Shown here one piece after another: positions 1-40,227 of a DNA stretch of 40,227 bases. The notes under the pieces were generated by a model that worked only from the letters and a program-made list of their open reading frames with translations, had not been told where the DNA came from and did not search any database. The position numbers were made by a program, and so were the translations under genes. Origin of the DNA: a virus; the IMG/VR virus record IMGVR_UViG_3300045999_001945, positions 1 through 40,227 of that record; one strand, written 5' to 3'. Within the stretch, counting starts at the first letter, position 1, and the number at the start of each line of letters is the position of its first letter.

Positions 1-25
1 AAGCTCATATTGCTCTCCGTTTGTT

Positions 26-100
26 TGGTGGAGGATACCGGGTACGATCCGGTGACTATGCCTTGCAAGGGCATCGTGTTCCCAACTATACTAATCCCCC
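26..100 (-). tRNA. tRNA-Ala(TGC)-like, irregular anticodon arm
   Basis: The acceptor stem GGGGGAT/ATCCTCC, a perfect T stem (ACCGG/CCGGT) and an encoded CCA are visible. The anticodon arm is an 18-base perfect palindrome centred on TTGCAA, so the stem is either 6 bp with a 6-base loop or 5 bp with an 8-base loop. A standard 5+7+5 arm cannot be drawn. The TGC in the loop and the acceptor sequence suggest Ala, but Cys (GCA) cannot be excluded. It may be non-functional. Confidence 0.7.
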
Positions 101-161
101 ATTGAATTCGTTGACACACTACTTATCCTATTGTACGCGGAGTGTCATCGCGACTTTTACT

Positions 162-244
162 TGGTGCTGGAGGTGAGACTCGAACTCACGTGGGTTTCCC
201 GACGGCTTACAAAACCGTTGCAATCGCCGCTATGCGACTCCAGC
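162..244 (-). tRNA. tRNA-Thr(TGT) with a long variable arm
   Basis: Acceptor GCTGGAG/CTCCAGC, T arm GTGAG-TTCGAGT-CTCAC, discriminator A and encoded CCA. The anticodon stem ACGGT/GCCGT holds loop TTTGTAA, giving anticodon TGT (Thr). The variable region is 12 bases and folds as GGG-AAA-CCC. That is class II architecture, normally limited to Leu, Ser and bacterial Tyr. A GTA (Tyr) reading was tested, but the stem then fails to pair. Confidence 0.85.
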
Positions 245-252
245 GTTATTCT

Positions 253-331
253 TGGCTCCGCATCTGAGTAACGATCTCAGCTAACCATGGATTAACAGTC
301 CAGCCCATGCACCATGCTCGGGTTCTGCGGA
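253..331 (-). tRNA. tRNA-Asn(GTT)
   Basis: Anticodon loop CTGTTAA gives GTT. The T arm CTGAG-ATCGTTA-CTCAG and a 6 of 7 paired acceptor (TCCGCAG/ATGCGGA) are followed by discriminator G and an encoded CCA. It is the first tRNA downstream of the consensus promoter at 344-372. Confidence 0.88.
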
Positions 332-343
332 ATTGATTTCTAA

Positions 344-372
344 ATTATATATGCGTTCTGAACACTTGTCAA
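344..372 (-). promoter_or_regulatory. Consensus sigma-70 promoter inside the tRNA array
   Basis: Reading the minus strand, TTGACA is followed after exactly 17 bases by TATAAT, a full consensus match. It lies between tRNA-Gln and tRNA-Asn and would drive the Asn, Thr and Ala tRNAs. A host-polymerase early promoter is the simplest reading. Confidence 0.85.
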
Positions 373-383
373 GAACTTTTTTT

Positions 384-458
384 TGGCAGAGGATGATGGG
401 ATCGAACCACCGGATGTCTGAATCAAAATCAGATGCCTTACCACTTGGCTAATCCCCT
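384..458 (-). tRNA. tRNA-Gln(TTG)
   Basis: Acceptor AGGGGAT/ATCCTCT, anticodon stem TCTGA/TCAGA with loop TTTTGAT (TTG, Gln), discriminator G and encoded CCA. The Gln-type D arm (TAGCCAAGTGGTAAGGCA) is intact. Confidence 0.92.
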
Positions 459-528
459 AAAAACAACAGACTGCGTTTTTGCTTTAGTCCAATAAAGTTT
501 TTTGTATTTGCTGTATGCAGTCTAAAAA

Positions 529-607
529 TGGTCCGAGATGCTGGATTCGAACCAGCGGTTTCCTGCTCCCAAAGCAGGCGGAATGAACCAGACTATCCTA
601 ATCTCGG
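529..607 (-). tRNA. tRNA-Pro(TGG)
   Basis: Acceptor CCGAGAT/ATCTCGG, anticodon stem CCTGC/GCAGG with loop TTTGGGA (TGG, Pro), T arm GCTGG-TTCGAAT-CCAGC, discriminator A and encoded CCA. Confidence 0.92.
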
Positions 608-613
608 TTATCT

Positions 614-688
614 TGGTGGTGATAGAAGGTATCGATCCTTCCTCGTCGGCTTATGAAACCGCTACGCATCCATCTACGTCATATCACC
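614..688 (-). tRNA. tRNA-Met(CAT), elongator type (or Ile-CAT)
   Basis: Acceptor GGTGATA/TATCACC is fully paired, which argues against initiator identity. The anticodon loop TTCATAA gives CAT. T arm GAAGG-ATCGATA-CCTTC and encoded CCA are present. A CAT anticodon could also be lysidine-modified to read the Ile ATA codon, which the sequence cannot decide. A 17-bp inverted repeat (690-850) ends immediately upstream. Confidence 0.88.
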
Positions 689-689
689 A

Positions 690-850
690 GTATCAAATAG
701 TAAGACACTTTCATCTGTTTAAGAGCATAAGATGCCCTCTCATATCAATGCAGTGCCACCACAGCACATTTATTGCACGACAGAGATCGGTAATACCTTG
801 AAAGTTAGGCTGCTGGTTACACATTTTACACAGGTCTTACTATTTGATAC
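690..850. repeat. 17-bp perfect inverted repeat enclosing a structured spacer
   Basis: Positions 690-706 (GTATCAAATAGTAAGAC) are perfectly complementary to 834-850. The 127-base interior can form further hairpins, including a GTGC/GCAC stem and an AGAG..GCAT/ATGC..CTCT stem. No credible gene lies here. It sits between the unknown gene at 883-1260 and tRNA-Met, so on the minus strand it would be a large RNA hairpin just before the tRNA. Confidence 0.8.
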
Positions 851-882
851 CATAACACCTCGTGCGTCAAGGGGAATAAAAC

Positions 883-1260
883 TCAATACTTACTAAATGT
901 TTTTCTACCGTTTTCTTTTGCAATCTTATACTGTATTCCGAGTGCAGACGCACACGGAAATTGGCCATCTTTATAAAACCTAATACCGTTAAGTGTGAAT
1001 GCTTTTAATACCCTATCTCCATTCCACCAACCCCGTTCTACTCTAACGTACCCCTCGGCTTCTAGTAGATGGCGTAGTTTAACAAACTCCGGATGGTCAG
1101 CCCAGGACTGCGTAGTCATCTTAGCCTTCCCATCCTTGAACATCTCTCTTATATGTTCTGGTACATATTCAAGAGGGGATTGTAAGGTATACTCCGCCTC
1201 CTGTACAACATTTACAGATGATAGGTATTCTTCGGCAATTTCAAAATTCTTAAGCTTCAT
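883..1260 (-). CDS. Hypothetical protein, 125 aa, within the tRNA array
   Basis: I do not recognise a defined family. The protein is soluble with no membrane segment. Its C-terminal half (about residues 70-110) has a run around RGWWNGDRV and FPCAS that I associate with small conserved proteins of T4-like phages, without a known role. The ATG has a good ribosome binding site (AGGAT, 5 bases upstream). It is the only non-endonuclease gene between tRNA genes here, lying between tRNA-Leu(TAA) and the inverted repeat upstream of tRNA-Met. No promoter of its own is convincing; a TTGACG-17-TCAAAT match at about 842-870 is downstream of it and weak. Function unknown. Confidence 0.75.
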   Translation of the reverse strand: MKLKNFEIAEEYLSSVNVVQEAEYTLQSPLEYVPEHIREMFKDGKAKMTTQSWADHPEFVKLRHLLEAEGYVRVERGWWNGDRVLKAFTLNGIRFYKDGQFPCASALGIQYKIAKENGRKTFSKY

Positions 1261-1273
1261 AGTTTATCCTTAA

Positions 1274-1350
1274 TGGTACCCGGGACGGGGGTCGAACCCG
1301 TAAAACCCGAATTTTAAGTTCGGTATGTATTCCTATTCCATCACCCGGGC
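1274..1350 (-). tRNA. tRNA-Leu(TAA) with a short (5-base) variable loop
   Basis: The acceptor pairs GCCCGGG with CCCGGGT, the anticodon stem CCGAA/TTCGG holds loop CTTAAAA (TAA, Leu), and the T arm is ACGGG-TTCGACC-CCCGT with encoded CCA. The variable region is only GTTTT, class I size, whereas bacterial and T4 Leu tRNAs carry a long variable arm. Total length 77 bases. Confidence 0.9.
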
Positions 1351-1357
1351 AAATTTA

Positions 1358-1455
1358 CCATATTGAAACATACCGGTGTTCTGCGATACGGGCGACTAAC
1401 TCCCGCACACGCTTACTAGTCAGGTAAGCCCCGTACCCGATATGCTTCAATATGG
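1358..1455. repeat. tRNA-array inverted repeat element A
   Basis: Left arm 1358-1372 (CCATATTGAAACATA) pairs with right arm 1441-1455 (TATGCTTCAATATGG), with one A/G difference that becomes a G-U pair in minus-strand RNA. The 68-base interior contains a GCTTAC/GTAAGC hairpin and a TACGGG/CCCGTA stem, so the product would be a branched RNA. Arms are shared with elements B, C and D; interiors are not. Confidence 0.88.
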
Positions 1456-1536
1456 TCCCGCTGCGTCACTGAGCGGGTAGAGCTTCATGGGCCGTGAAAG
1501 GACTAATCCCACCCACTACACACTATAACGCACTTA
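1456..1536 (-). other. Structured spacer without a recognisable gene
   Basis: No tRNA could be fitted. The minus strand shows a CCCGCT/AGCGGG hairpin ending directly in ACCA next to element A, and a 5-bp stem with a 7-base loop containing GCC. It might be a decayed tRNA, but there is no acceptor 5-prime strand. Confidence 0.4.
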
Positions 1537-1609
1537 CCATATTGAAACACACTTAACCTACTATGCATGGCGCGCGACTGGCGTTTCAGAAAAATGTGTT
1601 TCAATATGG
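1537..1609. repeat. tRNA-array inverted repeat element B
   Basis: The 15-bp arms are perfect: 1537-1551 (CCATATTGAAACACA) and 1595-1609 (TGTGTTTCAATATGG). The interior is only 43 bases. This copy has no recognisable tRNA immediately 5-prime on the minus strand, unlike C and D. Confidence 0.88.
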
Positions 1610-1723
1610 CGGCAAGAACGTCCTTGGTAGTACGGATCTAGACGTATTTTCACTCCTCGGTTATCTCTCTCTTCGGTCTTGCAAAACCTCTGGTCACCCT
1701 TCACTTTAGAACTACCTAACTCG
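1610..1723 (-). other. Spacer with tRNA-like fragments
   Basis: No gene is called. On the minus strand a GGTAGT segment is complementary to a later ACTACC, and between them lies a short stem around TTTTGCAAG. The arrangement resembles an acceptor stem and anticodon arm, but there is no T arm and no CCA. Possibly a decayed tRNA. Confidence 0.3.
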
Positions 1724-1824
1724 CCATATTGAAACACACTGACAGAAGATCGACCCAATTGGCTGCTGGCACGCTTCTGCTTAGGGTTGCCACACCCGTG
1801 AACTAACAATGTGCTTCAATATGG
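1724..1824. repeat. tRNA-array inverted repeat element C, arm starts at the CCA of tRNA-Leu(TAG)
   Basis: Left arm 1724-1738 (CCATATTGAAACACA), right arm 1810-1824 (TGTGCTTCAATATGG). Positions 1822-1824 are also the CCA end of tRNA-Leu(TAG), so the arm includes the tRNA 3-prime end. Interior of 71 bases with a CAGAAG/CTTCTG pairing. Confidence 0.9.
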
Positions 1825-1898
1825 TGCCCCAGAGGAGACTCGAACTCCTAAAATTTGGTTTCTAAGACCAACACGTATACCTATTCCGTCACCGGGGC
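1822..1898 (-). tRNA. tRNA-Leu(TAG) with a short (5-base) variable loop
   Basis: Acceptor GCCCCGG/CTGGGGC, anticodon stem TTGGT/ACCAA with loop CTTAGAA (TAG, Leu), T arm AGGAG-TTCGAGT-CTCCT and encoded CCA. The variable region is ATTTT only, as in tRNA-Leu(TAA). Its CCA is shared with inverted repeat C. Confidence 0.92.
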
Positions 1899-1909
1899 TA
1901 ATTTACTTT

Positions 1910-1984
1910 TGGTAGGTCATCGCAGGTTCGAACTGCGTTCTCTCACCTTAAGAGGGTGGACTTCACCATCAAAGTTTATGACCT
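1910..1984 (-). tRNA. tRNA-Lys(CTT)
   Basis: Acceptor AGGTCAT/ATGACCT, D stem ACTT/AAGT, anticodon loop CTCTTAA (CTT, Lys AAG codon), T arm CGCAG-TTCGAAC-CTGCG and encoded CCA. A second Lys tRNA with anticodon TTT lies at 3505-3582. Confidence 0.9.
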
Positions 1985-1995
1985 ATTGTTACAAC

Positions 1996-2057
1996 AGAGT
2001 AGCTTTTTACGGTTTAGATTACAAGTCTAATGTATTATTGTTTGCTGTATCTACTCT
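1996..2057 (-). pseudogene. T-armless tRNA-like element, Thr-type anticodon loop
   Basis: On the minus strand AGAGTAG and CTACTCT form a 7-bp acceptor-like stem 62 bases end to end. Between them the stem TTAGA/TCTAA holds a canonical-looking loop CTTGTAA (TGT). There is no T arm and the 3-prime end reads GTTG rather than CCA. A decayed tRNA is the likeliest explanation; chance pairing cannot be excluded. Confidence 0.45.
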
Positions 2058-2062
2058 AAATT

Positions 2063-2137
2063 TGGTTGCGGACCCCCGAGTCGCACAGGGTATCTCTAGG
2101 TTATGAGCCTAGCGGATTGCTCTCTTCCTCGCCCGCG
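2063..2137 (-). tRNA. tRNA-fMet(CAT), probable initiator
   Basis: The acceptor pairs CGCGGGC with GTCCGCA, leaving an unpaired C1-A72, the hallmark of bacterial initiator tRNA. The anticodon stem CTAGG/CCTAG holds loop CTCATAA (CAT). T arm CCCTG-TGCGACT-CGGGG and encoded CCA are present. The three G-C pairs usual in the initiator anticodon stem are missing. Confidence 0.82.
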
Positions 2138-2143
2138 ATTGTT

Positions 2144-2223
2144 TGGCGACCGACAGGGGTAACGATCCCCTCTGACTCTCTTGCGTGACAGGCAAGCGAC
2201 CACTCCATGCAGTCCCGTCGGCC
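2144..2223 (-). tRNA. tRNA-Asp(GTC)
   Basis: Acceptor GGCCGAC/GTCGGTC, anticodon stem CTTGC/GCAAG with loop CTGTCAC (GTC, Asp), T arm AGGGG-ATCGTTA-CCCCT, discriminator G and encoded CCA. Confidence 0.92.
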
Positions 2224-2232
2224 ATTGTAAAA

Positions 2233-2426
2233 CCATTTAGTTTGTTGTCTCTTTATAGACTACGTTCACCCGTAGCCGTTTGCTTTTCATCCCACCGACT
2301 TATTTTAGGTAGCTACTCCGTTTTTCGTCAGAGAGAACTGCGTACTGTTTGAAAGGTACCGTCCACAGTATTAGCATTGCACTGACCTGGTTGCACAGGT
2401 ATTTTCAGAAACAACAAACTAAATGG
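2233..2426. repeat. Inverted repeat element G, arm starts at the CCA of tRNA-Val
   Basis: Positions 2233-2248 (CCATTTAGTTTGTTGT) are perfectly complementary to 2411-2426. Positions 2424-2426 are the CCA of tRNA-Val, the same geometry as elements C and D but with an unrelated arm sequence. The 162-base interior holds no recognisable gene. Confidence 0.88.
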
Positions 2427-2497
2427 TGCCTCTTGACAGAATCGAACTGCCGTAACCGTCTTGTAAGGGCGGAGTTTTACCATTAAACTAAAGAGGC
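2424..2497 (-). tRNA. tRNA-Val(TAC)
   Basis: Acceptor GCCTCTT/AAGAGGC, anticodon stem CCGCC/GACGG (one mismatch) with loop CTTACAA (TAC, Val), discriminator A and encoded CCA shared with inverted repeat G. First tRNA after the promoter at 2574-2602. Confidence 0.9.
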
Positions 2498-2573
2498 ACA
2501 TACCGAGGCAGATTCGACAACCTCGTCGCACTCTTGCCGGGGTGGCAGTCTTCGTGCTTTTCTTGATGTGTTC

Positions 2574-2602
2574 ATTATATATCAGAACACATCGGATGTC
2601 AA
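2574..2602 (-). promoter_or_regulatory. Consensus sigma-70 promoter upstream of tRNA-Val
   Basis: TTGACA, 17 bases, TATAAT on the minus strand: full consensus. It overlaps the stop of the homing endonuclease gene, so it restarts transcription of the distal tRNA array after that gene. A GC-rich leader of about 70 bases separates it from tRNA-Val. Confidence 0.87.
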
Positions 2603-3345
2603 CACTTTTCTTTATTGTGTGGAAAGTATGTCTTACATTCTTCTAAGGTGTTTATTATAACAATATTTTGGTACTGCACCCGTAAGCAATCAATTTTTTT
2701 CAACTGCACCTTTTTTGCATGGGCGTTTTTTGGATCAAGAAATATATCATAGTCTATAAGATAGAAGTCTGGAAAATAGTTATGCTTGACTCCACACTCA
2801 TCGAACCAAGGAAGTGGATCTGGTCTAATCCACTTTATCCCTAAACTATCTAATCTTTTAGCAAGTTCTAATTCCCATGTTGAGTCTAACCAAACGCCAT
2901 TATACTCAATCATTTTTCTTTTCAATCTTCGGTGAGGCGAAGAAAGTGCTTTTTGTCTAATAAGATCCTTTGTTTCATTTGAATGAAATAACGAACCTCT
3001 TTTTCTTCTAATATCTATCACTTTCTTAGCAACACCAGCATACTTGCCTTCTGCATGGGCTTGTTTGATTCTCTCAGCAGCTTTTCTTCTACTTTCTTGA
3101 GTTATTTCATTCCTAGCTTTCTCAAGATGTTTATTGTATTGTTTTCTTTTTGGATTGTTATCGCACCATCTGCTGTGATTTGCTCTTTCAGATGTTTTCA
3201 GATCAGAAAAATCTAAACTACAGTATTTACATTTGATAGATTTTTCAAATCTAATATAGATTCCATTGCAAGAATTTATATGTTTATCATAGTTGCCCGA
3301 TCTAGTTGTAAATTCGTTATTACATTTATTGCATATTTTCTTCAT
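2599..3345 (-). CDS. Free-standing homing endonuclease, Vsr-like PD-(D/E)XK type
   Basis: The N-terminus carries two zinc-finger-like Cys clusters (residues 4-26 CxxC..H..C and 39-61 CxxC..H..C). The middle is basic with a NUMOD3-like segment (about 118-130). The C-terminal domain has the nuclease signature of Vsr/EDxHD-like homing enzymes: DSTWE near residue 153, a conserved tryptophan, YFPDFYL near 192, then DPK near 204 where E-x-K is usual. It would cut DNA at a homing site. The ATG has an AAGGA ribosome binding site. It lies between tRNA-Arg and tRNA-Val with no gene visibly interrupted, so the target may be an allele of this locus lacking it. The family was described beside fractured split-intein genes in metagenomes, and such a gene also occurs in this window (35629-37841). 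Family assigned by motif reading. Confidence 0.8.
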   Translation of the reverse strand: MKKICNKCNNEFTTRSGNYDKHINSCNGIYIRFEKSIKCKYCSLDFSDLKTSERANHSRWCDNNPKRKQYNKHLEKARNEITQESRRKAAERIKQAHAEGKYAGVAKKVIDIRRKRGSLFHSNETKDLIRQKALSSPHRRLKRKMIEYNGVWLDSTWELELAKRLDSLGIKWIRPDPLPWFDECGVKHNYFPDFYLIDYDIFLDPKNAHAKKVQLKKIDCLRVQYQNIVIINTLEECKTYFPHNKEKC

Positions 3346-3364
3346 TTTTTTGTCCTTTAGAATT

Positions 3365-3442
3365 TGGTGCGGCTGGTTGGATTCGAACCAACGACCCTCG
3401 CTTTAGAAGAGCGATGCTCTAATTCCTCTGAGCTACAGCCGC
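3365..3442 (-). tRNA. tRNA-Arg(TCT)
   Basis: Acceptor GCGGCTG/CAGCCGC, anticodon stem TCGCT/AGCGA with loop CTTCTAA (TCT, Arg AGA), T arm TTGG-TTCGAAT-CCAA and encoded CCA. Confidence 0.92.
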
Positions 3443-3463
3443 ATTTATTCTATATATAAAAAT

Positions 3464-3498
3464 GAAGTTTTCTACTCTATCCACTGAGTTACGGTCGC
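3464..3498 (-). pseudogene. 5-prime half of a tRNA (remnant)
   Basis: On the minus strand the sequence begins with an acceptor-like GCGACCG and a complete D arm (ACTCAGTGGATAGAGT), then breaks off in the anticodon stem and passes into AT-rich DNA. No 3-prime half follows before tRNA-Arg. It looks like a truncated Arg-type tRNA left by recombination. Confidence 0.7.
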
Positions 3499-3504
3499 AA
3501 ATTT

Positions 3505-3582
3505 TGGTGGGACCACTCGGATTCGAACCGAAGAGTCTTACTCCTTAAAAGGGAGATGTTTTAACCGTTAAACTATAGTCCC
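3505..3582 (-). tRNA. tRNA-Lys(TTT)
   Basis: Acceptor GGGACTA/TGGTCCC, anticodon stem TCTCC/GGAGT with loop CTTTTAA (TTT, Lys AAA), T arm with TTCGAAT loop and encoded CCA. Confidence 0.92.
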
Positions 3583-3591
3583 ATCTTGTCT

Positions 3592-3666
3592 TGGTACCCA
3601 CAGGTGGGATTGAACCACCGACCTTCGCCTTATCAAGACGCTGCTCTACCACTGAGCCATGCGGGT
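3592..3666 (-). tRNA. tRNA-Ile(GAT)
   Basis: Acceptor ACCCGCA/TGTGGGT, classic D arm, anticodon loop TTGATAA (GAT, Ile), T arm GGTGG-TTCAATC-CCACC and encoded CCA. Confidence 0.92.
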
Positions 3667-3671
3667 GTATT

Positions 3672-3768
3672 GGCGCTGTATTTTCTCCAAGAAGATTGAC
3701 CTATTGTTCTTCTCTTCACACTGCGACAGCTTTGAACTGAGAGATCGCAGTAACTTGGAATACAGCAT
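3672..3768. repeat. Structured spacer with nested inverted repeats (element H)
   Basis: An outer GCTGTATT..CCAAG pairs with CTTGG..AATACAGC, and an inner ACTGCGA pairs with TCGCAGT. No gene is seen. On the minus strand this is a branched RNA hairpin between tRNA-Ala and tRNA-Ile. Confidence 0.65.
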
Positions 3769-3772
3769 AACT

Positions 3773-3847
3773 TGGTGGACCGACGGGGGATCGAACCCCG
3801 ACTAAAGGCTTGCAAAGCCCCTGTGCTCCCATTATCACTATCAGCCC
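3773..3847 (-). tRNA. tRNA-Ala(TGC)
   Basis: Acceptor GGGCTGA/TCGGTCC, anticodon stem GGGGC/GCCTT with loop TTTGCAA (TGC, Ala), T arm GGGG-TTCGATC-CCCC and encoded CCA. This is the regular Ala tRNA, in contrast to the one at 26-100. Confidence 0.92.
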
Positions 3848-3854
3848 ATAAACT

Positions 3855-3949
3855 TGGTGGATGTTTCAGGATTCGCACCCGAATATTCTCTTTCGACTGT
3901 TGATCACAGTGTACTCTGAGATGCATAACCTATTTCTGCCAATACACCC
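3855..3949 (-). tRNA. Class II-like tRNA, isotype undetermined
   Basis: The acceptor (GGGTGTA/AACATCC, six pairs), Ser-like D arm (GCA/TGC stem), T arm TCGGG-TGCGAAT-CCTGA and encoded CCA are recognisable over 95 bases. The anticodon is ambiguous. One hairpin has a 7-bp stem with one mismatch and 6-base loop AGTACA (GTA, Tyr-like). An alternative is ACTG/CAGT with loop TGATCAA. Neither puts a U before a standard anticodon. It may be inactive or carry an insertion. Confidence 0.55.
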
Positions 3950-3956
3950 AAAAACT

Positions 3957-4044
3957 TGGTGGGGACTGAAGGAATCGAACCTAATTGCCGCCACTCTGCA
4001 TATTATGGCAAGTGATTTACAGTCACCCGCAGAGAACAGCCCCC
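3957..4044 (-). tRNA. tRNA-Tyr(GTA) with a reduced D arm
   Basis: Acceptor GGGGGCT/AGTCCCC is fully paired, anticodon stem GTGA/TCAC holds the typical Tyr loop CTGTAAA, and CCA is encoded. Only about ten bases separate acceptor and anticodon stem, too few for a D arm. The long variable arm has a TTGCC/GGCAA stem whose loop contains GCAGAG, complementary to CTCTGC in the short D region. The T stem is weak (three firm pairs). Confidence 0.7.
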
Positions 4045-4132
4045 ATTATATTCTTGCCGGTTACGCTTTCCGGCGCTGCTTGTAGTCTCCACAAATCAGG
4101 AGTAGTACACAGTCGTAAATACAAATTCTTTA
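4045..4132 (-). other. Spacer with two hairpins
   Basis: Minus-strand RNA would fold GCCGG/CCGGC and CTCC/GGAG hairpins. No tRNA or gene could be fitted. Confidence 0.4.
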
Positions 4133-4210
4133 CCATATTGAAACACACTATTGTTAAGACTCGCTCATAACCCGTTGTATGCACCAGCAAGATAGTGTGC
4201 TTCAATATGG
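4133..4210. repeat. tRNA-array inverted repeat element D, arm starts at the CCA of tRNA-Glu
   Basis: Arms of 18 bases at 4133-4150 (CCATATTGAAACACACTA) and 4193-4210 pair completely in minus-strand RNA with one G-U. Positions 4208-4210 are the CCA of tRNA-Glu. Interior of 42 bases. The arm sequence is that of elements A-C, about 2.3 kb away. Confidence 0.9.
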
Positions 4211-4282
4211 TACTCCCGAACGGTTTCGATCCGTCTTTTCCGCCTTGAAAGGGCAGCGTCCTAGCCAGTAGACGACGGGAGC
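4208..4282 (-). tRNA. tRNA-Glu(TTC)
   Basis: Acceptor GCTCCCG/CGGGAGT, anticodon stem CTGCC/GGCGG with loop CTTTCAA (TTC, Glu) and encoded CCA shared with inverted repeat D. It is the first tRNA after the three-promoter leader; boxA at 4293-4308 lies 10 bases upstream. Confidence 0.92.
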
Positions 4283-4292
4283 AAATGATCTT

Positions 4293-4308
4293 CTGATTGT
4301 TAAAGAAC
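4293..4308 (-). promoter_or_regulatory. boxA-like antitermination site, proximal
   Basis: Minus strand GTTCTTTAACAATCAG closely matches E. coli rrn boxA (TGCTCTTTAACAA), the RNA site bound by NusB/NusE. It directly follows the GAAA-tetraloop hairpin at 4309-4328, which is the rrn order. Confidence 0.75.
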
Positions 4309-4328
4309 ATCGCCGATTTCTCAGCAAT
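4309..4328 (-). other. GAAA-tetraloop hairpin at the 5-prime end of the P3 transcript
   Basis: Minus strand ATTGCTGA-GAAA-TCGGCGAT folds as an 8-bp stem (with G-U pairs) capped by a GNRA tetraloop. It begins about 7 bases after the -10 of P3, so at or next to +1. A boxB-like or 5-prime-protecting element is inferred. Confidence 0.75.
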
Positions 4329-4334
4329 GAAGAC

Positions 4335-4363
4335 AGTGTATCAGTAACCTGATTTACTGTCAA
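4335..4363 (-). promoter_or_regulatory. tRNA-array promoter P3 (proximal)
   Basis: TTGACA, 17 bases, TACACT on the minus strand. Followed by the GAAA hairpin and boxA, then tRNA-Glu. Confidence 0.82.
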
Positions 4364-4370
4364 CAACTTT

Positions 4371-4490
4371 CAATGATTAGATCGAAATGCACTCGCATCT
4401 GCTTTTTGAGCCGCGTGTTCTCCACCCTTGATTCCAGACTAGTACTAGGGGTGTGTGCTCATTTACACTAGCACTTCGATCTAATCACTG
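4371..4490. repeat. 20-bp stem enclosing an 80-base loop between P2 and P3
   Basis: Arms 4371-4390 and 4471-4490 pair over all 20 positions in minus-strand RNA with two G-U pairs. The upper arm shares its last three bases with boxA at 4488-4503. The interior folds further (CACCC/GGGTG, GAGC/GCTC). The geometry recalls the RNase III processing stems of rRNA operons. No gene inside. Confidence 0.82.
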
Positions 4491-4503
4491 ATTGTTAAAG
4501 AAC
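4488..4503 (-). promoter_or_regulatory. boxA-like antitermination site, distal
   Basis: The same 16 bases as at 4293-4308, again right after a GAAA-tetraloop hairpin (4505-4520). Two identical copies make a chance match unlikely. Confidence 0.75.
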
Positions 4504-4504
4504 C

Positions 4505-4520
4505 GAGCGATTTCTCACTC
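4505..4520 (-). other. GAAA-tetraloop hairpin of the P2 transcript
   Basis: Minus strand GAGTGA-GAAA-TCGCTC, a 6-bp stem with one G-U pair, a few bases after the predicted P2 start. Confidence 0.75.
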
Positions 4521-4529
4521 AACAGATAC

Positions 4530-4558
4530 AGTATACATCGTCTACCGCATCTTGTCAA
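4530..4558 (-). promoter_or_regulatory. tRNA-array promoter P2
   Basis: TTGACA, 17 bases, TATACT on the minus strand. From the -10 box through the hairpin it repeats P1 almost exactly. Confidence 0.85.
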
Positions 4559-4609
4559 GAGGCTTCTGAATTCTTGACTGTTTTAGTCAGTCTTTCTTCT
4601 TCCTCTGAC

Positions 4610-4631
4610 GTTGAGCGATTTCTCACTCAAC
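4610..4631 (-). other. GAAA-tetraloop hairpin of the P1 transcript
   Basis: Minus strand 9-bp stem (GTTGAGTGA with TCGCTCAAC, one G-U) closed by GAAA, starting about 7 bases past the P1 -10. No boxA follows this copy; a GACTG/CAGTC hairpin lies at 4574-4590 instead. Confidence 0.75.
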
Positions 4632-4637
4632 AGACAC

Positions 4638-4667
4638 AGTATACATCGGTTGATGCTGATCCGTCAA
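4638..4667 (-). promoter_or_regulatory. tRNA-array promoter P1 (distal)
   Basis: TTGACG, 18 bases, TATACT on the minus strand. A TTGTTG/CAACAA hairpin (4682-4702) lies just upstream of the -35. Confidence 0.75.
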
Positions 4668-4702
4668 GCGATTTTTCACTCTTGTTGTTTTGATACAACA
4701 AA

Positions 4703-4734
4703 CAAAAAACCCTAGAAACTTTCGTCGCTAGGGT
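4703..4734 (-). terminator. Intrinsic terminator ending the upstream gene block
   Basis: Minus strand ACCCTAG, 12-base spacer, CTAGGGT followed by a run of T. It separates the protein-coding operon above 4740 from the tRNA leader, so the tRNA array depends on its own promoters. Confidence 0.85.
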
Positions 4735-4764
4735 CCTTTGGTTGGTGTACTTCTTGTGTACTTC

Positions 4765-4872
4765 TTACAGATGGACCCTCAGATGGTGTTTCTGAATCGC
4801 AGGTAGGCGTGAGTCTGTGCTATAAGCACACTCATTCCAGACTCTGACGATTGATGAACTAAAGGGAACCAT
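4765..4872 (-). CDS. Possible small protein, 35 aa, behind a late promoter
   Basis: An ATG with a GGAG site 6 bases upstream opens a 35-codon frame ending in TAA. A TATAAATA late promoter (4898-4905) lies about 26 bases upstream and the terminator at 4703 follows, so it would form a one-gene late unit. The peptide (MVPFSSSIVRVWNECAYST...) matches nothing I know. A GAGTCT/AGACTC hairpin with inner GTGC/GCAC at 4811-4844 overlaps it, so a late non-coding RNA is an alternative. Confidence 0.4.
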   Translation of the reverse strand: MVPFSSSIVRVWNECAYSTDSRLPAIQKHHLRVHL

Positions 4873-4897
4873 TTGTAACTCCAATTTTCTTGTCTTT

Positions 4898-4905
4898 TAT
4901 TTATA
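4898..4905 (-). promoter_or_regulatory. T4-type late promoter TATAAATA
   Basis: Minus strand TATAAATA, the sequence recognised by gp55-type late sigma factors in T4-like phages. Lies just past the stop of the 84-aa gene at 4910. Confidence 0.6.
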
Positions 4906-4909
4906 CATC

Positions 4910-5164
4910 TTAGAGGTACTTTTTGTACCTTTGAAAGAATTTTTTTTCTACTCTGTACCACTTCTTTGTGATTGGTCTTGGTGCATGACTTCCTAGGTAG
5001 TGTAGTTGACCAAACACTCTAGAGATGTGCGAAGAATCAAATCGCCTCACATGCCAATTCCATTGCCCTACGCTTCTTCGGTGCAAGCCCCCATATATCT
5101 TGAACTTGCCGTCAATATCCTGTGGGCGAAAGGCTTTAGTTTTTTGAATTGAACTTGACGCCAT
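4910..5164 (-). CDS. Hypothetical basic protein, 84 aa
   Basis: No family recognised. The protein is basic, rich in Arg, Lys and aromatic residues (for instance GQWNWHVRRF near 33-42), with no membrane segment. Its start overlaps the preceding membrane protein gene by 29 bases in another frame; AGGA lies immediately before the ATG. The overlap and short spacing suggest translational coupling. It is the last gene before the late promoter at 4898 and the terminator at 4703. Confidence 0.6.
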   Translation of the reverse strand: MASSSIQKTKAFRPQDIDGKFKIYGGLHRRSVGQWNWHVRRFDSSHISRVFGQLHYLGSHAPRPITKKWYRVEKKFFQRYKKYL

Positions 5165-5330
5165 TTCCTGTCACAACACCAACAAGAATGAATGCAGCAA
5201 GCCACTCAAAGAAACCGTATGCAATGCTCAATCCAAACAGAGTGTTCAGACTCCAGATGAATATGAGAGGCGAAACGATTGCAAGACAAACTGCAAAGAT
5301 GATGATCATAACAATTGTAGGCTTGTTCAT
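5136..5330 (-). CDS. Small membrane protein, 64 aa
   Basis: Two hydrophobic segments (about residues 5-27 and 33-55) separated by a short turn, with a polar, Lys-containing tail (KFNSKN). It should be an inner-membrane hairpin protein. Many T4-like phages carry such small membrane proteins, some acting on the host envelope or superinfection, but nothing in this sequence fixes a role. Overlaps the next gene by 29 bases. Confidence 0.7.
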   Translation of the reverse strand: MNKPTIVMIIIFAVCLAIVSPLIFIWSLNTLFGLSIAYGFFEWLAAFILVGVVTGNGVKFNSKN

Positions 5331-5357
5331 AATATACTCCAGTGTAATAAAAAAGTT

Positions 5358-5546
5358 TCAGTAGTCGTCAAATTCTTCTTCGTCTATGTCTCTAGGATCA
5401 ATGCGTTTCAACTTGTCACGAAACTTCATCTTGTCCTTTTCGGATTCGTCTACTCGCTTTTTCTTTGGGCGAAATTCTTTTTCTTCTTCATAGAACTCGC
5501 GAAAGCCTCGATAGCCACTAGAACCCTTCTTATCAGTTTTTGCCAT
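5358..5546 (-). CDS. Small highly charged protein, 62 aa
   Basis: Lys/Arg-rich in the first two thirds and acidic at the end (DEEEFDDY), with almost no hydrophobic residues, so probably disordered or nucleic-acid or protein binding. Family unknown. It follows the 152-aa gene by only three bases and belongs to the same transcription unit. Confidence 0.7.
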   Translation of the reverse strand: MAKTDKKGSSGYRGFREFYEEEKEFRPKKKRVDESEKDKMKFRDKLKRIDPRDIDEEEFDDY

Positions 5547-5549
5547 ATC

Positions 5550-6008
5550 TCACTCTTCTGCTTCTCCGGGAAAAAATTCGGGAAACGCCTTCTTGACGTA
5601 CCTCTTGGTTATGCCTTTGTACTCTAACTTCTTGTCTTTGATTTGAATCAAGAGTTTGGCTTCGTCAGGAGAAAGACTCTCTAGCATCTCAATGAACATG
5701 CTTTCTTTCTTTAACCTGTTTACGCTATTCTCTGCACCTTTGATGAAGTAGTGCATCTTCTTCAACTCTTTGGGAAGCCGATTGTATCCCCAATTGTTTG
5801 GCAAGTTCTGAGGCTTGTATGGTGGAATTCCTGGAGGTAGATCCAGTTGAATACCTTCCACAAACACAAGCTGAATAACAGCCTTGAAGTCTGGTCTAAA
5901 ATTTGCAACCTGTTGCATAGCACCAGGACGATCATCATTAGACACATCCGAAGAGAGATGATTCATAATCTCCGGAAGAGTCATCTTGCTCAAGTCAATA
6001 TTTGCCAT
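5550..6008 (-). CDS. Conserved T4-like phage protein, 152 aa (DUF6433-like)
   Basis: Soluble, mostly helical by composition. I recognise the pattern of a conserved unknown family of marine T4-like phages, which I believe is DUF6433: an N-terminal region with RPGAMQQVANFRP (near 28-40) and a C-terminal module in which an acidic residue-rich helix leads into KDKKLEYKGITKRYVKKAFP (about 124-143). The C-terminal module recalls small helical DNA- or protein-binding domains, but the function is unknown. It is three bases downstream of RNase H, so it may act in replication; that is only context. Confidence 0.8.
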   Translation of the reverse strand: MANIDLSKMTLPEIMNHLSSDVSNDDRPGAMQQVANFRPDFKAVIQLVFVEGIQLDLPPGIPPYKPQNLPNNWGYNRLPKELKKMHYFIKGAENSVNRLKKESMFIEMLESLSPDEAKLLIQIKDKKLEYKGITKRYVKKAFPEFFPGEAEE

Positions 6009-6011
6009 TTG

Positions 6012-6872
6012 TCACCAATCCTGTAGTGATTCCATCAGAACCTTCATTCGGTTCTTGATAAAGTAGTTCATCAATTTGCCCTTACCATTACGGGGAGCAT
6101 TCTCAAACGCATTCATGATCTTAGTCTGATAGTCAGCAGGAACTTTTTCAAGATCAATCAACGCTTCATTGCGCTTGAAGTTTCGCAGCATAGTATCGTC
6201 ACAAAAAGACTCTGGTTCTTGCGTCAGCCATGTATTTAGCTTTTTCTCAGTTACAGGTTTTTGTCGTGCTTCTGTGACAAAGGTGTCGTCGTGCGACAGA
6301 ATGTTGGGGATGCCATCGCCACGATCACCTCGGATGATGTGTTCACGTAAGAAGTCTTCTGGTGTGCTTGTGCGCAGAAACTTCTTAGCCATTGGGCTGA
6401 ACTGCTCAACATTAGCAAACTTCTGAAGTTGCATGAAGTCTTTATCGCTGGATAGGATTAGAATCTTTTCTGTGCTGGCAGACTTCAACTGAACGCCATT
6501 CTTGTAGCATAGTGTGCCAATGATGTCATCAGCTTCTGCTTTATCTACTTGGATAACAGGATAAGGAATGTTCTCTTTGATCTCATCACGAACTTTGTTG
6601 AGAATTGTGAAGATTGCATTCCAGTCATAAGGTGAGTCTTCACGGTTCTTCTTGCGCCCAGCTTTATAGAACGGAAAGATATCTTTGCGCCAATAGTTCT
6701 TGTCATCGGTACAGATGATCAGATCGCCATATTCCTTTTTGAATTTGACATTGTACATGCGAAGACTGTTCATCACCATATGCCGAATCATGTTCTCATC
6801 TGGATTGTCTAGCCCGCCAGGCTGCATCATCAGATTGGAAATCATTGTTTGGTTCAGATCAAGAAGAATCAT
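6012..6872 (-). CDS. rnh: RNase H / 5-prime to 3-prime exonuclease (T4 Rnh-like, FEN family)
   Basis: T4-type RNase H removes RNA primers from lagging-strand fragments and is a flap/FEN nuclease, not a classical RNase H fold. The PIN-like core is visible: MILLDLNQTM at the start (first metal Asp), ICTDDKNYWRK (about 53-63), the basic helical arch around YKAGRKKNRE, DKAEADDIIGTL (about 105-116) and LSSDKDFMQLQ (about 139-149), which supply the acidic metal ligands. Length (286 aa) fits T4 Rnh (305 aa). It abuts the 370-aa gene with no gap. Helicase, primase and polymerase are also in the window, giving a nearly complete lagging-strand set. Confidence 0.93.
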   Translation of the reverse strand: MILLDLNQTMISNLMMQPGGLDNPDENMIRHMVMNSLRMYNVKFKKEYGDLIICTDDKNYWRKDIFPFYKAGRKKNREDSPYDWNAIFTILNKVRDEIKENIPYPVIQVDKAEADDIIGTLCYKNGVQLKSASTEKILILSSDKDFMQLQKFANVEQFSPMAKKFLRTSTPEDFLREHIIRGDRGDGIPNILSHDDTFVTEARQKPVTEKKLNTWLTQEPESFCDDTMLRNFKRNEALIDLEKVPADYQTKIMNAFENAPRNGKGKLMNYFIKNRMKVLMESLQDW

Positions 6873-7985
6873 TTAGTTTACCACCTTCACAATGATTGTA
6901 TCAGAGTTGCATCTTCCTGTCAAGTTACATTCCTTTGTTGTCAATTCTGATAGAATTTGATTCAACTTTACTTTTCCAGCGGTGGCAAGTTTGTCTAGAG
7001 TTTCCTTCGGCTTTCTCAGCTTCTTGGCGATAGCAGCATCTTCTTTGTAGTTTTGGATTGTCGTTCCCTTGATAGAAAGCCCACGCGCATCAGCAGCACG
7101 ATACACACCAAGAATGCGAGTCTTTGCATTGTACACCCAGACTTGAGATGCACCAATGATCTTCTCTGGCAAAACACTCTTCAATCCAGTCTCTGGATCT
7201 TCCTTGAGATAAGACACCTTTGAGGCAAGAACCGCAGCGGGCTTCTCTTTCTTCTTCCTGGTCTTTCGAACTGGCTTAGACTCAACTGCACCCTTGTTTG
7301 TGGCTGCAACGATAGCATCAAGGAAGTCTTTCAACCGCCTCAATTCTGGCTTTGTGAAGTTGGAGTATCCCTCTTTGATTTGTGGATCCTTAGACTCAAT
7401 CACATTCGCAATTCGCGAACTGCGAACGACAAAGATGTCACAAATTTTCTTGAGAACAACCGAACTCAACTTCTTGTTCTTCACATAGTTGTCTAGATCA
7501 ATCTGCATCTTGCATCCAGACGCAACGAAGTCGTCAATCAATCCTTCAAGATCACCAGCTTCTTCATGTGCTTTGTCTTGAATGCGTGATTGTATCGTCA
7601 CCCTTGGTGCGAGAGTGGCGTCCGATGCAACTTCCTCAGTCTTGATTGCGTCAGTCTTCTTGACATACGCAAACATAGACTTGTATGTCTTAGTGAAGAA
7701 TTCTTTTGTCTTGTCGTCTGGTGTATATCCGACACACATCATTCTAGCAACCCAGCCGAATTGCTTGATGTACTTGTCGTCTGAAATGCTCTTCAGATTC
7801 TCAATCTCATCTTTCGAGCGACCAACACTTTTCGCATAGTCCAACACAAACTCTTTGGCTTCTTTATTGCCAAAGGAATATGTGTACCAACTCAATGCTG
7901 ATGTGAGTGTAGGAAGATTGGCTGGATCAGCCCAAGATGGTTCTGGACCCATCATAGATGGATCCAGTGCAGTCAATTTACGCAT
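6873..7985 (-). CDS. Conserved hypothetical phage protein, 370 aa
   Basis: Not assigned. The N-terminal 120 residues are helical, with aromatic-rich segments (LSWYTYSFG near 30-38). The middle contains a Lys-rich linker (KPVRKTRKKKEKPAA, about 238-252) separating a C-terminal domain with alternating strands (QVWVYNAKTRILGVY near 282-296) that looks like a small beta-sheet module. No transmembrane segment and no catalytic motif I can name. Homologous-looking proteins occur in cyanophage-type T4-like genomes, as far as I recall. The start overlaps the end of the DUF2693-like gene by 8 bases and stops directly before rnh, so all three are co-translated. Confidence 0.8.
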   Translation of the reverse strand: MRKLTALDPSMMGPEPSWADPANLPTLTSALSWYTYSFGNKEAKEFVLDYAKSVGRSKDEIENLKSISDDKYIKQFGWVARMMCVGYTPDDKTKEFFTKTYKSMFAYVKKTDAIKTEEVASDATLAPRVTIQSRIQDKAHEEAGDLEGLIDDFVASGCKMQIDLDNYVKNKKLSSVVLKKICDIFVVRSSRIANVIESKDPQIKEGYSNFTKPELRRLKDFLDAIVAATNKGAVESKPVRKTRKKKEKPAAVLASKVSYLKEDPETGLKSVLPEKIIGASQVWVYNAKTRILGVYRAADARGLSIKGTTIQNYKEDAAIAKKLRKPKETLDKLATAGKVKLNQILSELTTKECNLTGRCNSDTIIVKVVN

Positions 7986-8265
7986 TTTCTACAAGATCAA
8001 AATCAATACGTTTCACCGAATCAATGCGGAATGATCTCCAACCGCTTTTTTCTAGGTCCCATACGGACATGACATCCAAGTTCTCTTGACGAACCCTTTC
8101 TGTCTTCTTTTCATATTGTTGAATGAATTCTTCGCGAAGAGTGCAAAGCATCTCACGCTCGGTACCGTCACTCTTCGTGAAAGTCACCTTTGCTTTCCCT
8201 GGAGTCTCCGTCAGGAGAGATACCAAGAATTTTCTCACATCTTTCGGATTGTCCTTTTGACTCAT
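7978..8265 (-). CDS. DUF2693-like small beta-barrel protein, 95 aa
   Basis: The pattern VTFTKSDGTEREMLCTL (about 27-43) followed by DVMSVWDLEKSGWRSFRIDSVKRI (about 64-87) is typical of the phage family DUF2693, small SH3-like proteins in which a basic residue-rich strand set ends in W-R-S-F-R. Such folds often bind nucleic acid or proteins, but the family has no established function. The first 98 bases lie inside the 3-prime end of the glutaredoxin-like gene in another frame. The ribosome binding site is weak (GAGAAAG), so coupling is likely. Confidence 0.82.
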   Translation of the reverse strand: MSQKDNPKDVRKFLVSLLTETPGKAKVTFTKSDGTEREMLCTLREEFIQQYEKKTERVRQENLDVMSVWDLEKSGWRSFRIDSVKRIDFDLVENA

Positions 8266-8521
8266 TTATCACTTTCTCGCTATGTAGATAATCGTATAGG
8301 TCTTTCACGCCGCCAATATACTTGGCGCCATGATAGATGTGCGGCACAACTGTTGTGTCGGGCACAAGTCTGTTGAGTTGTTTGAATGTGTAGTCTCTAC
8401 CAAAAATGTAGAGTCTATACTCCAAGTTCATAGTAAAGAGCAAAAATTCTGCTTTGTCGCATGCCCTGCTATTTTCCGCACCGTAGATGAAAAACATATT
8501 GCTCCATGAGTTATCTTTCAT
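8168..8521 (-). CDS. Glutaredoxin-like protein with altered active site (SxxC)
   Basis: Thioredoxin-fold redox protein of the glutaredoxin type, expected to pass electrons to ribonucleotide reductase. Visible: the first strand FFIYG (10-14), the active-site helix, the cis-proline segment TVVPHIYH (about 56-63) and the GG-x-xDL motif (KYIGGVKDLYDYL, about 66-78). The usual CxxC is SRAC here (residues 18-21): the nucleophilic first Cys is replaced by Ser and only the second remains. The last 30 residues extend past the domain, are polar and overlap the next gene. A sigma-70 promoter (8531-8559) lies 10 bases upstream. NrdA/NrdB are in the window, but a standard redox cycle looks impaired. Confidence 0.8.
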   Translation of the reverse strand: MKDNSWSNMFFIYGAENSRACDKAEFLLFTMNLEYRLYIFGRDYTFKQLNRLVPDTTVVPHIYHGAKYIGGVKDLYDYLHSEKVINESKGQSERCEKILGISPDGDSRESKGDFHEE

Positions 8522-8530
8522 CTTGTATAT

Positions 8531-8559
8531 AGTTTATCGCACTATGTCAACAATGTCAA
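8531..8559 (-). promoter_or_regulatory. Sigma-70 promoter for the glutaredoxin-like gene
   Basis: TTGACA, 17 bases, TAAACT on the minus strand, ten bases before the ATG, so the leader would be extremely short. A TTGTTG-type hairpin lies just upstream (8562-8589). Confidence 0.65.
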
Positions 8560-8561
8560 GT

Positions 8562-8589
8562 CTGTTGTTGCGTAAAAACAACATCAGAC
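8562..8589. repeat. CTGTTGTT/AACAACATCAG hairpin upstream of a promoter
   Basis: An imperfect inverted repeat with an AT-rich loop overlapping the end of the phosphoesterase gene. Similar TTGTTG..CAACAA hairpins precede the promoters at 4638, 33114 and 33760. Confidence 0.5.
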
Positions 8590-9429
8590 TTCGTACTGCT
8601 TTATCTTGAAATTTCTGGCAATTGTTTCATATCCGATATAACCACGAGGATTACAAACAACCCTAGTGTCACCAACCATGTAGTCACACGGGCTGTGCGT
8701 ATGCCCATGAATCCAATACTTGATGCGCGGCCGATCAAGAATGAAATTCGACAAGTCTGAGGCGAAAGCACCGTTGCCGTGATAATCTCTCCTGTACTCA
8801 TGTGGCACAGACTCAAGCGTGGGCAGATGATGTGTGACAACAACAACTTTCTTGTCATCCTGATAAGAATTCAGGATCTCACTGATTGTCGCGAGACACT
8901 TCTTGTGTTCTTCGGCGCAGTCGTTAGGATGAAGTCTAGATGGTCTTGTCTTGAATGAAACTTGACCGTCCGTATTCGTCACGCGATATGACACTGGATT
9001 TCCACTGTTCTCGACCAGACGATAGTCATTCATCGACCTCTGGATTTGCTGAATCGTCAGTGGATCATTCTTGTTCAGATCAGTCCATAGAGTGCCACCG
9101 ATGAACCGAACATCACAAATGTCAACGAAAGTGTTATCCAAAAACTTCAGATTGTTGAAGTATTTGAACTCATCGCGAATGATGTCAGCAGTCTTTGCGT
9201 AGTCACCATGATAGTGTTCATGATTGCCCATGATGTAGACAACATGCCCATATCGCCCAGTCACTTCTTCAATGAATCGGCGATACGTATGCCCATTTCC
9301 AGTTTTGATTCTGAATTCATTTGCGACAAAGATGTCACCCGCAAGAACAAGGACATCTGATCCTTCTTCGTTTGTCAGATCAAGATATCCACACTCCAAA
9401 TGAACGTCACTTGCTAGAGAGAATTTCAT
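8584..9429 (-). CDS. Calcineurin-like metallophosphoesterase
   Basis: All signature motifs of the binuclear metallophosphoesterase fold are present: SDVHLE (7-12, D and H ligands), LAGDIF (about 29-34), MGNHEHYHGD (about 67-76), VTHHLP (about 199-204) and HGHTHSP (about 242-248). It hydrolyses a phosphoester; the substrate (nucleotide, DNA end or cyclic nucleotide) cannot be read. At 281 aa it is a single-domain enzyme without signal peptide, so cytoplasmic. It follows the 76-aa gene by two bases. A terminator-like hairpin and the promoter at 8531 follow, making it the last gene of its unit. Confidence 0.92.
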   Translation of the reverse strand: MKFSLASDVHLECGYLDLTNEEGSDVLVLAGDIFVANEFRIKTGNGHTYRRFIEEVTGRYGHVVYIMGNHEHYHGDYAKTADIIRDEFKYFNNLKFLDNTFVDICDVRFIGGTLWTDLNKNDPLTIQQIQRSMNDYRLVENSGNPVSYRVTNTDGQVSFKTRPSRLHPNDCAEEHKKCLATISEILNSYQDDKKVVVVTHHLPTLESVPHEYRRDYHGNGAFASDLSNFILDRPRIKYWIHGHTHSPCDYMVGDTRVVCNPRGYIGYETIARNFKIKQYEV

Positions 9430-9431
9430 AT

Positions 9432-9662
9432 CTAAAAGTCTTTCTTGAATACTCTAAATGTCATTGGATGTTTTTCTGTCAATATTTCTTCGTTCTCACA
9501 TGCAATTTCCATTTCATATTTACTAGGATAGTGTCTCAGCAATGATCTTGCTTGCCATCGAATGTCTTTAGGAACACGAGGCGTCACTTTAGGATTCATC
9601 AAGTCAATCAGAAACTGTCTTGTTCTGTTGACTGATGATACTCTTTCATATGGTACAGTCAT
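9432..9662 (-). CDS. BPSL0761-like small protein, 76 aa
   Basis: The start MTVPYERV followed by RTRQFLIDL (13-21) and the later RWQARSLLRHYPS (about 35-47) match the pattern of a small family I know as BPSL0761-like, common in proteobacteria and phages, with no assigned function. In bacteria it is a short helical protein. Only the C-terminal 25 residues differ. Spacing to neighbours is 2-3 bases, so it is co-translated with the phosphoesterase. Confidence 0.78.
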   Translation of the reverse strand: MTVPYERVSSVNRTRQFLIDLMNPKVTPRVPKDIRWQARSLLRHYPSKYEMEIACENEEILTEKHPMTFRVFKKDF

Positions 9663-9665
9663 GAT

Positions 9666-10412
9666 TTAGTCCCACAATCCTTGATAATATTTTCCGAACA
9701 AACGAAAGCCGTTGCTGATGCGCTCTTGATGCTTGCGCATACCATCCGAATCAATCTTCTGTGTGTGGTTAGGACCCTTAACCATCTGAGTCAGCCCTTC
9801 CTCTTTACCCGTCACTGGATTAGGATAAGTCCCCTCGACTTTCTTCCAGCGCCAGTCTGATTCACCTGTGTAGTATTGTGATTCCCAATCAACGTCAGGT
9901 TGGTGTTGCTCAAACGCCCAGATCATTTCACTAAGAACCCAATCCCAACGAGCGTGAATATCTGCTTCACCTTCTTTGACTTCATGCTCTTGGTAGAACT
10001 CAAAAGTCAGTTGACTATCATAGTCTTCAGTTGTGGTGCAGCGAAGGTATTCGGGGACATCTTCTACATCAACAATTTGAGAGCCATGCTTCTTTTCTTG
10101 GAGTTGCTTGAGCATAGGTAGGACAATAATCGCAAGCGTACGGTCCATGTTCCAAGTATCATACTTGTCAATACAGACCTCGACAGTACGGCTTTTCTTA
10201 GAGTCCACCCAAAGGAGGAACTTGTAAAGCATAGACTTCTTTTCCGGTTCACGGAGAACTTCATCATCTTCTTCCCGATCACTGTCGCCAGCAAGCCATT
10301 GCCCAAACTTGTGAACACGATCATCTTCATCTTTGTCCATCCAGAAAAGAATTTTTTCTGCCAGTTGATAAGGACCGAACCAATCGGTGTATGGACCGAT
10401 ATACACTTTCAT
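9666..10412 (-). CDS. Conserved hypothetical phage protein, 248 aa
   Basis: An acidic, aromatic-rich soluble protein starting MKVYIGPYTDWFGPYQ. It has a Trp-rich central region (RWDWVLSEMIWAFEQHQPD, about 155-173) and a C-terminal stretch (KIDSDGMRKHQERISNGFRLFGKYY) that is characteristic of an unnamed family I recall from T4-like marine phages. No catalytic motif recognised. Its start overlaps the stop of the AbrB-like gene by 4 bases (ATGA), so translation is coupled. Confidence 0.8.
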   Translation of the reverse strand: MKVYIGPYTDWFGPYQLAEKILFWMDKDEDDRVHKFGQWLAGDSDREEDDEVLREPEKKSMLYKFLLWVDSKKSRTVEVCIDKYDTWNMDRTLAIIVLPMLKQLQEKKHGSQIVDVEDVPEYLRCTTTEDYDSQLTFEFYQEHEVKEGEADIHARWDWVLSEMIWAFEQHQPDVDWESQYYTGESDWRWKKVEGTYPNPVTGKEEGLTQMVKGPNHTQKIDSDGMRKHQERISNGFRLFGKYYQGLWD

Positions 10413-10852
10413 TCTTCATCTTCCTTGATTGGTGTGAAGAATACTTCACGCTTCTTCAGATTAGTCCATGTATTTTTTACATAGTCATTGTCTTCATCAC
10501 ACATACGCATTGCTTCATCGTAAGAAACGACACGATGCGATACGATGGTTTCACCGAGATGCTTCTGAGAGAACTCTTGTGCTTCTTCCATAGTCACTGT
10601 ATCTAGTGCCCACTCAGACTTACCGCGAGGAACTTCTACCATGTAACGCTGACGGAATGTGCTGACACATTCTACAAGAACCCATTCGGTGTTCTTCTTC
10701 GTCAAAGTGAAAGAGCCGTCGTTGTTGTCAGCCCAGACAACAGTGTCTCCCTCTTTCCATCCAAGCCCAGCCATAGTCTCTTGGGGAAATTCAATGTATG
10801 CTTCTCCAGCATCATCATGCTGAACATCAAGGGTAAAAGTATTTCCAGTCAT
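10409..10852 (-). CDS. AbrB-like domain fused to a DpnD/PcfM-like domain
   Basis: Residues 1-50 look like a SpoVT/AbrB-type swapped-hairpin domain: strand, IEFPQETMAGLGWKEGDTV and a terminal strand FTLTKK, the arrangement used to bind DNA operators. Residues 55-115 (VECVSTFRQRYMVEVP, ALDTVTMEEAQEF, VVSYDEAMRMCDEDN) resemble the DpnD/PcfM-like family. A phage transcription factor or antitoxin-like role is possible but inferred. The chosen ATG (10852) has a perfect AAGGAG site 6 bases upstream; upstream in-frame starts at 10867 and 10873 lack one. The strong promoter at 10882-10910 lies 30 bases before it, so it heads the block down to the phosphoesterase. Confidence 0.78.
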   Translation of the reverse strand: MTGNTFTLDVQHDDAGEAYIEFPQETMAGLGWKEGDTVVWADNNDGSFTLTKKNTEWVLVECVSTFRQRYMVEVPRGKSEWALDTVTMEEAQEFSQKHLGETIVSHRVVSYDEAMRMCDEDNDYVKNTWTNLKKREVFFTPIKEDEE

Positions 10853-10881
10853 TCCAAACTCCTTCATAGTCAAGTGTCATC

Positions 10882-10910
10882 ATCATATCACGGAACACAC
10901 GGAATGTCAA
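10882..10910 (-). promoter_or_regulatory. Sigma-70 promoter for the AbrB-like gene block
   Basis: TTGACA, 17 bases, TATGAT on the minus strand, overlapping the stop of the membrane protein gene at 10907. One mismatch to consensus. Confidence 0.82.
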
Positions 10911-11197
10911 GCAATGATCATCCGTACCAGCCCAATAGAATCAATTGTTGTTAGCAAGATATAGTTAGCAAGCATACCAAAAGATTTCCTAGTCCAAGAA
11001 GCCCAAGCATACAAACTGCAACCAACAATCCAAACAGGATAAAGAGCCATAAGAGGAGGATTAGGAACAGTGAGGGCCATAATAATACTACAGCCAATAC
11101 TAATAGCCCACGCCAAGACTTCAACCATGAATCTAAACTTATTTGAATTCCAGTCATTTTGTATCCATTCAATCGTTGATGAGAAAGGATTATTCAT
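10907..11197 (-). CDS. Small membrane protein, 96 aa
   Basis: Three hydrophobic segments (about residues 23-41, 47-64 and 75-95) with an amphipathic N-terminus. The topology and size resemble phage membrane proteins that I have seen next to nucleotide genes in cyanophage-like genomes; it is too short for a PnuC transporter. The start is uncertain: ATG at 11197 lacks a clear ribosome binding site and a GTG at 11206 is possible. It overlaps the stop of the DUF5672-like gene. Confidence 0.68.
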   Translation of the reverse strand: MNNPFSSTIEWIQNDWNSNKFRFMVEVLAWAISIGCSIIMALTVPNPPLMALYPVWIVGCSLYAWASWTRKSFGMLANYILLTTIDSIGLVRMIIA

Positions 11198-11942
11198 ATA
11201 TTTCACTATACTTTCTTATTGCTCTTAGATAACCTTTTGATCGACAATTTTGAAAGAACATCTGTCGTTTGTCGTCAAGCCAGTGACTCTTTGGTATTTC
11301 TTGTATAAAGTTGACAACTTCATCTTCTTTGAAGTAAAGAGGTGTATTCCATACACCATGAAAGCCAAATGTTTTTCCTGTAGGATTACACCATTCATGC
11401 GAGAATTTGTTTGCTAATGATGAAGTGGCATACTTGATTTTGTACTTACGCTTCAAGTATTCACTATATCCTTGACAAATCACAGCATCTTCATTTTTGA
11501 ATCTTGGATTATCGTTATGAAATCTAATAGAATCATCTGTTAGCACATCAAGTAACTTTGCGCTACGCAAACTAAAACCACCATTTCCAACTTTTTCAGA
11601 GTCTTCTATCCAGGTAAATCTATCTGGCCAGGGTGCACCTATGTAATCATAATTATAGAATTCGTTTGTCCAATACTTATTGTTGACTGCCATACCATCA
11701 TATTGAATGATCATGACAAACTCTGTCTTGATCAAGCCAGAAAGTTCTTTTACGATAAGTTTGTTATATTGATCAATATCAAATGTGTTTGATAGTATCA
11801 AGCCCCTATCATTTGTTTGTCTATCTGTGATATGGAGAACCTCTTCACATTCAGTCTCAATGGCACGCAAACTTATATCTATAGACTTTTTCATCAACGA
11901 ATGATGTGTATTGCCAACGCATAACAAAGTAATTTTTTTCAT
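11190..11942 (-). CDS. DUF5672-like glycosyltransferase-related protein
   Basis: Residues 1-250 show the DUF5672 pattern, a GT-A-like family linked to surface glycans: an N-terminal strand ITLLCVGN, VMIIQYDGMAV (with the DxD-type acidic position replaced by YDG, about 76-86), YDYIGAPW (about 98-105) and GNGGFSLRS (about 119-127). It probably transfers or handles a sugar, for example to modify host LPS, phage DNA or virion protein; the substrate is unknown. The true start is the second of two tandem ATG copies made by a 23-bp duplication; see the leader at 11939-11965. It directly follows a GT9-like gene. Confidence 0.82.
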   Translation of the reverse strand: MKKITLLCVGNTHHSLMKKSIDISLRAIETECEEVLHITDRQTNDRGLILSNTFDIDQYNKLIVKELSGLIKTEFVMIIQYDGMAVNNKYWTNEFYNYDYIGAPWPDRFTWIEDSEKVGNGGFSLRSAKLLDVLTDDSIRFHNDNPRFKNEDAVICQGYSEYLKRKYKIKYATSSLANKFSHEWCNPTGKTFGFHGVWNTPLYFKEDEVVNFIQEIPKSHWLDDKRQMFFQNCRSKGYLRAIRKYSEIYE

Positions 11943-11965
11943 AATAACAAAGTAATTTTTTTCAT
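11939..11965 (-). other. 8-codon leader ORF created by a 23-bp tandem duplication
   Basis: The first copy of the duplicated 23 bp opens an ORF (MKKITLLL) whose ATG overlaps the TGA of the GT9-like gene (ATGA) and whose TGA overlaps the ATG of the DUF5672-like gene (ATGA again). Ribosomes can thus pass from gene to leader to gene. Whether the peptide is made is unknown. Confidence 0.6.
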
Positions 11966-12789
11966 ATCTTAGTGTACGAATATGTAAGCCCAACATCGTG
12001 TTCAAACTTATTGAAAAATACATTTGAGATGTCAATCCAAGAGAACAACCAATTTCTGATGTCACATGGCTTGAATGTCATCAATGTCTCCCTAGGAAAC
12101 TCCATCAATACAATTCTCTTATCTACACGAGGATAGCAATTAGCAATGTGCATTAGCCCAGAGTTTACACCTATGAATCTGGCAGACGATGCAATTTCTT
12201 TTGCAACATCAAACAGTGAAAGTTTACCTCTCATGTCCACACTGTGCCCACCGAGTAACTTGTCATCTTTTCCACCCAACTGAATGATTTGATAGTCTTT
12301 GTAGTTTCTTAGAATATTCGCTATGACATCATCGGACATCACCCTAACCGCATCTTCACCAGAAGATGTACGAATAGCTGGTTCTTTATCGCGAGTTCTA
12401 TCAGAACCTGTTGTATGCACTACAATTTTATTTGGAATAATATCAACATCTTCATGGATGTAAAGTCTAGGATGCCTCAATCTAACATCACTAAATCCCA
12501 AATTCACACACATATATTCTGCTTGAGAACCAGCAACAATCGTTTGCATCTTCTCATGAAAATGTTTCACTTGCTCTTGAACTCTACAATCTGGAATCAA
12601 ACTGATCTCAGGAAGATCAATAGCATCCTCTTCTTCTAAGAAGTGTACATACGGATTATGTTCAAATGCCCAGATTCTTTTATCTGTGATAACACACTTT
12701 TTCCCAGTTACATTGAATACATTTTCTGGTATTGATGTTGTGCTTATTTGATCACCAATATGATGAAAGTTGAACTTCAATTTATACAT
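11962..12789 (-). CDS. GT9 (heptosyltransferase)-like glycosyltransferase
   Basis: GT-B-like with an N-terminal HIGDQISTTSIPENV reminiscent of the GD-x3-T start of the ADP-heptose:LPS heptosyltransferase family. Central VVHTTGSDRTRDK is followed by the donor-site region YQIIQLGGKDDKLLGG, and then by FDVAKEIASSARFIGVNSGLMHIANCY, where family 9 members have the G-x-D-(S/T)-G-x-x-H motif. Here the Asp is Asn (VNSG). It likely glycosylates a surface or virion component. ATG 12789 was chosen because AGGA lies 10 bases upstream and the start overlaps the ClpP stop; ATG 12807 is in frame but weaker. Confidence 0.78.
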   Translation of the reverse strand: MYKLKFNFHHIGDQISTTSIPENVFNVTGKKCVITDKRIWAFEHNPYVHFLEEEDAIDLPEISLIPDCRVQEQVKHFHEKMQTIVAGSQAEYMCVNLGFSDVRLRHPRLYIHEDVDIIPNKIVVHTTGSDRTRDKEPAIRTSSGEDAVRVMSDDVIANILRNYKDYQIIQLGGKDDKLLGGHSVDMRGKLSLFDVAKEIASSARFIGVNSGLMHIANCYPRVDKRIVLMEFPRETLMTFKPCDIRNWLFSWIDISNVFFNKFEHDVGLTYSYTKI

Positions 12790-13426
12790 CAGTTGTCTTT
12801 CCTGCAACCTTTTTCTTGGGCGATGGCTTTTTCTCTATAACATCAGGTATAGATTGATCCATGAGCGCCTTTTCAATCTTTTCAACATCGGCGTTCATTT
12901 TTTTAATCTTCTTCTCAAGACGAATCTTGACCTCTTCGCCGTCCATCCAGATGTCTTTGTTGTCAAGAATAGACTTGATCTCTTCTGGAGTTAGGAAGTC
13001 ACTGTAAACCTTGTTGACTAGCTTGTCGGACCACTTGCGTTCACTGACGATATGATCGTACATCTCGCCGCCCTTGCCAAATGATCCACCAGAGTAGTTG
13101 TGGAACATAAAGAAACAGTGATCCGAGATTTCAAACATGTCTGCTGCTAGAAAGATCATTGTCGCAGCAGACATACAATAACCTTCAGCAGATGCGCAGA
13201 TTTGTGCTTGCGACTCTTGGATTACACGATTGAATTGGATCGCAGTTGATAGATCACCGCCGGCTGAGTTGATGTGAAGTCGGATCACATCATTCTCTCC
13301 TGCGTTTCGGATGATCTCAAACTGATCAATGTAGTTTTCTGGTGGAAGAATCTCACCACAAAGATAAAGATCGAAGATGTGCCCGATAGGCTTACCCTCA
13401 AACTTGATATTCTTCAAACCTGCCAT
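12782..13426 (-). CDS. clpP: ClpP-like serine protease
   Basis: ClpP/crotonase-fold peptidase. IRLHINSAGGDLSTAIQFNRVI (substrate-cleft strand and helix) leads to the nucleophile region EGYCMSAATMIFLAAD and the histidine segment CFFMFHNYSGGSFG, equivalent to the Ser and His of ClpP. A third-residue Asp is probably in KDIWMDGEEV. The Lys-rich C-terminal 45 residues (KKIKKMNADVEK..SPKKKVAGKTTDV) are extra. It may cleave host or phage proteins or process virion proteins; in T4 the head protease is gp21, which is unrelated. ATG 13426 has a strong AGGAG 8 bases upstream; an ATG at 13453 overlapping the RuvC stop is the alternative. No Clp ATPase is in the window. Confidence 0.88.
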   Translation of the reverse strand: MAGLKNIKFEGKPIGHIFDLYLCGEILPPENYIDQFEIIRNAGENDVIRLHINSAGGDLSTAIQFNRVIQESQAQICASAEGYCMSAATMIFLAADMFEISDHCFFMFHNYSGGSFGKGGEMYDHIVSERKWSDKLVNKVYSDFLTPEEIKSILDNKDIWMDGEEVKIRLEKKIKKMNADVEKIEKALMDQSIPDVIEKKPSPKKKVAGKTTDV

Positions 13427-13449
13427 GGTGTCATCTCCTGATAATCTTG

Positions 13450-14007
13450 TCATTCCACGCTCCTAATTTGTTGATAGCCATACTTGCATATCCAATAGGC
13501 ATCGATAATGTCAGAAGATGGATTCCATTGCTTCTCAGTCATACCGAGTTCAAATTTGATGTCTAGGTTGTTTTCGGCTACAAACGCGGTTTGCATCTTT
13601 TCTTTGTCTGCATTACCTTTGCCCGTAGCGAACTTTTTGATCACAGTTGGAGGCACAGCTTCAAAGTCTACGCCGTACTTCCACAATCTGTACTTTAGAA
13701 TGCCAGTGTTCTCTGCGATGTGGAACACTCTGCCTTTTGATCCCATTGAGTAGCCTTCAATAAAGACTTTCTCAATGCCACGCTCTAGAATTCTCTCTAT
13801 GAAGAAACTTGATATGGAATCAAATCTCATCATATCGTCAGTGTACTCAAAGTATTTGCCGACCATATTCTTGACAATGATATCATACTTCTTTACCTGT
13901 GTCAAGTAATAGGATCGGCAGTTACTAAAGTTCATTTCACCATCTGCATCATCATAGAGACATATGGCTGGAGATGTCATTGAGTAGTCCAGCCCTGCGA
14001 CTTTCAT
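13450..14007 (-). CDS. RuvC-like Holliday junction resolvase
   Basis: RNase H-fold nuclease of the RuvC group. The acidic catalytic residues sit in VAGLDYSMTSPAI (D7), VFIEGYSMG (E, about 81) and a C-terminal SSDIIDAYWICKYG (about 163-176, D in the last helix). PPTVIKKFATGKGNADKEKM (about 119-138) is the typical K-x-F-x-x-G-x-G-x-A-x-K region. It would cut recombination intermediates made by UvsX. T4 uses the unrelated endonuclease VII (gp49), which was not seen here. ATG 14007 has a GGAAGA site and an ATGA overlap with the upstream stop; a TTG at 14022 is less likely. Confidence 0.9.
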   Translation of the reverse strand: MKVAGLDYSMTSPAICLYDDADGEMNFSNCRSYYLTQVKKYDIIVKNMVGKYFEYTDDMMRFDSISSFFIERILERGIEKVFIEGYSMGSKGRVFHIAENTGILKYRLWKYGVDFEAVPPTVIKKFATGKGNADKEKMQTAFVAENNLDIKFELGMTEKQWNPSSDIIDAYWICKYGYQQIRSVE

Positions 14008-14231
14008 CGATTGATCTTCCAATCGTCGGCATCGTCTAGATCATCGAATGCCTCTTTTGAAAGTTTATCCCAAGCCTCTTCATCATCTGAGTCATCGTTT
14101 TGTTCGTCTACGCTAGAACCATCAAAACTACTTCCGCAATGCGGGCAGAATTTTGCTTCAGCATCGTCGTCTACAAAACTAATAAATGATTCAGCACCAC
14201 ACTCATTGCAAAATGCTCTGTAACTTGACAT
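14004..14231 (-). CDS. Zinc-ribbon protein, 75 aa
   Basis: Two CxxC knuckles (CNEC at 8-11 and CPHC near 29-32) make a zinc ribbon, followed by a strongly acidic tail with repeated D/E runs. It may be a single-module nucleic-acid- or protein-binding factor; acidic tails occur in proteins that contact polymerases, but no target is known. The ribosome binding site is very strong (AGGAGGAG 5 bases before the ATG). It overlaps the RuvC-like gene by 4 bases (ATGA), so the two are coupled. Confidence 0.8.
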   Translation of the reverse strand: MSSYRAFCNECGAESFISFVDDDAEAKFCPHCGSSFDGSSVDEQNDDSDDEEAWDKLSKEAFDDLDDADDWKINR

Positions 14232-14272
14232 GGGCTCCTCCTTGTAAAATGCCGCGTCAAGTTATATAGCAA

Positions 14273-15265
14273 TCACACAGTTTTACCCCAAACATCTTCC
14301 CACGTACCAGACAAAGCACCTTTTGCGTAGTCTGTCGCACGATTCTCAAAGAAATTGGTGTGCGTGGGTGCATTGATCATGGATTCTACCCAAGGCAGAG
14401 GATTCTTCTTGACCTTGAAGATGCCCCTCAGACCGAGACTAATAAGGCGACGATCAGCAATATAGCGAATGTAACGCTTGACGTCATCAGAACTAAGGTT
14501 CTCCATTTCGCTGACCCCAAACGCCAGATCAATAAATCTATCTTCCAGCTGCACCATCTTTTCAGCGATGGTATAAATTGTGCTTTTGAGTTCATCATTC
14601 CATATCTCTCTGTTTTCCTCAACATATGTGCGGAACAGTTTTATCATAGACTCAGCATGTTGAGTTTCATCAACGATAGACCAAGTGATGATTTGCCCCA
14701 TACCCCTCATCTTGCCGTGGCGAGGAAAGTTCAATAGCATGATGAAAGAACTGAAGAGTTGCATCCCTTCAGTGAAAGCCGAAAACGCTGCGATGTGTGC
14801 AGCGGTAGATTCTTTGGTGCCGTTCTTAGAAGACACTTCTAGAAGATAGTCATGCTTCTCTCGCATCTCCTGATACTCAAGAAACTCATTGTATGTAGAC
14901 TCTGGCATACCGAGAGTCTCAATCAAGTGACTGTATGCAGCAATATGCAAGGCTTCTCTTGCAGCAAAACCAGACAGCATCATGCGAATCTCTGGTTGAG
15001 GAAAATACGGAAGATAGTTCTTCACGTAGCCACCAGCAACGTCAATGTCACCTTGAGTGAAGAAACGGAAGATATTAGTCAGAAAGTGCTTCTCGCTTTC
15101 TGTCATGCGATTCTTCCAGTCTTTCACATCCTCAAGCATAGGAACTTCAGTGTGAATCCAATGACTCTGCTCATGCTTCAACCATGCATCATATGCCCAG
15201 GGATGAGAGAAGGGCTTGAAGTAGTTTCTTTCATCTGTCAGTCTTAGTTTTGTTTTTTTGATCAT
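14273..15265 (-). CDS. nrdB: Ribonucleotide reductase class I beta subunit NrdB
   Basis: Houses the di-metal tyrosyl radical cofactor that starts NDP reduction in NrdA. The ferritin-like helices show the ligand segments GDIDVAGGYV (first Asp), REALHIAAYSHLIE (Glu, His and the radical Tyr four residues after the His), a later Glu in AFTEGMQLFSSF, and WSIVDETQHAE (Glu and His). At 330 aa the length is short for NrdB (375 in E. coli) but normal for phages. The C-terminus (VWGKTV) should be the NrdA-binding tail. It overlaps the 93-aa gene by 4 bases and is separated from nrdA only by it. Confidence 0.96.
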   Translation of the reverse strand: MIKKTKLRLTDERNYFKPFSHPWAYDAWLKHEQSHWIHTEVPMLEDVKDWKNRMTESEKHFLTNIFRFFTQGDIDVAGGYVKNYLPYFPQPEIRMMLSGFAAREALHIAAYSHLIETLGMPESTYNEFLEYQEMREKHDYLLEVSSKNGTKESTAAHIAAFSAFTEGMQLFSSFIMLLNFPRHGKMRGMGQIITWSIVDETQHAESMIKLFRTYVEENREIWNDELKSTIYTIAEKMVQLEDRFIDLAFGVSEMENLSSDDVKRYIRYIADRRLISLGLRGIFKVKKNPLPWVESMINAPTHTNFFENRATDYAKGALSGTWEDVWGKTV

Positions 15266-15543
15266 GCTATCACTTTCTCGTTTATCTTTAGTTTGTGCCC
15301 TGGATACTTCCTCAACAACATTCTTGCCATTTCGTTAGCATCTTCATGCTGAAATAGAAACTTCTTGTCGTCTTCCCATGCATAGTAGATGTCTTTGAAT
15401 TGCTCAACATAGATGTTGACGAGAGGTTTATCGCTAGATTTCTCTGTGACGTTCTTCTCGCCAACATCTGGCATGTTCTTCTCTATTTGCTTTGCGATGA
15501 TGAATCCTAGAATCAACAGGACCAATTCAACGATACTGTTCAT
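15262..15543 (-). CDS. Small membrane-anchored protein between nrdA and nrdB, 93 aa
   Basis: An N-terminal hydrophobic segment (about 3-18, VELVLLILGFIIA) is followed by a polar linker and a small C-terminal domain with two predicted helix/strand units (VNIYVEQFKDIYYAW; NEMARMLLRKYPGHKL). Unknown family. Such small ORFs between RNR genes are common in T4-like phages. It is three bases from nrdA and overlaps nrdB (ATGA), so it is part of the same unit. Confidence 0.78.
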   Translation of the reverse strand: MNSIVELVLLILGFIIAKQIEKNMPDVGEKNVTEKSSDKPLVNIYVEQFKDIYYAWEDDKKFLFQHEDANEMARMLLRKYPGHKLKINEKVIA

Positions 15544-15546
15544 GTT

Positions 15547-17361
15547 CTACCCTTCACAAGCCTGACAAACATCATCTGCCATCGCCAATGCTTTCAAGTC
15601 TAACTCCTCAATGACTTTACGTTCAATACTCTTAGACACTTTGTCTGCTTTGCCAATCTTCTCAGAACGGCAGTAGTACAGAGTCTTCAATCCAAGTTTC
15701 CATGCAAGGAAGTGAATCGCATGAAGATACTTGACGTTCACATCTGGTCGGAAGAATAGATTCAATGACTGCGCTTGGTCAATGAACTGCTGTCTATCAG
15801 CCGCATGTTGAATGACCCAGCGTTGATCAATCTCCATGGATGTCTTGAACACATCTCTAGTCCACTCATCCATCCATTCCAGATGCTGTACGGAGCCATC
15901 ATTCGCAATAATTGAAGACCAAATATCAGCATATTTTCCAGAATCCATTCCATCTTTTAGTGACAGATGTTTTCTGATTACTTTATCAAGATATCGATTC
16001 TTATTCAAGTGAGAACCAGAAAGTGTGTCTTGTCTGTAAGCATTTGCGCGGTAAGGTTCAATGCTAGGAGAAGTGTTTCCCATGAGAATGGAAGATGAAG
16101 CGTTGGGAGCGATAGCCATAAGATGACTGAACCTACGACCAGTACCCACAGCATCAAGAGCCTCACCCCTAGCTTTTCCGAGGCGTAGGTTAGCTTCGTC
16201 AAGTTGCTTTCTGATGTGCTTGAACATGTTGATGTTTCTACCAACTGCCATGGGGCTTTCCCATGGAATGTTATTGCGTTGTAGAAATGCATGAAACCCA
16301 AGAGCACCAATGCCAATAGACCGCTCCCTAATAGCAGAGTATTTGGCGCGATGAATGCTATCAGGAGCATTGTCAATGAAATACTGTAGCACGTTATCAA
16401 GCATCTCTGCCATGTCTGAAAGAAATAGTGGATCGTTCTTCCAATCATCATAATACTCCAAGTTCACAGAAGAGAGACAACATACAGCAGTGCGATCTTT
16501 ATCTGTAGGCAGAATGATCTCGCTGCATAGATTGCTTTGCTTGATAGACAAACCCAAGTCTTTTTGGAATTGAGGCATTGCATTGTTGCTAGTGTCGATG
16601 AAGTGAATGTATGGCTCACCAGTCAACATGCGAGTTTCAAGAATGCGCTGCCAAAGATCACGGGCTGACACAACTTCTTTGACTTCTTTTGATGCAGGAT
16701 CAATCAATTCCCAATCATCGTTCGCCAAAGGATCAATCATGCACTTCTCAATGATTCGCATGAAGTCATCTGTGATGTTGATGCCATGATGCAGATTCAA
16801 TGCTCTCATGTTGGGATCGCCCGTAGGCTTTCTCATTTCAAGAAATAGAAGAATATCTGGATGGTTGATATCAAGATAAGCGGCATAAGAGCCACGACGA
16901 GTACGACCTTGACGATATGCGAGGCTCGACGCATCATAAGTCCTAAGGTGAGGCATGATGCCAACGGACTTATCGTCAGCAGCACGAATTCCCAGTCCAA
17001 TTCCAACTCCGCCTCCGAGCATTGAAAGCCAGTTTACCTCAGAAAGAGTTTCCACCAAGCCCTCTGCGCTATCGTGCAGGTATGGCAAGAAACAAGAAAT
17101 AGGAAGCCCACGCTTACTCCTACCAAAAGACAGAATTGGAGTAGAATATGATAGCCAATGCTTGCTGCTGTACTCATACAGTCTTTGAGCGTGTTCTTGA
17201 TTCGTACCAAATGCTTTTGAAACATACGCAAATCTTTCTTGAGGTGATTGTTCTTCTTCTTTCATGTAGGACTCTTTCAACCTCTTGAGCCCAAGTTCAT
17301 CAAACAATGAATCTCTTGTGTAGTCTACTTTGATACTGTGTACCGTGCCATCAGATGTCAT
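15547..17361 (-). CDS. nrdA: Ribonucleotide reductase class I alpha subunit NrdA
   Basis: Catalytic subunit converting NDP to dNDP. The active-site Cys pair is seen as GLPISCFLPY (first Cys) and TAVCCLSSVNL (second), with the N-x-C-x-E signature in KQSNLCSEIILP supplying the thiyl radical Cys. LGGGVGIGLGIRA is the conserved allosteric/loop region. The C-terminus ends in CQACEG, the mobile Cys pair. The N-terminal ATP cone for activity control is absent: 604 aa against about 760 in E. coli, so dATP feedback is probably lost. That is usual in marine phage NrdA. Located just after thyX, so dNTP supply is one unit. Confidence 0.96.
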   Translation of the reverse strand: MTSDGTVHSIKVDYTRDSLFDELGLKRLKESYMKEEEQSPQERFAYVSKAFGTNQEHAQRLYEYSSKHWLSYSTPILSFGRSKRGLPISCFLPYLHDSAEGLVETLSEVNWLSMLGGGVGIGLGIRAADDKSVGIMPHLRTYDASSLAYRQGRTRRGSYAAYLDINHPDILLFLEMRKPTGDPNMRALNLHHGINITDDFMRIIEKCMIDPLANDDWELIDPASKEVKEVVSARDLWQRILETRMLTGEPYIHFIDTSNNAMPQFQKDLGLSIKQSNLCSEIILPTDKDRTAVCCLSSVNLEYYDDWKNDPLFLSDMAEMLDNVLQYFIDNAPDSIHRAKYSAIRERSIGIGALGFHAFLQRNNIPWESPMAVGRNINMFKHIRKQLDEANLRLGKARGEALDAVGTGRRFSHLMAIAPNASSSILMGNTSPSIEPYRANAYRQDTLSGSHLNKNRYLDKVIRKHLSLKDGMDSGKYADIWSSIIANDGSVQHLEWMDEWTRDVFKTSMEIDQRWVIQHAADRQQFIDQAQSLNLFFRPDVNVKYLHAIHFLAWKLGLKTLYYCRSEKIGKADKVSKSIERKVIEELDLKALAMADDVCQACEG

Positions 17362-17383
17362 GTGCCATTTGCCTCTATTGTTG

Positions 17384-18043
17384 TTATTCTGTAATAAACT
17401 CTTTGATCATTGGAAAAACAGGTTCAATTGCTTTAGCGCAAGCAATGGCTACTTCTCTATGTTCTTTTTGTGTCCCATTTGCTGACCGGAGTTGTATGTA
17501 GTGTACCCAGGACCTCAATGTTCCATTCATGAAAAGTCGTGACTGAGTGTTACCTTCCGGCAGAACTGCTCTGGCTTGTTCTTTTGCAATGCCATGTTGA
17601 ATTGCCCATTCATATGCATCTTTTGATGTCTGGATCAAATACTGTTGCTTTTCAATCCATCTCTTCTGTAAAAGCGCATCATCTGTATCAATACTGTTCT
17701 GTCGATTCTTCGTGTCTTGAAGTCTAGCATCCCGGACTTCAAAACTCAATCCCTTTGTTGGGTCAGCATACCGCTGACTAAATTCTTGGAAAGAAAAAGA
17801 ACGATGTCGTAGAATCTGTCGCGCAATGTCGCGAGTTGTGTCAATCTCTAGACACACACTGACCATTTCTAGAGGGCTCCAATGCTGATGTTTGATCAAA
17901 TACCGAACCAGCTTTTCAGCCGTTTCGCTGTTGTTTTGATTCTGAGGATTAGAGACTCTTGCTGCGTATGCAATTTGCTCTAACAGATTCATCTTGCCCA
18001 TATCAAAACTTGATTGGGAATAATTTACTAGCTTCACTTTCAT
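17384..18043 (-). CDS. thyX: FAD-dependent thymidylate synthase ThyX
   Basis: Makes dTMP from dUMP using methylene-THF, NADPH and FAD. The ThyX signature RHRSFSFQEFSQRY (about 82-95, R-H-R-x4-S-x4-S-x-R type) is present. The C-terminal PEGNTQSRLFMNGTLRSWVHYIQLRS segment carries the conserved substrate-binding Arg residues and the Ser/Asn region. Length (219 aa) is normal. The ATG at 18043 overlaps the primase stop (ATGA) and has GGAGAA upstream; the ATG at 18055 would remove that spacing. T4 itself uses the unrelated ThyA (td), so this is the alternative enzyme. Confidence 0.95.
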   Translation of the reverse strand: MKVKLVNYSQSSFDMGKMNLLEQIAYAARVSNPQNQNNSETAEKLVRYLIKHQHWSPLEMVSVCLEIDTTRDIARQILRHRSFSFQEFSQRYADPTKGLSFEVRDARLQDTKNRQNSIDTDDALLQKRWIEKQQYLIQTSKDAYEWAIQHGIAKEQARAVLPEGNTQSRLFMNGTLRSWVHYIQLRSANGTQKEHREVAIACAKAIEPVFPMIKEFITE

Positions 18044-19068
18044 GCAATTCTCCATGAGTTAAATTTCAATAATGCTGTAGGACCAGAAAATGTGTTTTTA
18101 TTTATGACATCGATCACTTCGTCCACGCTCAGATTCGACACTCGGATCATATCGTTGATATCTTTTTCCTTCATATCATCTGGCCAGATGCAGACAGAAA
18201 ATCCTTCTTCAACCGCACGTTTCATCTCTCGCATCACTTCTTTGTTGCGAGGTTCATTGTCATAGATGAGTACCAATTTATCTTTCGGCAAATAGTCACC
18301 AACAGACTTTAGATTTGCGTTGCCAGATGCGACTGCGTTGGGAAGAAACAGACTGTCGATAGGACCCTCTGTCACAAGAATTGTCTTGCTCTTGTCTACG
18401 GTGTTCAATCCAAAGATCATCGGAGCATCTTCAATGATACGCATTGTCAGATAACGAATTTTATGATCTGTAATTGCACGACCAGATAGCCCAACGAGAT
18501 TATCTTCTTCATCAAAGAACGGAAGAATCAATCGCGGTTCATTGCCAACAATCTTCTCTTCGTATCCAGGAGCAAACTCCCTCATCTTCGTAGAGTCATC
18601 AACAAAGTATAGCCGATCAAACTTGTCTTTTGGTATCTTCCTATCTGTAACATACTTGACAGCAGCATGATCTTTTGGCAGTCTCTCAAGAGGCACAACA
18701 ATACCTCTCATTGCATTATCTTTTCTAGAAGACTCAAACACGACTGGCTTGAAAACGAAGTTGTGTTCTTTGTGTGCTTTGCGCCCAGTCTCGCCGGACT
18801 TGTATCGCTCAAGACAATACTCTTTATATAGATTTGGATCAACCGAACGAATAAGACTTCCTAGTGTCATGCTTGCTTGACAATTGTGGCACTTATAGAA
18901 CATGCCGCCTTTTTGTGCAAAAGTATAACCTCTAGCCTTGTTCTTGTTTGTTTGACTGTCGCCGCAAATTGGGCAGCGGAAGTTGTATAGATAGTCACCC
19001 TTGCGAGTGAACTTTTCTAATCGTGTTGATAAAGTGCCGATGTACTTGTGATCAAGCCACATGCTCAT
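18040..19068 (-). CDS. 61: DNA primase, T4 gp61-like
   Basis: Makes RNA primers for lagging-strand synthesis on the gp41 helicase. The N-terminal zinc ribbon (CPICG near 32-36 and CHNC near 60-63) binds template. The central region contains GLSGRAITDHKIRYLT, and the Toprim-like core shows VTEGPIDSLFLPNAVASG (about 222-239) and the metal-binding LIYDNEPRNKEV (about 256-267). 342 aa matches T4 gp61. Its promoter (19108-19136) is a full TTGACA-17-TATAAT, and the leader contains a 9-bp inverted repeat. Primase opens the block primase-thyX-nrdA-nrdB. Confidence 0.93.
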   Translation of the reverse strand: MSMWLDHKYIGTLSTRLEKFTRKGDYLYNFRCPICGDSQTNKNKARGYTFAQKGGMFYKCHNCQASMTLGSLIRSVDPNLYKEYCLERYKSGETGRKAHKEHNFVFKPVVFESSRKDNAMRGIVVPLERLPKDHAAVKYVTDRKIPKDKFDRLYFVDDSTKMREFAPGYEEKIVGNEPRLILPFFDEEDNLVGLSGRAITDHKIRYLTMRIIEDAPMIFGLNTVDKSKTILVTEGPIDSLFLPNAVASGNANLKSVGDYLPKDKLVLIYDNEPRNKEVMREMKRAVEEGFSVCIWPDDMKEKDINDMIRVSNLSVDEVIDVINKNTFSGPTALLKFNSWRIA

Positions 19069-19083
19069 AAATGTATACCATTC

Positions 19084-19108
19084 TAGACAAAAGACTATGT
19101 TTTGTCTA
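19084..19108. repeat. 9-bp inverted repeat just downstream of the primase promoter
   Basis: TAGACAAAA (19084-19092) and TTTTGTCTA (19100-19108) are perfect complements with a 7-base loop, next to the -10 box and in the leader. It may be an operator or a 5-prime mRNA hairpin. Confidence 0.6.
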
Positions 19109-19136
19109 TTATAGCGAACAAATGATCAGATGTCAA
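19108..19136 (-). promoter_or_regulatory. Consensus sigma-70 promoter for the primase-thyX-nrd block
   Basis: TTGACA, 17 bases, TATAAT on the minus strand, overlapping the last codons of the o-spanin gene. It marks the switch from the late block to the early metabolic block. Confidence 0.87.
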
Positions 19137-19384
19137 TCTTTCTTTTTTGATGACTTTGTGACTGCTTCCACCAATCCGTCATGCCGAACTGCGCATTCGT
19201 TGTATTGACGCATCAAATCAATGGCATATGTCATTAAGTCACCCATGTTTGCTTTGTCTTTGATGTTCGGAATGAGTTCGCATTTAGTCAGAAGATTCGC
19301 TGGAACAGGAACTTCAGTTTTTGGTGGTATAGTTTGGCAACCCACAAGTAGAGTAGAAACAAGAACGATCAAAAGTGTCTTCAT
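19133..19384 (-). CDS. o-spanin (Rz1-like outer-membrane lipoprotein), 83 aa
   Basis: A signal peptide with lipobox LVGC (Cys at 16) places the mature protein at the inner face of the outer membrane. The mature part has a proline-rich start (PPKTEVPVPANLL), two further Cys (about 35 and 64) and helical stretches, as in Rz1. It would bridge to the i-spanin and fuse the two membranes at the end of infection, after endolysin. The gene starts in an ATGA overlap with the i-spanin, so it is separate rather than nested, unlike lambda. Confidence 0.85.
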   Translation of the reverse strand: MKTLLIVLVSTLLVGCQTIPPKTEVPVPANLLTKCELIPNIKDKANMGDLMTYAIDLMRQYNECAVRHDGLVEAVTKSSKKKD

Positions 19385-19782
19385 TTCTTATCTCGCTCTT
19401 TGTTTAACTTCTCAATAGTTCTGTTCACAGAGTCCATTTCTCTAGTTTCATTGAGTGTCTTCGCTGCGTTGTTGATCGTAGCAACACCGGTGACTGGCAG
19501 AACACACTCTTTGTAGATTGGCTTCTCTACTTCTTTCTCAACAGTCTTGACGATGGTGCGTACCTTGCCAGCCATGTCTTGAAGTTTCTTCTCATATTCT
19601 AACGCAAGTTGATGCTTTCTGTCAATCTCAGATTGCAAATCTTTTTGTGCTTGAAGAGCCAAATTTGCTTGTTCTCTTACATGATCAGCTTCATTGTATC
19701 TAACGCCGGCGATGAAAGATAATGCAATCAATAATAATGCTCCTATTGCAGGAGCGAGTTTCCACAACAAAGTGATTGGCAT
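19381..19782 (-). CDS. i-spanin (Rz-like inner-membrane lysis protein), 133 aa
   Basis: An N-terminal transmembrane anchor (about residues 8-27) is followed by a long coiled-coil region (AQKDLQSEIDRKHQLALEYEKKL) and a C-terminal part with a Cys (KECVLPVTG, as in many Rz). This is the classic Rz layout: anchored in the inner membrane, reaching the outer-membrane lipoprotein. It overlaps the next gene by 4 bases. The two form the terminal part of the late block, where lysis genes are expected. Confidence 0.85.
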   Translation of the reverse strand: MPITLLWKLAPAIGALLLIALSFIAGVRYNEADHVREQANLALQAQKDLQSEIDRKHQLALEYEKKLQDMAGKVRTIVKTVEKEVEKPIYKECVLPVTGVATINNAAKTLNETREMDSVNRTIEKLNKERDKK

Positions 19783-20828
19783 TACTGCACCACAAGTTTC
19801 TTGTTTGGCGTCATGAAGTTCTTTTTGCGCATGACAGTCTTAGCGACAAGATCAAGTTCTTGCGACTTGTCATCCCACTTCAGAACGAACGGAAGATTGA
19901 TGTTTGTTTTCATATCGTTCAGCACAGCCTCTGCATCTTTACCTAATTTTGGAATTCTTGTACCATACATCTTGAATGTCTTTCTGAACAATTCACTCAA
20001 CTCATCAACAGTGATTTGCTTGATGTTTCTTTCGTCGTTGACTCGTTCAACGAAGTGTTTTGTGAACTGAATGTCTACGCCAACTGCTTTGAACAACGAA
20101 TCTGCATAACGCTCAACTTCTTTCAGGTCTTTGTCTGTGACATACTTAGGTGACTTGGTTGCATCCAAAGACTCTTTGAACATGCCACTCTTTCCGTAGC
20201 GAAGAAATGTCATTGCTCCAGTTCTTTCACATTGAAGAATGATGGGCTTGTTGGGATACTTTCTGCCATACTGACGAATATCTTCTCCAACTTCATCGTT
20301 GCCCACATAGTTCTCATACTTCAGATACTTGCGCTTACCAAGTCTTGCTTTCAAGTAGCGATCTTGATCAACAACAAAGACATCGTTGTTTGCAAATCTA
20401 CGCAACATCGTCTTTGACCCTTTTGGAGGATCACCTGTAGTTCCTGCTATGTTTCCACCGCCAACATTGTTCGCAATCTCTTCAGATAGAAACTCAGACT
20501 CATGATCATGGTAAAATCTTTCAAACAACTCTTCAACATTAGTCTCATCTAGATTTGATTGCTCTCTTATGAGAAACAGTGCTGCTGCATATGAAGCAAG
20601 TCTTGTTTTGCCAAAAGGTAACTTCTCAAGCAATCTTTTCAATCTTAAAATTAGAACATCAAACAGAGTAAAGGAGTCTTTCTCTTCTGGAGTTTTTCTG
20701 TCTTGAGGTTTCTTTGTGATGTTTCCCTCATCATCAATGATACCATACTTGAATGCGTCCCACTCCTTGAACGGAGTTGTCAATTTTCTAAGTATTCTGT
20801 ATACAAGATAGAGGTCTATAATTTTCAT
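19782..20828 (-). CDS. Conserved hypothetical protein, probably virion-associated, 348 aa
   Basis: Not recognised beyond a resemblance to unnamed proteins beside structural genes of cyanophage-type T4-like phages. Visible: an Arg/Lys-rich N-terminal helical region (LFDVLILRLKRLLEKLPFGKTRLASYAAALFL, about 55-86), a Gly-rich linker (NNVGGGNIAGTTGDPP, about 120-135) and a C-terminal domain with VDIQFTKHFVERVNDERN. That last phrase is typical of BrnT/phage T4-like toxin folds, but this is not evidence of toxicity. Its stop overlaps the i-spanin start by one base. A virion or assembly role is inferred from the neighbours. Confidence 0.72.
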   Translation of the reverse strand: MKIIDLYLVYRILRKLTTPFKEWDAFKYGIIDDEGNITKKPQDRKTPEEKDSFTLFDVLILRLKRLLEKLPFGKTRLASYAAALFLIREQSNLDETNVEELFERFYHDHESEFLSEEIANNVGGGNIAGTTGDPPKGSKTMLRRFANNDVFVVDQDRYLKARLGKRKYLKYENYVGNDEVGEDIRQYGRKYPNKPIILQCERTGAMTFLRYGKSGMFKESLDATKSPKYVTDKDLKEVERYADSLFKAVGVDIQFTKHFVERVNDERNIKQITVDELSELFRKTFKMYGTRIPKLGKDAEAVLNDMKTNINLPFVLKWDDKSQELDLVAKTVMRKKNFMTPNKKLVVQ

Positions 20829-21184
20829 TAGATTGTCTTCTTCAGTGTTTGATAGAGATTTAGGTCCAACACATCAATAGAGTTAACATCAACATAATTC
20901 AAATACAATAAGAATGCATTCAATACATCATGATCTGTTTTTTCAATTTTATACATTAGCATGTTGACTGTTGCTTCTACACCAAATACATTTGATAAGC
21001 ATATGATGTGATTCAAAATCAATCGCGATTTCAAATCACCCTTTTCATTATACTTATTTATCAGTCTCTTGATGTACTTGAAAGTTTTTAGATCATCTAA
21101 AAACTCCAACAAAGAAACGCAGTTAGAATTTTTGTAATTACTAACTGCGTATTCCTCAAAATTATCATCATCAAATAGTGTCAT
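20828..21184 (-). CDS. Conserved hypothetical T4-like phage protein, 118 aa
   Basis: A helical acidic protein with motifs FKYIKRLINKYNEKGDLKSRLILNHII split by the position I cannot name; the KYIKRL and RLILNH segments are typical of a conserved phage family without function (I believe DUF7207). The ATG at 21184 is chosen over a TTG at 21193. It overlaps its downstream neighbour by one base. Spacing to the tail-fibre-like gene is two bases, so it is part of the structural block. Confidence 0.75.
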   Translation of the reverse strand: MTLFDDDNFEEYAVSNYKNSNCVSLLEFLDDLKTFKYIKRLINKYNEKGDLKSRLILNHIICLSNVFGVEATVNMLMYKIEKTDHDVLNAFLLYLNYVDVNSIDVLDLNLYQTLKKTI

Positions 21185-21186
21185 TA

Positions 21187-21600
21187 TTACCAAGAAGTGT
21201 TCGCTGCAATTCTCGCTATTTGTGATGATGACACTGCTATGTAGAGGTAGTTAACATCCCATGCAATAGTGCCAATAGGCCAACCAACAAGAGTGTTGTT
21301 TGAGTTTGCCGGAGTTGATGATGTTCTAATACGGATTCTATTGTGATTGAAATCGGCTAGGCCAGCAACTTCAAATGTGTTAGTGGGCGTAACTTTAACA
21401 AAAGAACCACCAATAGTTGCATTAGACGATGCTCTGAGGTCTAATGTTGTAACAACAGTTTGCGCAGTTTCTCCGAAAAGATCACCAATCTCAATTTTTT
21501 TATTGACCGGTGAACCAACTGGATCATTTACAATCAGTAGAAGATCAGTGTTTGCTGCGGTTGTCGCAACAGGCAACTGTGTGATTTTTTTATCTGCCAT
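21187..21600 (-). CDS. Short fibre-like structural protein, 137 aa
   Basis: It starts MADKKITQLPVATTAANTD, a phrase I associate with the head or tail fibre proteins of T4-like marine phages, in which the N-terminus attaches and the rest is beta-rich and Asn/Thr-rich. Low Cys and Lys content fits a virion component. The whole protein is too short for a receptor-binding fibre, so it could be a whisker, head fibre or fibre base. A weak TATAAATT match (21664-21671) precedes it. Confidence 0.72.
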   Translation of the reverse strand: MADKKITQLPVATTAANTDLLLIVNDPVGSPVNKKIEIGDLFGETAQTVVTTLDLRASSNATIGGSFVKVTPTNTFEVAGLADFNHNRIRIRTSSTPANSNNTLVGWPIGTIAWDVNYLYIAVSSSQIARIAANTSW

Positions 21601-21663
21601 TTTTATTCCTTTACAATCCTATAAACCCAACTTAATGGGAATGCTACTACTGGGACTCAGACC

Positions 21664-21671
21664 AATTTATA
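21664..21671 (-). promoter_or_regulatory. Possible late promoter variant TATAAATT
   Basis: One mismatch to TATAAATA, in the short gap between 21600 and 21675, in front of the fibre-like gene. Confidence 0.35.
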
Positions 21672-21674
21672 TCA

Positions 21675-22148
21675 TCAAGAATCTGCTGCGACGGAATCAT
21701 CAGGTGCATCTGCTGTGATGCTACTCATCGCGACAAGATTTTCTACTTTGTAGCGTGTTCTACCGTGCATGTCTGTGTATGTAACATACTTGTTCCATCC
21801 AGCATTGTTCAAGCCTCGTGCCGCGTTAGCAGCAACTCCGGCTTCTGTAGTGTCAACGCCGATGATGTTTGCGATTTCTGATGACGGTACATACTTAGGT
21901 GAATCTTGACCAAAGATCGCAGCGCCAGTTGCATTAGCAGTAGCCCATGCTGGACCAATAGTCAATGATGTGTTATTTGCAATATCAATAATCTTAACAT
22001 GAGTGTTTGACGCATCGACGAAAAGACTTTCTCCGTTTTCTAATTCAGTCAGAAATGAAGTTCCTGATCCTGTGACAGTAACTGATGTGTTTACTACGCT
22101 TACAGTTCCAGTAACTGCAAATGCATCTCTTTTACCCCATAGTGCCAT
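21675..22148 (-). CDS. Virion structural protein-like, 157 aa
   Basis: It starts MALWGKRDAF, a recurring start of small structural proteins in T4-like cyanophages. The protein is rich in Ala, Thr, Val and Asn, with alternating strands (TGTVSVVNTSVTVTGSGTSF), and carries the phrase GWNKYVTYTDMHGRTRYKVE near 118-137 that I also recall from such proteins. It probably decorates head or neck. A CATAAATA late-promoter variant lies directly upstream (22201-22208), in line with late expression. Confidence 0.75.
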   Translation of the reverse strand: MALWGKRDAFAVTGTVSVVNTSVTVTGSGTSFLTELENGESLFVDASNTHVKIIDIANNTSLTIGPAWATANATGAAIFGQDSPKYVPSSEIANIIGVDTTEAGVAANAARGLNNAGWNKYVTYTDMHGRTRYKVENLVAMSSITADAPDDSVAADS

Positions 22149-22200
22149 GGTGTGTTCTCCTTTATGTTATCTCTTTTGTAAGATGAGAAATGGTTCGTTC

Positions 22201-22208
22201 TATTTATG
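22201..22208 (-). promoter_or_regulatory. Late promoter variant CATAAATA
   Basis: Overlaps the stop of the 593-aa gene and precedes the MALWGK structural gene by about 50 bases. One mismatch to TATAAATA, shared with 27444-27451. Confidence 0.55.
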
Positions 22209-23985
22209 CAACGCCTTTTTTCTCAATCTCTGGAGAAATTGTTATAGGCTCTTGCTTTCCGCTCAGTTTTTCACCTTTCTTCAAATTCTGTTTAGAATTT
22301 GGTTCTGGCTTTTTCTTCATTGCTTCGGTGAACATATTATTGAATTCTTGCTCAGTGTCTTCACATGTAGAAGTCATGCCAACTGTCTTACATGAAATAT
22401 TGGCTGGAGACTTCATCTTTTTGAAAGCCTTCATGAACTTGTCTGCAAGTTTTGGATTGTTTCCTGAAGCAGTCGGTCTACTAACCGCACCACCCATCAT
22501 TTCTGGATCACCCGCTTCTTGCACTTTCTTTTTTTTCTTTAGTGGCTCTGCGACCCACTTAGGCACACCAGAAGGAGTAGATTGCCCCTTCTCAAAGTGC
22601 TTTACCACTTGTGCAGCAGTCTCAACTTGCTCATTTGCTGCATGGTGTGCTTTTAGTTTTTTTACCATGTCATAGCCATGTTTCTTCGCAACATCTTCAT
22701 AGGCTGCTGCGACGGCTTCGGAAGGTTTCTTTCCAGTCTTATGATGCTTTGCGTAAGCTTGAGTGTATGACGTTCTCACATGAATTGAAGGTGCTTCTTC
22801 AACTACAGTTTCTTCAGTGTTCATTCTAGCATCTGCGCGTTCTTGCCCAGCAACTCTCTTGTTCAACTTGTGTGCAGTTTTGTTAGCCTCTGATGGTTTG
22901 TTGCTACGAATGAATTCGCCGAGTTTCTTGTGGAGTTTTTCTGTCTCTGCTGTTGACTTCTTGTTGTATGAGTAAACAGTGTCTTTGTTTAGTTCGTCAA
23001 CTTGTTCTACTCCTTCCGCCACATCTTCTTTTGGTTCTGGTAAGCGTAACTTTTTACGCATTTCAGGACTTATAGACTTTAGTCTTTTTTGTTGTTCTTT
23101 TTCGCGCTGGGCTATTGCTTCTGGACTGTTATTACGCTTTTCTCTACGATCACCACTTGGTGTACGATTATCCATTTCTGTAACACTCTCAACTTCTTCT
23201 GAGTATGAACGATTAGACTTAGGATCGTATCCACCCAATGGGCGAGAGTTGCCTGTAGGAGCAGCATGTGTTGGCTTTAGCCCAGCCCTCTTCTTTGCCA
23301 ACTCTTCAGCTTCTTTTTTCTTCTGCTCAGGAGTAACTAGGCGCGCATTTGGATTCTTCTGTCTTGCCATAGCTAGGAAGTCTGCGCCAAAGTTCTCTTT
23401 GACAAGATCACTCATCTTGACTTGATGGCGCTTGACGCCATATCTGTCCTTGACTTTCACAAGAACATCGTCGCCCCGAACCTTCTCTACAGTTCCACTC
23501 TTCTTCATCTTAGTGCCAGGCGCAGCTTTCAATTCGTGATGGAAAGAAACTGTGTCTCCGACTTTGGCTTCGTAGATTTCAACTTCTTCTTTCAATGCAG
23601 CATCTACGATGTCGTCAATATGATCATGAACACCTTGCCCGCGCCCAGGCTTCTTCTTGTTCCAGTTGATAACCCAATTGCCAGCATCGTCGTCAAGAGA
23701 AAAGTCACCAATCTCTTTTCCGTCTTTCTTGATTGTATGAACGCCTTGCCCACGAACAAGTTCTACGGAACCTTTCTTGATAGACTTTGCACCAGACTTC
23801 CATTGACTTGCCATTGAACCTTCTTCAAGTTCAAGTTCTTCATTCTTTGGCACACAATTAGGAACTTCTTTGCCGTTCTTCTTCTTTGTGCCGACCATTT
23901 CGTAGTTGTCCCAGCAAGGGTCTTCACCCTTCATATTTTTCTTTTTGGCTTCTGACAGCCCAAGAAGTTCCTTTATCGTTTTCAT
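22204..23985 (-). CDS. Large charged head-type protein with capsid-targeting-like N-terminus, 593 aa
   Basis: The N-terminus MKTIKELLGLSEAKK resembles the T4 capsid-targeting sequence. Residues 17-48 hold a CWDNYEM..GTKKKNGKEVPNCVP motif that I recall as recurring in phage virion proteins. The rest is a mosaic of charged segments: two VRGQGVHTIKKDGKE-type basic modules near 80-120, a beta-barrel-like EAKVGDTVSFHH (about 139-150), and DELNKDTVYSYNKKS (about 330-344), which echoes a motif in the next gene. Low complexity Glu/Lys stretches are abundant. It may be an internal or core protein packaged with DNA. Enzymatic motifs are absent. Confidence 0.72.
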   Translation of the reverse strand: MKTIKELLGLSEAKKKNMKGEDPCWDNYEMVGTKKKNGKEVPNCVPKNEELELEEGSMASQWKSGAKSIKKGSVELVRGQGVHTIKKDGKEIGDFSLDDDAGNWVINWNKKKPGRGQGVHDHIDDIVDAALKEEVEIYEAKVGDTVSFHHELKAAPGTKMKKSGTVEKVRGDDVLVKVKDRYGVKRHQVKMSDLVKENFGADFLAMARQKNPNARLVTPEQKKKEAEELAKKRAGLKPTHAAPTGNSRPLGGYDPKSNRSYSEEVESVTEMDNRTPSGDRREKRNNSPEAIAQREKEQQKRLKSISPEMRKKLRLPEPKEDVAEGVEQVDELNKDTVYSYNKKSTAETEKLHKKLGEFIRSNKPSEANKTAHKLNKRVAGQERADARMNTEETVVEEAPSIHVRTSYTQAYAKHHKTGKKPSEAVAAAYEDVAKKHGYDMVKKLKAHHAANEQVETAAQVVKHFEKGQSTPSGVPKWVAEPLKKKKKVQEAGDPEMMGGAVSRPTASGNNPKLADKFMKAFKKMKSPANISCKTVGMTSTCEDTEQEFNNMFTEAMKKKPEPNSKQNLKKGEKLSGKQEPITISPEIEKKGVA

Positions 23986-23988
23986 GTT

Positions 23989-25056
23989 TTATTCCTTAGC
24001 AGTTCCTGCGTTCAAAGACTCAATGAATTCAAACTCTTCTTTGGTCAGTTTGTCTACAGCCTTACCGATATTTTCACGGTGCTTCCAACCCTTCATGAAG
24101 GCTCTGTTTGATTTGTCGTTACTCTTTTTTGCTTGGGAGTAGTTCTGATCTTTTCTAGCAGCCTCAGAGTCCATAGCGTGTTTGCGTGTGACTGCGCCCA
24201 TTGCAGCAACATCATGACTGCGCTTTTTGATGTAACTCGCTAGTGTGTTCTTGCTCAACTCATCCAATTGATTGTAGTCTTCAGTCTGCATGAAGGATTC
24301 AATGTCTTTAGGGGAAAAGTCATCTAGAGAGACTTCTTCTCTATAGTCTCCTCTTTGTAGTCTACCCGCTTCTTTTTTACCGTACTTTGCAGCAACATGC
24401 TTTTCAATTCTGCGCATTGTTTTTGTCGCATTATGGAAGTCAGACTTTTCATCTTTATTGCTAGTGTCGGCAGTACCTTGATGCATTGAATGGAGTTCGT
24501 GTGCGCGATGTAGAGTCTTCAACTTGTGCTTGTGCAAATCTGCGCTTGGTGAAACATCATCTTCATCACGCGAGCGATGATAATCCGCTTGTCTTTCGTA
24601 AGCATCTCTTCTTGCGGCAGGTGAGATTGCCAATTCTTCAAGTTCTTCTTCCTCGGCAAAATACTCTTCATTGGTATGCTTCGCTCTCTCAGCGGCACTC
24701 AATACAGCAGCACGATCCTTATAGTCGCCCCTGTATACGCCCTTCTTTAGGTAAGGCTTGTACTTGTCTTGATGCTCTGGCTTGATGTGCTTTAGAACCT
24801 TTTTTGCTCCTGGGTGCATATCGCCCTTTAGTTCCTCTTCGACAGATTCAACTTCTTCATGCTTTGCTGTGTGCATGGCATCTAGTTCATTGAAGAACTT
24901 CTTCTTCTGGTCAGCAGTCATATCGCTCATTGACTTGATGCCTTTTTTTGCCATGTGTGCTTGAACTTTCTTCTGATACTCATTCGCTTCATCCAAGGCT
25001 GCTTTTGATGCGTCCAGAAGACCCTGTGGAATTCCAAATTTGTTTGCTAGTGACAT
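23989..25056 (-). CDS. Helical charged virion-type protein, 355 aa
   Basis: It starts MSLANKFGIPQGLLDASK, typical of a cyanophage-type structural family. Most of the protein is alpha-helical with many Lys/Glu/His. LDELSKNTLASYIKKRS (about 289-305) is a motif that recurs in related phage proteins (compare the previous gene). It may form part of a scaffold or internal core. The ATG at 25056 has AAGGAG 8 bases upstream; longer in-frame extensions run into the neighbouring gene and lack such a site. The gap to the large nucleotidyltransferase gene is 32 bases. Confidence 0.75.
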   Translation of the reverse strand: MSLANKFGIPQGLLDASKAALDEANEYQKKVQAHMAKKGIKSMSDMTADQKKKFFNELDAMHTAKHEEVESVEEELKGDMHPGAKKVLKHIKPEHQDKYKPYLKKGVYRGDYKDRAAVLSAAERAKHTNEEYFAEEEELEELAISPAARRDAYERQADYHRSRDEDDVSPSADLHKHKLKTLHRAHELHSMHQGTADTSNKDEKSDFHNATKTMRRIEKHVAAKYGKKEAGRLQRGDYREEVSLDDFSPKDIESFMQTEDYNQLDELSKNTLASYIKKRSHDVAAMGAVTRKHAMDSEAARKDQNYSQAKKSNDKSNRAFMKGWKHRENIGKAVDKLTKEEFEFIESLNAGTAKE

Positions 25057-25088
25057 GTTGATATCTCCTTGATTGTATGTGTTGTTCT

Positions 25089-27383
25089 TTACCATGCTGC
25101 GCAAGACCAGTATTTTGCTTTCCACTTTGGTCCTGGTTCGTCGCAATTATGTCTTGCACGGAAACTCTTTCTTCTCTCTGGATTGTCTTTTTTGATTTCC
25201 ATATTAGGATCACCGAAACGAACAATCACAACTTTATCGTTTGGTCCCATTGTGTACACCGCAGACTTCTTTGGTCCATCTGGTGTGTAGAATGGCTTGT
25301 TTAGCGTAACGTCTTTGCCCTGATACTGCGCTTCGTGAAGAACTAGATCCCAATCTACTTCTTCAACGATTTCATCTTGACACTCATCGCAACACGCTTC
25401 TTCGCTGTACAACTTGAATGCTCTCTGAAGATTTGCACTGTTGATTGCTTCTAGTGCTTTATCTGCTGAGTATCTAGCCATCGTGATTTCTTGGCTCTGC
25501 CCGGGTGTTGCTCTAGCATAGGCTAATCTAGCTGCATCTGTGCCGTACTCAAGAACACCCTCTGCAAACTGTGAGAACTTATTGTTTCTCTGAACAGACT
25601 CCCATAAATCAGCATCATCGTGCTTGATTGTAGCACCGCCACTGACGAATGAATTGACTCTAGCAAATGCCCATTGTTGTGGAGTCATTGATGCAGATTC
25701 ATCATATGATTGAAGACCCCTCAAGTATACTTCTCGGATAGTTGAATAGTCAATTCCACTCTTTTCGGATTTCTTGTGAAGTGCGTTTAGCGTTTCTACG
25801 ATATGTTCTAGATCAGACTCAAATCCCTCTGTTTCCATTCCATACATTGCATCTTCAGCGTCTGCGTAATCATCTTCGCTTTCGTCATCATCTTCTTCTT
25901 CATCATCATCATCAGAGAACTCAAGATAATCTTTGACGCTTGCAATGTAATCTGTGGCGAGACTGACTTTAGATTGAACCCATGCTTCTGGCTCTTCTTC
26001 CATATTACTGATTGTCACTAGCAAACTTCTCGCATCTTCAATCATTGCGCGAAGTTCAATCTGGATCATCTCTAGACCATCAATCTCAGTTTCGTCTTCT
26101 TCCTCTTCTTCTTGCTCCATCAGATACTGTTCAAACTGAGGACCAACCAACTTGACACCCGTGACTTTGTGAATCAACTTCCATGCTTCTCTATCTTTAC
26201 CTGCACCAATCAACGCTTTCATCTGTTTCTTTTGTTCATCTGTTGCCTTCTGGAAGAAAGCAAACATTTCCATTGCACCGATGTTTCCTTGATACGCCAG
26301 TTCATTGATTTGAGTTTCTTCTTTGACGGATGAACCAACGACATGACGCAGTGTTTCTTTTTGTCTGACAGTTGGCATTAGTCGTGCGGCCAGTTTCTTG
26401 ATCACAGGCGCAAGTCTCTGCATTCTTGTGTCTACTGAAATCTTTTCACCAGTGGAAAGATTGGAATACTGTTTGCCTCCAGCCATGTGCATTCTCAAGA
26501 AGTTTCTTGCCATCTTCAGAGATCGTTGTTTCAAACGCTCAGGATTTGCATATCTTCTCATTGCAAGGGTTCTTGCTCTTTGCACTCTCTTCTGGAGACG
26601 CTTGAATCTTGTCGCTCTCATCATACGCTGAGAGTAGTTGAGAACTGCTTCTTTCACATCTTCCTTATCGTCTTCTTCAGACTCTTCATCATCTTCTTTT
26701 CTTTTCTTTCCCAAGACGATTCTGTGTGCAGGATACTTCTTACCACTCTTGCTTACTTTGTAGTCTGCTGTAGTCTGTTCGCCCTCTTCCAGTTCAACGC
26801 TTTCGTCCAACTTCATGCCCTTTCTCACTGCGTTATAGAGTTCTTTTGCGTCTGAGTCAGACAACTTAGATGGAACACCCTGTTTGAAGTTCGCAAAGTC
26901 TTCATCTGCTGCAAACTTGCGCATCTTTGATCCAGACATACCCTCTACGCCCTCTGCGTCTGGATCTCTTTCTCCGGCGGATACAATTTCAATGGAATCA
27001 AATGTGAAGTCTTTGCCGTTGTATTTCTCAAGCAATGTTCTGAATTCTGGAACACGATCACTGCCAACAACAACCACAAGATTGGAATACTTACCAGTCA
27101 ACTCTTTAGCAACTTCAATGATAGTTCGTGCTGCTGAGTTCTGCACCATTGGACCAAAAGCCTTCTTTGCGAATTTGACTTTAGCGTCAAACGACAGAGG
27201 ATCTTTTTTGGGATTAGTGGAATGTGAGAGATATAACTTTGCGTCTGCGCTACGCGATGCAGCTTCTGACTTGAGTTTGTTTGCGAGTTTTTCGTGCCCG
27301 TTTGTCATCGGATTCATTCTTCCGAATGACACCACAACGGTAGACTTTTTCGCTTCAGTGAGATGTGTTTTGAATTTTTTCAT
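25089..27383 (-). CDS. Nucleotidyltransferase-domain virion-type protein, 764 aa
   Basis: Residues 1-12 (MKKFKTHLTEAK) look like a capsid-targeting tag. Residues 16-190 are a cytidylyltransferase/NMN adenylyltransferase-like Rossmann domain: VVVSFGRMNPMTNGHEKL carries the (H/T)xGH site and GMSGSKMRKFA the SxxxxR-type site, with VVVVGSDRVPEF between. That domain would transfer a nucleotide, for example making NAD or activating a small substrate. The remaining 570 residues are helical with an acidic run (DDDDEEEDDDESEDDY, about 497-512) and a C-terminal ERRKSFRARHNCDEPG..YWSCAAW motif that I associate with structural phage proteins. A late promoter (27444) precedes it. It may be packaged and injected. 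Confidence 0.82.
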   Translation of the reverse strand: MKKFKTHLTEAKKSTVVVSFGRMNPMTNGHEKLANKLKSEAASRSADAKLYLSHSTNPKKDPLSFDAKVKFAKKAFGPMVQNSAARTIIEVAKELTGKYSNLVVVVGSDRVPEFRTLLEKYNGKDFTFDSIEIVSAGERDPDAEGVEGMSGSKMRKFAADEDFANFKQGVPSKLSDSDAKELYNAVRKGMKLDESVELEEGEQTTADYKVSKSGKKYPAHRIVLGKKRKEDDEESEEDDKEDVKEAVLNYSQRMMRATRFKRLQKRVQRARTLAMRRYANPERLKQRSLKMARNFLRMHMAGGKQYSNLSTGEKISVDTRMQRLAPVIKKLAARLMPTVRQKETLRHVVGSSVKEETQINELAYQGNIGAMEMFAFFQKATDEQKKQMKALIGAGKDREAWKLIHKVTGVKLVGPQFEQYLMEQEEEEEDETEIDGLEMIQIELRAMIEDARSLLVTISNMEEEPEAWVQSKVSLATDYIASVKDYLEFSDDDDEEEDDDESEDDYADAEDAMYGMETEGFESDLEHIVETLNALHKKSEKSGIDYSTIREVYLRGLQSYDESASMTPQQWAFARVNSFVSGGATIKHDDADLWESVQRNNKFSQFAEGVLEYGTDAARLAYARATPGQSQEITMARYSADKALEAINSANLQRAFKLYSEEACCDECQDEIVEEVDWDLVLHEAQYQGKDVTLNKPFYTPDGPKKSAVYTMGPNDKVVIVRFGDPNMEIKKDNPERRKSFRARHNCDEPGPKWKAKYWSCAAW

Positions 27384-27443
27384 GCTTGGAGGTTCCCTTG
27401 GGCTTATCCTAGCAGGTTTGCCTTAACCTAACTGCTGATATTC

Positions 27444-27451
27444 TATTTATG
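27444..27451 (-). promoter_or_regulatory. Late promoter variant CATAAATA
   Basis: About 60 bases upstream of the 764-aa gene, in the gap after the nuclease-like gene. Confidence 0.55.
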
Positions 27452-27455
27452 ATAA

Positions 27456-28484
27456 TTAGAATTTGAACACTAGAAGACCTGATCTTGTCGCCATCAACTT
27501 GTGTGGATAGATTGCAACTCTAGCGCCATTGTATCGTTTTCCTTTGTAGTCAAAGCCTCTACCTGCTCTAAATGTTGCGCCAAATACTGGAGCATATCCG
27601 CCAGTAAAGTGAGACATATCACCAGATAAGCTCATGTGAGAACTGAAGTCTAGTTCAACGTATCTTCCCTTGTCGTTTAAGACTGGCTTTCCTTGACCAA
27701 TCAATTGAGTGTGCTGAAGAGAAAACGCTTGACCATAATCTGGTCCATAAATTGACATGTTGGCTAGATCAGTGTTATTGAATGTTGCCATGACTGGCGA
27801 TGATAGTTGATTTGATGTGCCAAGAACATCAGCGACTTTCTGTAGGAACTTTTGCACAAGAGGATGATTGTAGATTGCTGCGCCGGCTTGCTCTGATAGA
27901 CCACCGTACTGTTGGAATGCTTCTGGTCCACCCTCTTTCTTGTGTGACACATAAATGCCGCCGGGACCAAGAGGATTCTTTTTGTCTTTGCAAAGAATGA
28001 TGTCCGCTTTAGGATCACCACGAACACGGCCCTGTCTCTTTATTGCAGTGTCAACTTTGATGGCATAAGAGATATCTTTATAAGTCTTCGTGTCACCCTT
28101 CAATCTGATGTCAATTTTACCGCCGTTTTCTAGAATGTAATTGTTGATGGCATCTACAACTTCATCTTCGTATTGCGTTCCGTTTCCGCCAGTTGGCTTT
28201 CTGATCTTTGTGATTGGAAAGTATCCCTTTGTCGCACCAACTTTGACTTCGGCGACTTTCATTCCACCCAATTCAAATAACTTTGGACTGGTTATGTTGA
28301 ACTTGGTTCCTGTTTTGTATAGCTTAGTGCCACTCTGAACAAGACCCGTTCCTTTTTTCACAAAAAGATGTGTTTCCAATCCCTTGTCGATCTCAAATTC
28401 GACTTCAGCAAAACGCTTATTGTCTGTGACATATTTGACAAACGACAATCTGCCATCTGTCGCTTTTTGAGAAAGAACTGCCAT
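27456..28484 (-). CDS. Possible PD-(D/E)XK nuclease-like phage protein, 342 aa
   Basis: The N-terminal 100 residues are a beta-rich module. The central region shows YEDEVVDAINNYILENG (about 105-121), then GDPKADIILCKDK (about 155-167) and GGIYVSHKKEGG (about 173-184). The Asp-x(n)-hydrophobic-H-K arrangement resembles a restriction-endonuclease-like core in which the Glu of E-x-K is replaced. FQQYGGLSEQAG follows. This phrase set recurs in marine T4-like phages, as I recall. Nuclease activity is inference only. It lies among structural genes and may be a virion component. Confidence 0.65.
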   Translation of the reverse strand: MAVLSQKATDGRLSFVKYVTDNKRFAEVEFEIDKGLETHLFVKKGTGLVQSGTKLYKTGTKFNITSPKLFELGGMKVAEVKVGATKGYFPITKIRKPTGGNGTQYEDEVVDAINNYILENGGKIDIRLKGDTKTYKDISYAIKVDTAIKRQGRVRGDPKADIILCKDKKNPLGPGGIYVSHKKEGGPEAFQQYGGLSEQAGAAIYNHPLVQKFLQKVADVLGTSNQLSSPVMATFNNTDLANMSIYGPDYGQAFSLQHTQLIGQGKPVLNDKGRYVELDFSSHMSLSGDMSHFTGGYAPVFGATFRAGRGFDYKGKRYNGARVAIYPHKLMATRSGLLVFKF

Positions 28485-28560
28485 CTAATTTCCTCTTTAT
28501 CTATTGACTTTGACTTGACACTATGTTACATTACTGTGTACCCTATGACAATGAATAATC

Positions 28561-29862
28561 TTATCTAGATATCTCTTCCCAATCCATAGAACCTAGACAT
28601 TGTACATTGTTCACGGATGCAGCGAGTGCTAGTGTAATGGGTTCTGGAGTACCAGTCAATCCATTACGTTGCAATTGAAACTTGAACAATGCTTCTTTCA
28701 GAACATCAATTGTCTGTGATGATTGGTTCGTGATACCAACATATCCCTGAGCCATAACTTGACCACCTGATATGTCTGTTGCAGATAGATCATACTCAAC
28801 AGAACCATCTGATGGGCTCCATGACGGAGAGTTCAATGTTCCGCCTCTAATAACTCTCCATGCTATACTTGTGGGATTTGAGTTTATTCCAAGAATAGAT
28901 AACGCAGTAAGGATTGCAATTCCGTCTAGATTAGCAGCTTTCAACTGAAGAGATACAACTGGATAGTACGTACCCGCTGTCGCCAATGACTTTGGTGTTT
29001 GGACTGGTGTGCCAACTGCCCTCTGATCACCACGAAGTTCATATCCACCTTCAGAGATTACAGTAGAACAGATTTGCTTTAGTGTTGATCCACCAGAGAC
29101 TGTTCCTGTGTTCTTTATCTCATAACGCACCGGCAATGATGCTGTTGTGATGTATGTTGAAGACAGTATGTTTGCATGATGGAATGAGTGGCAGTGAATC
29201 AACTGCCCGTTGATGACGAATCCGCATCTCACCGATCCAACTCCTAGCCACTCAATATCAGCCCAGAAAATCTGCGCTTGTGCGAGATTCAATGTCAACT
29301 TAGATGGTCCTGTGCCGTCTAGTGGATCTAGATTCCAGTTTGCTTGTGTAACTGGCGTGTCAACTACTGCACCACTGACAATCGAACGTTCAACGAAACT
29401 TACAGTGTTTCCTGATTGCTCTAGGAATACTCCGTTGTTTGCGCCGAAATAACCGATTCTTTGCCTTAGATTTGTCTTGGCTGGAGACATTACAAACGTG
29501 TTCATTGAGAGCAAAGACTTGCCTGGTTGATATGACATCACCTTTGTTGTTTCACGAACAATCTCTGCATTTGCAGTGCCGTTTGTCAATGTGAGATTGA
29601 TAAGCCCTTCGTTAGGAGAAAACACAATCGTGGTGTTTGCTGTGTTTGCCGTTGCCCACAATCCGTTGTCTTTGTATCTGTGGGAAGAATCGAACAGAGT
29701 TAGTGGAGATGATGTTCTGCCTCTACCAAATGCATCAACTGCAACACCAGTTGGATTAGCAGGACCGACTCTGTTACCATACTGGTCAGCCAGCATGACT
29801 ACTTCAAAAAGTGTCTTTGCTTGATCTAAGTATGTGTGTGTATTTTTATTAAATTGTGCCAT
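28561..29862 (-). CDS. Virion structural protein, 433 aa
   Basis: A long beta-rich protein, poor in Lys and Cys, rich in Ser, Thr, Asn and Gly. The start MAQFNKNTHTYLDQAKTLFEVVMLADQYGN leads to FGRGRTSSPLTLFDSSHRYKDN, typical of a large virion protein of marine T4-like phages. Its position between putative head genes suggests a head or neck decoration or a fibre-like protein; there are no catalytic motifs. It abuts the next gene (ATG right after the stop of the ligase-like gene), so both come from the transcript starting at 32265. Confidence 0.78.
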   Translation of the reverse strand: MAQFNKNTHTYLDQAKTLFEVVMLADQYGNRVGPANPTGVAVDAFGRGRTSSPLTLFDSSHRYKDNGLWATANTANTTIVFSPNEGLINLTLTNGTANAEIVRETTKVMSYQPGKSLLSMNTFVMSPAKTNLRQRIGYFGANNGVFLEQSGNTVSFVERSIVSGAVVDTPVTQANWNLDPLDGTGPSKLTLNLAQAQIFWADIEWLGVGSVRCGFVINGQLIHCHSFHHANILSSTYITTASLPVRYEIKNTGTVSGGSTLKQICSTVISEGGYELRGDQRAVGTPVQTPKSLATAGTYYPVVSLQLKAANLDGIAILTALSILGINSNPTSIAWRVIRGGTLNSPSWSPSDGSVEYDLSATDISGGQVMAQGYVGITNQSSQTIDVLKEALFKFQLQRNGLTGTPEPITLALAASVNNVQCLGSMDWEEISR

Positions 29863-31092
29863 TCATCTCTCCCATCCCTTGATTACGTCAGGTGAGAAGT
29901 TTGCGTAACTAAACGTCATTCTGTCCACCAATTTTACAGCGTTACCGGATAGCTTGTCAATTGCTACGTAGCCTTCTACGCCAGTGACTTTGTATCCGTT
30001 CTTAGTCAACAAGAATGTGTTCAGCTTTTTGACTTCGTTCAACTTATCTATCAACATCTGCTTTGCGTCAACTAGAAGATTCATCATCGTGAAGATATTC
30101 TCTAGTTGCTTCTTGCTCTTTGGATTGAAGAATGACAAGACTTTCTTTGCTCTCTGTTGAACAGCAGACTTGCCTTTTTCTGTCTTCTTTTCTTGTTCTT
30201 CTTTTGAGTAGATGCCGTTCATGTACTCAATCAATCCAGATACGTGTGCTGCAACATTAGTGATGCGTTGTTGTGCGCGTACTTTGGAATTGTTGTATGT
30301 CTTGATACGCATCAGGAGTTCTTCGTCATCTGAGATGCCGTTCAGAATCTTTGCGTCAAGTTTGTAGAACAACTTTCCTGCTTGAGATAGCAACTCGGTG
30401 ACTTGTGCAGTCTCTTCAGCAGTCATTGTTGCTTTGCCAGATACGTCTTTGTAGTCAACGTCGGTTGACCATACGTTTCTAGATGCACTGAATGATCCAA
30501 CGATGTTCTTTCCGAACACAGCCTTCATTGTTTCTAGAGAGTCGCCTTCGTAGATTGTGTGCCATGCAAGACCAATCTTGCTTGACAGAATTCTCTTAGC
30601 GAGATCACTAGCTTTAGGCACTGCGTATACGATGGTGTTTGGATGGAATGTGATGTACTCCACATCATCAATAGTAGCATCTTTGATGTCTTCTCTAGTG
30701 TATAGCAAATCACCTTGCACAACTCCTTTGATGCCTAGTTCGGGTAGGTATCGGAGACATGCTTTTAGTTTGTCTGCAAGATCACCAGATGTGTCTGCGT
30801 CAATCTCAGCATTCGTTTTGTATAGCTTAGGATTCTTGTTGAAGATACCCTTCTTTGCGATGAAGAACTTTCCATCTCTTGGATCTTGCCCAGCGAAGAT
30901 AGCAGGTGCACCATCCCACTTGACTGTCACATCAACTTTCTTTGTTGAGTTACCAGCCAGCATATCGCGAACTGCACGGAGTGAATTGATCACCTCGCGT
31001 GTGCCTTTGACTCCTGCATTTAGAACAAGGTCTTCACCATGTTCCATGTGAAGATTTTTCTCTTCACTTATGTGTTCTTTGAATGATTTCAT
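29863..31092 (-). CDS. DUF6267-like protein with ligase-type KWDG motif and capsid-targeting-like N-terminus, 409 aa
   Basis: Residues 1-12 (MKSFKEHISEEK) fit the shared tag. VDVTVKWDGAPAIFAG (about 53-68) looks like motif I (K-x-D-G) of ATP-dependent DNA/RNA ligases and RNA-capping enzymes, with FFIAKKGIFN (about 76-85), GVVQGDLLYT (about 122-131) and ITFHPNTIVYAVP following. This is the pattern of a phage family I believe is DUF6267. Whether the Lys is adenylylated is unknown; the remaining ligase motifs are weak. Late expression and neighbours suggest a packaged protein that might act on DNA or RNA ends after injection. Overlaps the next upstream gene by 4 bases. Confidence 0.75.
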   Translation of the reverse strand: MKSFKEHISEEKNLHMEHGEDLVLNAGVKGTREVINSLRAVRDMLAGNSTKKVDVTVKWDGAPAIFAGQDPRDGKFFIAKKGIFNKNPKLYKTNAEIDADTSGDLADKLKACLRYLPELGIKGVVQGDLLYTREDIKDATIDDVEYITFHPNTIVYAVPKASDLAKRILSSKIGLAWHTIYEGDSLETMKAVFGKNIVGSFSASRNVWSTDVDYKDVSGKATMTAEETAQVTELLSQAGKLFYKLDAKILNGISDDEELLMRIKTYNNSKVRAQQRITNVAAHVSGLIEYMNGIYSKEEQEKKTEKGKSAVQQRAKKVLSFFNPKSKKQLENIFTMMNLLVDAKQMLIDKLNEVKKLNTFLLTKNGYKVTGVEGYVAIDKLSGNAVKLVDRMTFSYANFSPDVIKGWER

Positions 31093-31670
31093 TTTGATAG
31101 TTCTTTTAGAAGATCATGCTCCGCATCTCCCCATCCCTTAGATGCATGTTTTGGAAATCCATACTTCTTCAGATGTTTACCGAAGTGCTTCATCACAGAA
31201 TTTTGAAATTCTATTTTGGACATAGTTTCGTGTGACTTGTGCAGTTCCGCAGCTTTCACGGAATGAGACTTTGCTGCACTTACTGCGTCTAAGTATGCCG
31301 CTTTAGCTTGATTGTATACGCCCTTAGGATCATCTTTGTATCTATTGATGAACTCAGATGTAATGTCTCCAACAGTGGGTTCGAACACCAGTTCTCCGCC
31401 GTATACAAACAAATCTTTAGTGGTGTATGCCTTACGGGTAAATGGGCTTATCTTGTATTCACCCTTAGACAACCCACTCATGTTTTTATACTCTTTCGCA
31501 TGACCCTTCGCAACTAATTTCTTAGCTGCATCATGCTCACGCTTACCCTGAATAGGAATATGAGTATGACCATACATTTTTTTGTTTTCATTGTATTTGT
31601 CCAAAAGAGCCTTCTCTGTAGTAGATAAGTCTCCTTTCGCTTCTGCTATGTGTTCTTTGAATGTTATCAT
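31089..31670 (-). CDS. Basic virion-type protein with capsid-targeting-like N-terminus, 193 aa
   Basis: It starts MITFKEHIAEAKGDLS, close to the T4 internal-protein signal (about MKTYQEFIAEA). The body is Lys/His-rich and helical with few hydrophobic stretches, no transmembrane segment and no enzyme motif. Such a protein fits an internal head protein packaged with DNA. Its stop overlaps the ATG of the ligase-like gene (ATGA). I cannot name a family. Confidence 0.72.
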   Translation of the reverse strand: MITFKEHIAEAKGDLSTTEKALLDKYNENKKMYGHTHIPIQGKREHDAAKKLVAKGHAKEYKNMSGLSKGEYKISPFTRKAYTTKDLFVYGGELVFEPTVGDITSEFINRYKDDPKGVYNQAKAAYLDAVSAAKSHSVKAAELHKSHETMSKIEFQNSVMKHFGKHLKKYGFPKHASKGWGDAEHDLLKELSK

Positions 31671-31674
31671 TGTC

Positions 31675-32223
31675 TTACTTTAGTTTTGGTTGCCCAAAGA
31701 TTGTTTCTTTTATGGTTCCAGGACCAGCTTTCCTCTGATACTTTCCAGGCTTGGTGTTGTCGGATAGCATCTGTAGATTACTTCCTGGAAATATACGATT
31801 TGCAATTGATTCATCAGTTATGAAATTCACGCTTCTGTCTTTGTATAGAATATGCTCCATTGCATCAGATGCTTCTATCCACCAACCCGGAGTCTTTAGA
31901 AGTGCTTTCACTTTCATGAAAATCTTGTCAATTGATACTCTTTGAGAATCGTGCCCTATACCTTGTATCTTGTAGCCCTTCCATGGCTCATTTGATCTCG
32001 CAGTTCTGAAGAAAATAACTGAGTCTGCATCTGAGTCCTTATCCCAATCGTATGCATTCCAATTAGAAGAGACTACATCTTTTAGCGAGTTTACAAAACT
32101 ACCATCAGGCGTCTTTGCGTATGCAGTCTGCACCAAATTGATAAAATTCGGAGCCATGTGTTTCTTCGCGGTGTCTGTTATCATCAGAGACCAGTGATTT
32201 TTTGGCATTTTGTATGTTATCAT
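31675..32223 (-). CDS. Hypothetical protein, 182 aa, first gene after a late promoter
   Basis: A soluble protein with aromatic-rich N-terminus (MITYKMPKNHWSLM) and central WDKDSDADSVIFFRTARSN; no family recognised. The ATG at 32223 is preferred because the frame upstream crosses the terminator (32239-32266), and a GGGG lies 5 bases before it. It is transcribed from the TATAAATA promoter at 32265-32272, so it opens the late block. A position between the promoter and packaged-type proteins suggests a head or assembly role, without direct evidence. Confidence 0.65.
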   Translation of the reverse strand: MITYKMPKNHWSLMITDTAKKHMAPNFINLVQTAYAKTPDGSFVNSLKDVVSSNWNAYDWDKDSDADSVIFFRTARSNEPWKGYKIQGIGHDSQRVSIDKIFMKVKALLKTPGWWIEASDAMEHILYKDRSVNFITDESIANRIFPGSNLQMLSDNTKPGKYQRKAGPGTIKETIFGQPKLK

Positions 32224-32238
32224 TTTGCCCCATATAAA

Positions 32239-32266
32239 GAAAAAAGCCTGTCGTGTTGACAGGCTA
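32239..32266 (-). terminator. Intrinsic terminator after the 123-aa gene
   Basis: Minus strand AGCCTGTC, 5-base loop, GACAGGCT followed by TTTTTTC. The late promoter TATAAATA (32265-32272) overlaps its upstream edge, so a late start lies just upstream of or within the terminator hairpin. Confidence 0.85.
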
Positions 32267-32272
32267 TTTATA
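32265..32272 (-). promoter_or_regulatory. T4-type late promoter TATAAATA
   Basis: Exact consensus on the minus strand, about 40 bases before the 182-aa gene. It heads the late block that includes the head-type, structural and lysis genes. Confidence 0.72.
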
Positions 32273-32284
32273 AGAACTAGGTTA

Positions 32285-32656
32285 TCACAGAACTTCGTTT
32301 TTGCGACCAAGGCTTGCGGGATTCATACCCTCTGAGACATAGACATAGTTGCTTTTGTGCAGAGGCGCGACACTCATCGCTAGATTGTCTACAATCTCCC
32401 TGTCATACTTGCTGAGTCTGTGGTAGTCTTTCATGATGCCACCAGTGGTGCATACACCAGTGACGTATGTAGCCTTTCGTTTTTCTGCGACTACAGGTTC
32501 TGCCTTCTTAGGCTTTGCAACTACTGAGCCACCGTACTTGCGCGAAGACAAGCCAGATGACATGGAGTTGACGCTAGCTAGCCATGCTTCGTACTCTGCG
32601 ATCTCTTTTTTAGTCTTAGAGTTGCGCTTTTTAGATCGTGTGCTGGTGTAGATCAT
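32285..32656 (-). CDS. Conserved hypothetical phage protein, 123 aa
   Basis: A basic N-terminus (MIYTSTRSKKRNSKTKKE) is followed by EYEAWLASVNSMSSGLSS, a phrase seen in unnamed T4-like phage proteins. The C-terminal part (KYDREIVDNLAMSVAPLHKS..YVYVSEGMNPASLGRKNEVL) ends in a conserved-looking tail. No enzymatic motif, no transmembrane segment. It is closely followed by the terminator at 32239, so it ends its transcription unit, which starts at the promoter near 33114. Confidence 0.75.
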   Translation of the reverse strand: MIYTSTRSKKRNSKTKKEIAEYEAWLASVNSMSSGLSSRKYGGSVVAKPKKAEPVVAEKRKATYVTGVCTTGGIMKDYHRLSKYDREIVDNLAMSVAPLHKSNYVYVSEGMNPASLGRKNEVL

Positions 32657-32665
32657 ACTGTAAGA

Positions 32666-32821
32666 TTAGAATCGGGCCCAAAGGGTAGGAATACCACCAG
32701 CAGGACCAACCAGGATCACATCCTCAAGAGGAGCGGTATCATCCAGATTAGGATGTGCTACGCGGACCTCTTCGGTAGGATCCAGAGTTTGGAGGATGTG
32801 AATCAGTTCTGATACGGTCAT
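32666..32821 (-). CDS. Small protein, 51 aa
   Basis: This frame is too short for common length cut-offs but has AGGA 8 bases before the ATG and neighbours 9 and 11 bases away. The sequence MTVSELIHILQTLDPTEEV resembles the N-terminus of small proteins that read (M)KVSELIELLKxLPQDAEV, a widespread phage and bacterial motif of unknown function. The C-terminal half (EDVILVGPAGGIPTLWARF) would complete one beta hairpin. Real gene probable. Confidence 0.7.
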   Translation of the reverse strand: MTVSELIHILQTLDPTEEVRVAHPNLDDTAPLEDVILVGPAGGIPTLWARF

Positions 32822-32832
32822 TTGATGATCCT

Positions 32833-33084
32833 TTATCGGGTTATCAACTCTCCAAACGATCTTGGCTTATACGTATTGCTATGGAAGACTACCAAAAACT
32901 CTCTGCGAGTTTTCTTTGCCTTATTACCACACCAGAGTTGATACTTGTTCTTTGATACTTGCTTAATCTTATAATAATGAATATTCAATGTCTTGTTCAT
33001 AACAAACGACATAAACTTATAGCGATTAGTTTCTGTAAGGAAACTCTTGCTTTCGGTATCAACAGTCATCAGATAGTCGCTCAT
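32833..33084 (-). CDS. Small basic hypothetical protein, 83 aa
   Basis: Lys- and Tyr-rich, with alternating strands (YKIKQVSKNKYQLWCGN) and no membrane segment. No family recognised. The ATG at 33084 has GAGGTG about 8 bases upstream; a GTG at 33093 is in frame. It is the first gene after the duplicated promoter cassette (promoter at 33114-33141). Confidence 0.65.
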   Translation of the reverse strand: MSDYLMTVDTESKSFLTETNRYKFMSFVMNKTLNIHYYKIKQVSKNKYQLWCGNKAKKTRREFLVVFHSNTYKPRSFGELITR

Positions 33085-33113
33085 TTCAATCACCTCATCA
33101 ACTCAACATATTC

Positions 33114-33141
33114 AGTATAACTGGATGATGTACAAAGTCAA
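33114..33141 (-). promoter_or_regulatory. Promoter of duplicated cassette, copy 1
   Basis: TTGACT, 16 bases, TATACT on the minus strand. The DNA upstream of its -35 (33136-33189) is a near-copy of 33781-33835. Confidence 0.75.
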
Positions 33142-33189
33142 TAGATAGTTGACTAAAATAGTAGACTTTGTTGCAGAAAAACAACAAAA
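33136..33189. repeat. Promoter cassette direct repeat, copy 1
   Basis: 54 bases repeated at 33781-33835 with one substitution and one single-base gap. It contains the -35 box and a TTGTTG/CAACAA hairpin. Confidence 0.85.
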
Positions 33190-33195
33190 TTATTG

Positions 33196-33465
33196 TCAAT
33201 TGAGGAATTCAATGTCCTGTGGGTTAACCAGTGCATACTTGCCTGCGCGCTGGATAACCACCTTATTGAATTCCACAACGTTGCGGCGAGCCCAGTCGGG
33301 AACATCCTCGCGCCCATTGTACACTGCCACAGCGTCCCAGACCTCATGCTTGTCGTAAAGCTTGTCCTCACTGGTGGTGTAGGGCATCCATCCTGACCAA
33401 TAGTGATGAGTCACACTCTTAGGTGTTTGGACCTGAATCGCAGTGCCTGCTTTAACGAGAAACAT
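33196..33465 (-). CDS. Hypothetical protein, 89 aa
   Basis: No family recognised. A small soluble protein with GWMPYTTSEDKLYDKHEVWDAV and a C-terminal beta-like VVIQRAGKYALVNPQDIEFL. The ribosome binding site is excellent (AAGGAG, 5 bases before ATG). It lies between the two promoter cassettes, so it is transcribed from copy 2 (33760-33786) together with the 80-aa gene. Confidence 0.72.
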   Translation of the reverse strand: MFLVKAGTAIQVQTPKSVTHHYWSGWMPYTTSEDKLYDKHEVWDAVAVYNGREDVPDWARRNVVEFNKVVIQRAGKYALVNPQDIEFLN

Positions 33466-33483
33466 GTCTGCTCCTTGAACGTG

Positions 33484-33726
33484 TTATACAAACTGATCCG
33501 CGTGGTGTGTGTAACGAACCTGAAAATTCCAAGCATCCTTTTCGTGGATGCTACCATCTACAATGTTCCTGTATGTCACGCCGTAATCGTCAGTGTGGTC
33601 TTCGGTAGCGCCAGGATACTTGACGACCTCAACGATTTCAACATTAACGCCAGTGACGCTAACCCACACTTCGCCCACATTGAACGCGGGGCCCGCTGCC
33701 TTGTGAAACTTGATCTTGCCGTTCAT
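33484..33726 (-). CDS. Hypothetical protein, 80 aa
   Basis: A small beta-rich soluble protein (GEVWVSVTGVNVEIVEVVKYPG) with an aromatic and His-rich C-terminus; family unknown. GAGGAG lies 7 bases before the ATG. It is the first gene after promoter cassette copy 2. The two small genes after cassette copy 2 and those after copy 1 could have arisen by duplication with divergence, but their proteins show no clear similarity to each other. Confidence 0.7.
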   Translation of the reverse strand: MNGKIKFHKAAGPAFNVGEVWVSVTGVNVEIVEVVKYPGATEDHTDDYGVTYRNIVDGSIHEKDAWNFQVRYTHHADQFV

Positions 33727-33759
33727 GACGCTGCTCCTCTTTCTATCTACTATGAATAC

Positions 33760-33786
33760 AGTATACCACAGTGATGCCAGAAGTCA
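33760..33786 (-). promoter_or_regulatory. Promoter of duplicated cassette, copy 2 (extended -10)
   Basis: TTGACT, 15 bases, TATACT with TG one base before the -10 on the minus strand. The short spacer is offset by the extended -10. Confidence 0.6.
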
Positions 33787-33835
33787 ATAGATTAGTTGAC
33801 TAAAATAGTAGACTTTGTTGCAGGAAAACAACAAA
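33781..33835. repeat. Promoter cassette direct repeat, copy 2
   Basis: See copy 1 at 33136-33189. Here the hairpin sits next to the big terminator (33840-33924). Confidence 0.85.
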
Positions 33836-33924
33836 AAAGAACGGTCCAGGAGCGATTTTTTCGTCCAGGTTGATATCTGAGTACCCACCCGCCAGAAAAA
33901 TCGCCCAAAACCGCTCCTGGACCG
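33832..33924 (-). terminator. Large terminator hairpin downstream of the helicase gene
   Basis: On the minus strand ACGGTCCAGGA (left outer arm) pairs with TCCTGGACCGT, and GCGATTTTT with AAAAATCGC further in, giving 11 + 9 bp with a 10-base bulge, followed by a T-rich run (TTCTTTTTTG). It ends the helicase transcript just before the promoter cassette copy 2. Confidence 0.82.
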
Positions 33925-33928
33925 TCTC

Positions 33929-35344
33929 CTATGTCACTTTGAAGCCCTCAAACTTGCGCTCCGCGCGCATTCCCTTACCAAATCCTGACTTGTCAAAGAC
34001 TGGAGTACTGTCTTCAACTTGACCACTATCATGGATATGGTTCTGTGCTGACTGTTCCACATCGTAAAGTTTCATCTTTGCCTTATCCACGCCGATGACA
34101 AATCTCTTGTTTGTGTCTGGATTAGAGTACCGATTCTTCAATTGCTTGACCATGATCTGATTCAAGTCTGCGAGTTCATCAGACGACATTAGAGCAAACA
34201 TGAAGTCCGCTGTCGCGGGTAAACCAAAAGACTCTGATGTGTCTGTAAGACTAACGTCAGTGTTATCGTAACCACTTCTCGTTGTCTGTGTGGCTGAGAC
34301 AACAGGAACTTTCATCTCAACTGCAAGCCCGCGAAGTTCTTCTGCAATTGCTTTGATGAATGTATACGAATTGACAGAGTTACCTTGCTTCATGCGAGAG
34401 GATGCGCAGATGTTCAGGTAGTCAATGTAGATGATATCTGGAATGAACTGTCGCTTCAACTTCAACTCATTCAGCAGATGCTTGAAGTGAGTCACGTTAG
34501 CTGATGCAGTAGGATATTCCTTGATGATCAACTTACCCATTGTCTTCTTGCGCAACTTCTCAATCTTGCTGACGTAGACATCCTTGGGCATAGAGACAAG
34601 TTTGTCTAGGTCAGTGTTCAGGAGATTCGCATCAATACGTTCAGCAATACGCTCTTCTGCCATCTCAAGTGTGATGTAGAGGACGTTCTTGCCCATCGTC
34701 AGATTGCCTGCTGCGCAGTGACACATGAACATTGACTTGCCGACGCCAGTGCCAGCCAGAATGATGTTCAGTGTCTTGTTGGGCAGCCCACCCTTTGTGA
34801 TCTTGTTGAAGTATTCAAGATCAAATGGAATGCGCTGTTCTACTTTATGATAGAACTCATAGCGAGACTCAGCATCATCTAGGAAATCATGCCCGACATG
34901 ATTGTCAAACGAGACTGACAACGCATCTGCAAGGATACTCGGTATGGCGCCTTTGTCAAGTTTTGATTCTCCTGTCTTGCTATCCAGTATCTGGATGCTC
35001 TGCATAATGCCATTGTAGATGGCTTTCTCTTGACAGAATTTTTCTGTAGAATCAACAAGCCATTCCGTGATCTTCATGTCACATTCAGTTTCCTTGATCT
35101 CATCAAGCAACTGTGATGTCTTCTTGTAAGTAGATTCCACGAGATTAGGCTTGTCTTCAAGTTCAACCCTGAGTGCCGATACAGTAGGTAGGCTGTTGTA
35201 TTGAGTAACATATCGATGAACTTCTTCAAAGATGACTTTCTCATGTTGTTCAGAGAAGTAATCTGTCTTAAGAAAGGGAAGAGTCTTTCGGGCATAATTC
35301 TCGTTGTCAATCAGATGCTTGAGAATCTGTGTTTCTATTTTCAT
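33929..35344 (-). CDS. 41: Replicative DNA helicase, T4 gp41-like (DnaB family)
   Basis: Hexameric 5-prime to 3-prime helicase of the replisome. The N-terminal helical domain (1-150) is followed by the RecA-like core: IILAGTGVGKSMF (Walker A, about 196-208), YITLEMAEERIAERID (about 226-241), IYIDYLNICASS (Walker B, about 302-313), VVSATQTTRSG (Q-loop motif, about 346-356) and FVIGVDKAKMKLYD near the C-terminus. At 471 aa the length matches T4 gp41. ATG 35344 is chosen; an in-frame ATG at 35371 is possible. The first 38 bases overlap the preceding gene. Gp41 genes in metagenomes can carry split inteins; this one is intact. Confidence 0.94.
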   Translation of the reverse strand: MKIETQILKHLIDNENYARKTLPFLKTDYFSEQHEKVIFEEVHRYVTQYNSLPTVSALRVELEDKPNLVESTYKKTSQLLDEIKETECDMKITEWLVDSTEKFCQEKAIYNGIMQSIQILDSKTGESKLDKGAIPSILADALSVSFDNHVGHDFLDDAESRYEFYHKVEQRIPFDLEYFNKITKGGLPNKTLNIILAGTGVGKSMFMCHCAAGNLTMGKNVLYITLEMAEERIAERIDANLLNTDLDKLVSMPKDVYVSKIEKLRKKTMGKLIIKEYPTASANVTHFKHLLNELKLKRQFIPDIIYIDYLNICASSRMKQGNSVNSYTFIKAIAEELRGLAVEMKVPVVSATQTTRSGYDNTDVSLTDTSESFGLPATADFMFALMSSDELADLNQIMVKQLKNRYSNPDTNKRFVIGVDKAKMKLYDVEQSAQNHIHDSGQVEDSTPVFDKSGFGKGMRAERKFEGFKVT

Positions 35345-35642
35345 TGTTGTGTCTTTCCTGTGCTGCTTCAAGACTGTGTAGAAGAACTGAGTTTAGCACA
35401 TTACCTACAACACTTTCAAATTTTTCTTTGTTTTCGTCATCAACTTTACCTTCTCGCACTGTGTAATCAAAAGAGATTGAATATGTTCCATCTGGATTCT
35501 CCTCGTCACCCATGTTGATTGTGCCGTATGTGTATTCAATACCAGCAAACTCACCCGACAACAATCTGACTCCAAATAAATCGTTTTCTTCTTTGTATGT
35601 AAATTTTGAGTCAGTAATTTCGTAGTCTTCATTCATCTCCAT
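35307..35642 (-). CDS. Conserved small phage protein after UvsX, 111 aa
   Basis: A small acidic beta-rich protein: [36 protein letters not shown] (about 6-41) forms a beta-sheet pattern, followed by [33 protein letters not shown] (about 54-86). I recall similar proteins beside UvsX in T4-like phages, without known function. The ATG at 35642 has AGGAG 7 bases upstream; the frame extends further up to 35714 but inside the UvsX C-terminal gene. It overlaps both neighbours, so translation is coupled to UvsX-C and gp41. Confidence 0.75.
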
Positions 35643-36147
35643 TTTCAGTCTCCTCATTTGTAGAACTTGCTTCACCTTGCCCATACAAGAACTCTTTCTT
35701 GCATGCTGCATCAATCTTGTCTAGCACTTCCTTAGTGAAATACTTCTCAGGCTCTTCGTTGATGTTCTTGCCGAAGACCTTACTGCCATCGGGCAATTCA
35801 TATCGTGTGGAGACTTTCTTGATGATCTCATACTTCTCTGCGATCTCAAGCAAACCGTAGTAGCGATCCAAGCCAGTGCTGTACGTCAATCGGATCTCAA
35901 CTGAAGCATTCTCTTTGGTGAATCGGCTCTTCTGGAGTTTAGCCTTGATGATGTTGCCAACAACTTCAGTACCATCTTTGTCTTTCTTCTTGCTGAGATA
36001 TACAATGGTAGATGCGGTGTACTTGAGACCGGAGTTGTGTGTGATGACGCCGTTTTCAAGAATGTAGTTCTCATACTCATCGACGCTGATATCGTACACT
36101 TCAGATTTACCTGCATTCGTGATAGATTTGATCTTCATAGTTTTCAT
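35629..36147 (-). CDS. uvsX: Fractured UvsX, C-terminal part preceded by a C-intein
   Basis: Residues 1-38 are a C-intein: [17 protein letters not shown] (block F) ending in VITHN, with Ser as first extein residue. Residues 39-172 are the C-terminal third of a RecA-like recombinase: [21 protein letters not shown] continues the L2 loop of the N-terminal piece, and [11 protein letters not shown] follows. Trans-splicing with the N-terminal piece (36921-37841) would give a 353-aa UvsX, normal for such phages. The ATG overlaps the endonuclease stop (ATGA) and has AAGGA upstream. So the C-half can be made from the endonuclease late transcript as well as from the upstream early promoter. Confidence 0.93.
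36034..36147 (-). other. C-intein half (38 aa)
   Basis: From the start Met to the terminal Asn of VITHN; the next codon is Ser. The penultimate His and the final Asn of the splicing block are present. Confidence 0.93.
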
Positions 36148-36872
36148 GATGTTGTTCCTTTTATTTTGATGATCGAAACGATTCCGTACTTACTCAATAG
36201 GTGCTTATTTTCATCTTTACATAGCTTTGCGCCCAACTCTCCGCTTTTCCCTAGGTGCGTTCCTAGGTGCTTATACTGCTCAAACTCCAATACGCTACCG
36301 TTATCAAATGTGACTCTAATCGGTATTGATCTGTGCTTCGAAAGTTTTGCTTTCGTGGTTTCTGTGTGAGTTTTTCCGTAGAATGGGTTTTTTGCACCAG
36401 TAATGCCTTTTGATATTGCATTCTTCCAAGACTGTTTCTCTTTTTCTGTCATGTTATAGTAGCATGGTTTTCCGTACATTGGATTTTTGTCTCCTGCAAT
36501 CAATTTACCCTTTCCGTAAAATCCATTGTTTACGCCTGATATGTGATGCTTGGCAATTTTTTTAGCCAACTCAAATTCTCTCGCAGAAATCTTACGCCGC
36601 CTCGCGCCGCCATTAGACGCGCTCATTGTTATTAGCGCATACGACATGCTTCTCTTATACGATGCGATCTCTACCATTTTGACTAGAAGCATGTGACATA
36701 TAAAGTGTTCTCTGGCAGTAAGGCTGACAAGATTTTCTTTGTTATTGCGACCACCCAAAGATTTTGGCACAATATGATGTCGCTCATAGTATTCTTCGTC
36801 CGAACGTTCTCTAGTTTTGGCAGATTCTATAATTGACATGTACCATTTGGTGTATTTGTTATCTATAAACAT
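36144..36872 (-). CDS. HNH homing endonuclease with NUMOD3 repeats, between the UvsX halves
   Basis: An N-terminal HNH nuclease: [34 protein letters not shown] (about 27-62) carries the His-His, Asn and second His positions. The middle and C-terminal parts have NUMOD3-type DNA-binding modules ([24 protein letters not shown]). It would cut an uninterrupted uvsX allele and allow the cassette to copy itself. It lies exactly between the split intein genes and has its own TATAAATA late promoter (36902-36909). AAGGA precedes the ATG. It is not fused to the intein; the C-half is translated from an ATGA overlap. The known split-gene endonucleases are Vsr-like, so an HNH here is a variant. Confidence 0.9.
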
Positions 36873-36901
36873 GCAGTTCCTTTTCGGTGTTGCTACATGT
36901 T

Positions 36902-36909
36902 TATTTATA
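36902..36909 (-). promoter_or_regulatory. T4-type late promoter TATAAATA for the HNH endonuclease
   Basis: Exact consensus, 30 bases before the endonuclease ATG, right after the stop of the UvsX N-terminal piece. T4 homing endonuclease genes also often carry late promoters. It would co-express UvsX-C late. Confidence 0.72.
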
Positions 36910-36920
36910 GTTTTTATACT

Positions 36921-37841
36921 TTAGACCATATCCACCGAGTCGTTAGTCATGAGGTCCTTTGCTTCGATCCACACGCCATTGACAAGGAACTTATGCTCTT
37001 TAGTGCATTTCACTTTAGTGCCATCTTCAAACTCAATTTCAAGAATGTCTTTGTCGTTGAAGAAATGGGTATCGAGAACTTGTCTCCAAACGCCTTCCTT
37101 TGTCATAACTTCATCGTCGATTGAAACGTTTTCAATGTTTCTCAAGCCATATTTTGTAATAATCTTCGTTCCTGCAACTAGACAGCCGCCAGACATTTCC
37201 TTAGTTGGAATGTATGCACCAACAACATCGTAAACGTGATTAGTGACAAGAAGGGGAACGCCGATCTTGGCTAGCTTCAGATTCAGAACACGGAACGTAG
37301 CCTTCAGAATCTGAGACTTGGTCATGTCCTTAGTCTCTTTGCCTTCTGAAGTATCTTCCATCTCTTTCGTTGAAGACAACTGACCCATAGAGTCAAGCAC
37401 CATCATCATTGGTTGACGATCAGATTCTTTCTGGGCTGTGTATGCGTCAATGATCTTCAGTGCAGTGTGCCTGAACTTTTGAATTGTGTCTGGCTCAGAG
37501 ATGACAACTCGCTTAGGGTCAATACCCTTAGACTCCATCATCTGCTTAGTGACAGCAGCCTCAGTGTCAAAGTAGATCACACCGCCTTTAGGATTGTCGT
37601 CCAAGAATTGCTTGACAACACCTAAGACAAAGAATGTCTTGCCTGTTGCAGACTCGCCAGCGAATGCTGTTACTTTGTTATTGGGTACACCACCGTAGAT
37701 GCTGCCACTAAGCAAAGCATTAAGAGCATACGACCCAGTATCGATACAACCGCTAAACTCAGCGGATGCTCCGCCATCTGCAAGAATTTTAGTGTCTTCA
37801 TCTTTCAACTGTTCCACTAGATTAGAAAAGAAATTGCTCAT
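36921..37841 (-). CDS. uvsX: Fractured UvsX, N-terminal part followed by an N-intein
   Basis: UvsX is the phage RecA: it forms filaments on ssDNA and drives strand exchange. Residues 1-219 hold Walker A (AGESATGKTFF, about 61-71), MMMVLDSMGQL (Walker B, about 139-149) and LLVTNHVYDVVG (about 196-207), up to SGG in loop L2. From residue 220 the sequence CLVAGTKIITKYG starts an N-intein, with CTKEHKF as block B (TxxH-type), ending in a stop 87 residues on. There is no C-terminal third: it is encoded separately at 35629-36147. ATG 37841 has GGAG 9 bases upstream. Promoter 37871-37899 is 30 bases before it. Confidence 0.94.
   Translation of the reverse strand: MSNFFSNLVEQLKDEDTKILADGGASAEFSGCIDTGSYALNALLSGSIYGGVPNNKVTAFAGESATGKTFFVLGVVKQFLDDNPKGGVIYFDTEAAVTKQMMESKGIDPKRVVISEPDTIQKFRHTALKIIDAYTAQKESDRQPMMMVLDSMGQLSSTKEMEDTSEGKETKDMTKSQILKATFRVLNLKLAKIGVPLLVTNHVYDVVGAYIPTKEMSGGCLVAGTKIITKYGLRNIENVSIDDEVMTKEGVWRQVLDTHFFNDKDILEIEFEDGTKVKCTKEHKFLVNGVWIEAKDLMTNDSVDMV
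36924..37184 (-). other. N-intein half (87 aa)
   Basis: Starts with the catalytic Cys after SGG and ends at the stop of the gene. Size matches known split inteins such as gp41-1 (about 88 + 37 aa). Block A (CLVAGTKI) and block B (G-T-K-V-K-C-T-K-E-H) are intact. Confidence 0.93.
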
Positions 37842-37870
37842 AGAATAAACTCCATAATTTATGATCACTG

Positions 37871-37899
37871 ATTATACACCATACCAAACTCAAAGTCAA
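37871..37899 (-). promoter_or_regulatory. Sigma-70 promoter for uvsX
   Basis: TTGACT, 17 bases, TATAAT on the minus strand. One mismatch to consensus. It lies 30 bases before the UvsX N-terminal start codon. Confidence 0.82.
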
Positions 37900-37902
37900 T
37901 TA

Positions 37903-38763
37903 TTACATGCTGTCGTGATCTTTGTGATATAGTTTTGTTGCGTTTACTATTTCATCTTTGTTTAGTGCGATGGGGTCAACTGTCGTCAGATCAATTCTCA
38001 TAGGAGTGCCATCCGACAATTTTTGAAGAGAATAGTTGGCTGCGATTAGTAGCAGAACTGCCATCGGATCAAAAACAAACACGATGATGATGATCATCCA
38101 TACAACAGACTTCTCTAAGAGTTCAGTGCTTGTATCTCCATAGATGAATGATGCGATGTACTTAATAGGACCAACTTCAGCCTCAATTTTCCGAATCGTC
38201 GCGGCTATTGGAGCCCTTTCTTCAGCAAGACTAGCAATCGTCTTCTGTTCGGCTTCAATCTCTTGAATGAGTCTAGTGCGCTCTTTTGTCTGACTACGGC
38301 GGATCTGTACTGCATTCGAGGCACCTTGTTCCGTTGTGCTTCTTGCCATAACTTGATCCACAGCCTCATCCAGCTGTTTGAGATTCTTGCGATTCGCATC
38401 AATGTTCTCCTTAGAGAGTTTTATCTTCTCATCAATGATTTCAACTTTAGCCACAACATCACCCGTGATTGCACCCTGTTCGCTATGTGCTTTTGACAAG
38501 TATCCGAAGATGCCGAGCGAAGTGATCATCATGAGAATAATCACGGCTACAGTGAAGTAGTATTTCAGAATTTTGGGTGCATTCTTCCAGTTTCTATACA
38601 GCCACGATGCAGTAACCAATTTAGTGACTTCTAGTGCACCGCCCATGATTGCAATTGATACTGGTGATGCGGCGAAGATAGCAATCAATCCCACTACAGA
38701 ATAGAATGCAGAAACACTAGAGAGTAGTAATGCAGTGCCGAAAAGAAGAATTACAAATGGCAT
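37903..38763 (-). CDS. Membrane protein with central coiled coil, 286 aa
   Basis: Four hydrophobic segments (about residues 1-20, 22-42, 65-88 and 218-240) with a long charged coiled-coil region between the third and fourth (about 95-200, KVEIIDEKIKLSKENIDANRKNLKQ..). The layout is that of the large conserved membrane/coiled-coil protein that follows the polymerase-linked gene in several T4-like marine phages, with no known function. It may act at the inner membrane during replication or host takeover. The ATG at 38763 overlaps the stop of the previous gene, with GAGG 8 bases upstream. Confidence 0.78.
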   Translation of the reverse strand: MPFVILLFGTALLLSSVSAFYSVVGLIAIFAASPVSIAIMGGALEVTKLVTASWLYRNWKNAPKILKYYFTVAVIILMMITSLGIFGYLSKAHSEQGAITGDVVAKVEIIDEKIKLSKENIDANRKNLKQLDEAVDQVMARSTTEQGASNAVQIRRSQTKERTRLIQEIEAEQKTIASLAEERAPIAATIRKIEAEVGPIKYIASFIYGDTSTELLEKSVVWMIIIIVFVFDPMAVLLLIAANYSLQKLSDGTPMRIDLTTVDPIALNKDEIVNATKLYHKDHDSM

Positions 38764-38764
38764 G

Positions 38765-39166
38765 TCACGCACCTCTTGTTATGGCGATGATCTTATCAAT
38801 CTGCTCTTGAATCTTTTCTCTACGATTGGGCCAGTAGATATACTCTTTTTCTGAATTCTTCATCAGATTCACAAGAAGAGGAACAATCATTTTTTCAAGT
38901 TCAACTAACTTGGCTTTTGTCTGAGTTTGAAGTTGAATGCGCTCAGACTCAAGCCCAAGTTTACCTTCATTGTATAGTTGAAGAATTGTATCTACTTTTT
39001 GTTCAAGGCGACTTAAGGCTTCACCTGAAGATGACACAACTTCGCGAATGACTTTAGTCTCTAGAGTAGTCTCATCTACTACCTGCTTTACTTCAGATTC
39101 ATCAATTGCGCTAAATCCAAAGTCTTCTCCTTGACGAATTGTTAGATACTCTGTTGGTATTGGCAT
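38765..39166 (-). CDS. Conserved T4-like phage protein, 133 aa
   Basis: A helical coiled-coil-type protein (EALSRLEQKVDTILQLYNEGKLGLESERIQLQ, about 49-80) ending in KEYIYWPNRREKIQEQIDKI, a signature I recognise from a family that sits between DNA polymerase and UvsX in marine T4-like phages. Function unknown. The ATG overlaps the polymerase stop (TAATG), so the two are coupled. Confidence 0.8.
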   Translation of the reverse strand: MPIPTEYLTIRQGEDFGFSAIDESEVKQVVDETTLETKVIREVVSSSGEALSRLEQKVDTILQLYNEGKLGLESERIQLQTQTKAKLVELEKMIVPLLVNLMKNSEKEYIYWPNRREKIQEQIDKIIAITRGA

Positions 39167-40227
39167 TACTGAAAGAATCCCATTAGGTTACTTTTCTTCT
39201 CTGCTGACCAACCAAACTTCTCAACAATGATCTGAAGTGGCTCAAGATAAGACTTCTCAAACTGAAGATCGTAGTCTATGTACTTCTCAAAATCAAATTC
39301 TTTAGGCAGAACGTTTGGAACTGAAAGCACATTCTCCTGCATTGGATTAGGTGTCTTCATGTAGCAGAACTTTATCTTCTCTCCGTCTTTGATCAACTGA
39401 TACTTCTTAGTCAGATTCTTTTTGGTCAACAGATGGTTGTACATGATGGCACCACGAACGTGAATCGGTGTACCTTTCTCATACAACTGAGAAGAACTCT
39501 TGTATTTAGTTAGGTCAGAGATGCCTCGAGGAAAGGCTACATCTTCAAACTTCATCTTTCTGAACTCCTGACGGAACTGATCATTGAACTGCTGAAACTC
39601 ACCTTCTGTGCCAGTCATGATCAACTTGAATGCAGCCTCAAACTTGTCGCGACACACCCTAGGAGTGGAAGACTTCACAGATTCAATACCCATCATCTTC
39701 AACTTCGGCTCTGCATATCGAACACCTTCGTTATCCCACACATTCAGAATGTATCGCTTCTTTGCAGTCCAGATGCCAGTGTCTGCAATAGACTCTCGCT
39801 TCATCTGCATCTTCTGATCAAACGCATTCATGTAGTCAGCCAGCTGCTGATATGACTTGTCAATAAACGGTTGAATCTTCTGCTCACACACTCTGTCCAG
39901 AAAGTCTACAATCTTCTCTTTAGTCTCTTTAGGAAGACTAGAGTCACCGTACACTTTCTTGACAAGAGGACCAAAGTGAACGTAGATTGAATCTGTATCT
40001 GATGCGATGATGTAGTCAACACCATCTGTTTTGAGTAGATTGTTCAGATATTCATTCATCTTTTGTTCAATCCAGCGAATGGACAACTGCCCAGACAGTG
40101 TGATTGCTTCAGCTTGACGAATGTCGTAGAAACGGAAGTATTGATTGCCAAGAGCACCATAAGCAGAATTCAACTGCACCTTCTTTGCCATCTGAAGATT
40201 CTTGTACTTTGAGATGCGCTTCTCATC
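39166..40227 (-). CDS. 43: DNA polymerase, family B, T4 gp43-like (C-terminal part; 5-prime end beyond window)
   Basis: The phage replicative polymerase. The window holds its palm and thumb: AKKVQLNSAYGALGNQYF (motif B, first part) and ASDTDSIYVHFG (motif C with the catalytic Asp pair DTDS). The C-terminus has a conserved basic region and ends LMGFFQ. The reading frame runs on through 12 sense codons to the edge of the window (40227), so the exonuclease domain and start lie outside. No insertion is seen at motif C, a known intein or intron site. Confidence 0.95.
   Translation of the reverse strand, partial: DEKRISKYKNLQMAKKVQLNSAYGALGNQYFRFYDIRQAEAITLSGQLSIRWIEQKMNEYLNNLLKTDGVDYIIASDTDSIYVHFGPLVKKVYGDSSLPKETKEKIVDFLDRVCEQKIQPFIDKSYQQLADYMNAFDQKMQMKRESIADTGIWTAKKRYILNVWDNEGVRYAEPKLKMMGIESVKSSTPRVCRDKFEAAFKLIMTGTEGEFQQFNDQFRQEFRKMKFEDVAFPRGISDLTKYKSSSQLYEKGTPIHVRGAIMYNHLLTKKNLTKKYQLIKDGEKIKFCYMKTPNPMQENVLSVPNVLPKEFDFEKYIDYDLQFEKSYLEPLQIIVEKFGWSAEKKSNLMGFFQ

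What the first reader, a model, noticed from the sequence alone, without database searches (positions are those of the whole stretch)
35629..37841. Fractured uvsX: two genes joined by a split intein, with an HNH homing endonuclease between
Seen: the N-piece of a RecA/UvsX recombinase stops inside an 87-aa N-intein (starts CLVAGTKI, after SGG) and the C-piece starts with a 38-aa C-intein ending VITHN-S. The exteins join exactly in the L2 DNA-binding loop (SGG / SGLKYTAS) to make a 353-aa UvsX. Known: fractured genes with natural split inteins were first described in environmental phage DNA, with a free-standing endonuclease in between. Inference: UvsX is active only after trans-splicing. The endonuclease is HNH with NUMOD3 modules rather than the Vsr-like type usual at such loci, which may be a new combination.
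Basis: partly seen in the sequence, partly recalled or inferred. Interest (0 to 1): 0.95.

Follow-up and report, generated by a model that had tools for sequence, protein, structure and literature searches.

The report
Phage recombinase gene split by intein
A phage DNA-repair gene (uvsX) is cut into two genes by a selfish DNA-cutting gene, and a self-splicing protein tag (a split intein) is predicted to stitch the two halves back together; this kind of arrangement is known, but here it proves to be a widespread mobile cassette, also present in laboratory-type E. coli phages, whose natural variants show how such splits arise and can be undone.

Summary
On the minus strand, 37841-36921 encodes the UvsX N-half (219 aa) plus an 87-aa N-intein; 36872-36144 an HNH/NUMOD3 endonuclease; 36147-35629 a 38-aa C-intein plus the UvsX C-half (134 aa). 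Exteins join to a 353-aa UvsX immediately after the universally conserved Gly-Gly of the L2 DNA-binding region. All class-1 splicing residues are present. Intein-free alleles 95-96% identical in the N-half exist (L002, L004), so the insert is an exact, removable element.

It is a known kind of system (fractured gene + split intein + free-standing homing endonuclease), not a unique one. I found about 80 distinct relatives, including cultured T4-like phages (Escherichia phage ELT1 on K-12). The 'new combination' with HNH is not new: MobE-like HNH is the commonest endonuclease here; GIY-YIG and Vsr/MTES_1575-like types also occur.

The parts
37185..37841 (-). UvsX N-extein, residues 1-219, start ATG at 37841, ends ...TKEMSGG
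   Evidence: Pfam RecA 9e-12; 96% identical to intein-free UvsX of L002 over residues 1-220
36921..37184 (-). N-intein, 87 aa (CLVAGTKI...DSVDMV) plus stop: Cys1, block B T-K-E-H
   Evidence: Pfam Intein_splicing 3.5e-6; PDB gp41-1 / Npu DnaE matches; invariant Cys1 and block-B His in alignment A7
36902..36909 (-). T4-type late promoter motif TATAAATA in the N-stop/HNH-start gap
   Evidence: one of only three such motifs on this strand and none on the other; exact motif in 21 of 53 related endonuclease leaders against 1.3% of background windows
36865..36904 (-). predicted RNA hairpin: 5' arm 36904-36893, 3' arm 36876-36865 covering the HNH start codon; late transcripts would lack most of the 5' arm
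   Evidence: MFE -15.2 kcal/mol; family test over 41 leaders
36144..36872 (-). HNH homing endonuclease with NUMOD3, MobE-like (phrog_655)
   Evidence: Pfam NUMOD3 2e-9, HNH 9e-5; phrog_655 homing endonuclease 5e-42; H32, H33, N47, H56, H60 invariant in an alignment of 19
36144..36147 (-). ATGA overlap of HNH stop and C-piece start codon (same overlap in L003 and L084)
36156..36160 (-). AAGGA ribosome-binding site of the C-piece inside the 3' end of HNH
   Evidence: sequence; C-piece start region predicted accessible, P(unpaired) 0.63
36034..36147 (-). C-intein, 38 aa (MKTMKIKS...[11 protein letters not shown]), ends His-Asn
   Evidence: Pfam Intein_splicing positions 121-155, 1.8e-7; invariant HN in alignment A6
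35629..36033 (-). UvsX C-extein, 134 aa from SGLKYTAS (+1 Ser) plus stop
   Evidence: 95% identical to intein-free UvsX of L002

Best explanation
This is a mobile fractured-gene cassette in the recombinase gene uvsX of a T4-like phage. The two halves of UvsX are made separately, each fused to one half of a naturally split class-1 intein; the halves associate and splice in trans, giving a scarless 353-aa UvsX (inferred; not shown by experiment). The HNH/NUMOD3 endonuclease between them is predicted to cut or nick uvsX alleles that lack the element near the SGG|SGL codons, so that recombination copies the whole N-intein + endonuclease + C-intein block into them (mobility as a unit shown by comparison; cutting inferred). 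The endonuclease is probably held back in early and middle transcripts by a hairpin over its start and made late from its own TATAAATA promoter, while the C-half of UvsX is translated from its own ribosome-binding site (motifs shown; timing inferred from T4).
For: Anatomy and splicing motifs. Intein-free alleles with exact junctions. About 80 distinct related loci, nearly all in uvsX. The related contiguous intein of L217 folds like gp41-1 (pLDDT 88; TM 0.91 by target length, rmsd 1.7 A). The elements travel as a unit: Mantel rho 0.50-0.65 between N-intein, HNH and C-intein and 0.74 between the two exteins, against 0.20-0.33 between element and host gene; element 1060/1060 bp identical in L287/L288 with flanks 84% and 76%, 98.4% against 83% in L139/L140, 99.6% against about 90-94% in L133/L143; synonymous divergence near 0 in the element against 0.3-1.4 in exteins for these pairs. 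Purifying selection: dN/dS mostly 0.05-0.2 in N-intein and HNH. Late promoter in 21/53 leaders against 1.3% of windows; start regions less accessible than in shuffled leaders, 0.29 against 0.49, Wilcoxon p 5e-8 in 41 leaders; the same logic is established for T4 I-TevI and described for segB and Aeh1 mobE (PMC2988022).
Against: No splicing, cleavage or expression data. The HNH model is of low confidence and its only sensible PDB match, I-HmuI, is weak (E 0.15). In the window itself the leader hairpin effect is modest: 0.44 unpaired, no lower than the uvsX start itself at 0.35. The hairpin test counts related leaders as independent. No close intein-bearing relative of this exact allele was found (best N-intein about 70%), so selection on this copy is inferred from the family.
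Confidence: 0.93

Rival explanations
1. The halves of UvsX assemble without splicing, as in the genes-in-pieces NrdA of phage Aeh1; the intein halves are inert remnants.
For: Non-covalent assembly of endonuclease-split phage enzymes is documented (PMC2988022).
Against: Cys1, block-B His, His-Asn and +1 Ser/Thr are conserved across highly divergent loci with low dN/dS; inert remnants would decay. The break lies inside the RecA core next to the DNA-binding loop.
Confidence: 0.04
2. The endonuclease sits in a self-splicing RNA intron, so the mRNA rather than the protein is spliced.
For: HNH genes are common in phage group I introns (own knowledge; PMC2988022, gives I-TevIII and I-HmuI as cases).
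Against: No Rfam family matches 33900-39200 even at E<=1; the coding sequence on both sides continues as intein halves with their own stop and start.
Confidence: 0.01
3. Broken gene or assembly artefact.
For: The window is a 40-kb metagenomic contig.
Against: Same arrangement in many independent contigs and cultured genomes; all three ORFs intact.
Confidence: 0.01
4. Trans-splicing is a regulatory switch that delays UvsX activity, so the split is adaptive for the phage rather than only a tolerated parasite.
For: Splits without an endonuclease persist (L240, L292, L306, L313, L321), which a pure parasite view explains less directly.
Against: Most close uvsX relatives lack the element; contiguous re-fused alleles exist; no expression data.
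Confidence: 0.1

Closest known systems
Fractured genes with split inteins and free-standing endonucleases (Dassa et al. 2009, NAR, gkp095; not held in the library, content recalled from memory)
   Same: DNA replication or repair gene broken in two by a split intein at the endonuclease position, free-standing homing endonuclease between, in phage DNA. [quoted passage not shown]
   Different: Target is uvsX; endonuclease is MobE-like HNH. Whether uvsX was among the eight enzyme types of 2009 could not be checked.
gp41-1 split intein (PDB 6QAZ), in the phage helicase gene next door
   Same: Similar N/C sizes (about 88/37 aa), class-1 residues, fold; best PDB sequence match of the contiguous uvsX intein profile (E 4e-18). 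In L271 a gp41-1 copy sits downstream of a fractured uvsX (identified as gp41-1 from memory of its sequence).
   Different: Different host gene and insertion site, sequence diverged; gp41-1 in L271 and L370 is paired with a GIY-YIG-like endonuclease.
Fractured uvsX of cultured T4-like phages (Escherichia phage ELT1 MZ892903, Proteus Pm5461, Yersinia TG1, Shewanella Thanatos-1, Vibrio EniLVp02)
   Same: uvsX broken at the same codon by a split intein with a homing endonuclease between.
   Different: +1 residue Thr, GIY-YIG-like endonucleases, more distant UvsX; annotated only as two recombination/repair proteins (in VmeM-32 as 'hypothetical protein', with a HintC note).
T4 MobE / phrog_655 HNH homing endonucleases; Aeh1 mobE
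   Same: HNH + NUMOD3 architecture (30% identity to T6 MobE); late promoter with start-sequestering hairpin.
   Different: MobE sits between nrdA and nrdB or inside nrdA without an intein (PMC2988022).

Membership tests
Fractured gene (split intein + free-standing endonuclease) | Conserved enzyme gene broken into two ORFs, each carrying one half of an intein | tested here: met
Fractured gene (split intein + free-standing endonuclease) | Free-standing endonuclease gene between the halves | tested here: met
   HNH/NUMOD3 ORF 36144-36872
Fractured gene (split intein + free-standing endonuclease) | Trans-splicing restores the enzyme | not testable with these tools
   needs co-expression
Class 1 intein (HINT fold) | Cys/Ser1, block-B TxxH, terminal His-Asn, Ser/Thr/Cys +1 | tested here: met
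   C1, T-K-E-H, H37-N38, S+1
Class 1 intein (HINT fold) | HINT fold | tested here: met
   tested on the contiguous relative L217, not on the window halves: pLDDT 88, Foldseek E 4e-10 to gp41-1; Pfam Intein_splicing hits of the window halves are below Pfam's gathering score
HNH homing endonuclease, MobE type | HNH catalytic residues and NUMOD DNA-binding motifs | tested here: met
HNH homing endonuclease, MobE type | Fold similar to I-HmuI | tested here: inconclusive
   best match 1u3e at E 0.15, low-confidence model
HNH homing endonuclease, MobE type | Site-specific cleavage of element-free alleles | not testable with these tools
   needs enzyme assay; element-free alleles exist (L002, L004)
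UvsX/RecA recombinase | RecA core with Walker A and L2 Gly-Gly, full length after splicing | tested here: met
   L002 homologue matches phage UvsX 9gbg at 1e-140 and RecA
Group I intron | Intron RNA structure around the endonuclease | tested here: not met
   no Rfam match at E<=1

The most novel reading that the evidence does not exclude
Splitting of an intein by a homing endonuclease is reversible in nature: in L269/L270 the element of L264-L268/L145 has lost its HNH by a 661-bp deletion that fuses N- and C-intein back into one contiguous mini-intein, leaving a short piece of endonuclease DNA as linker. uvsX thus holds a full natural cycle (empty, split + endonuclease, split + decayed endonuclease, re-fused).
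Probability: 0.75. Interest if true: 0.7.

Novelty: new member of a known kind. Interest (0 to 1): 0.6.

Why it matters
UvsX is the recombinase on which T4-type homing is known to depend (own knowledge), so the parasite has broken the gene whose product it needs to spread and must mend it at protein level. The family gives natural alleles of one gene that are empty, split with an endonuclease, split without one, and contiguous, some nearly identical in sequence and some in phages that grow on E. coli K-12. That makes open questions about how split inteins arise, whether they revert, and whether they cost the host directly testable. The uvsX inteins are also a large and, in the open literature searched, undescribed set of natural split inteins related to the widely used gp41-1.

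Tried and rejected
Group I intron: no Rfam hit. The claim that HNH + split intein is a new combination: rejected by survey. An apparent match of the N-piece to cyanophage UvsX over 97% looks like a spurious extension of intein over extein (identity falls from 59% to 44%); I did not open those records. I suspected a broken nrdA at 15547-18055, but 17384-18055 is a thymidylate synthase (Thy1). Fold search of the HNH model was uninformative beyond a weak I-HmuI match. Dassa 2009, Carvajal-Vallejos 2012 and Frischkorn 2000 are not in the library; no held paper contains both 'split intein' and 'uvsX', and the nine with 'intein' and 'uvsX' gave no sign of describing this, from titles and abstracts plus a look inside three of them. 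dN/dS for the window against its nearest intein relatives is saturated.

Full report
What is there. The N-piece (36921-37841) carries 219 residues of UvsX and an 87-aa N-intein; the middle ORF (36144-36872) is an HNH/NUMOD3 protein; the C-piece (35629-36147) carries a 38-aa C-intein and 134 residues of UvsX. Pfam supports each assignment, though the two intein halves score below Pfam's whole-protein cut-off, as half-domains would. [quoted passage not shown] Class-1 splicing residues are complete: Cys1, T-K-E-H, His-Asn, +1 Ser.

Where the break lies. Uninterrupted uvsX alleles 96/95% (L002) and 95/87% (L004) identical in N/C part join SGG directly to SGL. In the alignment with RecA the break falls after the Gly-Gly of ...TTGG|NALKF; these two glycines, E. 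coli 211 and 212, are reported as the only ones of the DNA-interacting positions examined that are fully conserved across RecA, RadA/Rad51 and UvsX (PMC2663765). The element therefore targets one of the least changeable stretches of the gene.

How common it is. Scans of IMG/VR with profiles of the intein halves and the endonuclease, followed by classification of ORFs, gave 88 distinct N-intein stretches, nearly all in uvsX. Most are split with a same-strand endonuclease. Among 61 distinct loci from the two intein-only scans, 34 have the MobE-like HNH, 9 another same-strand ORF, 9 are split without an endonuclease, 6 are contiguous, and 3 have an opposite-strand ORF; the scan profiles were built partly from HNH-bearing loci, which favours that class. 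Other same-site endonucleases look GIY-YIG-like (L302, L303) or Vsr/MTES_1575-like (L310, L311); the GIY-YIG label rests partly on motif reading. A second fracture site, about ten residues upstream (VVG|SYVP), is used in L005, L027/L028, L257, L269 and L320; there the endonuclease lies on the opposite strand and the inteins group apart. L257, L269/L270 and L317 have both sites occupied.

Cultured phages. The same break occurs in T4-like isolates: Escherichia phage ELT1 (Tequatrovirus, host K-12 MG1655), Proteus Pm5461, Yersinia TG1, Shewanella Thanatos-1, Vibrio EniLVp02 and VmeM-32, mostly annotated as two recombination proteins with a homing endonuclease between. Escherichia phage HY03 and several others match the N-intein but were not opened.

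Mobility. In pairs of phages the element is far more alike than the gene around it: L287/L288 identical over 1060 bp with flanks 84% and 76%; L139/L140 98.4% against 83%. Synonymous divergence changes at the intein boundaries. Across 31 loci the identities of N-intein, HNH and C-intein correlate with each other (rho 0.50-0.65) much more than with the exteins (0.20-0.33). The window's intein is nearer to L222 (N-intein 63%, C-intein 68%, HNH 61%) than to L003 (49%, 60%, 54%), although its uvsX N-half is only 49% identical to L222 and 75% to L003. This is what homing of the whole block predicts; endonuclease cutting itself is inferred.

Expression control. TATAAATA, the T4 late promoter motif, lies at 36902-36909 between the N-stop and the HNH start, one of three on that strand. 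The exact motif is in 21 of 53 related leaders against 1.3% of background windows. Leaders fold so that the start region is less accessible than in shuffled leaders (0.29 against 0.49, p 5e-8, 41 leaders, not independent) and truncation after the promoter frees it (0.62), though a shorter RNA is freer in any case. This is the arrangement established for T4 I-TevI (PMC2988022). In the window the hairpin covers the start codon, but the computed effect is modest. The C-piece has its own AAGGA site, so UvsX need not depend on endonuclease translation.

Life cycle. L292 and L282 keep only C-terminal zinc-finger-like remnants of an endonuclease, and L316 a shortened HNH-like ORF of 85 aa. In L313 the N-stop and C-start overlap with nothing between. 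L269 and L270 are contiguous at site b; compared with L266 the N-side is 99.7% identical over 301 nt and the C-intein side 120/120 nt identical, separated by a 661-bp deletion. The retained linker DNA encodes part of the HNH's RWHGTNCK finger in L145, so the contiguous form most likely derives from the split one. On the intein tree contiguous forms need four changes by parsimony, three forced by well-supported branches, and several other contiguous inteins (L217, L253, L257, L301) keep a methionine near the place where split C-pieces start. Direction is inferred, strongly only for L269.

Conclusion. A well-supported new member of the fractured-gene class. The window alone adds a new allele; the survey shows a mobile family with two sites, several endonuclease types, contiguous and re-fused alleles, and laboratory-tractable hosts.

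Noticed in passing
L269/L270 around 5281; L264-L268, L145: A split intein re-fused to a contiguous one by a 661-bp deletion of the HNH gene, leaving endonuclease DNA as linker.
   Followed up: yes
L271 478-1651 and 3509-5008: Two neighbouring replication genes both fractured: uvsX (HNH) and gp41 helicase carrying a gp41-1-like copy with a GIY-YIG-like endonuclease. L189 has the same double arrangement with other variants, L239 too as far as the contig reaches; L253 has a contiguous uvsX intein beside a fractured gp41.
   Followed up: partly
L370 6406-8365: gp41-1-type split intein in the helicase, with a GIY-YIG-like ORF and a further 154-aa ORF between the halves.
   Followed up: partly
L005 6001-8123, L028 2215-4347, L257, L269, L320: Second uvsX fracture site (VxG|S) whose endonuclease is on the opposite strand in all cases that have one. 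It aligns with RecA VMFG|NPE, near the M. leprae RecA intein site as I recall it (not checked).
   Followed up: partly
L379 (Salicola phage SCTP-2) 1903-3873: RecA-like protein with two contiguous inteins, one in the P-loop (DSG|C...HN|SGKS) and one at the GG|S site; annotated hypothetical.
   Followed up: no
L235 1456-3087: Contiguous uvsX intein with an extra stretch of roughly 60-70 residues after the block-B region, absent from the near-identical L217 gene.
   Followed up: no
L202 1231-4555: Ribonucleotide reductase split by an intein, with a 324-aa NUMOD3 ORF between the halves.
   Followed up: no
window 12782-13453(-): ClpP-like protease gene between replication genes (Pfam CLP_protease 3e-9, phrog_1827 ATP-dependent protease 2e-60).
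   Followed up: no
window 25089-27383(-): 764-aa protein with an N-terminal cytidyltransferase-like region (phrog_3041) and further unknown domains, in a run of large genes including virion structural phrog_1645 at 28561-29862.
   Followed up: no
window 32265-32272(-): Second exact TATAAATA late-promoter motif, directly followed by a GCCTGTC...GACAGGC inverted repeat and a T run (terminator-like).
   Followed up: no
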